From Amia ocellicauda (taxonomy: Eukaryota; Chordata; Actinopteri; Amiiformes; Amiidae), in assembly GCF_036373705.1 (NCBI RefSeq), contig NC_089866.1:22918001-22982000 (forward strand): a stretch of DNA of 64,000 nucleotides, in the 5' to 3' direction. This document shows positions 1 to 64,000 of the stretch, piece by piece; within the stretch, counting starts at the first letter, position 1, and every line of letters begins with the position of its first letter. The translations under genes and the position numbers were made by a program. Below the pieces are notes generated by a model, which worked only from the letters and a program-made list of their open reading frames with translations, made no database searches and had not been told where the DNA came from.

Positions 1-219
1 GTACAGGATAATGACATAAACACTGGAAACTATGAAACTCCTTACCTGCCATACAAATATATTTCCTATAAGAGGAGGTACAACTAGATAATATACTTTG
101 CTTTTCAGTAAAGATGCAAGACCCTGTAAGGAAATGTATAACTTTGTGACATTTTTTTGTATTTAGAAATATAATTTGATATTGTTTTCTTGTATATAGT
201 TTTCTCTTTTCTTTTTCAG

Positions 220-311
220 GATAACTACAGCTGGATTCCATACTTCAACATTGCTCTCATATTCTCTGCAATCTGTGTTTTTGGACTGGGTCCTTGTAAG
301 TATTTTATTAT

Positions 312-371
<60 letters not shown>

Positions 372-2558
372 TGCACACTTTACTTTGTTAGGTCTCCCTC
401 TCACTCATCCCCAGTATGCCTCCAGAGGTCCCTGTTTCCCGAATTCTAGTCTTGTTTTCTTATGTTTTTTTCCCCCTCAGCTAATTATTGCTCAATTAGT
501 TAATCCTCATTTTCCCATTATTGTGCACACCTGTTCCCTAGCTCTCATTACAGAATATTTATATCCCTTTGTTCCCAGTCTCCCACATTAAGATTGTTCC
601 TGAATGACAGTCCTGAGCCTTATTTCCTGAGTTTAGCTTACTAGTGTTCCAGATCTTTGCTTTCTCTGTAGACCCCGATTCTTGGATTCCCCAGTCTCTC
701 TTGTTTGCCTGATCCCTTGACCACTCACTAGTTTTTCTGACCACAAGTTTTGTCTTGCACCTGTTTTACTTGATTGGCTTTAATCACCTCTATAGTTCTG
801 ACCCATCTCCTGTGCTCTACACCTGGGTTCACTAGCCCCTAGGACCCACTCAGAGTTACAAACTTCATATAGGTCAATGTTGATATGTGTTTAAAATGTC
901 CTGTGTTTTTGTTAATTGTAAATACCATGAACTGAACCAATATAAATTGTCTCAATTGAAGGGTTATACGATTGTCCATGGCTGAAATATATACAGATCC
1001 AAGGTTGTGTGGTTAAACCTTTAAAAATCTAGTAAATTTGGTCAACACTTTTAAAAAGCATACTGGGAAATGTTGTGCTGTGGACAGGTCCGGCCCGTGG
1101 CAGCGGAATAGGGGCGCCATCCATCCATCCATCCATCCAGCCATCCATCCAAATGCTCAAATGAGTGAAGGTTTTTTTATTTTTTACTTTTACTATTTTT
1201 TACTAATACCATTTTAATACTATTTTAAATATTACAAAAAAGCGAAAGCCCCCACAACAACATAAGTACATAGCTTATTAGGCCATATTTTCTGTGTTGC
1301 CATCAATCGCCCCCCCACCCCCGCTCTCATAGTTAGACTTACCTGATTCAGTAGTGAGTGAAACTGAACGCGAACCATGATAAATTAGTATCAGTTAGCC
1401 ACTTCAAAAGATGTCAAAAAGACCCAAGCCCTCTGGTGCCCAGAGAAGAAAAAGAAGAAGAGAAGAGGAGGAAAAATGGGATAAGGACAGAGGTCATGTG
1501 ATGTGATTCATGAATAGTTTATCTAATTGCATAGTTACCGTTGGAGCAGCGTTACTACTAGCCAGCTTACTTTGGACGATACTAGTAATGTTCGCTCATT
1601 TAAATAGCTAGCTAGAGTTAATGTCAGTCAGTAGAACAATGCTACATTATGCATATTGCACAATTAAGGAAATCTCAAAGACATAAAGCTATGCAGCTAT
1701 GCAGTTTCTGTGTGAGTGTATGAACACAATGATTGGTGGTGGAATTGGCTGCGATGCAAGGAGCACCAGCTAAAATCTTGCCTAGGGCACCAGATTGGTC
1801 AGGGCTGACCCTGGCTGTGGAGATATCATTTTAAACCTGCTATTCTGGAAAATAATGCGTCCCCACTATCATATCTCTGAAGCTCTTCTCCTCTCTCCCT
1901 CCAGCTGGAATAACGTTGACCCTCCCTGCTGAGTTGTTCCTTCAGGCTTGGAGACCCTCTGCGTACGTCATTAGTGGCACATGTAACTGGGTCGGTCTGT
2001 TCCTCATTGGGATGTTCTTCCCTTACGTAGCGGTAAGAAGCTTTCTTTCTCTGCTTCTCGTGTGTTGGGATAGTTCAAAGAGCCACAACCTAAGTCCAGG
2101 AAAGATCAGTAAAAGTTTATTGTAGTACAGAAACTTCTGCAGAGAGAAAGAAGAATCATTAACATATTTTTTTCCTAAGGTCTCAATTTCTTTGTTCTAT
2201 GTTGACTGGATTGATTTTGGAGTATATCCAGGCCAGTATTTCTTTAATCAATTTCACCAACATGATGCTTCATGACAGTTATGACGGTGTGTGTTAAAGG
2301 GGGGACTTTGGTTCTCCCTTGTGTGGACACTCCAGAAAATAACCTGGTTTCTCCTTCTTCTAGGATGCGATGGGCCGGTTCTGCTTCCTGATCTTTGTGG
2401 CCTACTGTGTTCTCAGTGCAGTGTTCATGCTGGTGTTCATTCCTGAAACCAAAGGCAAGACCATGGTAGAAATTATGGAGGACTTCAACAAACTCAATTT
2501 TAAGGGCAGGGGGGTGGACACAGAGAAAGCAGATTTGGTCCTCGCCACCAAGCTTTGA
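220..2558 (+). CDS. slc2a11: SLC2A11-like sugar transporter, copy A, 3' part (last three exons)
   Basis: Three exons are visible: 220-295, 1905-2032 and 2364-2558, with proper AG/GT borders and a TGA stop. They encode the last four or so membrane helices of a class II facilitative glucose/fructose transporter. Visible marks are [11 protein letters not shown], the LGP turn, GTCNW, and IPETKGKT at the start of the cytosolic tail. Exon sizes (76, 128, 195 nt) equal those of exons 10-12 of copy B at 21491-24010, and only five residues differ over this part (for example DNYSW against DNYTW, MGRF against MGQF). Upstream exons lie left of the window; bases 1-219 are intron that matches 21271-21490. 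Naming as SLC2A11 rests on the class II look and on linkage to mif, which holds in human chromosome 22. Another class II name (slc2a5/9-like) is possible. Confidence 0.85.
311..370. repeat. (TAA)n microsatellite
   Basis: About 20 TAA units lie just after the donor of the 220-295 exon. The same tract occurs at the same place in copy B (about 21582-21633), so it predates the A/B duplication. Confidence 0.97.
375..870. repeat. Unclassified insertion in copy A intron, absent from copy B
   Basis: Copy A and copy B introns align up to the TAA tract and again from the stretch with 'acttcatatag'. Between these points copy A has about 480 extra bases rich in short pyrimidine-rich phrases (cacctgttccct, ctttgttcccag). 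Its style resembles the 6955-7375 segment. No coding capacity or clear ends were found. Confidence 0.45.
1085..1813. mobile_element. Non-autonomous hAT element with perfect 8-bp target duplication
   Basis: The 729-bp insert starts CAGGTCCGGCCC and ends GGGCTGACCCTG, imperfect inverted ends of hAT type. It is flanked on both sides by the identical 8-mer GCTGTGGA (1077-1084 and 1814-1821). Copy B lacks it: there the sequence runs on as tgtggtgagatataattttaaacc near 23318. No transposase reading frame is present. It contains a short CATC repeat at about 1119-1150. Confidence 0.85.
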
Positions 2559-3310
2559 GAACATCCAACATTATTAGTTTTTTTTTTTTTTTTTTCTACA
2601 TGCAGGGCTAACTGAAATTAAATGCTTTTTGTCAGGGTGTGAATTCTTAAACATACAAGTACCAATATGTGAAAATGTAAAACCTTTATCAGTACTGGGA
2701 AATCTATTGTAAGCACTTTGTTTTTGTTATAGTAATATGCTGTATATAACCAGACATGCTTTTTGTTTGGTTGTGATTACTGCATTCATCTTTCTTCGGG
2801 CTAGAGTTTTATTTTTTTAAATGTCTGAAAATGAAAAGGATTGTAAATGAGAACTGTACATTCTGAGTATTTTTGAGAAAATATATCAAAGATGTTTTAT
2901 GGTTCAATGGTCTCATACCTGTTAAATATATATATTTAAAAATTAAGAAAATTCTTATTTTCCAAAGTCCAGCAAAGACATGCCTCACTGCAGCTGCAAA
3001 ATATTTAATATACATTTTATTTTCATATAAATGTATTTATTGCCTTTTATTACAATACATACCTGAAATGTGTTTATATTAAAATCATAAAACCAAAAAT
3101 GCTGTCTTTATTATATTTTTTAATATTTACTAATGCTTTTTTACAAAAATGCTTGTTTTAAAAGGTGTTTTCTATTTTTCATTCAGATTCTGAACAGCTT
3201 TTTTTTGTACATTTGAAAAAGGTGAAACTTTTTATATCATCCACTTGTTTCCTGAATGAGTATTCCCAATCATCTTCAGCTGTCTGTATACAAAATAATT
3301 TTGAATGACG

Positions 3311-3316
3311 AATAAA
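3311..3316 (+). other. Likely polyadenylation signal of slc2a11 copy A
   Basis: AATAAA lies 753 bases after the stop of copy A in an AT-rich 3' flank without other genes. A weaker ATTAAA lies nearer the stop, at about 2618. Confidence 0.5.
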
Positions 3317-3721
3317 ATGAAATCTGTTTCTTTGCTATGCAAAATACATTTGTTTAATCATAACTTGAACTAGTGAATTACCTTGGGATTTTTAACCTGG
3401 ACTCATTTTTATATATATTAAAGCAATGAATAATAAAAATAATAATGAGGTGCATGTTGGAGTTCGCAATATGTTGCACTATTTCTACCTAAGCATTTAT
3501 TAGAGGAATGGGATATTTGTAGCTTTATTAGCTCACAGATACACAAGGGAAACTATTGAATGTATATCAAGAGACAAGAAAAGACCTCACTACAGTGTGT
3601 CCCTTGCCCTTTGTGTGCGCCTCTTCCTCAGACTCCACCTAGTGAAAGAGCCCAGCACCATGATCATCTCCCAAAAGTGTCACAATGTGTCCGTTTGTGT
3701 CCATGCATATTTTACACACAT

Positions 3722-3741
3722 TTATATATATATATATATAT

Positions 3742-3779
<38 letters not shown>
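3722..3779. repeat. (TA)n(CA)n microsatellite
   Basis: A TA run passes into a CA run immediately left of a Tc1 terminal fragment. Confidence 0.95.
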
Positions 3780-3780
<1 letters not shown>

Positions 3781-4022
3781 TACTTTTTTCCCTCACTGTA
3801 TATATGTATTTGATCACCTGCTGATTTTGTACATTTGTCCACTGACAAAGAAATGATCAGTCTATAATTTTAATGGTAGGTGTATTTTAACAGTGAGAGA
3901 CAGAATAACAACAAAAAAATCCAGAAAAAAGCATTTCAAAAAAGTTATAAATTGATTTGCATGTTAATGAGGGAAATAAGTATTTGATCCCCTATCAATC
4001 AGCAAGATTTCTGGCTCCCAGG
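3779..4022 (+). mobile_element. Terminal fragment of a Tc1 element
   Basis: From gtatttgatcacctgctg to ggctcccaggtgtc the sequence matches the left ends of the Tc1 elements at 21752 and 53702. The match stops at 4022, where unrelated DNA starts. The outermost 20 bases are inverted: 3779-3798 read as the reverse complement of the normal terminus and are followed by a TATATG spacer. Confidence 0.8.
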
Positions 4023-4397
4023 TGTCTGGAGCAGTCTCGTACCCTCGCTGGTGAAGGCCGAGAGGAAGATGACTTCCGCCTGTCCTGCCTTCGCAGAAAA
4101 ACAGGGGTCTTGCAGGGGGTTCGTGCGGAGCTGAGCCCATGGAAGACCAGCGAGTGGAGCATCCACTGTGACAGCTGGCTGCCGGGGAGTTCCTGGCTCT
4201 CTTACAGCATGTGGCCTCCGTAAAAGCTGTGCAGTGTACACAGCCCCCTTCTCCTGTCAGTGCATTCTGAGCATGCTCCTCACCCAGACAGTGCACACAC
4301 TGGTCATGTCCATCGTCCGAGGGCAGCTTGCCCTGGAACCCGGAAAAGTGGTGAAATGCACCCTTCGCCAAACTCCTCAGCACTGATAGTGTTCCCC

Positions 4398-4665
4398 TCG
4401 ATGTTGAGGTTGATGTTGAGGTTGTTGACATCAAGGTCTAAGTGGTCAACACGGGTATCCAGAGGTTGCTAGAGGGTTGATCCAATGACGTCGAGGTCAA
4501 GAGGTTGATAGAGTGGCACAATAGATGTGGTCAAGCGGTTGACAAGGGATGGACGAGGGGTGGAACCCTCGAGATTGATGTCAACAGAGAGGTTGACGGA
4601 TCGAGATAGCTGGTTGATGTTGACAGAAAGGTCAAGGGATGGACAAGGGTTGGTCGAGGTCAACA
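4398..4665. repeat. GGTTGA/GGTCAA-rich degenerate minisatellite
   Basis: The segment repeats short phrases such as ggttgatgttgag, ggtcaagaggttg and ggttgacaaggg at irregular spacing of about 12-30 bases. No protein family is recognisable in any frame. It looks like a decayed tandem repeat. Confidence 0.6.
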
Positions 4666-5340
4666 GTTGGTTTCTCGAGCGCCGTTCGACATGTCAATTC
4701 ATTTAAAGTCCGGCGAAAGAGGCCGAAACATTCCGCGGGGAGGCTGCTCAAGCAGAGTAGTCTCCTTCCTCCCCTTTTGACACTCAAATCTGTAAAAGAA
4801 GAATGGATGGTACAGGAGGTAAAATTGTGCAACAGATCTCAGTGGAGGGACCGAGGTCGGCTCTGAGCGAGACTCCTACCGCACACTTACCTCCAAAGAG
4901 AAGCAATAGTAATTAAAATGACCGTAGTCTGAGCTCCGAAAAGGCAAAACAAATTGAAAATAAGACTCCGTAGAGGATAGCAATTTTTTTAATGAACTCC
5001 GAAGAGCACACTTCTCAAAACTTTAAGGTGATCGCATGCGAAAACACAATAAAGCATAATCACAGGCAGGTGAAAGAAGAAATGGCAGGGAGCTGCAGTC
5101 AGGAGGAGACTTTTCACAGATGCTGGGGGCGGGTCTTCCTCCTGTCTTCCTCCTATTGGGCAGCTTTGGTACATACTTTCAATGATTGGCAGGTCAGAAG
5201 GCTCTTTCCATTAGGTAATGGCTGTCTTTCGATTTGGAAGGGAATGGTACATACAGTACAATTTTACAGGAGAGCTGACCAACACAGGGGAATAACAACT
5301 AAATTACAGGTACAGTCTGAAAAGATGTGTCTTGAGTAAT
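4666..5340. other. Intergenic DNA, nothing identified
   Basis: Short open frames occur on both strands but none has a recognisable domain, splice borders or codon pattern. Confidence 0.5.
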
Positions 5341-6130
5341 CGCTGGACGGTGCTCAGGGACTCTGGTGTCCTGACTTCAGTGAGAAGGTCATTCCACCAC
5401 TTAGGGGCCAGGGATGGATGAAGGGAAGTGGAGAGGAGGCAAAGTTAATCTTTTGTCACAGGAAGACCAAAGAAGTCTGGAGGGGATGTATGGAGAGTTC
5501 AGAGTCTGAAGGTAGCATGGTGCAGTGTGGTCGAAACAGTGGTAGGTGAGGGTCAATGTCTTGAACTGAATGTGTGCCAGTATTGGGAGCCAGTGGAGGG
5601 AGCATAGTAGTGGAGTAGCGTGTGCAAATCGGGGCACAGAGAAGCCAGGATGGAGATGCTGTAGTCCAGGCGGTTGAGTCGAGCAGTCGGTGAGGAATGG
5701 AAGGATTCGGCGTATGTTGCTCAGGAAGAATCTGCAGGTGCGTGTCAGCGTGATGATGTGCTGAGTGTAGGAGAGCGCAGGATCGAGGGTCACTGCTAGG
5801 GTCTTAGCAGATGAAGAAGGAGAGTGTTGTAGATTCTAAGGGGATTGAGATGGAGAGATCAGAAGAAGGTGAAGAGGAGGGGGGAAGAAAAGGAGGTCAG
5901 ATTTGGAGAGGTTGAGCTTGAGGTGGTGTGAGTGCATCCAGGAGGAAATAGCAGACAAGCAGGAAGAGATGCGAGATGGGGATGAGGCACTCAGAAGAGG
6001 GAAAAGACAGAAAGATCTGGGTGTCATCTGCATAGAAATGGTAGGAGAGACCATGGGATGAGATGAGGGGGCCCAATGATCATGTGTAGAGAGAGTACAG
6101 GAGGGGGCCCAGGATGGAGCCTTGCACATC
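5340..6130 (-). mobile_element. Decayed non-LTR retrotransposon (L2/Maui-like) reverse transcriptase fragment
   Basis: Minus-strand frames show the end of a reverse transcriptase. There is a frame-shifted stretch around the catalytic YADD box, then SAISSWMHSHHLKLNLSKS, a typical post-catalytic block, at about 5880-5990. After a frameshift the C-terminal block follows (SLHWLPI, IQFKT; 5401-5793). Several shifts and stops make it non-functional. Assignment to the L2 side of the non-LTR tree is by motif memory. Confidence 0.75.
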
Positions 6131-6954
6131 TGCCTTTATTTCTGTGTTTTGAGGAGTCTGTAGTGGACGGGGACACTCAGTTCTCAAAACATCTGATTTC
6201 TCTTGCCATGACACTTTCAGAGAATGAGGTAAACATGGCTATATTGATAATGAACCTTCCTGTTGTTCTAGAAAGTTGTCCATAAGGTTACAGAAGTGGT
6301 GTGGTGGATGGTTTGACATATCTTCTCATTAGCTATATTCAGTTGCCAATATAATCTGTTAGCTTTGCATATGAATCAGTATTTAATGCATAATCATTGA
6401 TTTCATCCTATTATTCCCATATACAGGCTTTTCTAGGTTTGCTTCCTTGACCTATAAATAACCGCACCTTGGGGCTCAGAACCTTCGTTGAGTCCGGGGA
6501 TCATCTGTATCTCTGTCACCTGTTTCTCTATATTATTGTATTACCATAATATATAATGAACATCTTCTTGATTCACCATGGTCCTGTGGATTCCTTACAC
6601 ATCACATTTCTTACACATTACAAAGACCACAGGACACCAATGTCTGTACGGAAGACAGAAGTATCATCTGAAGCCAACCAGACTAAAACCTCAGTGAAGA
6701 AAGTTGAGGACCCAGAAAAGCAGTGTCCGCTACAAAACAAGCCTCATCCGCTGAGAAAATGGAGAAAGACACTAGATGAGCCTTATTATGTCTTATCTTA
6801 AGGACAAGCACATTTGTTTCAGATGTTGTGCTTCAACTTGACATCTCACAAAAGACTGAGAAAGCAGTGCAATGCAGAGTGCAATTGTGACATCCACTGC
6901 ATGAACAGTTCCAAGTTCTACCACCAGATGTCTCCCTTGTCCTTTTCTTCAGAA

Positions 6955-7375
6955 GCCGTGTCCAGATCACAGCTCCTCATCATTCAATCCTTCTCTTCTC
7001 TAAATGGATTAATTGTCTCCACCTGTTCCTTATTACCCTTTGTTCCATTTCCTCCTCACAAAGTATTGTCTGCCTCTAAGCTGCATTACCTAGCCTTTAG
7101 CTATGTGTTGTATCCATCCTATCCGTGTATTTGACCCAAGCCTGACTCTTATTACCTGCCTTTTGGATTACCCTCTAGTATGTACACCCGATCGATTGAC
7201 CCGCTGCACGTGGCCCCAACTACAACTTTTGCCTTTTTCCTCTGGCTTGGTTTACCTGAATCCACCTCCTGGAGTCTTCTTCCAAGGTTCCCGTATCCAC
7301 ACCTGAATCCACATCCCGGCTGTATTCCCCAGTACACCACTGTTACAGCAATAGTGATAAACATCTGTCTGCACT
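6955..7375. repeat. Unclassified insertion inside the BEL/Pao gag relic
   Basis: The Gag-like reading is lost here and returns near 7380 (GGEQKES). The insert has phrases such as cacctgttccttattaccc and ttttggattaccctc, the style of a dispersed fish repeat. Exact ends are not seen. Confidence 0.4.
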
Positions 7376-7762
7376 GCACCTGGGGCCAGCGCCATGGAGA
7401 ACAGAGAACTCTGCAACCAATGAAGATCATGGTGGGGAGCAAAAGGAGAGTGCAACACCTGCAGTAACCTCAAAGTGCACTGAGATCTGCGCAGATGCAG
7501 TCAGCTCTAGATAAATACTCCAATGTATGCTTAGTCAAAGTGTATCCCGCCGGCCACAGACAGAAGACCGTCAGAATGGATACCGTCTTTGATGAGCAAA
7601 GTAACAGATCTTTGGCAAGATTGGAGTTCTTCAACCTCTTGGCTGTCAGAGGAAGTTCAACTCTGTACACTTTGAAGACATGTTCAGGAGTTGTGGAGAC
7701 ATCTCGGAGGAGAGCAAGCAACTACATAATTGAGTCAATGAATGGCAAAACACAGCTCACTC

Positions 7763-9194
7763 TGTCACGGGCGATGCTTGACGGGCAAATTATCACTTAA
7801 TTGGTTAATTATTGTATTATTTCTTTCACTTAATTATATTGTTGTGTACACTTATTTTGTGGATCATGGTTGTACTTTTCACTTAAGAAGTACGTTTTTT
7901 GTGCTTCTCTATTTTGTTGTATCACTTTTTCTTTGTATAATTGGTTTATTGTTTTTTTTATTGCTTTGTCTGTTTTGACAAGTGCACGCTACCAACCCAC
8001 ATTCTCACCTGGACTTAGCTGCACGCACTCTCCTAATCACCTTCACCCACACCCCAGTTCTCTGTCTCAGTATTTAAGCTGGGAGAGATCCTTCAGTAGC
8101 AGAGCAAACAGAATGAGACAGCTTACTATGTGACCAGTAGCATGACCAAGGAAGAAGCAAAGCCAGTGCTGGAGAGGGGAGCTGTGGAAACTATTGCAGC
8201 GACAAATGAACTCTTTACTTCCTGGTGGATTATAAACAGTGCAAATGGAAATCCTGAACCCTGAGATGGTGACGATATACCCTACGGACTTAGCAGCGGA
8301 GCATTGACAGCGTGAGCAGTTAAGCAGTTAAGTCAATGGGTTTCTGGTTGACTGTGTAAGCAGGAGGGTTGCAGTAAGTGAGAGTGCACTGATCAGAATT
8401 GAAGAGACTTTGAATACGGCAATTAAGAGCCACAGGAAATTTTACTTTTGGGAACAGGCTTTATTTTTAACTTGGTCGGTGTTACAATGAAGAGACATAG
8501 ATCATTTGCTTACTTCCTCCTTCTGGTATTCTTTGAATTGAACTGCATTTGAAGAAGAAAGTATTATTGCGGATTATACTTCAGAGTTGTGGCAAGAAAC
8601 TGACATTAAACATTGATAGTTCTTATCTTACCTGAGGTTTCGCTACCTTTGGGCAAAACGGAGACCCCATTGAGAGATCAAAACACGGCTTAATGAGTTT
8701 TCTGTATTCATTATCTTTTTGTTCCTAGCCTGCCGGTGTCCATTTGGCCAACGGGGCACTGTCAGGCTGCTGGGAAGAGAAAGTATGGGAGGTTAAGCCG
8801 CACAGGTAAGTGGGATTGAGCGTTGATCACACCTGTGAAAGGAATTGGAAGAAGATTTGTTGGTGCCTCAGTGCTTGCATTATAGTTGTAGGGAAATAGT
8901 AGTTTTATAATATTTAACGCCCAGGGATTAAAAGCGTTTTCGCTAGGTTTTATTTAGTAACTATTTAATATTTTCCTGTAGAACTTGTGTACATCCAGGA
9001 CAGTCTTCATGCCCTGACTGGAATTTCATTAAATAAATATTTTCCTTACCTGTCCATGTGGGAGTGTCTTGGGGTTCTCTTGAGCTTGCCTGGGGAGAGA
9101 ATTGGTGTGGGTAACGAGGTCCTCTCTTGTTTAACAAAGGAGGTGGCGTGGTCGGGTAGCGTAGTCGCCCCTAAACACCCACTAGGGTGTGACA
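7763..9194 (+). mobile_element. Solo LTR nested in the BEL/Pao relic
   Basis: This 1432-bp insert begins TGTCACGGGC and ends GGGTGTGACA, the TG...CA ends of an LTR. It is flanked by a 4-bp duplication ACTC (7759-7762 and 9195-9198) and splits the protease reading of the host element. A TATTTAAG TATA-like box lies near 8071 and AATAAA lies at 9032-9037, about 160 bases before the right end, fitting U3-R-U5 order. No internal coding region is present, so it is a solo LTR left by recombination. The family is not recognised. Confidence 0.75.
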
Positions 9195-10735
9195 ACTCGG
9201 CCCACTCTCATGAGATATGATGCCAGACGACAGATTGGAGATCCCCTCACCTGAAGCTGCACGTCCTCACCCTCATCTGACACAAGTTGTAGACAAGATT
9301 CCAGTGCTTGACCCAGATGCAGCTGCTTCTGCTAGGAAGAGACCTACTGAGAGTGCACAGGATCAGAGAGCAGTACAATGGGCCACACAATGCACCATTT
9401 GCACAACGTCTAGACCTTGGACGGATCATCATCAATGACGTATGTCTCTATGGAGCTCACAAACCAGCAAAACTACAAAACAAAAGTGTTGCACAATGGA
9501 CAGCACAACACAAAGCTAGGGAGTTCTGAGCTGCACAGAGGCCATAACGCAGTGGAAGCTGTGGAAAGTCTCATTAATGGAACTTGAACTTCATGGAGCT
9601 CACCATCCAAAGGTCCTATGTCCTGGTCTCCTTGTCCGCCATGCAGTGGAGTGCAAGATATTATTTGTTAGAATGTATTTTTCTATGGGAAATATCTTGC
9701 TGTCTGGTTTGACACAAGATACCGACATCTCCCTCTTTTTGCCTAGTTCCTTAGATTCGGAGGGGCCCTGCTAGCAGTTAAACTAGAGATAAGAGTACAA
9801 ACACCCCAAAGAGGCCAAGCAGTTAGGTTTCTTATTGCTATATCGAAATATTTGTATCGCACACGCAAACAATTGTGTGATGTTGGTAAAATGTTATTGG
9901 TTATAGAGAAACCTTATGAAAGAAGGAATGGACAGAGATCAAAGAAGAAAGATGGAGACAAGAAGAAGGAGAGAGAGACACACACACTGTGAGGAAAATA
10001 GGAGAATAGGGGTAATATCCTATCCTTTCTGTAATCCAGCAGAAGCTTTTATATTACTTATGTTCAGTAATAATTGAACAATTAGTTTTCTATTTTTGTC
10101 ACATATAAATGATTATTGCACATCTGTGACTTGACCTCATCTTCCCTCTAAAAAGAATCTTAAGAGAAACCAATTGACCTATGGGTTTTCGGGTCAACTA
10201 TTTATTTAGATCGACTGAAAAACCCAGCATATGAAATTCTCTTACAGGAGAGAACTGTGGGTCTTCTCGGATGCATCCACTAAGGCCATAGCAGCTATAA
10301 GATACCTCAGAGTGGTAGACATCAAGGGACAAAGTCATGTTGGGTTCATCATGGGCAATTCGAAGCTTGCTGCATGTTGTGCTCACACTGTTCCACGCTT
10401 AGAGCTTTGTGTGGCCTTCTTTTTTAGCAATTGAGATGGCAGACCTGATCGTCGATGAACTGGACATCGAGATCCACGCAGAGAAGTTGTACACAGACAG
10501 CAAGATTATGCTAGGATATATTCACAATTCCTCCAGAGGATTCTATGTGCACGTGCTGAACAGAGTGACACGCATCAGAAAGTCAACACACCCAGAACAG
10601 TGGCATCAAATCAGTACAGAGGAAAATCCAGCAGACCACAGAACTAGGCCTGTGCCAGCAGCTGTCCTCAAGCACACCAACTGGTTCTCAGGCCCAGCTT
10701 TCCTGACAAGAACAGACTACTCAGTCTAATGCAAA

Positions 10736-13300
10736 TAAAACCTTGAGCTCTCCAGTTAAAGATAAAAAAGATAAAAAAAAGATAAAGATAAAAAATAAGA
10801 CATCTCCCAGTAAATTTATTTTACTTTATTCATTCAGTAAATCAGTTTGTTTTTACAGATTATTATGTAATAGAACCTTGATGTAAAACTCTATATTGGG
10901 AGCAGGACTACACCACCTAGCCATTGGCTACAGTCGGTAGGACCAGTTGTCAATTCCCCAAATGTGCCAGTTTGAGACACTTCCTTTTAGTTCTCCCTTT
11001 AATTTAGGTTCTTGGAGTTGGGGGTTCACAAACCAGGAGCACACCACAGACCACACAGGACAGTCATACAATTAATTTCAAGTATCTCGATCATATATCA
11101 AATCAGGCAGACTTCCTCTTTGTGGTAAAAGGCAATAAAAAGTATAAAAACAAAAAATAAATTCTTGCAAGGACTTCTCAGGCGGCAGGGGGAACTGAAA
11201 TAGGGCAGGCAATAGTCCACGTTTCCTAGCAAAAAGGAAGGAGGGGCAGGGACAAACACATACAGCTCCTGCTCTGGCCTTGGTTGGTAATCCAAAGAAA
11301 ACTACAATGTCCATGTACAGTGCACAAAACACAACGGCCAAGTTAAAAATGTGAATAAATACCCAATGCCTTTAATGTATTAACAGTCCATTTGTAGCAA
11401 AAGAAATGCTGATAAATCAATCAATTCAATACATCTTCATTTTTAGTCCACAAACGAAATCCACATAAGCAAAATTAAAAGATTAAAAAGTCCAGAAAAA
11501 AATAGGCTCTCTAAAATGGATATTAACATACAGTGAAGTGCTAAAACCAAGTGGGAGCATAAAGGCAACAACAGTCACAGGTTCTCACGGTTCTAAGATA
11601 GTTAAACACTGTGCTGTAGTTCAAAAACCAGTGCGCTTTGCTTTCTCTGGATACTCTCCGGCGTTACAGCGGCTCTCCTGTGGATCTAGTCTTGCCATTT
11701 CTTTCACTTCACTTTCAAATACTCAGTGCTCAGTGTCAGGTATTTAATCTCGTTTAATAGGCGGGCACTCTTGTGAATGAGTGATTAGCCATATACATTT
11801 AAATCAATCACTCCACCATAAATAAAACTGAAGTGGAGGTGGGGAAAGCTAAGTAATCAAGTGATTTTAATAGGAATAAATATGTGATAATATAAGAAAA
11901 GATTGAAATTGAATAAGTGAAAAAAAGCCACAATAATAAACGTCCCCCCCCCCCCAAAAAAAAAAAAGATACCAAAATAGGCTAATACGCATTATTTAAT
12001 TTACACTTTGCACATGTGTTGTGTAGAAAACTTGATTAAATCTTGATTCTACGATAGATGTCATGCATGCACTTTAGTCTGTATAATCCTAGTGTTTTAC
12101 AGACCCAAACTGAAAAAATCCAACTCATTATTGTTCGGAATAATTATTTCCGATGTTCAACAATGATTGTAAATGAATAACCAGTCCTTTATGTTGTTAT
12201 TTTCAATATATTTATTTATGACTTGCAATCATAATTAGCACTGAATAGAAATGTTTTAGAAATCTATGTACATTTCCTTGACCTTCACAAGAAATGTTGT
12301 CTTTAATTTAAGATTGATTTGCGTCACCAAAAACGTTTTGCTATGGATTTAAATTAAAAACAAAAAAATCATTATATTGAGGGGTGACCTTTTTCTTAGA
12401 GATGTCATGCCTGTATTTTTTCTGTAGCTCAGTCAGATCAGTTTGTATATTTCTGGCTGAGAATTACATCAATAGTAGTCTATACTTTCACTGATGGAAA
12501 AAAGACCTTGCTGATTATTAATGAGAGCAGTAATAGCTTACAAAACAAAAAAGGTCTATATAAAAGTGGGAATGGGGAAAAAAGACTTCTGTAAAGACCC
12601 TTGTCCATGTGTTTCAGGCTCACAGGACTCTGCTCTGGTCACAAAGACCTTTGATGGGTCACATCTCATAGTTTCTGGATAGGGTCAGTCTAGATGTCAT
12701 GAATGAATGTACGTCTCATCGGAGATTACACTGTGTAATATTTACCCTGCCAAAAAAGTGTGCCAATACAAACTGTAGATTTAAGGTGTAAATGATGGTT
12801 TGTTAAACACATTAGGGCACCTTGGATGGTTTTTACACAACCAGAGGGAAGTGTATATGAACACCAGGAAGATTTTCAGCACAGTTATACCCTATCACAT
12901 TTTAATGTATACATAGTATAAAGTGGCTTCTAACAAACTAAACCACGAAATGGTACAGATTACCAATATTGCAAATTCATGGGTAGGTCAAAGTCTTCAG
13001 AGGTCCAATGTGTAACATATGAACATATCTATTCTACTTCACCAAATTAGATCAGGATGGTGTTTGGTTGTTGTTTTGTTGTTCTTTTCCTGTGCTTCTG
13101 GGGTGGATGGAAAAGTGGCCACAGGACACAGACTTTTTCTGATTTTCTTAATGTTCGTGGCACAGTTCGTTACAGTTCCCTGATTAATATCAAATGGACA
13201 TTAATTTAAAAATAAGCCCTGCTCAGCAAAGATACCTAACAGAGTGTGACAGTGACAGGGAAATAGATACATGCTATGCTCTCCTCCACCCCTTCAGATT
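10736..13300. other. Intergenic DNA upstream of slc2a11 copy B
   Basis: AT-rich, with a GATAAA-type simple repeat at 10757-10798 and a C-run/A-run at 11943-11968. At 11040-11790 a block may be part of an old LTR on the minus strand, but no ends were found. No gene was recognised. The 12.0-13.3 kb part is unique-looking and may hold regulatory DNA of copy B. Confidence 0.4.
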
Positions 13301-13305
13301 CAGAC

Positions 13306-13312
13306 TATAAAA
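13306..13312 (+). promoter_or_regulatory. TATA box of slc2a11 copy B
   Basis: TATAAAA lies 73 bases before the ATG at 13386, implying a start of transcription near 13336-13342 and a 5' UTR of about 45-50 bases. The position fits a core promoter directly before exon 1. Confidence 0.65.
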
Positions 13313-13385
13313 CCAGCACACTTGCATGCATCTTGAAACAATTCCCTCTGCAATCATTCCTGAAGACAGACAGCTGGTGAAGACA

Positions 13386-16300
13386 ATGGAAACCGCATTG
13401 ACTGAGCTGGTAAGTTTAATATGAAAAAATATAACTGTGAAAAAATATGTACCAGCACCAAGAAACCAAACAGAATCTGACATTTGTTTTCACACTTGAC
13501 AAAGCATACTTAAGGGAAATGTAGTTACATTTTCTACACATATTTAAGGTATTATGTTATATACAGGTATATGACAATAAGTTAAAACCTTGTTCAGTTA
13601 ATTTGGAAATGTTTGGGTACTAACAAAGATAGGAAATTAATGATCATTGTTCATTGGAATGTACCTATATGAGGACAAATGGTAATACGATCAAATCCAA
13701 AAGTATAATAAATTCTCAACTTCATGCACAATTGAAGTCACATACTCATCATGAAGACCTGATGACTGGGCTGTAGAGAGGCTGTGCTCACCTGTTCTCC
13801 CAGTAGGTTCAGGTAAACAAGCATATTTGTACTACTGTAAATGCTGGTATTTCCTTTACTGTCTAATGCAGTTGTTACTATACATGTCATATCTGTACCC
13901 TAGAATAAATAAATGTTAGTTAAAGTTATGTTGATTTGGGCTTATTTTAATGCAAAAAGCAAAAAGACCATACATTTTTCCCTACATAATGGCACCCGAG
14001 ATGGGACGGTAAATTAAGGATAATCTTTTACCGGTCGAACCGTAGTGATTAAATTAAATTGCACATGCTGAAGGGGGACACGCTCATTTGACATGCATAA
14101 GTTTCCATATTTTGTGCACTTTTAGATCTTCTGCAATTAGGCTAGATTCAATAGCTCATCTGTAGCATCCACTGCGATACAGACACATGTTCAGCCTGAT
14201 TTGGCCATGTTGGAAAAAGCTACAATTCTTCTTCTTCGATGACTTGCAATGCTTGCAATCTAAAGCAAACAATCTGTACAGCTGTTAACAGCATAACCAT
14301 AAAGCTACAACTGACTTATTGTACAAGCTACAGAACAAAACTGATCCGCAGACTGCCTCGCCACCACAACATGTATTATTGTACTGGTTTCCATACCGAG
14401 CCCAGCAGACAGATGGCAGGATCAGCTCACACTGCATCTTCTGACAACGTAATAGCTCATTTGATTTCTTCAAGTGGCAGGGGACAAGACGGATTTTAAT
14501 TAAACGTCCTGGTGTCCCAACAATTCTCTCAAAATCGATTAAATGTCCCGGTTTTTAGCTTTCCATTCACTTAAAACTGACAAATAAATTCATAACTGAC
14601 TTAAAATAGTCAAGGCATTTTTATATGTGATGGATGACATGAAGAAGTTGGTAGGCCTAAATTATTACCGGTAACCATATGTAATACGATCGTCCTAGTA
14701 AGCTGGTTTTCTATATATCTATATATGGCACTGAGTGCGCATGCGTCAGTCCTACCTGCGATATTACCGAGAATTTGACAAATGACGCATCTTTAATTTA
14801 CTGACCAAAAAAAAAAAAAAATCACTACTTTGAAAACTCATATTTCTTTACAGGAAACTGATATAATAAAATTTAATACCGCACACTATTTTCCCTGACA
14901 ACACATAATGTTTCCACAACGTTGTAGCAACATAATTTAATTAGAAAATAAATAATGATTAATTTCATAGCAGACACCCTTATCCAGGACGACTTAGAAA
15001 ATATAAGAGCAATACAAAGTGCAATACTACAGTACAGTTCAAAGCATAATGCAATTTACAAATTCCAATTTACACGTTGTAGAGACGCTGTGTGTTAGCT
15101 TAAATATGTGATTCAACTAATTATAGTGACGTTTATTGTAATTGATTATGCTTATGTGGAGGTAATCCAGGAAACACAAGACAGATTTGAGCAACACAAA
15201 AGGGCACCCGATCAAGTGGAAACATGTGCACGCATATTCTATAAACTTTAAGATAATAAAGGTAAAATGGGATAAAATTGAATAATGTAAAAAATAAATA
15301 CACAGACAAAATAGTTTTATATTGGATGCATTAAGATTATTACACAAACTCTTAAATGTCAGTTGTAAAGTTCAAGGTATTTTGCAGTCGACATGATGTA
15401 ATAATCTTTATACATCTATTTTTATTATTTATGTATTTAGTTATTGTCAGACGCCCTTATCCAGGGCAACTTACAAAACATAAGAGCAATACAAAGTGCA
15501 AAAATACAGTACAGTTCAAAGCATAATGCAATTTACAAATTCCAATTTACTCAAGTGTATGTAGTAAACAATACAAGTTCTACATCCTAGATAGTAAAAA
15601 CTAGTAAGTGCAGGCATCATTAAGAGCTAAGGGAAGAGAGGCATAGGGAAAATCGTCATAAACAATACCAGTACTAATAATGCAAAGCAAAGTCAAATGT
15701 CAAAACGTTACGTTGAAACAGTGCAATTTCACAGGATAATAAATGACTGACAAGTACAGTCTGTACAGATGTAATCTAATGTCGAAGTATTTTGTTTGTG
15801 TTTTTTGTTTGTTTGTTATTACAATGTTCCATTATTTTCCATGTTATCTTAGTTTCTACAAGCCTTTGTTCCCTTGTCTGCTCTCGCAACTCGCTCCCCA
15901 CTGCCTCTGCTCCCACCATCCTCAACCTGCACTGTCCCAGGAGTGGCCACCCTTTCACTGGTGGCACAGGGGCTTTAATACGCTATTCCATTATTCAATG
16001 AAACATCGCACTGCACAGGGACTGGAGGGGGAAAACACAAATTAAAACGTGCAAATGTGAAATGCGTGTATTTAATCAAGGTAATCAAAGTGAAAACGTG
16101 CAGTGGGCTGAGACAGCTACATCTAGTTTATCATTTGGCTGGCCATAGACAAAAAGGTTACATTCCATGAGGTACATTCCATCCTAGATCTGATACCCCC
16201 ACACAAGAGGCCCATTGCAGAGGAGCAAGCTGTGTGCCTTTGGAAGTAGAAAAAGTGTACTCCGATTCAAGATGGTCAGCACAAAGGCAGACAGCTGGCT

Positions 16301-17459
16301 TGGTTTTGGCATCTTCTACTTCCAGGAGAGTACTGGAAGGCCAGGAGGCAGCATCTGTTTGTTTGCTCCCCACAGCACAAACACTGGTGCACTGAAGTGC
16401 GGCTTTCCAAAGTCCTGTACTGCCACAGCATTGTAATAAAACTCACTGCTTTTGGAAGTGTTCCTGCCAGCCTTTGCCCAGCTGAGTGGATCTAGGAAGC
16501 CCAGATCTAGGATTTTCTAGCCTAGATTTTCACAGAGCCTGTGGTAATTGCAGTCCACCCCAGGGCTCAACTTTGTTTTTAATTTATGGCAATGAACACA
16601 GAAAGGTACGATAATGCAAAGGCTGCTGTAACCTATACAGGGTAGAAAGGAATCGAAAGGGGCAAACTCTTACAACAATACAAACTTTTTTTTAAGTTGT
16701 GGCCCTGAGAAAGGTTACAGATTTGTCCTAATTTACATTAAAGAAAGAAAAGACACAGAAAAAATGCATGTAACTGTTTGTTAACTGTATATACCTATAG
16801 AAACTCTAGAGATTGTCTGTTTAACTATCCCATCACATTACTTCTCTCTTCTCTCTGCAGCTATTCTGGAAAAAGATGGTGATCTGTCTTTAAATGAAGA
16901 AAAGTTTTTGTAATCTAGTATATGCATTTACCTGATCTCAAATACAGTACAGCACAAGTTCTGTGAATATTTGTCTGGCACCCTTTCATGTATATTTTCC
17001 AGAGGGGGGAATGAAAGGACTATTTAGTTACATTTTCTATAAATATTTAAGGTATAATTATGTTATATCCAGAGGTATATGAAAATAAGTTAAAACCTTG
17101 TTCATTTAAGTTGGAAATGTGTGGGTACTAGCAGAGATAGGAAATTAATTATCATTGTTCTAAGGAGATTGGCTATGAACTATTGGCTATAATGAGCTGG
17201 TACCTCACTATTAAAGTACCACCCAAAGATAATGTACCTAAGAGCACAAGTATAAAAATTACTCAACTTCACGCACAATTGAAGTCACATATTCATCATG
17301 AAGACCTTCCTATCCTATGCTATGTTGATTTGTGCATATTTTAAAACATACCTAACTAGCAAAAAGCCTATCAATTTTTCCCTAAACATAAAATCGGCTG
17401 TACTCTTCAGCAGTATTCAAACCTTCACCTGTTGCAAGCAATTATTTTTCTCTGTCTAA

Positions 17460-17517
<58 letters not shown>

Positions 17518-20500
17518 TTATTATTATTAGATTTTTTAATGATATTCTTTGTTTTTACAGATGAATTACTGGAGGCTTATGCTGTTAACTGTCGTGCTAG
17601 GAATCGGGGGATCATTTCAATATGGAATTCAAGTGTCTATCATGGCTTCTCCCTCAGAAGTAAGTACCATGAATGCTGCCTTTCTATACTATACAACAGT
17701 GTTTCTATACTACAGTCTGTGTGCCAGGCAGAAAGTGAGACTTGTCTTTATATCTCTCGATATAAGTTTTTGCACACTCATATAACAGGAAAAACTGTGG
17801 CAATTTTCTACTTGATTGTGTACATTTCTGTTCTGCTCTGACACTTTTCCTAACTCCTGTCTTGAAGCACATTCAAAACTTTGTGAACCAGACTTGGATG
17901 GCTCGGTATGGGGAGCCTGTCAGTGAATCCACACAGAAACTCATCTGGTCCTTCATTGTGTCCATCTTCAGCCTGGGGGGCTGGCTGGGTGCTATCAACA
18001 GTGGTACAATCCCAGTCATCTACGGCAGGTAGGAACAAACTAGCATGACTCGCAAGTATACGCACCCAAGCTCTTTATGTAAGACTAATCTCTCATCTTC
18101 CTGCACAAATTTCCTGATGATGTGATTGAATGTTGGGCACCATATTGACAGAGCTTGATTGTAGGTATTGTGAAGAAGGTCCATTTACAGTGCCCTTTTT
18201 CTATTGTCATTTATTGTAAATGTTACCTTTTTTGGACTTCAAAATACAGAGGGAGATAGATAGAGGAAAACACAATTTAATCACACAAAAAATCTGGAAC
18301 AAAGGATGCTGTCAAGTGTGAGCCTGGGAGATTTTATTGGCACTACATATTGTATACATTCCAGTAAATTCCCTTACATGCTGATCAGTACATTGGTTTA
18401 ACATGTGATGAAGAATACAAAAATAGGACATTAAAATAAGATGGGATGAAGGAGTGAAATCAGTCCTTTAAAGCAACTCTGTATATAACCTTGAAATCAG
18501 TGAACTGGCTTATTTGTCAGCACTTGTACCCAGAGTTGACAGTCTTACAAGATAAAGCTTCAGCTTTGGCACTTTTTCCAGAAAGAAATGTCTGCTCTTC
18601 AATAACGTGGTGGCGATCGTGGCCGCAGTGCTGATGGGGTTCAGTCGCATGGCGGGCTCCTTCGAGATGATATTGCTGGGAAGGATTCTGTACGGATACA
18701 ACGTGGGTCTGTATCTAGATAGCAACCTGTCTGCAACTCTCTATCATTCATTTCAGATGACTGTACTGTTCAAATACATTTCTGCTTGTCATATAATTAC
18801 CAATTTAAGCATTACTGTGGAACAGAAGCAAATTCATTAAGTCTACTACCATACTTATTAATACACACAGTATTTGTCAGCTTTTACTAACTGATCTGTA
18901 CGTTGTTGTCATTGTGCTGCAGGACTTGGCCTCAGTGTACATCTTATGTACTTGGGTGAATGTTCGCCAAAGAAACTACGAGGCTTCCTGACCCTGTCCA
19001 GTGCTATCTTCATTGGTTTAGGGAAGGTTATGGGTCAAATTTGTGGACTCAGGTAGGAATCCTCCTTTCATACCTTCATTAATGTGTTTCTTTGCAGTAC
19101 CCTGGCACATGCCATTGGTGGTGCTGTTGAGATGATCCAGCAGTAGAGATCCAGTCATGACCAGTTTATTATAAATATCTGAACAGATGTAACAGATTTG
19201 GAGATCCGTTTCCTTAACCAGACTGAAACTACAATCATTGTCAATGGAGATTAAATCTATCACTTATTAAAATTTGTCAGGAACCAGTTGTGCCTGTGCT
19301 CTCCCAGTCTAAAGTCCATTACATAATTAGTGCTGCCCCTTAACTGCTTTGTTATTCTTACCACTGGATTGAAAGGTCAAGAGGTCAGGTCCTCCAAAAA
19401 ATCCTGCTTAATCCGACTTCCCCCGAACGACACCTTCACCAGTTAACCAATGTGAGGTCCGAGCCCTGAGATTTTTGTCATAATTGCCATCCATGTTAAT
19501 CCAGCCAAACTTGCCCTTTCTGGTTGTAAATGCAACGCTGAATTAGAAATTAGAAGGACATCAGCGTTTGTCATTTATAAAAAGCATGTCATGATGACAT
19601 CACTCCAATGTGCAAATCCTCCATGACTAGAGGTTGACTGGGGTAACTGATTTGCCACTTTCTTGGACTGCACAGATCATGGGTTTTGCTGACTCATGCT
19701 TCAGTGTGGAAAATACAGAGTGAAGGCAGGAGTGAAGACTACTGAGGCCAACAACATGTTTTATATTTGGCAATAGTTGAACATGTAAAATTGTCCCTTA
19801 CCTAATTCTTTCTCCCCAGAGAATTGATGGGCACAGAACCCATGTGGCCATACCTGCTGGCACTGAGTGGTCTGCCAGCTGTGGTGCAATTCCTCAGCCT
19901 CCTCTGTTTCCCAGAAACACCGCGCTACCTGTACATTGACAAGGGGGATGAGGAGGGATGTAAAAAGGGTAAGTCACGCATAACCAGTGGTAAGTAATGT
20001 ATTGGCCCAAATTTTATGTGGGGAAAAAAATACAACTCGTCCTATATTCGTGGACCGCTCTGAGTCCAATCAAGGCTGTAGCTAATTGATGAAATTGTGT
20101 AATCAGTTAAATGAGAAAACGGTATCACTGACACTCCCTAATGGTTGGTAAATAAACTTTTTTAATCTAGGGGTCAAGCAGAGTTGGTTCAGTGAATAGT
20201 TAGTTTAATTAACTAATTAAGAGCTCAGGTGGAATGAAAACTTCCAAGTACTCTGGCCCTGGAATAATGGATCAGATGATACTGCTCAACAGACCTATAA
20301 CTATTGTGGGGTACGTTGCAATTAAATTAAACAAAGACTACTGTTCATAATGTTAACTACAACCAACAGTGTGTTGTTTTTACAGCTTTAAAGGTGCTCT
20401 GGGGTAACGTGGAGACGAAGCTGGAGCTGGAGGATATGACTAAAGAGCGGGAAATGATGAAAGCGGAAAAGGCCAAGTCAGTGTGGGATGTCCTGACATC

Positions 20501-21579
20501 ACGCTCTGTGCGATGGCAGCTGTTGACCTTAGTCATCCCCTGTGGCCTCAGCCAGCTCTGTGGATTCAATGCGGTGAGTGGGAGGAGATTTCCTACACCA
20601 GCCGAATCAGGGCATCCACTTTGTAGAGTAAATTTAAACGTTCACAGATCGTTCCTCAAGGGTTGTATTTTGAAAAAAAATGTTGTTTTGCAGATCTACT
20701 TCTATGCTTTTGATATATTTCGTGAAGCTGGAGTCCCAAAAGATCAGATGCACTACCTCTCCATTGGAATTGGTATAACTGAGCTAGTCACCTTAACAGT
20801 TTGTGTAAGTCGCAGACGTGTGCAGTGCTAATAATTATTATGCAATGTGTAACAAGTGTGAGTCTGTGTGAGTGGAATATAACAAAGCAGAGAGCTGAGC
20901 CACTGGAACCAGTCAAATTTCTTTTCTTGAAACTCAGCCTGGGAACTTCACTAAAAAATGTTGGTTTGAATGTGGAATATGGCCTATTCCAAAATGGGAA
21001 GGTAGGGAAGTAAGAAACCAAAGACTTCGTTCATCCTTTGTTCTGGTTCCAGCTGTTCCTGATCGATCGCACTGGAAGGAAGCTGCTAATGGGGTTGGGC
21101 TACCTTGCCATGGCAGTGCTACTGGGGATTCTCGTGGTGATGCTGTCTTTACAGGTAAAGGGGAATTTTCTAAGAATGAAACATCGATCGTGACTGATTT
21201 CTCCCTCCCTTTAAACTGTTGACATTACTGGCATGTTCTTCTCATGCCGATCTAAATACAATATCCAGAAAGATTTTTCTTGATATGGAAATAAACACTG
21301 GAAATTATGAAAGTCCTTACCTGCCATACAAACATTATTATTATAAACAGAGGAGGTAGAATGAGAACTTGCTTTTCAGTAAGGATGCAAGACCCTTTTA
21401 GGAAATGTATAACATTGTAACATGTTTTTATATTTAGAAAAGTAATTTGATATGGTTTACTTGTATACAGTTTTTTCTTTTATTTTTTAGGATAACTACA
21501 CCTGGATTCCATACTTCAACATTGCTCTCATATTCTCTGCAATCTGTGTTTTTGGACTGGGTCCTTGTAAGTATTTTAC

Positions 21580-21634
<55 letters not shown>

Positions 21635-21710
21635 TACATTTCACACTTAACTTCATATAGCTCACTGTTTATATGTGTTTGAAACATCCTGTGTGTTGTG
21701 AATTGTAAAT

Positions 21711-21754
<44 letters not shown>

Positions 21755-24010
21755 TGAGGGAAAAAAGTATTTGATCCCCTGCTGATTTTGTACGTTTGCC
21801 CACTGACAAAGAAATGATCAGTCTATAATTTTAATGGTAGGTGTATTTTAACAGTGAGAGACAGAATAACAGCAAAAAAATCCAGAAAAACGCATTTCAA
21901 AAAAGTTATACATTGATTTGATCCCCTATCAATCAGCAAGATTTCTGGCTCCCAGGTGTCTTTTATACAGGTAACGAGCTGAGATTAGGAGGACTCTCTT
22001 AAAGGGAGTGCTCCTAATCTCAGCTCGTTACCTGTATAAAAGACACCTGTCCACAGAAGCAATCAATCAATCAGATTCCAAACTCTCCACCATGGCCAAG
22101 ACCAAAGAGCTGTCCAAGGATGTCAGGGACAAGATTGTAGACCTACACAAGGCTGGAATGGGCTACAAGACCATCGCCAAGCAGCTTGGTGAGAAGGTGA
22201 CAACAGTTGGTGCGATTATTCGCAAATGGAAGAAACACAAAATAACTGTCAGTCTCCCTCTGTCTGGGGCTCCATGCAAGATCTCACCTCGTGGAGTTTC
22301 AATGATCATGAGAACGGTGAGGAATCAGCCCAGAACTACACGGGAGGATCTTGTTAATGCAGCTGGGACCATAGTCACCAAGAAAACAATTGGTAACATA
22401 CTACGCCGTGAAGGACTGAAATCCTGCAGCGCCCTCAAGGCCCCCCTGCTCAAGAAAGCACATGTACAGGCCCGTCTGAAGTTTGCCAATGAACATCTGA
22501 ATGATTTAGAGGAGAACTGGATGAAAGTGGTCTCAGATGAGACCAAAATCAAGCTCTTTGGCATCAACTCAACTCGTCGTGTTTGGTGGAGGAGGAATGA
22601 CCCCAAGAACACCATCCCCACCGTCAAACATGGAGGTGGAAACATTATGCTTTGGGGGTGTTTTTCTGCTAAGGGGACAGGACAACTGCACCGCATCAAA
22701 GGGACGATGGACGGGGCCATGTACCGTCAAATCTTGGGTGAGAACCTCCTTCCCTCAGCCAGGGCATTGAAAATGGGTCGTGGATGGGTATTCCAGCATG
22801 ACAATGACCCAAAACACACAGCCAAGGCAACAAAGGAGTTAAAAAAAGAAGCACATTAAGGTCCTGGAGTGGCCTAGCCAGTCTCCAGACCTTAATCCCA
22901 TAGAAAATCTGTGGAGGGAGCTGAAGGTTCGAGTTGCCAAACGTCAGCCTCGAAACCTTAATGACTTGGAGAGGATCTGCAAAGAGGAGTGGGACAAAAT
23001 CCCTCCTGAGATGTGTGCAATCCTGGTGGCCAACTACAAGAAACGTCTGACCTCTGTGATTGCCAACAAGGGTTTTGCCACCAAGTGCTAAGTCGAAGGG
23101 GTCAAATACTTATTTCTCTCATTAACATGCAAATCAATTTATAACTTTTTTGAAATGTGTTTTTCTGGATTTTTTTTGTTGTTATTCTGTCTCTCACTGC
23201 TAAAATACACCTACCATTATAATTATAGACTGATCATTTCTTTGTCAGTGGGCAAACGTACAAAATCAGCAGGGGATCAAATACTTTTTCCCCCACTGTA
23301 TATATATATATATATTGTGGTGAGATATAATTTTAAACCTGCTGTTTGAAGCTGATGTGTGATCTCTCCTCTCTCCCTCCAGCTGGAATAACGTTGACCC
23401 TCCCTGCTGAGTTGTTCCTTCAGGCTTGGAGACCCTCTGCGTACGTCATTAGTGGCACATGTAACTGGGTCAGTCTGTTCCTCATTGGGATGTTCTTCCC
23501 TTATGTAGCGGTAAGAAGCTTTCTTTCTCCGCTCCTCGTGTGTTGGGGTAGTTCAAGATCAGGCAAGATCAGTACATTTTACTATAGGAACTTCTGCAGA
23601 GAGAAAGAAGAATCATTAATATATTTTGTTCCTAAGGTCTCAATTTCTCTAATTATGTTCTAAATTGACTTGATTAGCTTCATGACTGACAAAAGACAAT
23701 TATTTGGTTTTCTATGGAGGCTGGACAAGTAGTCAGCTGAAAACTGCACAGTGATTACTTTGGTTCTCCCTTGTGTGGACACTCCAGAAAATAACCTGGT
23801 TTCTCCTTCTTCTAGGATGCGATGGGCCAGTTCTGCTTCCTGATCTTTGTGGCCTACTGTGTTCTCAGTGCAGTGTTCATGCTGGTGTTCATTCCTGAAA
23901 CCAAAGGCAAGACCATGGTAGAAATTATGGAGGACTTCAACAAACTCAATTTTAAGGGCAGGGGGGTGGACACAGAGATTGCAGATTTGGCCCTCGCCAC
24001 CAAGCTTTGA
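13386..24010 (+). CDS. slc2a11: SLC2A11-like facilitative sugar transporter, copy B, complete (495 aa)
   Basis: Twelve exons join in frame: 13386-13409, 17561-17659, 17868-18028, 18582-18706, 18923-19052, 19820-19968, 20386-20573, 20694-20804, 21053-21154, 21491-21566, 23383-23510, 23816-24010. The product is a 12-helix plasma-membrane transporter. Family marks are YGRKK at 93-97, the [10 protein letters not shown] loop at 148-157, PETPRY at 211-216, QLCGFNA at 286-292, DRTGRK at 334-339 and PETKGK at 458-463. A glycosylation site NQT lies at 48-50 in the first outer loop, as in class II GLUTs. NAI at 291-293 is the helix-7 motif linked to hexose choice. F290 replaces the usual Ile. Intron 10 holds a Tc1 element. 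Substrate is inferred as hexose; fish and bird SLC2A11-like genes have also been tied to pigment cells. Confidence 0.88.
13520..13990. repeat. Intron 1 duplication, copy 1
   Basis: This block matches 17015-17395 in the same intron. Shared landmarks in the same order are gttaaaaccttgttca, gataggaaattaat, cacaattgaagtcacata and catgaagacct, ending near the run before tttttccctacata. Confidence 0.85.
14970..15073. repeat. Dispersed SINE/LINE-tail type repeat, copy 1
   Basis: It starts gcagacacccttatccagg, a phrase common in fish dispersed repeats, and ends in a stretch near-identical to 15446-15550 (agagcaatacaaagtgca, cagttcaaagcataatgc). Confidence 0.7.
15446..15550. repeat. Dispersed SINE/LINE-tail type repeat, copy 2
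   Basis: Same orientation and about 90% identical to 14970-15073. It lies within the same intron, 0.37 kb downstream. Confidence 0.7.
17015..17395. repeat. Intron 1 duplication, copy 2
   Basis: Second copy of 13520-13990, just upstream of the TTA microsatellite and exon 2. The first copy lies directly after exon 1. Confidence 0.85.
17461..17529. repeat. (TTA)n microsatellite
   Basis: About 23 TTA units with one interruption, 30 bases before exon 2 of copy B; it may overlap the branch-point area. Confidence 0.95.
21582..21751. repeat. (TAA)n and (TA)n microsatellites
   Basis: TAA units at about 21582-21633 and a TA run at about 21714-21751. The Tc1 element at 21752 sits in the TA run, as expected for TA target choice. 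Confidence 0.93.
21752..23298 (+). mobile_element. Tc1 element with long inverted ends, in intron 10 of slc2a11 copy B
   Basis: The 1547-bp element starts CAGTGAGGGAAAAAAG and ends with its inverted counterpart ctttttcccccactg, in a TA run. The ends pair over about 170-200 bases. It carries one transposase gene with a frameshift. Copy A lacks it, so it arrived after the A/B duplication. Near its left side is a hairpin with perfect 39-base arms (21953-21991 and 22011-22049). Confidence 0.95.
22092..23091 (+). pseudogene. Tc1 transposase, frameshifted
   Basis: Reading starts [20 protein letters not shown]. An N-terminal paired-like helix-turn-helix pair is followed by a DDE core with VSDET (first Asp) and QHDNDPKHT (second Asp). 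The frame breaks near 22838 in an A-run (ttaaaaaaagaag). The rest, with [15 protein letters not shown] (Glu) and [12 protein letters not shown], continues in another frame to a stop at 23089-23091. The Asp-Glu spacing suits the DD34E class. Length without the break would be close to the usual 340 aa. It cannot make an active enzyme as it stands. Confidence 0.9.
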
Positions 24011-24068
24011 GAACATCCAACATTATTATTAATTGTTCTGTTTTCTTCTACACGGAGGGCTAACTGAA

Positions 24069-24074
24069 ATTAAA
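24069..24074 (+). other. Possible weak polyadenylation signal of slc2a11 copy B
   Basis: ATTAAA lies 59 bases after the stop. The AATAAA used as a candidate for copy A (3311) has no clear counterpart here because the 3' flank is broken by the hAT at 24207 and diverges after about 25500. Confidence 0.25.
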
Positions 24075-24206
24075 TGTTTTTTGTCAGGGTGTGAATTCCT
24101 AAGACTTGTTTAAACATGCATGTACTGATATAGGAAAATGTTAAACCTTTATCAGTACTGGGAAATCTACTGTAAGCTTTGTATGTTGTAGTAATATGCT
24201 GTATAT

Positions 24207-25145
24207 CAGTGGTTCCCAAACTTTCTGGGTGGCGCCCCCCCAAAAACATTTGGGTCACAGCTCGCGCCCAGATCTGCGCAGATCTGCTGAAATCTGCGGC
24301 GCTACAAGAGTGTGACCAATGGCTTCTTCTCAGAGAATTTCTGCGTGGAAATACTTTGACGAAGTACATTAAAACACTGTTAAGTGTATATTATGTGCAG
24401 TGCCATTAATATACCACAAATCTACAGCTGGTATGTTAACCCACCTAAAAGCCAAACACTCCTCTGTGAAACTAGCAATGACAGAAAACGAAAGAGGAGC
24501 AACAAACAAACTAATATCATTAAAACACACACAGCCCGCTATTGCTATATATTTTGTTTTCACTGGACCTTGAACGCACAGGTATGTTTCCGAATTTATT
24601 TAATAAAGTTGTTGTGTTAGATGAGTATTTTAAAATAAAGTTCAGAAGTTCTTACAATTGCAAAAATTGTCACATTGCATTATTTCGCATTTAATGTATT
24701 TTTTGTTAATGCGTTTCCAAGATATTGCAGCAGAGAGTCCTGGCGAGCTCGTTTCCCACTCGATGACATTTTGCAGCTGCAAGTTATTCTTATGTATTTA
24801 TTTTACCATAATTATCAGCTTATATAAACTGCTGTGTATTTTGATCTGAAACTACCAATCAGCGGCTCACAGACACTGCTGCCTGACAATCCTCTATTCT
24901 GATTGGCCAGGACTGGATATGGAAGAATCCAATAACCGAGACCCAGTTTCCTCTCCTGTGAGTCGGATAGTACAGTTTGTTTAATGTGTGTAAGTGTGGA
25001 AAAAGTGGTTTCACAGAGAGAGGTCGATGCAAAAGATATCAGTTTATCCAATGCGATTTCAGCAGGGCGGCAATCAACAGTTATCAGATGTCTCGTCTTG
25101 ACTTTTTACACATTCAGCTCTTTCCCCACAGTTTGGGAACCTCTG
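24207..25145. mobile_element. Non-autonomous hAT (Charlie/Zaphod-like ends) after slc2a11 copy B
   Basis: The 939-bp insert begins CAGTGGTTCCCAAACTTT and ends AGTTTGGGAACCTCTG, inverted ends of hAT type. It is flanked by CTGTATAT (24199-24206) and CTGTATGT (25146-25153), an 8-bp duplication with one change. The uninterrupted site is in copy A at about 2738-2760 (gctgtatataaccagacatgc). No transposase frame was found. Confidence 0.88.
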
Positions 25146-25534
25146 CTGTATGTAATAGACATGCTTTTTGTTTCTGACAGTTTTCTTGACTGTGATTACT
25201 GTATTCATCTTTCTTCAGCCATGAGATTTATTTTTTGAATGATGAATGGAACTGTAAATAAGAACTATGCATTTTGATCAGAAAATATATCAAATATGTT
25301 TTATTATTAAAATACATATCTGATTTGAAATTTGTTGATATTAAATTCAGAAAACCAAATATGCTGTCTTTTTTTATTATATTTCTATATATATGTAAGT
25401 GTTTTTAAAAAGATGCTTGTTTTAAAAGGTGATTTCTATTTTTCATTCAAATTCTGAACAACTTTTTTTGTAAATTTGAGAAAGGTAAAACTTTATTATA
25501 GCAAAATGTGGGTGTGTTTGTGACCATATAAACA

Positions 25535-26100
25535 AGGGTGACAAATTAAAGGAATAACCAACATAAAGTGTCTCAGTAATCTGTTGGGCACCACGAGCCG
25601 CCAAAACAGCTTCAATGCTCTTGGCACAGATTCTCTGAGTCTCTGAACTCTACTGGAGGGATGAACATCATTCTTCCAAAAGATATTCCCTCATTTGGTG
25701 TTTTGATGGTGGTGGTGGAGAGCGCTGTCTAACACGTTGGTGCAAAATCTCCCATAGGTGTTCAATTGGGTTGAGATCTTGTGACTGTGAAGGCCATAGC
25801 ATATGATTCACATAATTTTCATACTCATCAAACCATTCAGTGGATGGGGGCATTGTCATCCTGGAAGAGACCATTCTCATCAGGATAGAAATGTTTCACC
25901 TTTGTCATGATTTGCAGTGACCCTTCCCTCTAAGGGGACAAGTGGACCCAAACCATGCCAGGAAAATGCCCCCCACAGCATAACAGAGCCTCTGGACCCC
26001 CTCACTGTAGGGGTCCAGCAGTCAGGCCTGTACCGTTCTCTTGGTGTCGCCACACATGCGCTCGCCCACTTGTCGAGAATATGGTGATATCATAACCTCT
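25535..26100 (-). mobile_element. Decayed Tc1-family transposon fragment
   Basis: Minus-strand reading at 25668-25880 shows [18 protein letters not shown], the Tc1 block around the catalytic Glu. The left edge (gggtgacaaattaaaggaat) is a known type of Tc1 end. It differs from both other Tc1 families in the window and is broken by stops. Confidence 0.75.
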
Positions 26101-27111
26101 CACCACTAGTACCTGAAAATGAACTTAAATGAACAAGACTAACTTATTTTCATATATATCTGTTATATTACATAATATGTGTAGAAAATATAACTAAAAG
26201 TTCATTACAATCATCTTCATCATCATCCTTTATCGATCCACTGGTGGATGAAGGCCTCCCTAAGATGTTTCCACTTGTTTCGATCTACAGTCTCTTTTCC
26301 ATGCCAACAAAGCTTCCAGTTTCATCTCCCCATTTTTTATGTGGATGGGGAAGTGATTTATTATTTACAGTGCTCTGTGTACACAAGAAACGGACATACA
26401 ACATAAACAGAGCCCTATCTCCTCTCTGAGTCTACCTAAACTGCTCACAGGTCCCTCTCTATACATGTAACTAATAACCAACAAGACAAACATTTAACAA
26501 TCATAATCAGAGTCTATATTCATAAATCCAGATTGGTTACCAAAGTACATTGTTTTTCTTCTCACTCTCACTCTTCTCTTCTCGCTGTTTTCTTCTCTTC
26601 TCTTCTCTTCTCTCTGTCTCTCCAGAACTGGAAGCAGCCTAATTTCCTGTTTTATCCAGGATTCTTATTAATTCATATGATGCCCCCATCCAAGATGAGT
26701 CTCATTCAGAAACAAAATTGCATTAAAAACTCAGTTAAAAAGTCAAAATCTGTAGAGTGGTTCACCAAAAATTTTTAAGACAGTTAATGTAAAACGTTAT
26801 TACAGATATGCTGATCTCATTCTCCTTGCTGCTGACTGAGGTTACCTAATTTGAAATGTTGGAAACTAGCGTTTCTAGTGTTAAAGACATCTGCATGCCA
26901 TCTGAGGCGCACCTTGCCGACCCCTGCACTAGTCTATCTGGCCTCCATAGATAATAGATGCAACAGAGCATGAGAAGTTAAATTTTAATGGAAGTGTAAT
27001 TGTGCTGTGCCCCCTCCCCTCTCTTACCCATGGTTGGGAAGGATAACTGAATTATACATCGGTGAAAGGAGAACAAAAAAGACCCGCAGGAGAGCTCAGC
27101 AGAGATTCGTA
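26101..27111. other. Intergenic DNA between slc2a11 copies B and C
   Basis: Nothing coding was recognised. A CATCAT/TCTTC-rich simple tract lies at 26215-26230 and a CTTCTCTT tract at about 26558-26612. The region just before 27112 should contain the copy C promoter, but no TATA box is evident. Confidence 0.4.
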
Positions 27112-27578
27112 ATGGCACACGCATTGCTTCAACTGGTATGTTATTTAAAGAAAAAAATATATTGAAGTTCTTTGTTTCTGTGTAAAATATGTTCAATTAT
27201 ATGATATAACTGTTTGCATTTTTGAAAATCTATGCAACTGCATATATACTGGAAATAGAGTATGTTTTGCCTAAAAGAATAACCTGGGCTATTGTTATTT
27301 ACACGCAACAGGCTGCTAGGTTTGACTCAATTTTGTGTGTCAGAATAAATGCTTGTTTTTCATGTGCATGCATGACTTAATCATTGATTTTTCTGTCTCT
27401 ATCAGTGTTGTACTTTAACAAAGTTGTCTGTATTAAAAGTGTTACAAACCTTCCCTTTATTTCTCCAGTTCGAGAGTCCAATGCTGGTTGTCGCCATATT
27501 TGTGTTTGGAATTGGTGGGAATTTCCAGTATGGCTTTCAAGTATCCGTTCTCAACTCTCCATCTTCTGTGAGTACCAT

Positions 27579-27612
<34 letters not shown>

Positions 27613-30600
27613 AATGATAATTATAATACCACTTTTTATGCATATTATGCATATCCTGCTTTGGAAATTAAATTTGTAAAAGAGACACTTGGTGTAACTT
27701 CAGTAATTAATTCTGTAAGAATGGCAAAGTCTACTAACTGAATAACTTCCTTTTCATGCAGTACATCAAACAGTTTGTGAATGAGACGTGCCAGTCGCGC
27801 TATGACACTCCTTTGGAAAGTTGGAAACTGTCATTGATCTGGTCCTTCATTGTATCCATCTTCAGTATTGGAGGACTGATAGGGTCACTGAGCATCGGAC
27901 CATTCACCATCAAATATGGAAGGTATCCTATACTGTGTGAGCTTTACAAAATGGGCATAAGAATAATGAAATGGCATGCTGTTGTTTTATAATGAATATA
28001 GCAAATGCTCTTATGGGTTTGCACAGAAAGAAGTGCCTTTGGCTGAATAATTTGGTGGCCATTGCAGCTGCAGTGATGATGTGGCTCAGCAGAACCGCTG
28101 CATCCTTTGAAATGATTATGATCGGCCGCTTCTTGTACGGGATCAACGCAGGTACACGATGACAATAGCTATTGACTGACATTCTAGCAGCTATACGAAG
28201 AGTAACATTAACCTTATTCATAATATGAGTATTCGCCATCCACCTGTCTGCAGCACTCCGCTTTAAGTTGATGCACCTCTTTACTGTATGCTTCTCTGAT
28301 TTCCACCCTGCAGGAGTCAGCCTGAATATCCACACCATGTACATTGCCGAGTGTGCCCCTAAAAGGCTCCGAGGGATTGTTGGAGTGACTGCCTCCAGTT
28401 TTGTGTCCACTGGGAAATTCTTTGGCCAGCTGATTGGCTTGGAGTGAGTTCTAATCTGTTGAGGATTTTGTTTAATAAACAGCCATTGCCATTGGAGTTT
28501 TTTGTCCATTGTCCTGAAACGATACAGATATGTTGTACCATGAACACAAGAAAAGGGGAGAAAAAATAGAGCTCCACCCAAAAATGGTTTAAGAGAGAGT
28601 ACAATACTTTCTTAAGTGCAATCAATCTTCTCTGCTCTTCTATGATTTATTTGCCATTTAGTAACCATGTGTACCCACTACATTGGTATTGGAATGGAAG
28701 AAATTGCCCCACTCTCTGCATCACTCTTGGTCTTTAATCTGTGACTTTGTTTGCCTTTTTATTTCAGGCAGATTCTTGGCAAGGAGGAGATGTGGCCTAT
28801 GCTGTTGGCTTTCAGTGGCTTGACAGCCCTGATTCAGATGGTCACCCTGCCCTTCTTCCCTGAGTCCCCGCGCTACCTCCTGATTGACAGGGGAGACCGG
28901 GCCAAGTGTGAGGAAGGTAAGGATGAGGCAGCTCTGTGTTGAGTGGGATACCCACAAGTTTGTTGGTTCAGATCAAGGGTATACAGTTGACCAGTTGCAT
29001 CAGGGTTTGGTCGGTGACACCCCTGTCATCACGCACCAACAACCTCACTGCATTGTCATTGGAGACTGTGTCAGTCCTCCATCTAATTTGAAAGCCTGGT
29101 GCTGAATTTTCTGGGATCACAGTGTGAAATGATACAAATGGCTCGATGATCCATGTGTCAAAAAAAAGAATTTCTCCCAAGCTTGTGTGGGGCATGTTGT
29201 ACTAGTGAGTGGGGTTGGTTGGTAATTTCCCAAACAGGTGGGTTTACACCACAAATCAAATAACTGGTGATTCATAATGGTATTATTTAAAAATAAATCG
29301 GAGCTGTATTTTAGTTTTCATTGTATCTGCTTTACCATTTTAACATGGTATCGTTTGCATTTGCATGTATTTTGTTCACATATTAAGGTGCTTTCCATCT
29401 GAATCCATTACTTTACCACCAAATGCACTGTAGGTATGTGCAGTCTGTAACTAACTTACTTTGCTTTTCCCTCTCCAGCTGTACGCAAGCTGTGGAGAAA
29501 AGTAGATCACGTGTCGGAGATCGAGGAAATGCTAGGGGAGCACGCTGCAATAAAAGGAGTGAAATCCAGGAGCACACTGGAGCTGATCTGTGACAAGACA
29601 ATGCGCTGGCAGCTGCTCACAGTCATGGTCACCTTTGTCACTTTACAACTGTGCGGGATCAATGCCGTAAGTAGAGGCCCAGATAGCCCCACAAATGATT
29701 ATCATTGAGTCCAGCGCTGGTTCTGCCACAAGATTTCAATGCATCGCTTTGCTATTAATTTCCTGAAGTCTTTATTCTATTATGTGACTATATTTGTCTG
29801 TTTAATAATAAGAAATATCACATGAGGGGATCTCACAGGGTTCAACATGAACCAGGTGGAAAATTTAAAATACATTGAGCGTCAGTAAGTCTTCAATTAT
29901 TAGTTTGAAATATTAAATCCGCACCTGAACTGGTTTAGATAAATTGCATTTAATTGGACCCATTATAAAATTCAAAGATGGGCTGAATCAAGCAACTAGC
30001 AGCAATGTAACTTTGACCTTGAAACATTTTTCTGTTTGTCGGCAGATCTACCTTTACTCTTTTGATGTGTTTCGAGCCGCAGGGATCCCTCACGAAAACA
30101 TGCGCTATGTGGTTCTGGGAACTGGGTTATCTGAGGTTGTCACCAATTTGGCCTGTGTAAGTCCACCTCTTTCTTCAGACCTCACACTTCTGAAATGGCT
30201 CCCCTCATTAGAATGGGATTGCAGCTGTGGTATCAGGATTATGTCGCCTGCCCTATCCTTCTGAAATATTACCTGCTTTGTGGATAAACCTAAACCGATT
30301 AAAAATAATAATAATAATAAAAACACACAACATGTTATAACATTTAGTATACACATTACACTGAAAAGTTTTGTGTATAGATTAAAACAGATGCACATTT
30401 ATATTTTATATTGTATTATCATATATAATTCAATACCAATTGTGGTCTTTTCTATAAAACCTTCATTATGATCACTAACCCATCAACTGTCTTTTGACTG
30501 GAAGTTTTTATGTTATTAGTACTTGTGTACTCTTTCACATTGTGAAGGTCAGTATTTGGATTCAAATTCTGCGGTCTCCACTTGAGCGACTCAAACTTAC

Positions 30601-33600
30601 TCTTATGTGACCCAGTGAGTAGATCACTGATTTTGAGTGCAGAATCATTAACATCCTTTAAACATTACTTCGTCGCTGGCACTCACAAATGGACACTGCA
30701 AGAGAGAATGTCAAAGGAGAAATCATGTTTAAGTATTGCATTGATGTCTCTTGCTATTAAACCAAATAAAAATGTGGTTCTGATTCAATACTATCATATA
30801 AGCTACTTTTTTTAACATTTTAAAACTAAAACTTCATAAAATAATGGCAGATGTTGAAAAACAGCATATGTGCGCTCTTTCAGGGTTTCTGAACTTCCTG
30901 GATAGCAGAAACACAGCAGAAAATTACAAAAGCACTAGATTTGTCTTCCATGAAGCAACGCAAATCATGATTATCAAATCAACCAAGTGTTAGCGTTTCA
31001 CAGTCTTACTCCTTGATACTTACTCACCTGTGCTGCTTAATTATGGCAAGGCAAATTATCATTTAGAGATCTCTAAATATTTGAAGATATCTTCTAATAG
31101 TTCCAGATATCTGCAAATCAATTAGAGATATCTGCAAACCATTTATAGATATCTAAATGGGGTGCTTTTTAAAGATATCTCAATGATCTGAAGATATCTT
31201 TAAATCATTTAGAGATATCTGCAAATTACTTCCTATTCATTTAGAGATCTCTAAATCATGTCTAGATATCTTCAAATGACTTCCTGTATTTTGCCTGAGA
31301 TTATCACTTCCTGTTTCCTCATTCAATTACATAGAAATTAAATAACAAGTTAACAGCAAGTGATCATCTTGGGCTACTTACAGGAAGTGATTTGAAGATA
31401 TCTCAAAATGATTTAGAGATCTCTAAATGAACAGAAAGTAATTTGCAGATATCTCTAATTGATTTGCAGATATCTGGAATTATTTGAAGATCCATCCATC
31501 CACCATTTTCGAAATTGCTTATCCTGGTAATTTAAATGAATTAAAGATATCTCTAATTGCTAATTTGGCTTGCCATACTTGCTAATGCACGGTAATGTAT
31601 ATTAAGTGTGTGATTTGCTGAATCGAATGTATTCACAAGGGAAATGGTAACTTTATTTCAGTTTGATCCATTTTAATCATTTGTATAACAGCTCTGATTT
31701 AAACATAAATGTCATCCCAGCACTTTAGCCTGGGGTGACTGCGCCACCTAAAGAAGAAAAAAAGATCTAGAAAGTTATGACGCATCACATCCAGAGACAC
31801 CGAAAGAGCTTTTGAGATCTGGCATTATTTTGCGTTTTTAAATTTCAAAATGTTAAGTTGCTTATGTGATAGAATTGAACTGGAAACACACTATAGGCTA
31901 TGCCATACTATACGATACCATACTCCATGTTCACTGGTTTAATTTAAAGTGCACTAATACAAAGCTCTCACTGATGCAGATAATGGTAATTGAATCCACT
32001 GGGAGAAGAGTGCTGATGTACAGAAACTATTTGTGCATGTCGCTGGTGTTAGGACTGCTCACAATCGCCCTCTTTCTACAGGTAAGAAAACCCCACTTCT
32101 GAACTTTTCTGATAGGATTTCAATAATCAGATTGGATTAAATTATAGAATTTAAAAAGGAGATTCTGATCATTGAGATTGGGATTAGGATCTGGTAATCC
32201 CATCCCACCTATGGCTTAATCTGCACTTCAGATAGACAAATCTGTTTTTCAGCTTTTTCAGTTTCCCTCTGCATGTTACCCATAAGCATCATTATTATTG
32301 TTGTTCTTCTCAACATGTTTTCTTTTTGGGGGTGGTTCTACCTCTGGAGAATAATGATCCTCTGATTGTTGTAGTGTGCCACTAGCTGGTGGGTCTCCAG
32401 ACTCTGTCTCCACAGCAGTTAGGATGATGGAGGATAGGAGGTGGTCTTCTGACTCATTAAGGGGATCAGAATCCCTAATGTCATTCTAACTCCCGCATAG
32501 CCCTGACTCACCTCCTTGAGACAGATGAAATGCCATGCAGAGCCTGAGATCTTGGTCCACCAATGATGTCAAGAATGATACCTTTGAATTGTCCTTGTTT
32601 GTGTGGCTTGTTCCCTGTTTGAGGATATTTTGACTCACTGTGGTCTTTGGTGGCCTTCTGCTTTAAATTCTTCCACCGTAGTTTCACTTGCTCTACCGTT
32701 TGCAGCTGACCAGTTCCTATGGCATTAACATTGCTGGTAATGTCAATCCAGATGCCATGCTTCATTTTGGCTGTCACTGGGGTTCTCTGAGCTGAGGTGT
32801 TGAATGTGCCCATTAGGTTGTGATAATTGACCCCTACTTCCTCCAGTAGGGCATGCGTTTCAAGGTGAAATTGGTCCCCTTCGAGCTAGTTGCTGGTACA
32901 TCCATTTTCTTCATCGCTGCAGCTGTAACTGATTGTTTGTATTGACGTATGCTAAATCATGTTCAGGTGTCAAACCAGGAGAGGTTAATTGAGCAGTCTT
33001 TAAAGCAATTGTAGAAACAAGGAACCATTCCACAACAATGACATCCATTGTTCACTGTCTACAACACCACAAGAGAAGATATACCACAAGGGTTCACACT
33101 GAACGCCCCAAACCACTTTAAGAGTATACAAATGATGAACTTCATGGACGATTTAGATTTTGTCGGGAGGAGATTGAGTTAATTACCAATATAATTCGAC
33201 CGCATCAGGAACACACCACAGAAGTTATACCTTGACTGTGGAGGAACAGGTCCTTATGACTCTGTGCTTCTATGCATGTGGAGTATTTTACCAAGAGACA
33301 GTTTGCACCTCCACAAATCCACAATCAGTTCTTTGGTACACAGTTTCCTCTGCATTGGCCAACCTTGTCAGACAGTGTGTTTCTTTTCCAACTAATCCAG
33401 AACACATCAAGATGATCAAGTGCAAGTTTTTTGATTTGGGGGGAAAAATGCCAAATACTATTGGGGTGATAGATGTCCACATCTAGGCACCCCATGAGAG
33501 GGAATGGGGGTTTGTGAACAGAAAGGGGTGGCACAGCATAAATGTGCAACTTGTGGGAGATGCAGACCTCATCATCACCAACTGCGTGGTGAAATGGCCA

Positions 33601-36215
33601 GGGTCTGTCCATGATGCACGAATTCTGATGGAGAGTAATATCTTACAAATCTTTCAACAAAACCCCCCAGAGGGCATTCTTACTAGGTGACATTTCATAC
33701 CCACTCTGACGTACCCACTACGCACCTTTTGCCACAGCAAGCACTGATGCAGAGGAAAGATTCAACAGTGCCCATGGAACAACCAGGAGCACAATTGAGT
33801 GCCTAAATGGAGGGTTGAAGAGGCACATTGCACTACCTACGTGTTGAGCCACAGCGAGAATGCAACATCTTTCTCGCCTGTATTGTCCTTCATAACATAG
33901 CTCAAACACAATTTCCTCTCCATGATGACAGCGGTGATATTCCACAGCCCCAAGTGGATGGCCCTGACACACCGCTGGCAGCATTGCAGCTTAATGGACC
34001 AGCTGGAAGGCCGATGAGAGTTGCTCTAGTGAACCTTTATTATTAAAAGTGTCCTTGAATTAATTAATTCATTATAACAGTTTTCAGAGACATTTTAAGA
34101 TTTGTGTTTTAAATTATTTAGTCTCCATTGATTGAGAGTTGATTTTTGTCTATAAGTTATCTTGCATTACATGTATGTATATGTGAATAAAAGTGAAATA
34201 CAAACTTTGTATTACTTTTTTTTTTAGTCTAGTTCACTCATCTTTTTGGCCTAACATGCTAAACAGAGGCCTATTCAAATCTGAATTCTGTAATTTTGAT
34301 CTTGTGGTATCTGGATCAGAATGATTCTGTCAAACGACATAAAATCAGCAAGATTACTCTGATCCTGGATTGCAGAAAAGGGGATTGCAAAATCATTCTG
34401 ATCCAGATCAAAAGTTTTGAAAAACTGGGCCCTGGAGTCTGCACTACCTGTCTTTCGGAACATAGTTCCTCCTTTTCAAGCCATAGGATGTCAAGTAGCA
34501 GCACAAGATTCGGTATGAATAGGTAGAGCCCTGTCATATTAAATTTGAGTACATTCAAACACACTAATCTCAAAGCTGGGCCTTGTCCTTCATGCAGAAT
34601 GAGATGCAGACTGAATGAAAAAAGAAAACGGATCATAATGTGTGCAATAACAACACACAGCACAACACACACAGCAGTATTTGGTAGGTCTGCACGCAGA
34701 CAACTAATATGCAATTGCATGTTGTTATTGTTGTTGCAGTGTTTCCACTGCGTCCCAACTGCAGAGTGATTCAGTTTTAGAATGTGAAGATTTTTGTCAA
34801 AAGACAAACTAAACCTGATTAATTTGTGTTTGTCTGTTTGTTTGTGTCACTTGGTAGAAGATCATTTCTTGGATGCCGTACTGTAGCATGGTTCTTGTTT
34901 TTACCTTCATCTTCTTTTTTTCAAGTGGACCAGGTCTGTAATCGCCTATATCCTTCTTTTGAAATATATTCACTTTTAATTAATTGTAATGAAACCTCAG
35001 TTTTGTTTCTTTCTGATACCACTCTCCATGTGCTTAGTAGTGACTATGCAACAGCAGTGGACTATGAATAAGTGGTTGGTAGTAAAAAGTCAATGTTTTG
35101 TGACTAAAATAGCAGAACATGCTTTTCTATCATAATAGGTGTATTTCATAAATGGTTTTGTTCAACTGCAGTTTACGGTCATCTGTGACCACCGCTCCTT
35201 TTTGTGGGTTTTCAATGATATACTGTATATATATATGAATGTGATACAGTTCAATATATGTGTTTTGCTTTTTTGCTGTCAGAGAACATACTGTAAAATA
35301 TACATACTTACCATAGGGAGAAGTAGGTGTAGGCCATTATGCTGTAGGCCATTTAAGCAATTGGAAGTTAAATTGAGTAATGAGAATCCTGTCTAATTCA
35401 ACACATTTTCAGCTGGGGTAACAGCCCCCTTGCCAGGGGAGATATTCAACCAGTCCTTCAAACCAGCGGCCTTTGGCATAGCATGTGGCCTCAACTGGAT
35501 CGGCCTCTTTATCATTGGAATGGTCTTTCCCTTCATTGTGGTAAGGAGATATGTTGTCACAATTGATGTTGCTCGGTACCATCTATGAAACAATGGCAGG
35601 GTTAAGCTGATGATAAAATGCTTTTCAATGGTTGCCCAGGCATAGTGAATTGATGGGCTATACTGATCTCATTTCAGAGTCAGACTGCCTCTTTGCTTTA
35701 TACATAGAGAAAATGTATATGCTTTATCAGAGAAGTACATATGTGTAGGGATATCAAGCATAATGTTGATCAAACGATGCTGAGTTTAGGAATGCCATGT
35801 TTTCAGCCTTAAACAGCAAACCATACATTTGTAAAGCTAAACAAAAAAGGATATAACATGTCTTTTGCTCTCAACTGCTGAGCCTGAAGTCAAATACAGT
35901 ATAATCTTTACTCTGATAAATTCTGATTTATGAAACTAATGTCATTCAGTGAAAACACCATCTATTAGTTTACTAACATTGTTTTTTTGTTGTTGTTTGC
36001 AGGAATATTTAGGCTACTTTTGCTTTCTTTTCTTCCTGGGATTTTGCTTCTTCACAGGAGTGTTTGTGTGGTTCAATGTTCCCGAGACAAAAAACAGAAC
36101 CGTACTGGAAATCACAGAAGAATTTCGGAAAATGCACACAAAAACAAAAGATAAGGTGGTGGAAACATTAGATGGCATTGAATCCCAAATTACGATCAAA
36201 GATACTAAACTCTGA
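27112..36215 (+). CDS. slc2a11: SLC2A11-like facilitative sugar transporter, copy C, complete (501 aa)
   Basis: Twelve exons join in frame: 27112-27135, 27469-27567, 27762-27922, 28027-28151, 28314-28443, 28768-28916, 29479-29666, 30046-30156, 31980-32081, 34858-34933, 35413-35540, 36003-36215. Sizes and phases match copy B exon by exon, except that the last exon is 18 nt longer. Family marks are YGRKK (93-97), AECAPKRLRG (148-157), PESPRY (211-216), LCGINA (287-292), ESTGRR (334-339) and PETKNRT (458-464). A glycosylation site NET lies at 48-50. The sequence differs widely from B, so this paralogue split long before A/B. Introns 8 and 9 are long and hold a foldback element and a Harbinger element. 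Expected role is hexose uptake at the plasma membrane; the exact substrate and the a/b subtype cannot be decided here. Confidence 0.88.
27580..27613. repeat. (GAT)n microsatellite
   Basis: About 11 GAT units lie a few bases after the exon 2 donor of copy C. Confidence 0.95.
31042..31579. repeat. Foldback (long inverted repeat) element rich in AGATATCT
   Basis: The left arm (about 31042-31312) reads as the reverse complement of the right arm (about 31357-31579). Ends are ttatggcaaggcaaatta and taatttggcttgccata. Both arms repeat AGATATCT or AGAGATCTCT palindromes every 20-40 bases. The right arm is interrupted by a short dispersed repeat (gatccatccatccaccattt, 31490-31528). It lies in intron 8 of copy C. 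It is probably a MITE-like or foldback transposon; the family is not recognised. Confidence 0.8.
32508..32912 (-). pseudogene. Harbinger Myb/SANT-like DNA-binding protein, partial
   Basis: The minus-strand frame shows AKMKHGIWIDITSNVNAIGT and VEQVKLRWKNLKQKATKD, a three-helix Myb/SANT (NAIF1-like) domain with the conserved Trp pattern. Such proteins help the Harbinger transposase enter the nucleus and bind element ends. The frame at 32508-32813 starts at an internal Met; the upstream part to about 32912 reads on in the same style. Length is short for the family, so it is scored as a relic. Confidence 0.7.
33040..34046 (+). pseudogene. HARBI1-like Harbinger transposase, decayed
   Basis: Plus-strand pieces show LMTLCFYACGVFYQ, GGKMPNTIGVIDVHI (first catalytic Asp region), NVQLVGDADLIITN, WPGSVHDARIL (second Asp) and CNIFLACIVLHNIA. 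Stops and shifts interrupt it, for example after VHI at 33484-33486 and near 33690. It is not functional. Confidence 0.8.
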
Positions 36216-36409
36216 GCAGTTAATACACAGCAGAATGCCTTTTAATGTTCAATACTAGTTTCCAAGTTATAGATCACAGATTTTAATATTTAGTGAAGTA
36301 TTACTGTCCTTTGGTGTTCATAATTTTCTCAAACGGTAAATGATTTTATATTGTGGCTTTATTTTGCTATTTTTGCATATTTATACACTGAAAATACTAC
36401 TGTAGTAAC

Positions 36410-36423
36410 AATAAAAAATAAAG
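36410..36423 (+). other. Polyadenylation signals of slc2a11 copy C
   Basis: Two overlapping-range AATAAA hexamers lie about 195-208 bases after the stop, a normal spacing. Confidence 0.7.
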
Positions 36424-37306
36424 CTTCTTTCCCGTTTTATTGTCCTTGTCAGAAGCCATGTCATTGTTCAAACAAAGCATTAATCTTTATTCAAAATGAA
36501 AGGTGGAATGACTTCCTGAGATAGGCTCTCAGTGACAAAATGAAACCGATTTCCAATGAATGGTACAAACATGCTATAGCTAGGATTTTGGGGACATGCT
36601 TAATGAAAATAAGGTCGTTTTCCCTTGAGTTTAAACCAACACAGAGCCTTCCACTCTTCCCCATAGATGCATCGAGGTGCTCTGTGCAACATCATCAGCG
36701 TGACTTTATACACCACCCTATATCGGCTGACGTCAGTTGCTATTGGTTGGCTGGATGTTTAAATTCAGAAAATAGCTGAACAGTTGTTGATCTTACACAC
36801 AGGTTGGTGAATATATTTTTGCTTTTATTAATTAAGCATAGCTATTAAAATGTAAGAATATATATTCACAAACCACTGTACAAGAGCAACTACTGTTCAG
36901 CTACTTTTGAGCAGCTACTCAATTCACAGCTACTGGACAGCAAATCCAGAGGACAGACGCAATGGGCCCAAAGTTTTAACTTCAGTGGGATCCATGTCAT
37001 TCAGACTCAAAACCAGCCCCACTGCAGCAGTTTCAGCTCCAGCCAATCCGCTGCCCGCCAGCTGGAATTATGCCCCACCTCTAGCAACGAGGTCTGGAGG
37101 AATGCTACACGAACTGTTCAGTAACAGTCTTGGGTGATATCCAGAGCAACTATTGGACAAGGGTGTCTGCTAAGAAATAAATAACGTTTGGTTAATTGGA
37201 ATAGGCTTTCAATGTAGTCATGGACAAAAATTTGCACCTGTGTAAATAGCATTTACAATCTGCATGTTACTCCCAGTATCCAACTATATACAACATTTCA
37301 AAGTTC
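36424..37306. other. Intergenic DNA between slc2a11 copy C and ndc80 (3' ends facing)
   Basis: No gene was recognised. The 36895-37190 part ends in gtgtctgctaagaaataaat, a tail seen in dispersed fish repeats. The two flanking genes converge here. Confidence 0.5.
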
Positions 37307-37312
37307 TTTATT
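37307..37312 (-). other. Polyadenylation signal of ndc80
   Basis: AATAAA on the minus strand, 84 bases after the ndc80 stop. Confidence 0.75.
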
Positions 37313-37395
37313 GAAACAAGGAAAATACAACAATGCAAAGTACTGCAAACACACACAGACTTAAATGACAGGGAATACCGCTGCTTATGGCAGAA

Positions 37396-40300
37396 TTATA
37401 AAGATTTTGCTTTTGCAATGTACGCTTCAACAGTCTCCATAAGATCCTTCAGCTCATCTTCCTGGATAGTTTCCCTATAGTCTCGGTCAACCCTACTGCT
37501 GTGCTCTTGAAGGAGTTTCTGAAATGAACGAAGATATCAGACTGAGAAATGAAGAAAGAATCTGTACTTTACGCCTCAATTAAATATTTAAATTAGCACA
37601 GGTTCTGCACACTGAAGATTAATCAGTGCTCTAATTGTGTGCAGTCTTATATTCAATAAGCTGTACAACTTCACAAGCCAGACTTTTCCCAATTATAGTT
37701 TAAAAATAAAAATTTGCAACATTAAAATGATTGACAAGCATGCAGCAGGCTCAGGATAAAATCAAAACAGTTGTGGGTGGCATGGAGTATGAGGTGAGTT
37801 TTCCTGGGAAAAAAAAAAAAAATCTAAATACATCTCAATTACACTTAAACTGGAATCAGTGTAACTTACATCCAGGATTGACAGGTGGTTGGTTGCGATG
37901 TCCAAAACATTACTCAGGTTTGTCCCCACAGTTCTGCGCTCCTCATTAGTCTCCTGTAATACTAGATGGTACCTGAAAACCAAGACCGTTGTATATTTGA
38001 AGGGATTCCTTCTCTGGTACATTTAAATTACCGTATATTAGTCTGTTCAGTGATATTGGGGTTAAATCAACATTTAAGACCAATACAGGTATAGCCCACT
38101 TTGCATGACAGCTATGCACAGATGTATTCTAGAACAAATTTATTAAATTAAACTATCATGTGAGCAAAACTGAAACACAAAACTCACCTTGCAAAGATAG
38201 TCAATGGAAGACCACCAAAAAAAAATTAAAACCCCACCCACATGTTCAGTACCACCTTTCATGGTATTCTAAATGAGAGCATTTACAGTTGAACTTACTC
38301 TTGCTGAGCTGCTTTTAACTGCTCTGCTGCCTCATCGTAGCCCTCAGTGACTTTCTTCTGCAGACGCTTCCTGTGGTCCTCCATTGACTCCAGCTCCGAG
38401 GCCCATTTCTCCTCTTCTCGCTCTGTCTCCTAAGAAACGGCAAGGTGTCAGGCTGCACAGCACCACAATGGGAACATACTTTGTTAAACAGTTAAAAAAA
38501 GTTACATGAAAGCATTCCATCTTTCGGAATCACAGAAAAAAAATATATATATACCAGTTCCAAACCCAAGTGGGAAAGAAAAGTGTTAAATATGGAAACG
38601 CACTCATTGAAATGAAACTGCAATACTTGCCTGTAACTCCTGTTCCATCTCCTCATCAACTTTTCGTATTTTCTCTTTGAGTTGCTTTATATCATTTGCT
38701 TTGTCAAATAGATTGCAGTTCACCTTAGAAGTGAAAAGGAGAAAATACATTTTAAAATCTGTGTAATCTTGACATCAGCAAACAATCTTACTCAGCATGC
38801 TTTCATTGAATGGCTCAAGTTGGTTACCTGTTCCACGGTCTCCTCCAGACTTAATTTATGGTTTGTCAGTCTTCCCAACTCCTCCTCTACTTCAGAAATC
38901 ATATTCATCAGGGGAATCTGATTTTAAAATAGACAAATCAATGGGAAATAGTCAAGATAGAAGGTAAGTATCAAAGTACCAAATTAAGCATATTTTGAAA
39001 TAAATTCCAGTTACAGAAACTTACATGAATATGAGTTTTGTTTTGACCTATTTTTGATAGTCCACACTCTGCAGAAAATTTGATTTCAAAGTCACGGCCA
39101 CAGGCATTTGAAGCTGATGAAGGAATCAGCTTTAGTTTCCGGGCAAGTCTGTGGTACTCTGCTAGTTCTGCTTCCACCTTAGAGAGAAAAAAGGGGTTGG
39201 ATTTTTATGGTTTGAAGATAAAACCGTAATTTGTGAATTGCACAGGTTTTAAAATCTAAAATTCTGCAGCCTGTAACAATGCAGATCTAAAAAAAAAAAC
39301 TATTCCTCCATCCCAGCTCAACCACAAAAGACACTTACAGATTCCTTGGCCTTTGCAAGGGCAATTTCCTCATTCCACATGTGCTGCTCGGCTTCTTCCC
39401 GGCTCTTCGTCAGGGTGGCAATCATCTGCTGTAGTTCATTTCTTTCATGATTGATTCTCTCAATGTCAGCTTGTGAAAATTTCTGATTCTCAAGGACATG
39501 CTGCAGCCTGGATTGTTCTTTTTTCAAAGTTTCCACTTGCAATTCTATGAAAATAACAAAATAACTATACTTTGTTTGGTCCACATGTTAATATAAAGCA
39601 TTCCCTCTGGGAAGTCTGAAATTAAGCTACTAGAAGAATTATAAAAATAAACAACACCATACATAGAGAAATGTAGGTTAGAACAAGATCTGAATTAAAA
39701 TTAAGTCTTTATAAGTATGTAGCCTGAAGCTGGTCAGAAACTACAGCCAGACTATCAAGTGAGTGCAGGTTACTGTCTTCAACTTAACAAAACCAATTAC
39801 CTGCCCCTTCCAACTCCTCAGATACAGACGCCACTTTTTGCTCCAAGTTGGTTTTAAAGATCTCCAGATTATTACGATAACTCTGAATTTTCTGCAGATC
39901 TGTCTGCAACTTTAATTTTTCAGATCTTTTTGCCATAAGTCTGTCCTGTTAAAAACAACAACAATAATTAGCACACAGAAGAACCACCATATATTTTCCT
40001 TAGAGTTTGGCTGTATGGGTAACCATATAATGTACAGTGCAATTTTATATTAATACAAACCTGTTGGCTCTCTTTTTCCAGTCTTTCGACCTCTTCACAC
40101 AGAATCCTGTGTTTTTCAGACACTGCTTCCAAGTGGCTTTCATCCACATTGTAAATCTTTTCTGTTAAAACAAAAATTGAATACATCAAAACTGTACAAT
40201 TAAAGTCTTAAATATGGTTGGAATGGAGACTAAGTGGAATTTGTTTGAAACACCTGTCAGTTTTCTAACCTACCACCTCTAGACTACCCAAAGTATTGTG

Positions 40301-42847
40301 TAAAGAATTTAAAATAATATGCTTTAAAAACTCGTACTTATTTTCTGACGATATTCCTCATCTTCCTCTTCAAACGTGTCGGCGCCTTGCATGAACCGGT
40401 CATATGTCTTCGCTGTGTACTCCATGAACATCTGGAGAAGACAAACATCCACCTTCTCATTAGACGAATCCTGCATGATTTTACAGAGGCGCTTGGGGGG
40501 ACTTGTGAAGGGGGACATTTCTATCATTGACCAGGTTTAGAATAGTGTGCATCAAGCACAACCCATTTTCACTAAGTGGTTGACTTCCACTTCACTTATT
40601 TTCACTTTTGAAAATCAAAGGGAATAAAAGCACACTACCTTATTAAATTCAACTCCATCCTCAATGTCCACACTACCTTCAGAAAAACCACCAAACAGCA
40701 AATCTTGCTTCTTCATGTTATTAAAGAGCTAGGGAAAAAGAGAACAGAAATCACATTCTAGTTAACAATGTATTGAAACAGCTTATAGAAAAGGCCAAGC
40801 TTCAAGTCCAGCCAGCAAAGACTCAAATTCACTGATGCACAAAAATACAAATACAAACTCCACAAGGAATGTCTTCTGCCTTTTTTTTCCCCTCTCCTTG
40901 AAAACAGTTACATTTCCCAAGCATCTGTACCATACCCTGACATACCTTTACATTGTCTATTAACCAGATCAGTGACCCCAGTATTTGTGGCCAAGTGTGT
41001 GGTGCTCCAACGGAGTACATTGAGCTTTTAGAGAGAGCAAATGGATATCTGGAATAGGAGAAAAAGCAACGTAATGCACGTAAGAGTCAGAAGATATATT
41101 TAGATATTGTATACAATTGCACATGACCATAATAGTGATTGATTACATGTTCAAGAGCCTGTATTAGTTACCCCAAATCTCGAAGAACTCGGGGAACCTC
41201 TTCTTCAATTTTGGACGTGGGCATCTGGAAAGTCGGATCCAAGAAGCTGTAGATGAAGGCGAAGATCTTCAGGAACTCCTTGGTGGATGGAGACTGAAGG
41301 GACTTGATCGTCACAGAGTTGGGGAAACCATTCTCTGACAAAAACTGAAAACGGGGGGAGATGTAGGTATTGCAATTCTCTCCTCCCTTCCCACATGTAC
41401 AACACTTAATATGGCTAATTTATTTGCTTTACCTCCCAAAGCTGCTTTATGCACTGCTGGACAAAGGCCTTGTCATGCAGAGGACGAGGGTCCTTCATTT
41501 TCTCTGCGCCTCCAAAAGCGCCAAAAGTGCTGTTACGGGACATACCTGCACCGCTTGTCCTGAAACACAGGATACAAATTTTGAGCTTTGACATCAGCAT
41601 GTCAGTAGGGCCAATGCACAGATGTATATTGGGATTATAAACCCTTAAAAAATGGATAACTCATGCATTTTTAAAGTTACCTTGTTCCAAAAAAACTAGT
41701 TCTTCTCTCAGATGTTCCTGACTGCGGTTTTGGCATACTGAGCTTCCCAAAACCAGGGCGATCCTTACTGCTCAAGAAAAAAACAGGTAAATATTCCAAA
41801 TTAAAGACTGTACTTAAATATATACACACACTGAACACAAATATAAATGGATGCAACAATTTCAATTATTTTACATTTACAGTTAACGTAACGAAATCAA
41901 TTTAAATTAATTTGGTCCAAATCTATGGATTTCAAGTCTCAGGTTTTGAGGGAGCGTGTGATTGGCTGCTGACTGCAGGAATGTCCACCAGAGCTGTAGT
42001 CGGGTCCAGACCCTGGTCAGGACGGGGAGCCGCAGAAGAGCTGCCCTGAGACGCTTTCTGACAGTGTGTGCAGAAATTGTTTTGGTTGTGCAAACCCACA
42101 GTTTCATCAGCTGTCTGGGTGGCTGGTCTCAGACAATCCCACAGGTGAAGAAACAAGATGTAACCAGGTCATTCCAGGACCTCCACATGTGGTCTGTGGT
42201 TCAGGCTGGTTTGACATACTGACAAATTCCCTAAAATGACGTTGATGTGACTTATAGTAATACTATATATATTATAGTATATAATATAGTATAATAATAA
42301 TAATAATAATATTAGAGAATTATTAACTTCTCTGGCAGCAGCTCTGGTAGAAATCCCTGCAGTCAGCATGCCAATTGCACATTCGCTCAAAACTTGAGAC
42401 ATCTGTGGCATTGTGTTGTGTGACAAAACTGCACATTTTACAGCGGCCTTTTATTGTCCCCAGCACAAGGTGCACCTGTGTAATGATGATAATAGGGTTA
42501 AATCAGCTTCTTGATATGCAACACCTGTCAGGTTTAACAAATGAATCAAAGCCAAATTGCAAAATAAAAGGGTTGTTGTTCATTACAAAGCTGGAGAATA
42601 ATTCTGTATTCAATTGAAACGTACATTATGCATGTATGAATGAAATTGTGTTAATGTGTTTTATGTGCAAAATACTTGAATTGATTGACAACATGTCAGG
42701 GATTACACTATATGATTAAGTTACATCAAATGCATGCGCCTCCTTTGGGAAATGCCACTACCTTTTTGGGGTTTCCAGGTTCATCCGGGCATTGTCAGCT
42801 ACCCTGAGCGGCAGCAGCGACTGCCGGCTGCTCGATGCGCGACTCAT
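37396..42847 (-). CDS. ndc80: NDC80 (Hec1) kinetochore protein, complete (634 aa)
   Basis: Sixteen coding exons join in frame, in gene order: 42762-42847, 41681-41767, 41433-41559, 41172-41344, 40946-41048, 40639-40728, 40338-40431, 40061-40161, 39801-39945, 39339-39544, 39025-39177, 38828-38917, 38631-38723, 38299-38429, 37870-37972, 37396-37518. The basic N-terminal tail ([22 protein letters not shown]) bears Ser/Thr next to Arg, like Aurora B sites. A calponin-homology domain follows at about 75-195 ([35 protein letters not shown]), then a long coiled coil ([27 protein letters not shown]). Human NDC80 is 642 aa. It is the microtubule-binding arm of the outer-kinetochore Ndc80 complex. Intron 13 uses a GC donor (38629-38630). 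Confidence 0.97.
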
Positions 42848-43375
42848 CTTCCTGCGCCTCAAACACACGCTGACAAAAGCAGGACAAATAAACAGACAGG
42901 TCGCCTTTTAAACCGCATTCATCCAGACACCCGCCTCACAGAAATAAACACTTCACAAAATAAATAGCCTCATTTATGTGGCAGGAATATTGCCCATTAA
43001 TGCTATATAATTCACTGTATATTTTACCTTATGCACTTCTGTAATTATGAAACTAACTGTATTATGCTTGATTTGTAAGGCGGGACAGACTTGTGTACAG
43101 TATCTTTGCACGTTTGTATTGCTATTTTATCCTGCAAAACGCCGTCTGCTAATAATAACAATAATAATGTTACTGTAACGTGAAGGCTTGAAAAGTAAAT
43201 GAGAAATTCATCCGCCTCATCAGGGTGTCGCCACCCGCTCACGGTCAGTAAGAACATTAGATGTCCTACATCTCTTGATCAGAAACCAAATCACAAACAT
43301 AATAATAATAATAAAACACAATCTCTTACCTCTGTCACAAAACTAGACAACAAGCTTTTCTTTGCTATTCCCGTC
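42848..43375 (-). other. ndc80 5' UTR: noncoding exon 1 and intron 1
   Basis: A noncoding exon ends at 43330 with GACAGAG|GTAAGAG. The next exon starts at 42869 after gcttttgtcag and reaches the ATG at 42847 within 23 bases. The transcription start is inferred just below 43380. The intron holds AATA repeats (43300-43312) and nothing coding. Confidence 0.65.
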
Positions 43376-43381
43376 CGCAAA

Positions 43382-43470
43382 TTTAAACATCCCGCCAACA
43401 AACTGCAACGGACGGTACACAACTGACGTCAGCGGATATGGGGCGACGTAAATGTGACGCTGATGACGTC
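43382..43470 (-). promoter_or_regulatory. ndc80 promoter with CDE/CHR-like module and CRE sites
   Basis: On the minus strand GGCGG-GATG-TTTAAA (43396 to 43382) has the CDE, 4-base spacer and CHR layout of late cell-cycle promoters, and TTGGCGGG is also E2F-like. Upstream are a perfect CRE TGACGTCA (43424-43431) and a TGACGTC (43464-43470). The module lies about 50 bases before the first donor, near the inferred start site. Repression in G1 by DREAM/MuvB and G2/M activation is inferred from promoter class. No CCAAT box was seen. Confidence 0.65.
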
Positions 43471-43475
43471 GACAG

Positions 43476-45297
43476 AGCGCACGGATGGGGCTGTGGAGAG
43501 GAGTGGAGCTGGCGGTGTTCAAGCGGCGACTCGGTGTTTGTTTAAACGCAAGGATACACCTGACGTTATTTTGTTTAAGCATATGCCAAAAATCCTCTAT
43601 CTAAACAAGATAGTCACATAGATATAGCATGTGTGAATACCAGGAAGTAATTCCACATTTATTTTTGCAGACAATACAGATGGTGTGCAATACTTATCTT
43701 CAAATATCTCGTCTGAACATAGTCTTGTTCAAGGTTGTACATCTGTGCTGTTAATGTATTTCTAGATATGTCGGATTTTTTTTTTTTTTGGATGCTTGGA
43801 GGAGGTTTGGTTGACCAATTCATTGGCTTCCTTTTAAATTCTAACCAGAAAACAGTAAAACAGGGGAGAAGCTTTTTTTTTTTTTTTTTAATTGCAAAAA
43901 TGCATTAAAGTTTAGACAAAACATAGCAGTCAAGAAAACCACAGAACAAAAACATAATTTACTTTTTATGGGAACAATAAATACTTCACAACATATTTCC
44001 ATCTGTGATCTGTAACTTGGAAACTGGTATTGAACATTAAAAAACAAATCACACATTCTGTCATGGATTAACTGCTCAGTCTCTCAATATTTTGTAATGT
44101 AAATAGCATTACCTACATGCTTACTGGATTCATATTTCAAAATCCCAGAGTCTACATTTGGACACCTTAAAGCACTGTTTAGATTAAAGCTTTCCTATCT
44201 TATTTTATACATTTTATTTATGTGTTTTCTTGGGTAAATGTATCTTCTCAATAATAATAATAATACATTATGCCACATTTATAGGGATTGAAATAGGTGT
44301 TGTATTGGAATGGACTTGGGTCAGATTAGGGGTATATAAAATTAATTAATTAATTAGGGATTTTAAATTTAAATTTTATAACAATATTTATATTCCTGTT
44401 TGTGTTGCAATTATGTTATTAAACAACCATGCCAACAAAACAAACAGCAATCCACAATACAAAATAATCAAATACACTATGGACATGATAGGGAGATATG
44501 TACTCCCTCAATAGATAGGCAGACAAAGAATACTCGGGTCCTGATTTAACTCAAATATAATACCAAATAGTTTATTCAGCTACAATGACGTGCTCCAGAG
44601 ATGGCCAGTGGGGACGACACATCTAAAGTTTTTCTAAAGAACATACTATCATATACAAGAGAGACTCCCTTTGATTTCTGGCAACTACATGACATCAATG
44701 AGGTGCCCCAAACTTTATCACACACTTCTCCTTTGTCTTCTGTTCTCTCTGTGGCCTTGGATGAATTCCTTTGTTTCTAAAAATCTGCTACACAGAACTA
44801 CTGCACCTGACCTCTCCGGAGCAATACGCAAAGCTTAAATTCATACATGGGTTACACAATCTTGCTGCAACAATGAATTTAATATATTCGGCATCTGGAC
44901 AGGGCACTGGCACATCAGTCCTTCCATCCACCCTCCCACAGCCAACCTGCATCCATTGCTAACCTCCCCCCTCATCTCTCTGTGGTCTGGACAGCATGTG
45001 AGCTCCAGCCTACAAATGGGACGACTGACTATAAAGCTGAAGAAAGCGAGGCACCAAGCAAAGTCTGACAAAACCAAAAAAGAGAAATATCTTGTAAATC
45101 TTTGAAATAGTGACCCCACCAGCTGTATGGGTCGCTAGAGGACGCTATGGTGACTAAAGATGCTCTTGACGCAGGCGCCTGTGATTGGAGGGCGGAGACA
45201 ACAGAGCAGTCTGCCCCGCCACTGTAGGAGATACCCGGATGTCCTCTGCAGCAGCCTGAACGTGTCTCTCATCCTCTGCCTCTCCAAAGAAGCCAAG
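43476..45297. other. Intergenic DNA between divergent ndc80 and mif
   Basis: Holds one copy of a 231-bp dispersed repeat (44349-44604), poly-T/A runs (43777-43790, 43873-43890) and, at 45130-45297, a GC-richer stretch that should contain the mif promoter and 5' UTR. No TATA box stands out. Confidence 0.5.
44349..44604. repeat. 231-bp dispersed repeat, copy 1
   Basis: From ttttataacaatattta to ctccagagatgg (44374-44604) it matches 46422-46652 base for base in length, with only a few changes. A shared attaattaggga precedes each. Confidence 0.9.
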
Positions 45298-47947
45298 ATG
45301 CCGATGTTCGTGGTCAATACCAATGTGGACAAAGACGCCGTCCCTGACGCTTTTCTGTCAGAGGCCACCAAGGACTTGGCTAAAGCAATGGGGAAACCTG
45401 CACAGGTGGGGTGCATCGTGCTGTTCAAGTTCAATTACTATTTTTTCGTATAATAAATATATAATATAGGCTGCAGTTACTCGCAAAGACGAACCGATGC
45501 GGAGTATAACGCGCCTGCATGCGTGGATGCACTTTGTGAGCATCGATGCGGTTACATTGCATAGCATTAACTCGAATAATTTGGCTTTGGTGAGGACAAA
45601 TCGCTGTTGGTGTGAGTTTACGAGGCCTTTGTGAATAATAAAAGACCTTGGGTACAGGGCTGCATTGACGAGCTGTGCGCAGTATACTTGGTGAAAACTT
45701 AACGGTGCCGACTGCCGGCTGGTTACATAATCCACACAGAAGAGTGGTCGGGTTCGTTCTGCGCGGCTCCGCCAATAGGATCGCTGGGATTCTGCAGATC
45801 TGCGCAGAACTGCGGACATCTGGGCTGTGAGAACGCGACCATAGGATCTGCGGTTTGCCGAGTGACTGCTAAAAATACATCTCAATCAAAACGACACAAA
45901 AATCTGGTGCTGCCAAACAATAGACTGCAGTTTAATTCAGACCTTGTCACGTTAATCAGTTGCACTATTGTTCTGGTAATCTAGAGGCCTTTTCCCGACT
46001 ATGTGGAAATGAAGTGCCATTAGTTAGCTTTGGCGGTACACGCCTCACCACTTCCTTTCCAGCTAAAACAGATTTACCCATTTTTTTTGTCTCGATTTTT
46101 CTAGAAATGTATAATTGAACTAGAAATCCCAGCAAGCAAAGTTCATCAATAAGGGGACCATTTCAATGCAAATACTTCGATTTATACAATTGTTGCATAC
46201 ATTTTTCCCCCCATATATTACTACAAATATTCCCCCGTGCCCCTACTAATAAATAGTAAATGCTTACAGTTTAATGCTTGTGAAGATCTAAATAGAAAAA
46301 CAAAAACAAAAATTAGAAATGTTTGGTGAAGATCTAAATAAATGCCCAAAGTCTGGTTTGTTTAATGCATATACATTGCTAAGTGCCAAGGGTGCCACTG
46401 ATTAATTAGGGATGTAAAACGTTTTATAACAATATTTATATTAATGTTTTTGTTGCAATTATGTTATTAAACAACCATGCCAACAAAACAAACAGCAATC
46501 CACAATACAAAATAATCAAATACACTATGGACATGGTAGGGAGATATGTACTCCCTCAATAGATAGGCAGACAAAGAATACTCGGGTCCTGATTTAACTC
46601 AAATATAATACCAAATAGTTTTTTCAGCTACAATGATGTGCTCCAGAGATGGTTTTTATGTCCACTTATATTCTAATTGTGGAAATCAATCAAGAAGTCT
46701 GGGTGCTAATCAACAGACTCATTCATATTTCCAACCAGTTACAGCTTTGACAAACTATGCACATCAAAATGGTGAAAAGAATAGTATTTGATGTCCTTAA
46801 AAGGCATAGATACAGTGGTACAGAAGTTTTTAATGTGTTTGCTTGTCTTCTGCAGTACATTGCAGTGCAGGTCAACGCTGATCAGATAATGATGTTTGGT
46901 GGAAAGCCAGACCCTTGTGCTCTGTGCTCCCTGCACAGTATTGGGAAGATCAGTGGATCGCAGAACAAGCAGTATTCCCAGCTGCTGTCTGGACTCCTCA
47001 AAAAGCACATGGGCATCCAGGCAGACAGGTACAGTACAGCTATAGGAGATGCATTGTGTACCAAACAAGGTATGCTGCATCATCTAAGGTATTGGGACAT
47101 GTCTACCTCTGCTAACTATGTTATAATACTTTATGTAGAGGTTTGGGTTTAAAAAGGCACGAGTACAACTAGTATACATGATGGTATTTTGGACATGGAA
47201 ATTTATGTTGACTTGCCAGTATGTGTAGACTTCAAATCAAGGGGTGTGTGTAACTGGCCAGGAAACATTACATTGGAAACATTTCAGCGCCAGAGTCCTG
47301 ATCTCAATCCCATTCACTGGTATTGCAAATCTGTTCGATACTTTGGAGACCAGCTGTATTTGTGGCCAGTGATTTAAGAGGTTCACATTATATTTTAAAC
47401 AGCACTGATCTTTGATGGAGCATTATATGTTAACTGGTTTAATATCAAAGCTAAAGTCACACTTAAGGAAGGATGGTGTGGTTTATACTGCTTGTATCTA
47501 CATCTACTAAATGGGTCACTTTCAAATTCATAGGAAAGCAGTTGCCCACATTTTTTAACACATCCAACTTTTTTTTTTTCTTGCCTCACTATGAATTTAA
47601 TATTGTAGGTTGTTTAGGAGAGTTCCAGAAAGCTTAATTCATAGCTCATTGGGAGGGGATGTACTTTTTTTTTTTTTTTTTTTTTACTAATTATACACAT
47701 TCTGGAGCTGAAGTATAGGTTGTTAAAGACAAAAAATAATTGGGTTTGTACATTAAAAGTGCGACACCTCTTCTGGATAGGGTATACTGCATACACTTGC
47801 ACTACAGGAGTGGGTAGCACTACAATCTTGACTATAATAACTCTGCTGGCACTTACACCCATCTTCTGTCATCTTTTCAGGATCTATATTAACTTTGTTG
47901 ACATGGAAGCAGAGAACGTGGGCTGGAACAACTCAACCTTTGGCTGA
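45298..47947 (+). CDS. mif: Macrophage migration inhibitory factor, complete (115 aa)
   Basis: Three exons, 45298-45405, 46856-47028 and 47881-47947 (108, 173 and 67 nt), give 115 aa, the family length. The start [10 protein letters not shown] leaves Pro2 as the N-terminal catalytic base of the tautomerase after Met removal. Lys33, Ile65, Tyr96 and Asn98 of the active-site area are kept. The redox motif CALC is at 57-60, and the end reads VGWNNSTFG. The protein is a homotrimeric cytokine with keto-enol tautomerase activity, secreted without a signal peptide; none is seen. MIF rather than D-dopachrome tautomerase is supported by CALC and by the C-terminus. Intron 1 is 1.45 kb and holds a dispersed repeat. 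Confidence 0.98.
46402..46652. repeat. 231-bp dispersed repeat, copy 2 (mif intron 1)
   Basis: Direct repeat of 44349-44604. The two copies bracket mif exon 1. Confidence 0.9.
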
Positions 47948-48089
47948 AGGACCAATACACAGGATTCCTCCACAGGCCCTGTAGTATTACCCCGCCTGTA
48001 ATGCTTACTACCCTGTAACAATCTTAGAGTAACAATCCTTCCTCTAGGATTAACACTGTTGAAGTGACCAGTTTACTTGCTCAAGCACT

Positions 48090-48095
48090 AATAAA
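48090..48095 (+). other. Polyadenylation signal of mif
   Basis: AATAAA 143 bases after the stop codon. Confidence 0.75.
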
Positions 48096-48293
48096 AAACA
48101 AAAACACACTGGATTCTTGTCAGTTCTTTCTATACAGAACCCTTTAGATAGATTATACAGGACTTCATAGACAAGCCCTCCTGCACTATCCCCAAAAAAG
48201 CAGACCAGCGTGTTGACCGAGAATTGTCAATTCAGTTTATGCTCTCGCTTCAAGGAAACTACCTGCAGACTCTGCATCGTTAAAATTGTTACA

Positions 48294-48299
48294 TTTATT
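48294..48299 (-). other. Polyadenylation signal of cenpe
   Basis: Minus-strand AATAAA about 140 bases after the stop. Another AATAAA overlaps the stop codon itself (48437-48442) and is less likely to be used. Confidence 0.65.
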
Positions 48300-48437
48300 G
48301 AACATTTAAAAGATAACAAATGGACACTTAAGATACTCGAGATAGTCACTCTCAGTTATCTAGTCTATACAATGGACAAAAAGTGCAAAATGCACACGTG
48401 CTAAATGCTTTTAAAATACTTTACATTTATAATACAT

Positions 48438-51400
48438 TTATTGTGTTTTACAGTTCTCCACTCCATCTTTCTGAGGTGCTATCGACCACCAGTCCGCATC
48501 ATTCTTGGAGTCTGCGGTCACATTCAAATCTGGAAAGAAAATAATTAGTTAAAACCTGCATAAGTCTTCAACTGTAGAAAATATGAATGCTCCGATTCCT
48601 CAGAGTGGTTTATTGTCAACTTAGTCTTGTATTACATATAAGTAAATCACCTATGGTAAAGAGCTGTGGTAATAGGCAGGGTTACAGTATTGAATAATGT
48701 CACTCACTTCAAGTTATTTAAAATAATAAGAAAGTTTACAAATGCGAGGAGGCCATTCAACCCATTGTGCTCATTTGGTGATGGGGGAGAAGTTGTAGAT
48801 TGGTGGAATACAGTGAACGGTCATTTACATGCAATAAACACTTTTTTAATGCAGTGAAATTTTGAAAACACCCAAATCTGTTGGATCCAAAATAATGGTA
48901 TTATAATACTAGCTGGAAAAAGGGTTCTTAACCCAGCTAACCTTCCACACAAGGGCAAAATCAAGTGTTATTTATCAGGGAGGGTTTTAAGCCTTTTAAA
49001 GAACTCCCATCCAGCAGTAATTTTAAGAATATTATAATCAGTCAAAAAAAGGGAATTTCGCCAGGTCACCAGCTGATTAAATAGATACTTGAAGAGGTGA
49101 AGGTGCCTGTAGACCACCTGTTTTGTCACCACTGCGAGTGTAATGTCTCAACTTCCGCATACTGAACCAGCTGTACAGATCCATCTTCCACACCCTCTAT
49201 AAAAGGGGTCTAATCAAATGTAGAGCAGGTTCAAAAGAAAGCTCAAAGAAAAAAGTGTCCCATTCCAACAGCTGGAGTAACTAGAAACAACTGTTACAGG
49301 ACTCTGAACTCTTACACCATCCCAAGTGTCGAGAACCAAAAACTAAATTCAGGTTACCAATCTCTGGATCACCGATGTCCGCCGACGAGGGCTGGTTTGC
49401 AATCTCTAACAAACAAAAAGCCATTCATGCACTTTTCAAAAGGGACTGGGATTTTCCTGCGCCTCGTAAAGCTTCTGACAGATTGGACAGGTTATAGATT
49501 CTGATAAGTGGTAATGTAAATATACACATCAATACATTACCTGGAATTGTTCCTAGATTGGAGTTGTCAAAGAACTGCTTCGGACAGGCAACTGACACCG
49601 ATTCAGCACGGTCAAAGAATTTACTCTTAGGGGAGTCCAAGGTGTGGCCTTCAGACGTGACCAGCCTTCTCTTTTTGGTAGGGGTGTGTGGAGACAGAAC
49701 CTGCCGGTCTTCAGATAGTCTTTCCATGTCGGTGAACGATGCTTTCACCCCCGAATTCTCCTTCAGTTTTCTGGCCCTGCTCTTCCACTTAGAAACCTCT
49801 TCTTGGAGGCTGACAACCAAACTGGGCAAAGGAAGATACAAGAATTGAGATGGTAGTGTAGCTCAGTGGTACATCATCTCCATTCTAAGACTAACTAGTG
49901 CAAAAGAAAAAAAGCAACTTAAAAGCCACTAACCCTCTAAAAAATATACACAGAAAAACAAAACCACTTACCTTTCAAGTTTGGTAGTTTTCTTTTTTAG
50001 CTGGTGAACTTCATTCTCCAGTTTTGCCTTCTCCGATTTAATCACCAACATCATTGTGCTCTGAACAATCCCACTGCCTCCCCCACACGTCACCGGGGCC
50101 CTGGCCTGTGCCTTTTCATCGACCATGACTAAAATACACATAAAAACAGAAAATGCTCAGTGTGGGGATATTGTTAAACCAGCCTCTGAAAAAATAAATG
50201 AATCCCAAATCTCATACAGAAAAGTACAGTGCATTTAAGTGTGGCACAGGTAGCAAAAGCAACTCTTGTATTGCAAATCTCTGCCCTTTGGAAATAAAAC
50301 CTCTCTCCAGAATTTCAACACAGTTAAAATATAAATCCACGAAAAATCTTTTTGTGGTGTGCTGTGCTGTAGCAAAACAGCTCAAGAAGTGTAAGCAACA
50401 TTTCCCCAGAATATTCAATACTAACATGAAGTGTCCGTTTCCTGCTGCAGTTCTCGGAGGGTTTCCTTCAGTTTTCTCAGCGCATCCTCTTTGTGTTCCA
50501 GCGTCGCGGCCATTGAAGCAACCCTAGAAACACATTTGATAAATCATTAATCTGCATACTTTTAGTAGATTTTTGGCAATAATAACTATGGTCATTTGTT
50601 AGTTATTTTCATAGAACATAACTGCTAAAATCAAAACAAATATTCACAGGGAGTATCACAGGCTATGACTTCATATCCACACAGACCACACTACAGTCAG
50701 TCAAGTGCACATTGATGCAGTGGATTTATTCCTGAAGCTTGCACGTACTCTTGCCCATGTGCCTTTGACAGGCCAGTCCTCTCCAGCTCCAGTTTCACCA
50801 CTCTGTTCTTCAGCATTTCCAGCTCTTCCTCGTATGGTGCTGCCCCTTGCTGGACCTTTGCCTTTGTGCACAAAAAATAAATAGGTCAGGATGAGAAAAC
50901 ACTGCATATGGTAAACTTGTGGAAGTTGCCCACCACATGACAATTACTACACAACTTGTGATATAAATGCAATGAATCTCGTACATGTTAATTATACACA
51001 TACCTCAAGGTTTCGGAGGTGCTCTTTGAGGGTTTTGATGGAGCTCTCTCTCTCGCTGACCTGAGCCAGAAGCTCCTGTAATTCTGTCTGGATCATATTA
51101 GTTGCCTTCTTGTGATCTGAAACCCTGTCTTCAGCTTTACTCAGGGCAGCCCTCAACTCGTTGATTTTCATCTGCATGAACTGACAAGCCACACATATAC
51201 CATCAAACCACTAATATTACACAAAGAAAGGCTGAGAGGATAGTGATGTTATGCAATACACAAGGTGGGTCATATTAAGAAAATAACATTTAGTGACAAG
51301 TGGAGACGTTTGGAAATATATAGGCAACAGTGAAGTTGCTTTTAATTAAAATGTAATAATTTAAGAAGTGTATTTAGGAACTGTGCATCTTTATTTTACC

Positions 51401-52441
51401 TTTATTTCTTTTTCACTCCCTTCTAGTTTTTCCACCAGTCTTTGGTTCTCTCGCACTAAATCAGCCCCAGTGGTTGTGGTGCCACTTTCTAACTCTTGGA
51501 ACAGGGTTCGACTTCTGTTGCGTTCTTCCTTCAGCTTCTCTGTGGACTGGACTCTGAAGGCCTGGCATCTTTCTTTCTGATCAAAATATCTTGCTTTTAA
51601 GCCCTATATAAAAAAAAAAAGTAATGCAAGAGTCAAGGGAAAGTAGAATTAAGGAACAATTTGAGTAAAGCTAAAATACAGTTCAACACTGAATAGAATT
51701 GATTCCACAATTAAGATCATGTGGTGCAGTGCAGTACAGGGAGGGGCACAACATGGCCACCAGGTATGGCACTGCATCCCCCGAAAGCCCTGCTCCTGAC
51801 CTACAGGACTCACCTGAATGGCCTGGCTCCAGCAAATCTTTTGTTGGACTGGTAAATCAACTTTTGGACCCAGACTAATTTGGATTGGACAGTTTGCTTA
51901 GTGTGTCCATCTATTCTTAGTGTTTGTGTTTAATGAGGGAGTGTAGGTAGGCTCCAGGGGAGCTAAGGTTTTCTTTGGGAGATTGTTTTGGTTTCTTTAA
52001 CCACTGAGCACTATACATAATAAATTCACTTCCTCTCACCCTGCCTTTATAAAACAAGCCTAGCACTGTGGTCACCAACCCCCACGGTGCCACAATAGGT
52101 TCAATCTCAAGCAGGTGGTAAATTGATCATCCCTGGTCTTCACAACATCTTTGGGGAAACAGTGTTGTCTCCACCAGAAAATATATGTAATCATTTACCT
52201 GAAAAACCTGTGACGCCTCCCGAACTTGCTGTTCAATTCTGGTTTTCTCCTGCTGCAGTAATCTTTCCAGCTGTGTTACATCAATAGATGGGTTATCACA
52301 CAGTGCCCTCAGTGCTGCATTGAGCTCTTCCTGAGCTGGGGATTGCTCTTGACTGGAGGCATGATTAGCCAACCCTTCTTCCAGGTCAGACAAAATTTGA
52401 TTCATTTCCTACAAAAAATTAAATGTATTTATTATATATAC

Positions 52442-52472
<31 letters not shown>

Positions 52473-54937
52473 CACTCACCTAAAGGATTATTAGGAACAC
52501 CATACTAATACTGTGTTTGACCCCCTTTCGCCTTCAGAACTGCCTTAATTCTACGTGGCATTGATTCAACAAGGTGCTGAAAGCATTCTTTAGAAATGCT
52601 GGCCCATATTGATAGGATAGCATCTTGCAGTTGATGGAGATTTGTGGGATGCACATCCAGGGCACGAAGCTCCCGTTCCACCACATCCCAAATATGCTCT
52701 ATTGGGTTGAGATCTGGTGACTGTGGGGGCCAGTTTAGTACAGTGAACTCATTGTCATGTTCAAGAAACCAATTTGAAATGATTCGACCTTTGTGACATG
52801 GTGCATTATCCTGCTGGAAGTAGCCATCAGAGGATGGGTACATGGTGGTCATAAAGGGATGGACATGGTCAGAAACAATGCTCAGGTAGGCCGTGGCATT
52901 TAAACGATGCCCAATTGGCACTAAGGGGCCTAAAGTGTGCCAAGAAAACATCCCCCACACCATTACACCACCACCACCAGCCTGCACAGTGGTAACAAGG
53001 CATGATGGATCCATGTTCTCATTCTGTTTACGCCAAATTCGGACTCTACCATCTGAATGTCTCAACAGAAATCGAGACTCATCAGACCAGGCAACATTTT
53101 TCCAGTCTTCAACTGTCCAATTTTGGTGAGCTTGTGCAAATTGTAGCCTCTTTTTCCTATTTGTAGTGGAGATGAGTGGTACCCGGTGGGGTCTTCTGCT
53201 GTTGTAGCCCATCCGCCTCAAGGTTGTACGTGTTGTGGTTTCACAAATGCTTTGCTGCATACCTCGGTTGTAACGAGTGCTTATTTCAGTCAAAGTTGCT
53301 CTTCTATCAGCTTGAATCAGTCGGCCCATTCTCCTCTGACCTCTAGCATCAACAAGGCATTTTCGCCCACAGGACTGCCGCATACTGGATGTTTTTCCCT
53401 TTTCACACCATTCTTTGTAAACCCTAGAAATGGTTGTGCGTGAAAATCCCAGTAACTGAGCAGATTGTGAAATACTCAGACCGGCCTGTCTGGCACCAAC
53501 AACCATGCCACGCTCAAAATTGCTTAAATCACCTTTCTTTCCCATTCAGACATTCAGTTTGGAGTTCAGGAGATTGTCTTGACCAGGACCACACCCCTAA
53601 ATGCATTGAAGCAACTGCCATGTGATTGGTTGGTTAGATAATTGCATTAATGAGAAATTGAACAGGTGTTCCTAATAATCCTTTAGGTGAGTGTATATAT
53701 ACAGTGAGGGGAAAAAAGTATTTGATCCCCTGCTGATTTTGTACGTTTGCCCACTGACAAAGAAATGATCAGTCTATAATTTTAATGATAGGTGTATTTT
53801 AACAGTGAGAGACAGAATAACAACAAAAAAATCCAGAAAAACGCATTTCAAAAAAGTTATAAATTGATTTGCATGTTAATGAGGGAAATAAGTATTTGAT
53901 CCCCTATCACTCAGCAAGATTTCTGGCTCCCAGGTGTCTTTTATACAGGTAATGAGCTGAGATTAGGAGCACTCTCTTAAAGGGAGTGCTCCTAATCTCA
54001 GCTCGTTACCTGTATAAAAGACACCTGTCCACAGAAGCAATCAATCAATCAGATTCCAAACTCTCCACCATGGCCAAGACCAAAGAGCTGTCCAAGGATG
54101 TCAGGGACAAGATTGTAGACCTACACAAGGCTGGAATGGGCTACAAGACCATCGCCAAGCAGCTTGGTGAGAAGGTGACAACAGTTGGTGCGATTATTCG
54201 CAAATGGAAGAAACACAAAATAACTGTCAGTCTCCCTCGGTCTGGGGCTCCATGCAAGATCTCACCTCAATGACCTCAGTTTCAATGATCATGAGAACGG
54301 TGAGGAATCAGCCCAGAACTACATGGGAGGATCTTGTTAATGATCTCAAGGCAGCTGGGACCATAGTCACCAAGAAAACAATTCGTAACACACTACGCCG
54401 TGAAGGACTGAAATCCTGCAGTGCCCGCAAGGTCCCCCTGCTCAAGAAAGCACATGTCACCTTCTCACCAAGCTGCTTGGCGATGGTCTTGTAGCCCATT
54501 CCAGCCTTGTGTAGGTCTACAATCTTGTCCCTGACATCCTTGGACAGCTCTTTGGTCTTGGCCATGGTGGAGAGTTTGGAATCTGATTGATTGATTGCTT
54601 CTGTGGACAGGTGTCTTTTATACAGGTAACGAGCTGAGATTAGGAGCACTCCCTTTAAGAGAGTGCTCCTAATCTCAGCTCATTACCTGTATAAAAGACA
54701 CCTGGGAGCCAGAAATCTTGCTGAGTGATAGGGGATCAAATACTTATTTCCCTCATTAACATGCAAATCAATTTATAACTTTTTTGAAATGCGTTTTTCT
54801 GGATTTTTTTGTTGTTATTCTGTCTCTCACTGTTAAAATACACCTATCATTAAAATTATAGACTGATCATTTCTTTGTCAGTGGGCAAACGTACAAAATC
54901 AGCAGGGGATCAAATACTTTTTTCCCCTCACTGTATG

Positions 54938-55023
<86 letters not shown>

Positions 55024-58000
55024 TACACACACGTGCACACATACATATATATTATGGATATTAAAAACAAATTCAGTGTTCTATGCCAAAACCAAAATAT
55101 AAATTTGTACCATCTTGATGTACATCTTAAAAGGTTATATGATAACCTACCCTGAGCTGCCCATCCCTCTGCTTCAGAAGCTCAGACAGCCTCTCGTTAT
55201 GATCCGTACTGTGTGCAGAGTCGTGGTCGGCCGATCGCTCGATTCTGGAGATCAGAAGATCGTGCAGCTTGCTCTCCTCAAAGCAGGCCATGCTGTGCTG
55301 CAGAAGCACTTCAAAGTGCTCTTTGTGCCACTTGGCTATACCAGAGTAAGCCATCTGACAAGGATGAGATTAGATTTGGTTTAGAGGTGAGGTCAGTCCA
55401 AAAAATGTGTACCTCCAATAAATGGGCTTAGATCTCCATAAAAGCATCTGTGTAATGCTAGTCTTACACCACTAGGTCTTTACTTCTTGCTAGGCCATGT
55501 TCTACAAAGTTTATAAAGATCAGTAACCTTTGTATGGCATGCATACTTAAATTAAATGCAAGGTAATGCCCACCGGTTCTAACAGCATGAGGTTTTGACA
55601 TGAGATCGAAGCATGGGGGTGGGGGGGGGGCGGAAGTACACTTACCACCTGCTGCCTCAGTCTCAAAACAAGCTCACTGTTCTTGTCCCCGATGTCAGAG
55701 TTGAGTGTCAGCATGGGTTTGGACTGATCCCGAGGCAGGGAGGAGACGAGCTGATGCACCAGTTTGTTCTGTGAACCAACGTCCTTTTTCAGCAGAGTGC
55801 TGATGTTCTTGGCCCGACTATCAAACTTGTCAATCAGCACCTGGAACTTCTTCAGAGATTCCTGGGGAAGGAAGGCAGCAGCCCACATTAGCACCTAGAT
55901 CTTGAGTGCTCCAATTCATTCAAATTCAGCAGCATTGAGGACAGAATATGACTCACCTGGTGCTCTTGTTCAGATTCCTCCAGACGCTGAGACAGCTTCT
56001 CCTTCCCCACCGAGAGCTCGCACTTACGCTCAAGGTAAACAATCTCCTCTTTCAGGCTGCTTATCTTGTCGGAAAGTGCCTGTTTCTCCTTGATTGCCTC
56101 AGCAATTAACTAAAAACAACAAAAATAGTTAAATCTCTTAAAAATCACACACCTTTCTACCCAGATTTCTAAAAAAAAAAAAAAAATGTATAAGATTGCA
56201 CCTTGCCTACTTATTCAGGGTAGTCATAGAATACTCACACTCTCACTGTTCATTTTCTCTGCCTTGATATCATCTTGGAGTCGTTTCAGGCCTTCGTGAA
56301 GCTGGTCCCTCTCCTGCACGAGGCCGGCCAGCTCTCCCCTGAGCTCCTGCAGGGAGATCTCAGTCTCCTGCAACTGTGCCTTCAGCTCTTCTTCCAGATG
56401 GCACCGCTCCTGAACCACAGACTCATGTTCTTGCCTCTGCAGGTCATGTTCAGCCACAGTGTGACTGAGCTCCTGACGCAGGCCCAACAGCTACAGGATC
56501 AGGAAGGTAAGGAGGAGAGGAGAGGGGAAAAAAAAAAAAAAAAAAAAAAAAAAATCCATTCTCCATTATCCTCAAGGTTCCAAAGCCTGAAAACTACATT
56601 TACAAAGGCCTTATCACCATGAATTCCTGGGCCCAATAAATACTAAATTGCAAAATCATAGCTCACCTTCTCCAAATGCTCGTGTTTGAGACTGCATACC
56701 TCGGCCTCCTTCGCTGCTACTTGGGCTCTCAGGTCAGAAATCTGTTGCTGCTTGTCCGTCAGTTGCTCTTGGGCGTGTTTCAGCTTTTCTTCATGTTGAT
56801 TCTGATCATATAAAGCCATTGATAGTTATTTACAGACGGGAATTCACTTGCAGATCTGAGAAAATCAGTTGTGTTTAGGATACTGGTTTCCCACAAGCAC
56901 ACATCACACAACACTTGAAATTTAGATTTAATAAGCTTTGGTCCATATTGGGCTTGCTTTGTAACATGCACTGAAGTAGTCCTCATTTTCTACGTTTCTA
57001 AAATGACTTAAACTGTTTCCTTGGTAGATTTTACAATGGGACACAGATGTAGAGCACAAAACGTGACTGTAAACATGCCATGAATATAACTTGCCTCCAC
57101 TGCCTGGGTCTGCTGGATGCTGCTGATCTGGAGTTCTTTATCTGCTACCAGGCCTCTGAGCTCCTCAACCTCCTGAAGCTTTTCTTTCAGTTCATCCTGG
57201 GCTTGTTGCAACTTCACCTGCATCTGTAAGGTGAAGAAATGTAAGCCTTAATAGTATAAGAATCCTTGTCAAATGGTCAGAATAAAGTCAAATTGGTCTT
57301 AATTTCCTCAAAACCCAACCCCTCACCATCTCTACATTCTCCTCCAGATCCATCCTCAAATGGTTCTTCTCAGCTCGGACTGCCTCGAGTATCTCCTTCA
57401 GCTGGTCTGTCTCCTGGGTGAGGGATGCGATGCGTGTCCGCAGCTCCTGTAGTTCAGTATCTTGACTCTGAACAGAGTCTCTGCTCTCAGACAGGAGGCT
57501 GTCCCTCTCACTAGTCACCACCTTCAGCTCCTCAGTCAATACAGTCACCTGCAGGGAGGGTGCAAAGACTGACTTTACACACTTTTAATCTGAAGGACTT
57601 TCCTCCCGTTTCTACATTTTAAACTTCATAGACTGATGAACACAGGACACCAAACCTACTTTTTGCTCCAGGTGAGCTTCTTGCTCTGTTTTCTGGATCT
57701 TGAGGTCAGACATCAGTTGCTGATGCTTTTTGAGCTCCTCTTGGGCACAGCGAAGGTCACTTTGAGTCTCCACAGCCTGCAGAGATCATTTGGAAAGGAT
57801 GTTTTTTAAATAAAGGTTTGAGATCAAAAACAGCTTATATGTGAAGATATTTAGATAAAGATTAACCCCTCACCATCTCCACATTCTCCTCCAGGTCGGC
57901 TTTCAGCTGGTTCTTCTCAGCTCGAACTCCCTCCAGTATCTCCTGCAGCTGGTCTCTCTCCTCCATGAGGGATGTGATCTGTGACCGCAGCTCCAGCAGC

Positions 58001-61000
58001 TCAGCATCTGGACTCTGAGCAGAGTCTCTCATCTCAGACAGGAGGGCATCCCTCTCACTGGTCACCATCTTCAGCTCCTCAGAAATGGTGAGAACCTGGA
58101 AAGATTCATTGGATTAATATCCCATGACATCCCAGACAGGAGAGTGTCCTCTCACTGGTCACCACCTTCAGCTCTGCTCTAAACTCATTTATCTGTAAGG
58201 AGTAAGTCACTGATTGAAGGAAATGCCTACACAGATTCAAGTGTCTTTTTAAGAGGACTAAATGATCCACAGTTTACCTGGTGTTCCAGTCGATCTTCTT
58301 TCTCAGTACTCTGGTCCTTGAGCTCCTCAACCAGCTGTTCCCGCAGTTTGAGCTCCTGCTTGATACTGCAAATTTCTTTCTGGGTCTCTACAACCTGAAG
58401 ATGAACAAATCACTGCATAAATATTGATGGGTGGGCAGCAGTGTCTTTATCCTTGATGTCACCATTTCCAGCTCATCTGAAGGACATTCTTGGCTTTGCA
58501 TGTTTGTTTCACAAACAAGAGAAACAGAAGAACGCCAGAGCTTACCTGTTGTTCCAGCTGAGATTCTCTCTCTGCTCTCTGGGTCTCGAGGTCAGAGTTC
58601 AGTTGCTGCTGGTTTCTCAGTTCTTCCTGGGTACAGCAAAGTTCTCCCTGGACCTGTACCACCAGAGGGAAATTAACCACTGTGTGAGATGCAGAGAGCT
58701 AAAGTCTCAGATGAAATGCATTACACAATTATTGACCGTGTTGTCAATCATGTCCTTTCCCAGAGAGAGGCCAGGCAATGCAACACCCCGTACATTAATT
58801 TATCTGAATGAAGCCGGCTTGAATCTTACAAAAGTAAGGAGAAAAGGGAGGAACCTCAATGGTAAGAGGGCCACCGTAAGTGTGCCAGGACAAAGGGGAG
58901 CCAACATCACCATGTATGCTGCATCTCGAATGATGGTGTCCTTTGCCACATACCTACAATAGAGCCACGCAATACAGAATGTCTCCTCACATTTCTTAAT
59001 GCATGGCACCCAAGAGTGGGATGGGTGAGGCCTGACACGTCTCTTTTAGTCATCATATAGGACAATGTTGCCTTCCACCAGTCCCGTCTGGTTACTGAAT
59101 AGTTTGCAGCCCACCAATGAATGGTGATGCAATTTCTCCCTCCATGATTGAAATAACTTTTCATTAGGTAACAAGTTGTATGTTTTGATGGAGGTAGTTT
59201 TGAGAGTCTTGGTGCATTTTGCAAATTACATGCGTCATTTTGGCCAACATGTTCCAGTTTGGGGCTGTGTGTTAATGGTTTTGAAATAGTGAATTCTGTT
59301 GGGACAAATGTGCCCAAGCAATCGAGAAACACTAATTCCAATGTCTGACTCACTTAAAACTAGAATGTAAATAACAATCCTTTTCAAATGGTCAAAATAA
59401 GATAAAGTCCATCTTAATTTCCACAAAATCCAACCCCTCACCATCTCCACATTCTCCTCCAGGTCGGCCTTCAGCTGGTTCTTCTCGGCTCGGACTCCCT
59501 CCAGTATCTCCTGCAACTGATCTCTCTCCTCCGTGAGCGATGTGATGTGTGTCTGCAGCTCCTGCAGCTCAGCGTCTGGACTCTGAGCAGAGTTTCTCCT
59601 CTCAGACAGGAGGGCGTCCCTCTCACTGGTCACCACCTTCAGCTCTGAAGTCAACTCATTTATCTGTAAGGAGTAAGTCACCGATTGAAGGAAATGCCTA
59701 CACAGATTAAAGTGTCTTTTTGATAGGACTAAATAAATGATCCACAGCTTACCTGGTGTTCCAGTTGAGCTTCTCTCTCAGTACTCTGGTCCTTGAGCTC
59801 CACAACCAGCTGTTCTTGCAGTTTGAGCTCCTCCTTGACATTGCAAAGGTCTCTACTCTCAGACAGGAGGGCGTCCCTCTCACTGGTCACCAGTTTCAGC
59901 TCCTCACTCAGCTCAGTCACCTGCACAGGAATGTCATTTCAGTTTAAAAAAAATGTTGTATTCACCTATCAAAGTGAAATGCTCACAATTCATTAAACAC
60001 AAGAGAGGAGAAGCGAATCAATAGAACAGTACTTTGTTGAGTAAGTCGATGGTGTTAGGCAATTCCTCTATGCTGCTCTTCTCCGTTAGAGGTTCCCTCT
60101 GTGCAACCTGGGTGTTTAAGTCCTGAACCGTTTGCTGTTGCTCTCCAATCTTCTCCTGAGCCACTCGCAGTTCCTCTTGAGTCTCAATCATCTGCACCAA
60201 CAAGCAAAGACACTTCTTAGTCAATGTGCAATGCTAAATTACTGTTATGATCAATCAACTTGATTCCTCTTTATCACCCTTCAGCTCCTTATTATTAAAT
60301 GATAAAAAACAAGAATCAGCAATTTTGTTTTTAACAATGCATGCTTGCAACAGCTTTATTTTGTAGTCAGACCACATGACACAAAGTGAAAGCTAAAGTA
60401 CATAAAATTAGAAAATGTACATTGATTTCTAAAGGGGAAAAAAATACATTCTTTCTGAATGTATTGTTCAGATACAGCGATAACAGCACTTTAATTTCAG
60501 CCCAAACCAAGGTCAAATTAAGAGGATCTGTATTACAGCACAGAATCTACTCAGATCTACACAAGGTGTGCCATTTTGTTTTAGCGCAGACATTAAAAAA
60601 CAAAATTACAAAAACATTTACACACTCACCATCTCCACATTATCCTCCAGGTCGGCCTTCAGCTGGTTCTTCTCGGCTCGAACTCCCTCCAGTATCTCCT
60701 GCAGCTGGTCTCTCTCCTCCGTGAGTGATGTGATGCGTGTCTGCAGCTCCTGCAGCTCAGCGTCTGGACTCTGAGCAGAGTCTCTCCTCTCAGACAGGAG
60801 GACGTCCCTCTCACTGTTCACCACCTTCAGCTCTGCAGTCAACTCATTTATCTGTAAGGAGTAAGTCACCGATTGAAGGAAAAGCCTACACAAATTCAAA
60901 TGTCGTTTTGAAAGAAATAAATGATCCCCAGCTTACCTGGTGTTCCAGTCGAGCTTCTCTCTCAGTACTCTGGTCTTTGAGCTCAGCAACCAGCTGTTCT

Positions 61001-63280
61001 TGCAGTTTGAGCTCCTCCTTGACACTGCAAATGTCTTGCTGGGTCTCAATAACCTGAAGGTGAACAAATCACTGCATAAATATTGATGGGTGGGCTGCAG
61101 GGTCTTTATATCCTTGATGTCACCATTTCCAGCTCATCTGAATGTTTATGTTTCACAAACGAGAGAAACAGAGGAACGCCAGAGCTTACCTGTTGTTCCA
61201 GCTGAGATTCTCTCTCTGCTCTCTGGGTCTCGAGATCAGAGTTGAGTTGCTGCTGGTTTCTCAGTTCTTCCTGGGCCTGCACCACCTAAGGAAATTAACC
61301 ACTCTGTGTGATGTGCAATCACCAACTGCAATTAAAGATCTTAGATATTGGTCTTCACCACAAGTGCAACCCATTCTTCTTGTCGTCAATTCCTGAAGAG
61401 TGGAAAAATAGGATGGAGGCAAAAACATGTAGCGAGAGTTTGTTTACAACAAGGGGCTAAGATGTTTCTTGAGCTTATATGTTGTTCTAATTGACCCTCT
61501 CTTTCTGCAATCTGGCTCTTCAGGTCAGTGAATAGCTGCTGCATCTGCCCGAGCTCCTCCTGGGCACAGCGAAGATCTCCATGGATTTCCACACTCTGAG
61601 GGCAATAAAACTACCCCTTTCAACATGAGACTTGAAACCACTAACTCACTAATTCCAATTGTGGTTGACTCACTTCAGTAGAAAAAAACTCTCTCAAAAG
61701 GACGAGACCGGACCAAGTCAACCTTAACTGCCACTCACCATCTCCACATTCTCCTCCAGGTCGGCCTTCAGCTGGTTCTTCTCGGCTCGGACTCCCTCTA
61801 GTATTTCCTGCAGCTGGTCTCTCTCCTCTGTGAGGGATGTGATGTGTGTCTGCAGCTTCTGCAGATTAGTGTCTGGACTCTGAATAGAGTCTCTCCTGTC
61901 AGACAGGAGAACGTCCCTCTCACTGGTCACCAGTTTCAGCTCCTCACTCAGCTCAGTCACCTGCACAGGAATGTCATTTCAGTTTAAAAAAAATGTTGTA
62001 TTCACCTATCAAAGTGAAATGCTCACATTTCATTAAACACAAGAGCGGAGAAGCGATTCAATAGAACAGTACTTTGTTGAGTAAGTCGATGGTGTTGGGC
62101 AATTCCTCTATGCTGCTCTTCTCCGTTAGAGGTTTCCTCTGTGCAACCTGGGTGTTTAAGTCCTGAACAGTTTGCTGTTGCTCTCCAATCTTCTCCTGAG
62201 CCACTCGCAGTTCCTCTTGAGTCTCAATCATCTGCACCAACAAGTAAAGACTCCTCTTAGTCAACACACATTTGTTTTTCACCCTTCAGCTCCTTATTCT
62301 TAAATTATGAAACAAACCATTACATGTTTTAAATACAAACAATCCATGCTCTTTCAACAGCATTATTTTGCAGTCAGACCACGTCACAAAGTGAAAGGTA
62401 AAATTACATACATTTAGAAAATGTATGTTGATTTCTAACGAGAAATAACTACATTATAAGTCTGAATGTATTGTTCAGATGGAGCGATTACAGCTTAATA
62501 CAAAACATTACAGCCCAGACAAAGGTAAAATTAAGAGGATCTGTACTGTGACAGGAGTAAAAAAGACCACTGAACACTTTAGCCTTTGAATTTTTCACAC
62601 TCACCATCTCCACATTTTCCTCTAGGTCGGCCTTCAGCTGGTTCTTCTCGGCTCGGACTCCCTCCAGTATCTCCTGCAACTGATCTCTCTGCTCCGTGAG
62701 CAATGTGATCCGTGTCCGCAGCTCCTGCAGCTCAGCGTCTGGACTCTGAGCAGAGTCTCTCCTCTCAGACAGGAGGGCGTCCCTCTCACTGTTCACCACC
62801 TTCAGCTCTGAAGTCAACTCATTTATCTGTAAGGAGTAAGTCACCGATTGAAGGAAATGCCTACACAGATTAAAAAGTGTCTTTTGAGAGGAATAAATTA
62901 TCCCCAGCTTACCTGGTGTTCCAGTCGAGCTTCTCTCCGAGTACTCTGGTCTTTGAGCTCCGCAACCAGCTGTTCTTGCAGTTTGAGCTCCTCCTTGACA
63001 CTGCAAATGTCTTGCTGGGTCTCAATAACCTGAAGATGAACAAATCACTGCATTAATATTGATGGGTGGGCGGCACAGACTTTATATCCTTGATATCACC
63101 ATTTCCAGCTCATCTGAAGGACATTCTTGCCTTTGCATGTTTATGTTTCACAAACAAGAGAAACAGAGGAATGCCAGAGCTTACCTGTTGTTCCAGCTGA
63201 GATTCTCTCTCTGCTCTCTGGGTCTTGAGGTCAGAGTTGAGTTGCTGCTGGTTTCTCAGTTCCTCCTGGGCCTGCACCAC
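48438..63280 (-). CDS. cenpe: CENP-E kinesin-7, C-terminal 1682 residues (5' end beyond the right edge)
   Basis: Thirty-one exons (5049 nt) stay in frame, in gene order: 63185-63280, 62913-63029, 62605-62826, 62073-62231, 61739-61960, 61190-61285, 60937-61053, 60630-60851, 60033-60191, 59753-59920, 59442-59663, 58546-58653, 58278-58394, 57874-58095, 57660-57776, 57327-57548, 57095-57223, 56667-56801, 56239-56490, 55957-56109, 55646-55861, 55151-55354, 52199-52408, 51400-51603, 51004-51180, 50749-50855, 50426-50523, 49972-50128, 49541-49821, 49358-49405, 48438-48529. Nearly all is coiled coil. The C-terminal part has [10 protein letters not shown] (Cdk-type site and basic patch), [12 protein letters not shown] and the final CaaX box CKTQ, as in human CENP-E (2701 aa), where it is farnesylated. 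CENP-E is the kinetochore motor that moves chromosomes to the spindle equator. The motor domain is outside the window. Intron 17 of this list, after 57095, uses a GC donor. Confidence 0.93.
48530..49357. other. Penultimate intron of cenpe
   Basis: No gene was recognised. Near 48735-48780 a phrase (gcgaggaggccattcaaccca) is typical of an old dispersed fish repeat. Confidence 0.4.
52473..53693 (-). mobile_element. Tc1/mariner element, DD36E type, apparently complete
   Basis: The 1221-bp element has inverted ends cactcacctaaaggattatt and its reverse complement aataatcctttaggtgagtg, flanked by TA (52471-52472, 53694-53695) inside a TA-rich run. The 28-base ends match perfectly (cactcaccta...aggaacacc). 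It carries an unbroken transposase on the minus strand and sits in the large intron of cenpe between exons 55151-55354 and 52199-52408. Confidence 0.95.
52505..53545 (-). CDS. Intact Tc1/mariner (DD36E) transposase, 346 aa
   Basis: Full open frame from [20 protein letters not shown] to the stop. The N-terminal half has two helix-turn-helix regions (about 8-45, [20 protein letters not shown], and 65-120). The catalytic core has WSDESRF (Asp155), FQQDNAPCH (Asp246) and [11 protein letters not shown] (Glu283), so 36 residues separate the second Asp from Glu. That spacing marks the DD36E (Incomer-type) group rather than the DD34E Tc1 type of the neighbouring elements. A Gly-rich loop ([11 protein letters not shown]) is kept. 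The enzyme would cut and paste the element at TA sites. With no stop or shift in 346 codons it is a candidate for a recent or active copy. Confidence 0.93.
   Translation of the reverse strand: MGKKGDLSNFERGMVVGARQAGLSISQSAQLLGFSRTTISRVYKEWCEKGKTSSMRQSCGRKCLVDARGQRRMGRLIQADRRATLTEISTRYNRGMQQSICETTTRTTLRRMGYNSRRPHRVPLISTTNRKKRLQFAQAHQNWTVEDWKNVAWSDESRFLLRHSDGRVRIWRKQNENMDPSCLVTTVQAGGGGVMVWGMFSWHTLGPLVPIGHRLNATAYLSIVSDHVHPFMTTMYPSSDGYFQQDNAPCHKGRIISNWFLEHDNEFTVLNWPPQSPDLNPIEHIWDVVERELRALDVHPTNLHQLQDAILSIWASISKECFQHLVESMPRRIKAVLKAKGGQTQY
53702..54933. mobile_element. Palindromic (inverted-duplicated) derivative of the Tc1 element seen at 21752
   Basis: From 53702 the left end and first part of the transposase gene run forward (MAKTKELSK, 54071 on). 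At about 54456 the sequence turns and returns in reverse through the same N-terminal region to a second left end at 54933. The outer 478 bases of each side are near-perfect inverted copies, with about 275 bases of single-copy transposase sequence between. The right half of the gene is absent, so no transposase can be made. It lies 8 bases from the DD36E element. Confidence 0.92.
54936..55012. repeat. (TA)n microsatellite
   Basis: TATG then about 35 TA units, continuing into short CA/TATG runs to about 55050. It follows the right end of the palindromic Tc1. Confidence 0.95.
58125..58192 (-). pseudogene. Truncated relic of a cenpe repeat exon
   Basis: After ctccttacag, the reading [15 protein letters not shown] matches the first third of the 74-codon repeat exon ([15 protein letters not shown]). 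It then breaks off in ggacactctcctgtctggg, with no donor. It sits 30 bases upstream of the working exon 57874-58095. Confidence 0.8.
58750..59180 (+). mobile_element. Degraded DDE transposase fragment in a cenpe intron
   Basis: Plus-strand reading shows [18 protein letters not shown], then, after shifts and stops, [13 protein letters not shown] and MVMQFLPP. The pattern fits an IS630/Tc1-like DDE transposase core (first and second Asp areas). No intact frame or ends were found. Family placement is from motif memory. Confidence 0.55.
61479..61595 (-). pseudogene. cenpe exon with destroyed splice donor
   Basis: After ccctcag the frame [20 protein letters not shown]...LEQH (39 codons) is a relative of the working exon 57660-57776. 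Its donor should read CAG|GTAAGC as in the gamma exons but reads CAT|ATAAGC, so GT is lost. It is phase 0 on both sides, so skipping does no harm to the frame. Read-through ends at a stop about 25 codons later. Confidence 0.75.
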
Positions 63281-64000
63281 CTAAGGAAATTAACCACTGT
63301 GTGATTTGCAATCACCAACTGCAATTAAAGACCTTGAATATTGCTCTTCACCACAAGTGCAACCCATTCTTCTTTTGTCAAGTCCTGAAGAGTGAAAAAT
63401 AGGATGGAGACAAAAACATGTACAGGGGGTTCTCGAAAGTAATCGGGGATGTGTTTATGAAAATCGCGTTGAATTGCAAAATGAAGAATTAAGTGGAATT
63501 AATATTTATAAGAAATAATGGGAATAGCCCTAGATGCATTCCAACACCCCAAAATGTCTTTCAAACACTAAACCACTCTTATAATTCATTACAATGATAA
63601 TTTTAAATACAAATAAATGTATAACCATTACAGTATGAACTCAGTGAATGAATCTAACATAGTATTGTACCATTTCTAAACACAAACACTTTTTACCTAG
63701 CCCATCTCCAAAATATTAAATCACATTATGTAAAATAAAGACAAAAAATAAGATGTGCACTTAGTAAAATTTGAGAAATTATTCATATAATTGAGCGTGA
63801 ATCTGTGCGAACGAGAGAGGAAAAGAAAAGTCTACTAACCGCACAGGATCACTGTTCACAGACTGAGAACAGACAACATTGTGGGACTATGGGAGTGTGT
63901 CTAGCAACAGTTACGATATTAAGATTTAGTGTAAAATACTTATTTTGTACTTTCACAGTCTCCATAGTTGAAAAAAGCAATAATGGGAACAGACAAAGTA
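63281..64000. other. cenpe intron continuing past the window edge
   Basis: No exon was found. The first 130 bases match the intron after 61285, but the dead exon at 61479-61595 has no counterpart here: similarity stops near 63420 at aaaaacatgtaca. The rest is AT-rich and unrecognised. Confidence 0.5.

Follow-up and report, generated by a model that had tools for sequence, protein, structure and literature searches.

A probably old coiled-coil repeat in the CENP-E stalk of Amia ocellicauda, likely rebuilt by unequal exchange centred on exons

The gene cenpe of Amia ocellicauda carries a tandem array of coil exons of two main kinds, B and S, all bounded by phase 0 introns. The array likely represents the repeat region of the CENP-E stalk, an ancient repeat that has been rebuilt through unequal exchange centred on exons. 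An earlier note on this DNA had described the array as young and as lengthening the coiled coil. Its assignment of the gene to CENP-E is borne out, and so is tandem duplication of phase 0/0 coil exons with some recent exchange among units, as seen in self-matches and intron comparisons. A recent origin of the array within this gene and a lengthening of the stalk are not supported: a provisional human CENP-E sequence contains the same repeat and has a stalk of nearly the same length between two conserved anchors.

Results

Identity of the gene and its model

The gene in the window (the whole stretch of 64,000 nucleotides analysed here) is cenpe, on the minus strand, and its motor and tail match structures of human CENP-E. 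The first 371 model residues, which form the motor, match 1t5c with 538.6 bits (E 5e-161), compared with 280.6 bits for the top kinesin other than CENP-E in the same query. The last 601 model residues match the tail in 8owi (E 1.9e-23). The C-terminal coil that targets the kinetochore and corona is present, with the conserved loop motif GGGSGIV at model residue 2658. In exon n2, the model reads RRVTW, which would correspond to the RVxF site with a phosphorylatable threonine (human T422).

The spliced model, a prediction curated by hand, comprises 56 exons and 2,788 codons, is stop-free with consistent phases, and is read from 74205 downwards on the minus strand. Human CENP-E has 2,701 residues (PMC6028960). 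Coordinates above 64000 continue past the window end into an adjoining piece of the genome (988 Mb in 385 contigs), and the 1,000-base overlap of the two is identical. In the model, exon s8 and the first motor exon have GC donors. The curated model replaced an automatic exon chain, which had missed z2 and z4, truncated B3 and g6, and included false exons. At the 3' end, the last exon or exons beyond 49541 were not found. The C-terminal part is as follows.

49541..56109, minus strand: C-terminal part of cenpe, 10 model exons, including the conserved 10-residue patch

Downstream of cenpe, the minus strand also carries exons of another kinetochore gene, NDC80/HEC1 (38971-41416; Ndc80_HEC and NDC80_loop), and an exon match to macrophage migration inhibitory factor (MIF; 45154-45450, plus strand) lies between the two genes. 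The plus strand also carries a transposase fragment of the DDE_Tnp_4 type (33487-33687) and the end of a sugar-transporter-type protein (35940-36212). Between two cenpe model exons lies a Tc1-type transposase reading frame of 346 codons with no internal stop (52505-53545, minus strand; Pfam HTH_Tnp_Tc3_2 and DDE_3). At 53931-54704, two 97-bp end repeats (95% alike) flank the same N-terminal transposase reading on both strands, and the plus-strand reading matches the Sleeping Beauty helix-turn-helix model. This stretch looks like a folded-back Tc1-like element. Rfam at gathering thresholds gives no match within the window.

Organization of the exon array

The array spans 56239 (firm from 57327) to 64962, with three exons beyond 64000. 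The earlier note had placed exon sets repeated together with their introns at 58278..63280; they are present there, within the wider array. From E1 to X10, the array encodes model residues 989-2187 in 22 exons, 19 of which are in the window. Seven are copies of the B exon (222 nt, 74 codons; six in the window) and 13 are S-type or S-like (E1, d1, g2, a2, z2, g3, a3, z4, g6, a6, s7, s8 and s9; 11 in the window); the others are an in-frame B/S hybrid, c4 (168 nt), and X10. All 22 are phase 0/0, and most array copies have splice sites near consensus. Two further copies were excluded from the model, namely d3, whose donor reads AT for GT, and b6x, a truncated and frame-shifted B. The earlier statement that every exon is phase 0/0 holds for the 22 model exons, with these two copies set apart. 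The features of the array are listed below from high to low coordinates.

63425..64117 (past the window end), no strand assigned: transposable-element insertion of 693 bp in the d1-g2 intron, with matches in at least 39 other places of the genome (at least 48 rows of matches, from 40 scored candidates out of 108)
63185..63280, minus strand: S-type coil exon g2, 96 nt, 32 codons (the 39-codon S exon minus 7), placed by splice sites and frame
62913..63029, minus strand: S-type coil exon a2, 117 nt, 39 codons
62605..62826, minus strand: B exon B2, 222 nt, 74 codons
62073..62231, minus strand: S-type exon z2, 159 nt, 53 codons, with a weak donor (AAA/GTACTG); equal to z4 at 156 of 159 sites
61739..61960, minus strand: B exon B3, 222 nt, recombinant; upstream intron c4-like (99%), downstream intron B1-like (100%)
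61479..61595, minus strand: S-type copy d3, open over 39 codons, donor AT not GT, probably no longer an exon
61190..61285, minus strand: S-type exon g3, 96 nt
60937..61053, minus strand: S-type exon a3, 117 nt
60630..60851, minus strand: B exon B4, 222 nt
60033..60191, minus strand: S-type exon z4, 159 nt, with a weak donor (AAA/GTACTG) like that of z2
59753..59920, minus strand: hybrid exon c4, 56 codons, the first ~24 B-derived and the last 32 S-derived
59442..59663, minus strand: B exon B5, 222 nt, recombinant; upstream intron B2/B4-like (88-91%), downstream intron B7-like (82%)
~58689..59333, no strand assigned: transposable element inserted into the intron that precedes g6, with at least 73 matches elsewhere in the genome (73 of 75 match rows; 40 of 219 candidates scored, so the counts are lower bounds)
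58546..58653, minus strand: S-type exon g6, 108 nt, acceptor shifted inward by 9 nt
58278..58394, minus strand: S-type exon a6, 117 nt
58130..58192, minus strand: b6x, truncated and frame-shifted B remnant
57874..58095, minus strand: B exon B6, 222 nt
57660..57776, minus strand: S-type exon s7, 117 nt
57327..57548, minus strand: B exon B7, 222 nt, the copy least like the other B exons (80-83%)
57095..57223, minus strand: older S-like exon s8, 129 nt, model donor GC (GCAAGT)
56667..56801, minus strand: older S-like exon s9, 135 nt
56239..56490, minus strand: X10, 252 nt, perhaps distantly related to the B exons (likeness by eye and by an iterated profile only)

The counterpart of d3, d1 (64163-64276), has a GT donor and a 3-nt deletion; the two differ at 3 of 114 sites. 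Offsets of 1975-2040 bases between rounds of the array, as first reported, hold between the two best-preserved rounds. The remaining round sits 2658 bases off, because the transposable element at ~58689-59333 lies within one of its introns. The array escaped Tandem Repeats Finder, which handles periods of up to 500.

Divergence between duplicated blocks

Two blocks, 59849-61946 and 61889-64627, form the best pair. The pair ends within exons on both sides, in B3/B1 on one and in B3 and the hybrid c4 on the opposite one. Self-matches within the pair are 96.5% (376 bp), 91.9% (836 bp; 60617-61431 against 62592-63422) and 94.0% (513 bp), and a stretch of 276 bp in between is at 78.6%; random 80-bp pairs drawn from the window reach at most 64% (n = 300). 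Paired introns of the two main blocks differ at 0 of 143, 3 of 112, 9 of 136, 17 of 189, 9 of 85 and 93 of 363 sites. Near-identical introns had been taken to mean that the duplications are recent. Some introns are indeed 97-100% alike, but others differ by 7-26%. This range of 0-26% speaks against a single recent burst and indicates repeated turnover over a long time.

A 217-bp tract at 61582-61798 (minus strand) is identical to 64263-64479, whereas the block pair differs at 177 of 2016 aligned sites. No identical run as long was obtained in 5000 permutations, in which the largest run was 153. Therefore, exchange or conversion continued after the block duplication.

Exchange points within exons

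We compared the B exons in all pairs and in four parts: upstream intron (80 bp), the opening 63 nt of the exon, its closing 120 nt, and downstream intron (60 bp). The random control, with 300 pairs each, reaches a maximum of 67% for 60 bp and 64% for 80 bp. Over their closing 120 nt, the seven B exons retain a likeness of 80-96%, whereas introns of different families are at random level. Upstream introns fall into one family of B2, B4, B5 and the remnant b6x (88-91%) and another of B3 and c4 (99%); downstream introns pair B1 with B3 (100%) and B5 with B7 (82%).

The two flanks of several exons belong to different families. Upstream of B3 the intron is c4-like (99%) and only 61% like that of B1, whereas downstream it is B1-like (100%). 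B5 resembles B2 and B4 upstream (91 and 88%, versus 57% for B7) and B7 downstream (82%, versus 58 and 50% for B2 and B4). The hybrid c4 is B3-like upstream (99%) and like the a-type S exons downstream (82-87%), and its B/S junction joins two distinct kinds of exon. The flank families thus switch across B3, B5 and c4. Since the opposite introns of these exons come from different copy families, the exchange points would lie inside the exons, and exchange within exons is a well-supported reading of the sequence as the simplest account of the flank mosaics.

Constraint and heptad register

Between the paired blocks, exons show 46 differences in 988 sites and a single gap (3 nt), and introns 131 differences in 1028 sites and 14 gaps (p = 9e-11 for substitutions and 0.001 for gaps). 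When the most diverged intron is left out, the substitutions are 46 of 988 versus 38 of 665 (p = 0.36) and the gaps 1 versus 6 (p = 0.019). Pooled pN/pS across 21 pairs of B exons, which are not independent of one another, is 0.51. From these comparisons, coding constraint on the array copies appears moderate.

The heptad register was assigned with a home-made decoder, with residue scores of its own and register-shift penalties of 3, 4, 5, 6 and 8. At a penalty of 3 or 4, array exons start at position a in 17 of 22 cases, against 2 of 18 other stalk exons. They end at position g in 16 of 22, again against 2 of 18, and most contain one four-residue stutter. With stiffer penalties, the starts at a go through 17, 17, 16, 14 and 12 of 22 and the exons running from a to g through 14, 14, 12, 7 and 4 of 22. 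Independently of the decoder, the commonest array exon lengths (74, 53, 39 and 32 codons) all leave a remainder of 4 modulo 7, and c4, with 56 codons, equals 8 heptads. The remainder of 4 is absent in d1 (38), g6 (36), s8 (43), s9 (45) and X10 (84 codons). These register cases are few and not independent, because the array exons are copies of one another.

The repeat in human CENP-E

The human CENP-E sequence used here is provisional: the letters of its repeat region carry no independent check, the total length alone having been checked. It agrees with 1t5c (by eye) and with 8owi, except for the first residues of the 8owi construct, and its numbering reproduces the positions T422, 2452, 2454, 2527 and 2531 given in published accounts (PMC7475649, PMC7617963). 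The earlier note had proposed a repeat search on CENP-E of other vertebrates, and in the provisional human sequence such a search detects the repeat. A profile of five fish B-S units scores 94.0 bits overall against the human stalk. Seven human stretches score 12.0-55.1 bits, above all controls, and one further stretch 8.9. As controls, 200 window-shuffled human stalks score at most 6.5 bits and the reversed stalk 1.3, and the fish coil before and after the array scores 11.5 and 6.5. With a profile of the seven B exons, the best human stretch reaches 36.8 bits, compared with no more than 9.5 in the shuffles and 9.8 in the other fish coil. The shuffled, reversed and own-coil controls matter because HMMER E-values are described as less accurate for coiled coils (PMC3695513).

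When a single fish unit is compared with the human stalk, copy 2 (residues 1030-1116) gives 44.6 bits (E 1.9e-10 at PDB size), copy 1 gives 30.8, and the rest stays at or below 16.9. Among the 177,635 sequences of the PDB set, there is no match to the repeat, the best scores being 16.7 bits for one fish unit and 16.0 for the profile. By eye, nine B-like copies can be placed in the human stalk (h1-h9), of which h6 and h9 score -1.5 and 1.6 with the fish profile. The fish and human proteins are collinear, in two BLASTP pieces spanning most of both. As far as the provisional human sequence can be relied on, the repeat likely predates the split from human. An iterated two-species profile of the repeat was set aside; it had drifted to other coil of the fish, at residues 2520-2624 beyond the array (61.9 bits). 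Pfam gives no family above cut-off on the repeat (HMMR_N reaches 25.3 of 30.1 bits, CENP-F_leu_zip 17.8 of 34.5 and ACBP4_C 18 of 31.2), and we take these sub-threshold scores as generic coil. The open-licence literature matches listed contain no description of a stalk repeat or exon array in CENP-E.

Trees were built from 74 columns and from 42 core columns, with 16 rows each; one fish row of the 74-column tree pairs B3 with the dead exon d3. A branch separates the seven fish B copies and human copy 2 from the other eight human copies, with support of 100/100 (74 columns) and 100/99 (42 core columns), for a grouping picked after the score of copy 2 was known. The alternative in which human copy 1 joins the fish copies is rejected (p-AU 0.019 and 0.010), whereas a clade of fish copies alone is not (p = 0.30). 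A third tree, built from five fish units together with two distant fish rows, had little resolution (21/0 for the five fish rows with copy 2). Human copy 2 shares 22 of 42 core residues with the fish, the other human copies 11-16. These comparisons suggest that the fish and human lineages likely amplified different ancestral units, again subject to the provisional human sequence. The stalk of this lineage would then have been rebuilt mainly from one ancestral unit and that of the human lineage mainly from another.

Length of the stalk

From the anchor DGKVPK to the anchor GGGSGIV, the model has 1,833 codons and the provisional human CENP-E sequence 1,827 residues, in a comparison of two species, which are too few to show that selection holds the length. 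The model value becomes 1,727 if z2 and z4 are dropped and 1,872 if d3 is added. Therefore, the array does not give an unusually long stalk. Before the first anchor, the model has 825 residues against 704 in human; this excess of 121 residues is outside the array and mostly between model residues 491 and 625. The repeat-bearing part may have undergone little net change in length since the common ancestor with human.

Discussion

The reading that we consider likely is that the phase 0/0 B and S exons are an old repeat of the CENP-E stalk, kept in turnover by unequal exchange that is centred on exons. Unequal crossing over and conversion would pair the copies at their exons, which are still alike where introns of different families no longer align. 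The sequence shows that one exchange fused a B and an S exon in frame to give c4, that at least one tract underwent late exchange or homogenisation, and that some products are broken. The array exons are bounded at codon borders, most of them also at heptad borders, so that many exchange products would remain readable coil; selection would eliminate those that do not. In the cell, the repeat would serve as a spacer of the long flexible CENP-E tether.

Two alternatives take the copies themselves at face value. A recent burst of tandem duplication that lengthens the stalk in this lineage is suggested by the introns that are 97-100% alike between units and by several stretches that are 92-97% alike, and ahead of the array the model exceeds human by 121 residues, though not through array exons. 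We regard it as unlikely, since other paired introns differ by 7-26%, the repeat is also found in the provisional human CENP-E sequence, and the stalk between the anchors is within 6 codons of the human one (1,727 to 1,872 versus 1,827 under the variants with doubtful exons). The copies could instead be cassette or mutually exclusive exons that yield stalk isoforms. All 22 model exons of the array are phase 0/0, and therefore any subset of them keeps the frame; mutually exclusive splicing of tandemly duplicated exons is, moreover, known as a class (PMC9741552). Against this, most copies have near-consensus splice sites and the product of all exons is about as long as the human stalk, which leaves a set of alternatively spliced exons very unlikely.

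The other two concern whether the array is real and whether its likeness to the human repeat reflects descent. Tandem near-copies are a known weakness of assemblies, and haplotypes or repeats might have been falsely joined. Two units, however, carry transposon insertions that are absent from the others (58689-59333 and 63425-64117), the exon copies differ by 2-20% and have a mosaic order, the frame is open across 22 exons, and the stretch is without N. A DNA search of the 385 contigs gave no second copy of the array. A simple assembly duplication is rejected on the differing insertions and on this search, and an artefact of any such kind is barely plausible. Coiled coils do converge, and the fish and human repeats could have arisen by independent duplications of coil rather than from one ancestral repeat; strong likeness is confined to a single human copy (22 of 42 core residues, versus 11-16 in the others), and two of the nine are missed by the profile. 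Convergence of this kind is nevertheless improbable, given that the best human match lies far above the best PDB sequences and the shuffles and that the two proteins align in order along most of their lengths.

An old repeat with exon-centred exchange could be extended to a self-rebuilding ruler, in which exons neutral in frame and register allow units to be replaced by exchange within exons, lineages amplify different units, and selection holds about 1,830 residues between the anchors. We put this forward tentatively and regard it as more doubtful than not. According to a review, a stalk that is shortened or replaced by kinesin-1 coil fails to rescue chromosome alignment, which points to length and flexibility, with the caveat in the same review that those constructs were possibly defective for other reasons (PMC7475649). 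If the ruler is true, the question of stalk length versus stalk sequence becomes a comparative test of unit number against anchor-to-anchor length. Such a stalk would further offer a clear example of recombination that pairs exons instead of introns, with exon borders tending to heptad borders.

The closest known system is human CENP-E (KIF10, kinesin-7), which on the provisional sequence is orthologous and collinear, with the same B-S repeat and a near-equal anchor-to-anchor length. In contrast, the human copies are strongly diverged from one another, and eight of the nine are of another unit type, whereas DNA likeness among the B copies of the fish is 80-96% and some of their introns match. 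In the kinetochore scaffold KNL1, the MELT repeats reportedly show fast turnover, with recurrent loss and gain of units. The recurrent change in unit number in a kinetochore protein would be the shared feature, but the KNL1 units are docking motifs rather than heptad coil exons. Phase-compatible exon blocks are multiplied in other long structural proteins, as in the triplicated exon block of nebulin and the repeat exons of titin. These differ from CENP-E in protein and fold, and the exchange points in CENP-E lie within single exons. Coiled-coil spacers of the giantin type are alike in that length is apparently kept while sequence changes (PMC5082667); the main text of that giantin review has no occurrence of CENP-E or of duplication. 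Unlike in those spacers, the change in CENP-E here would proceed via exon swapping and re-amplification.
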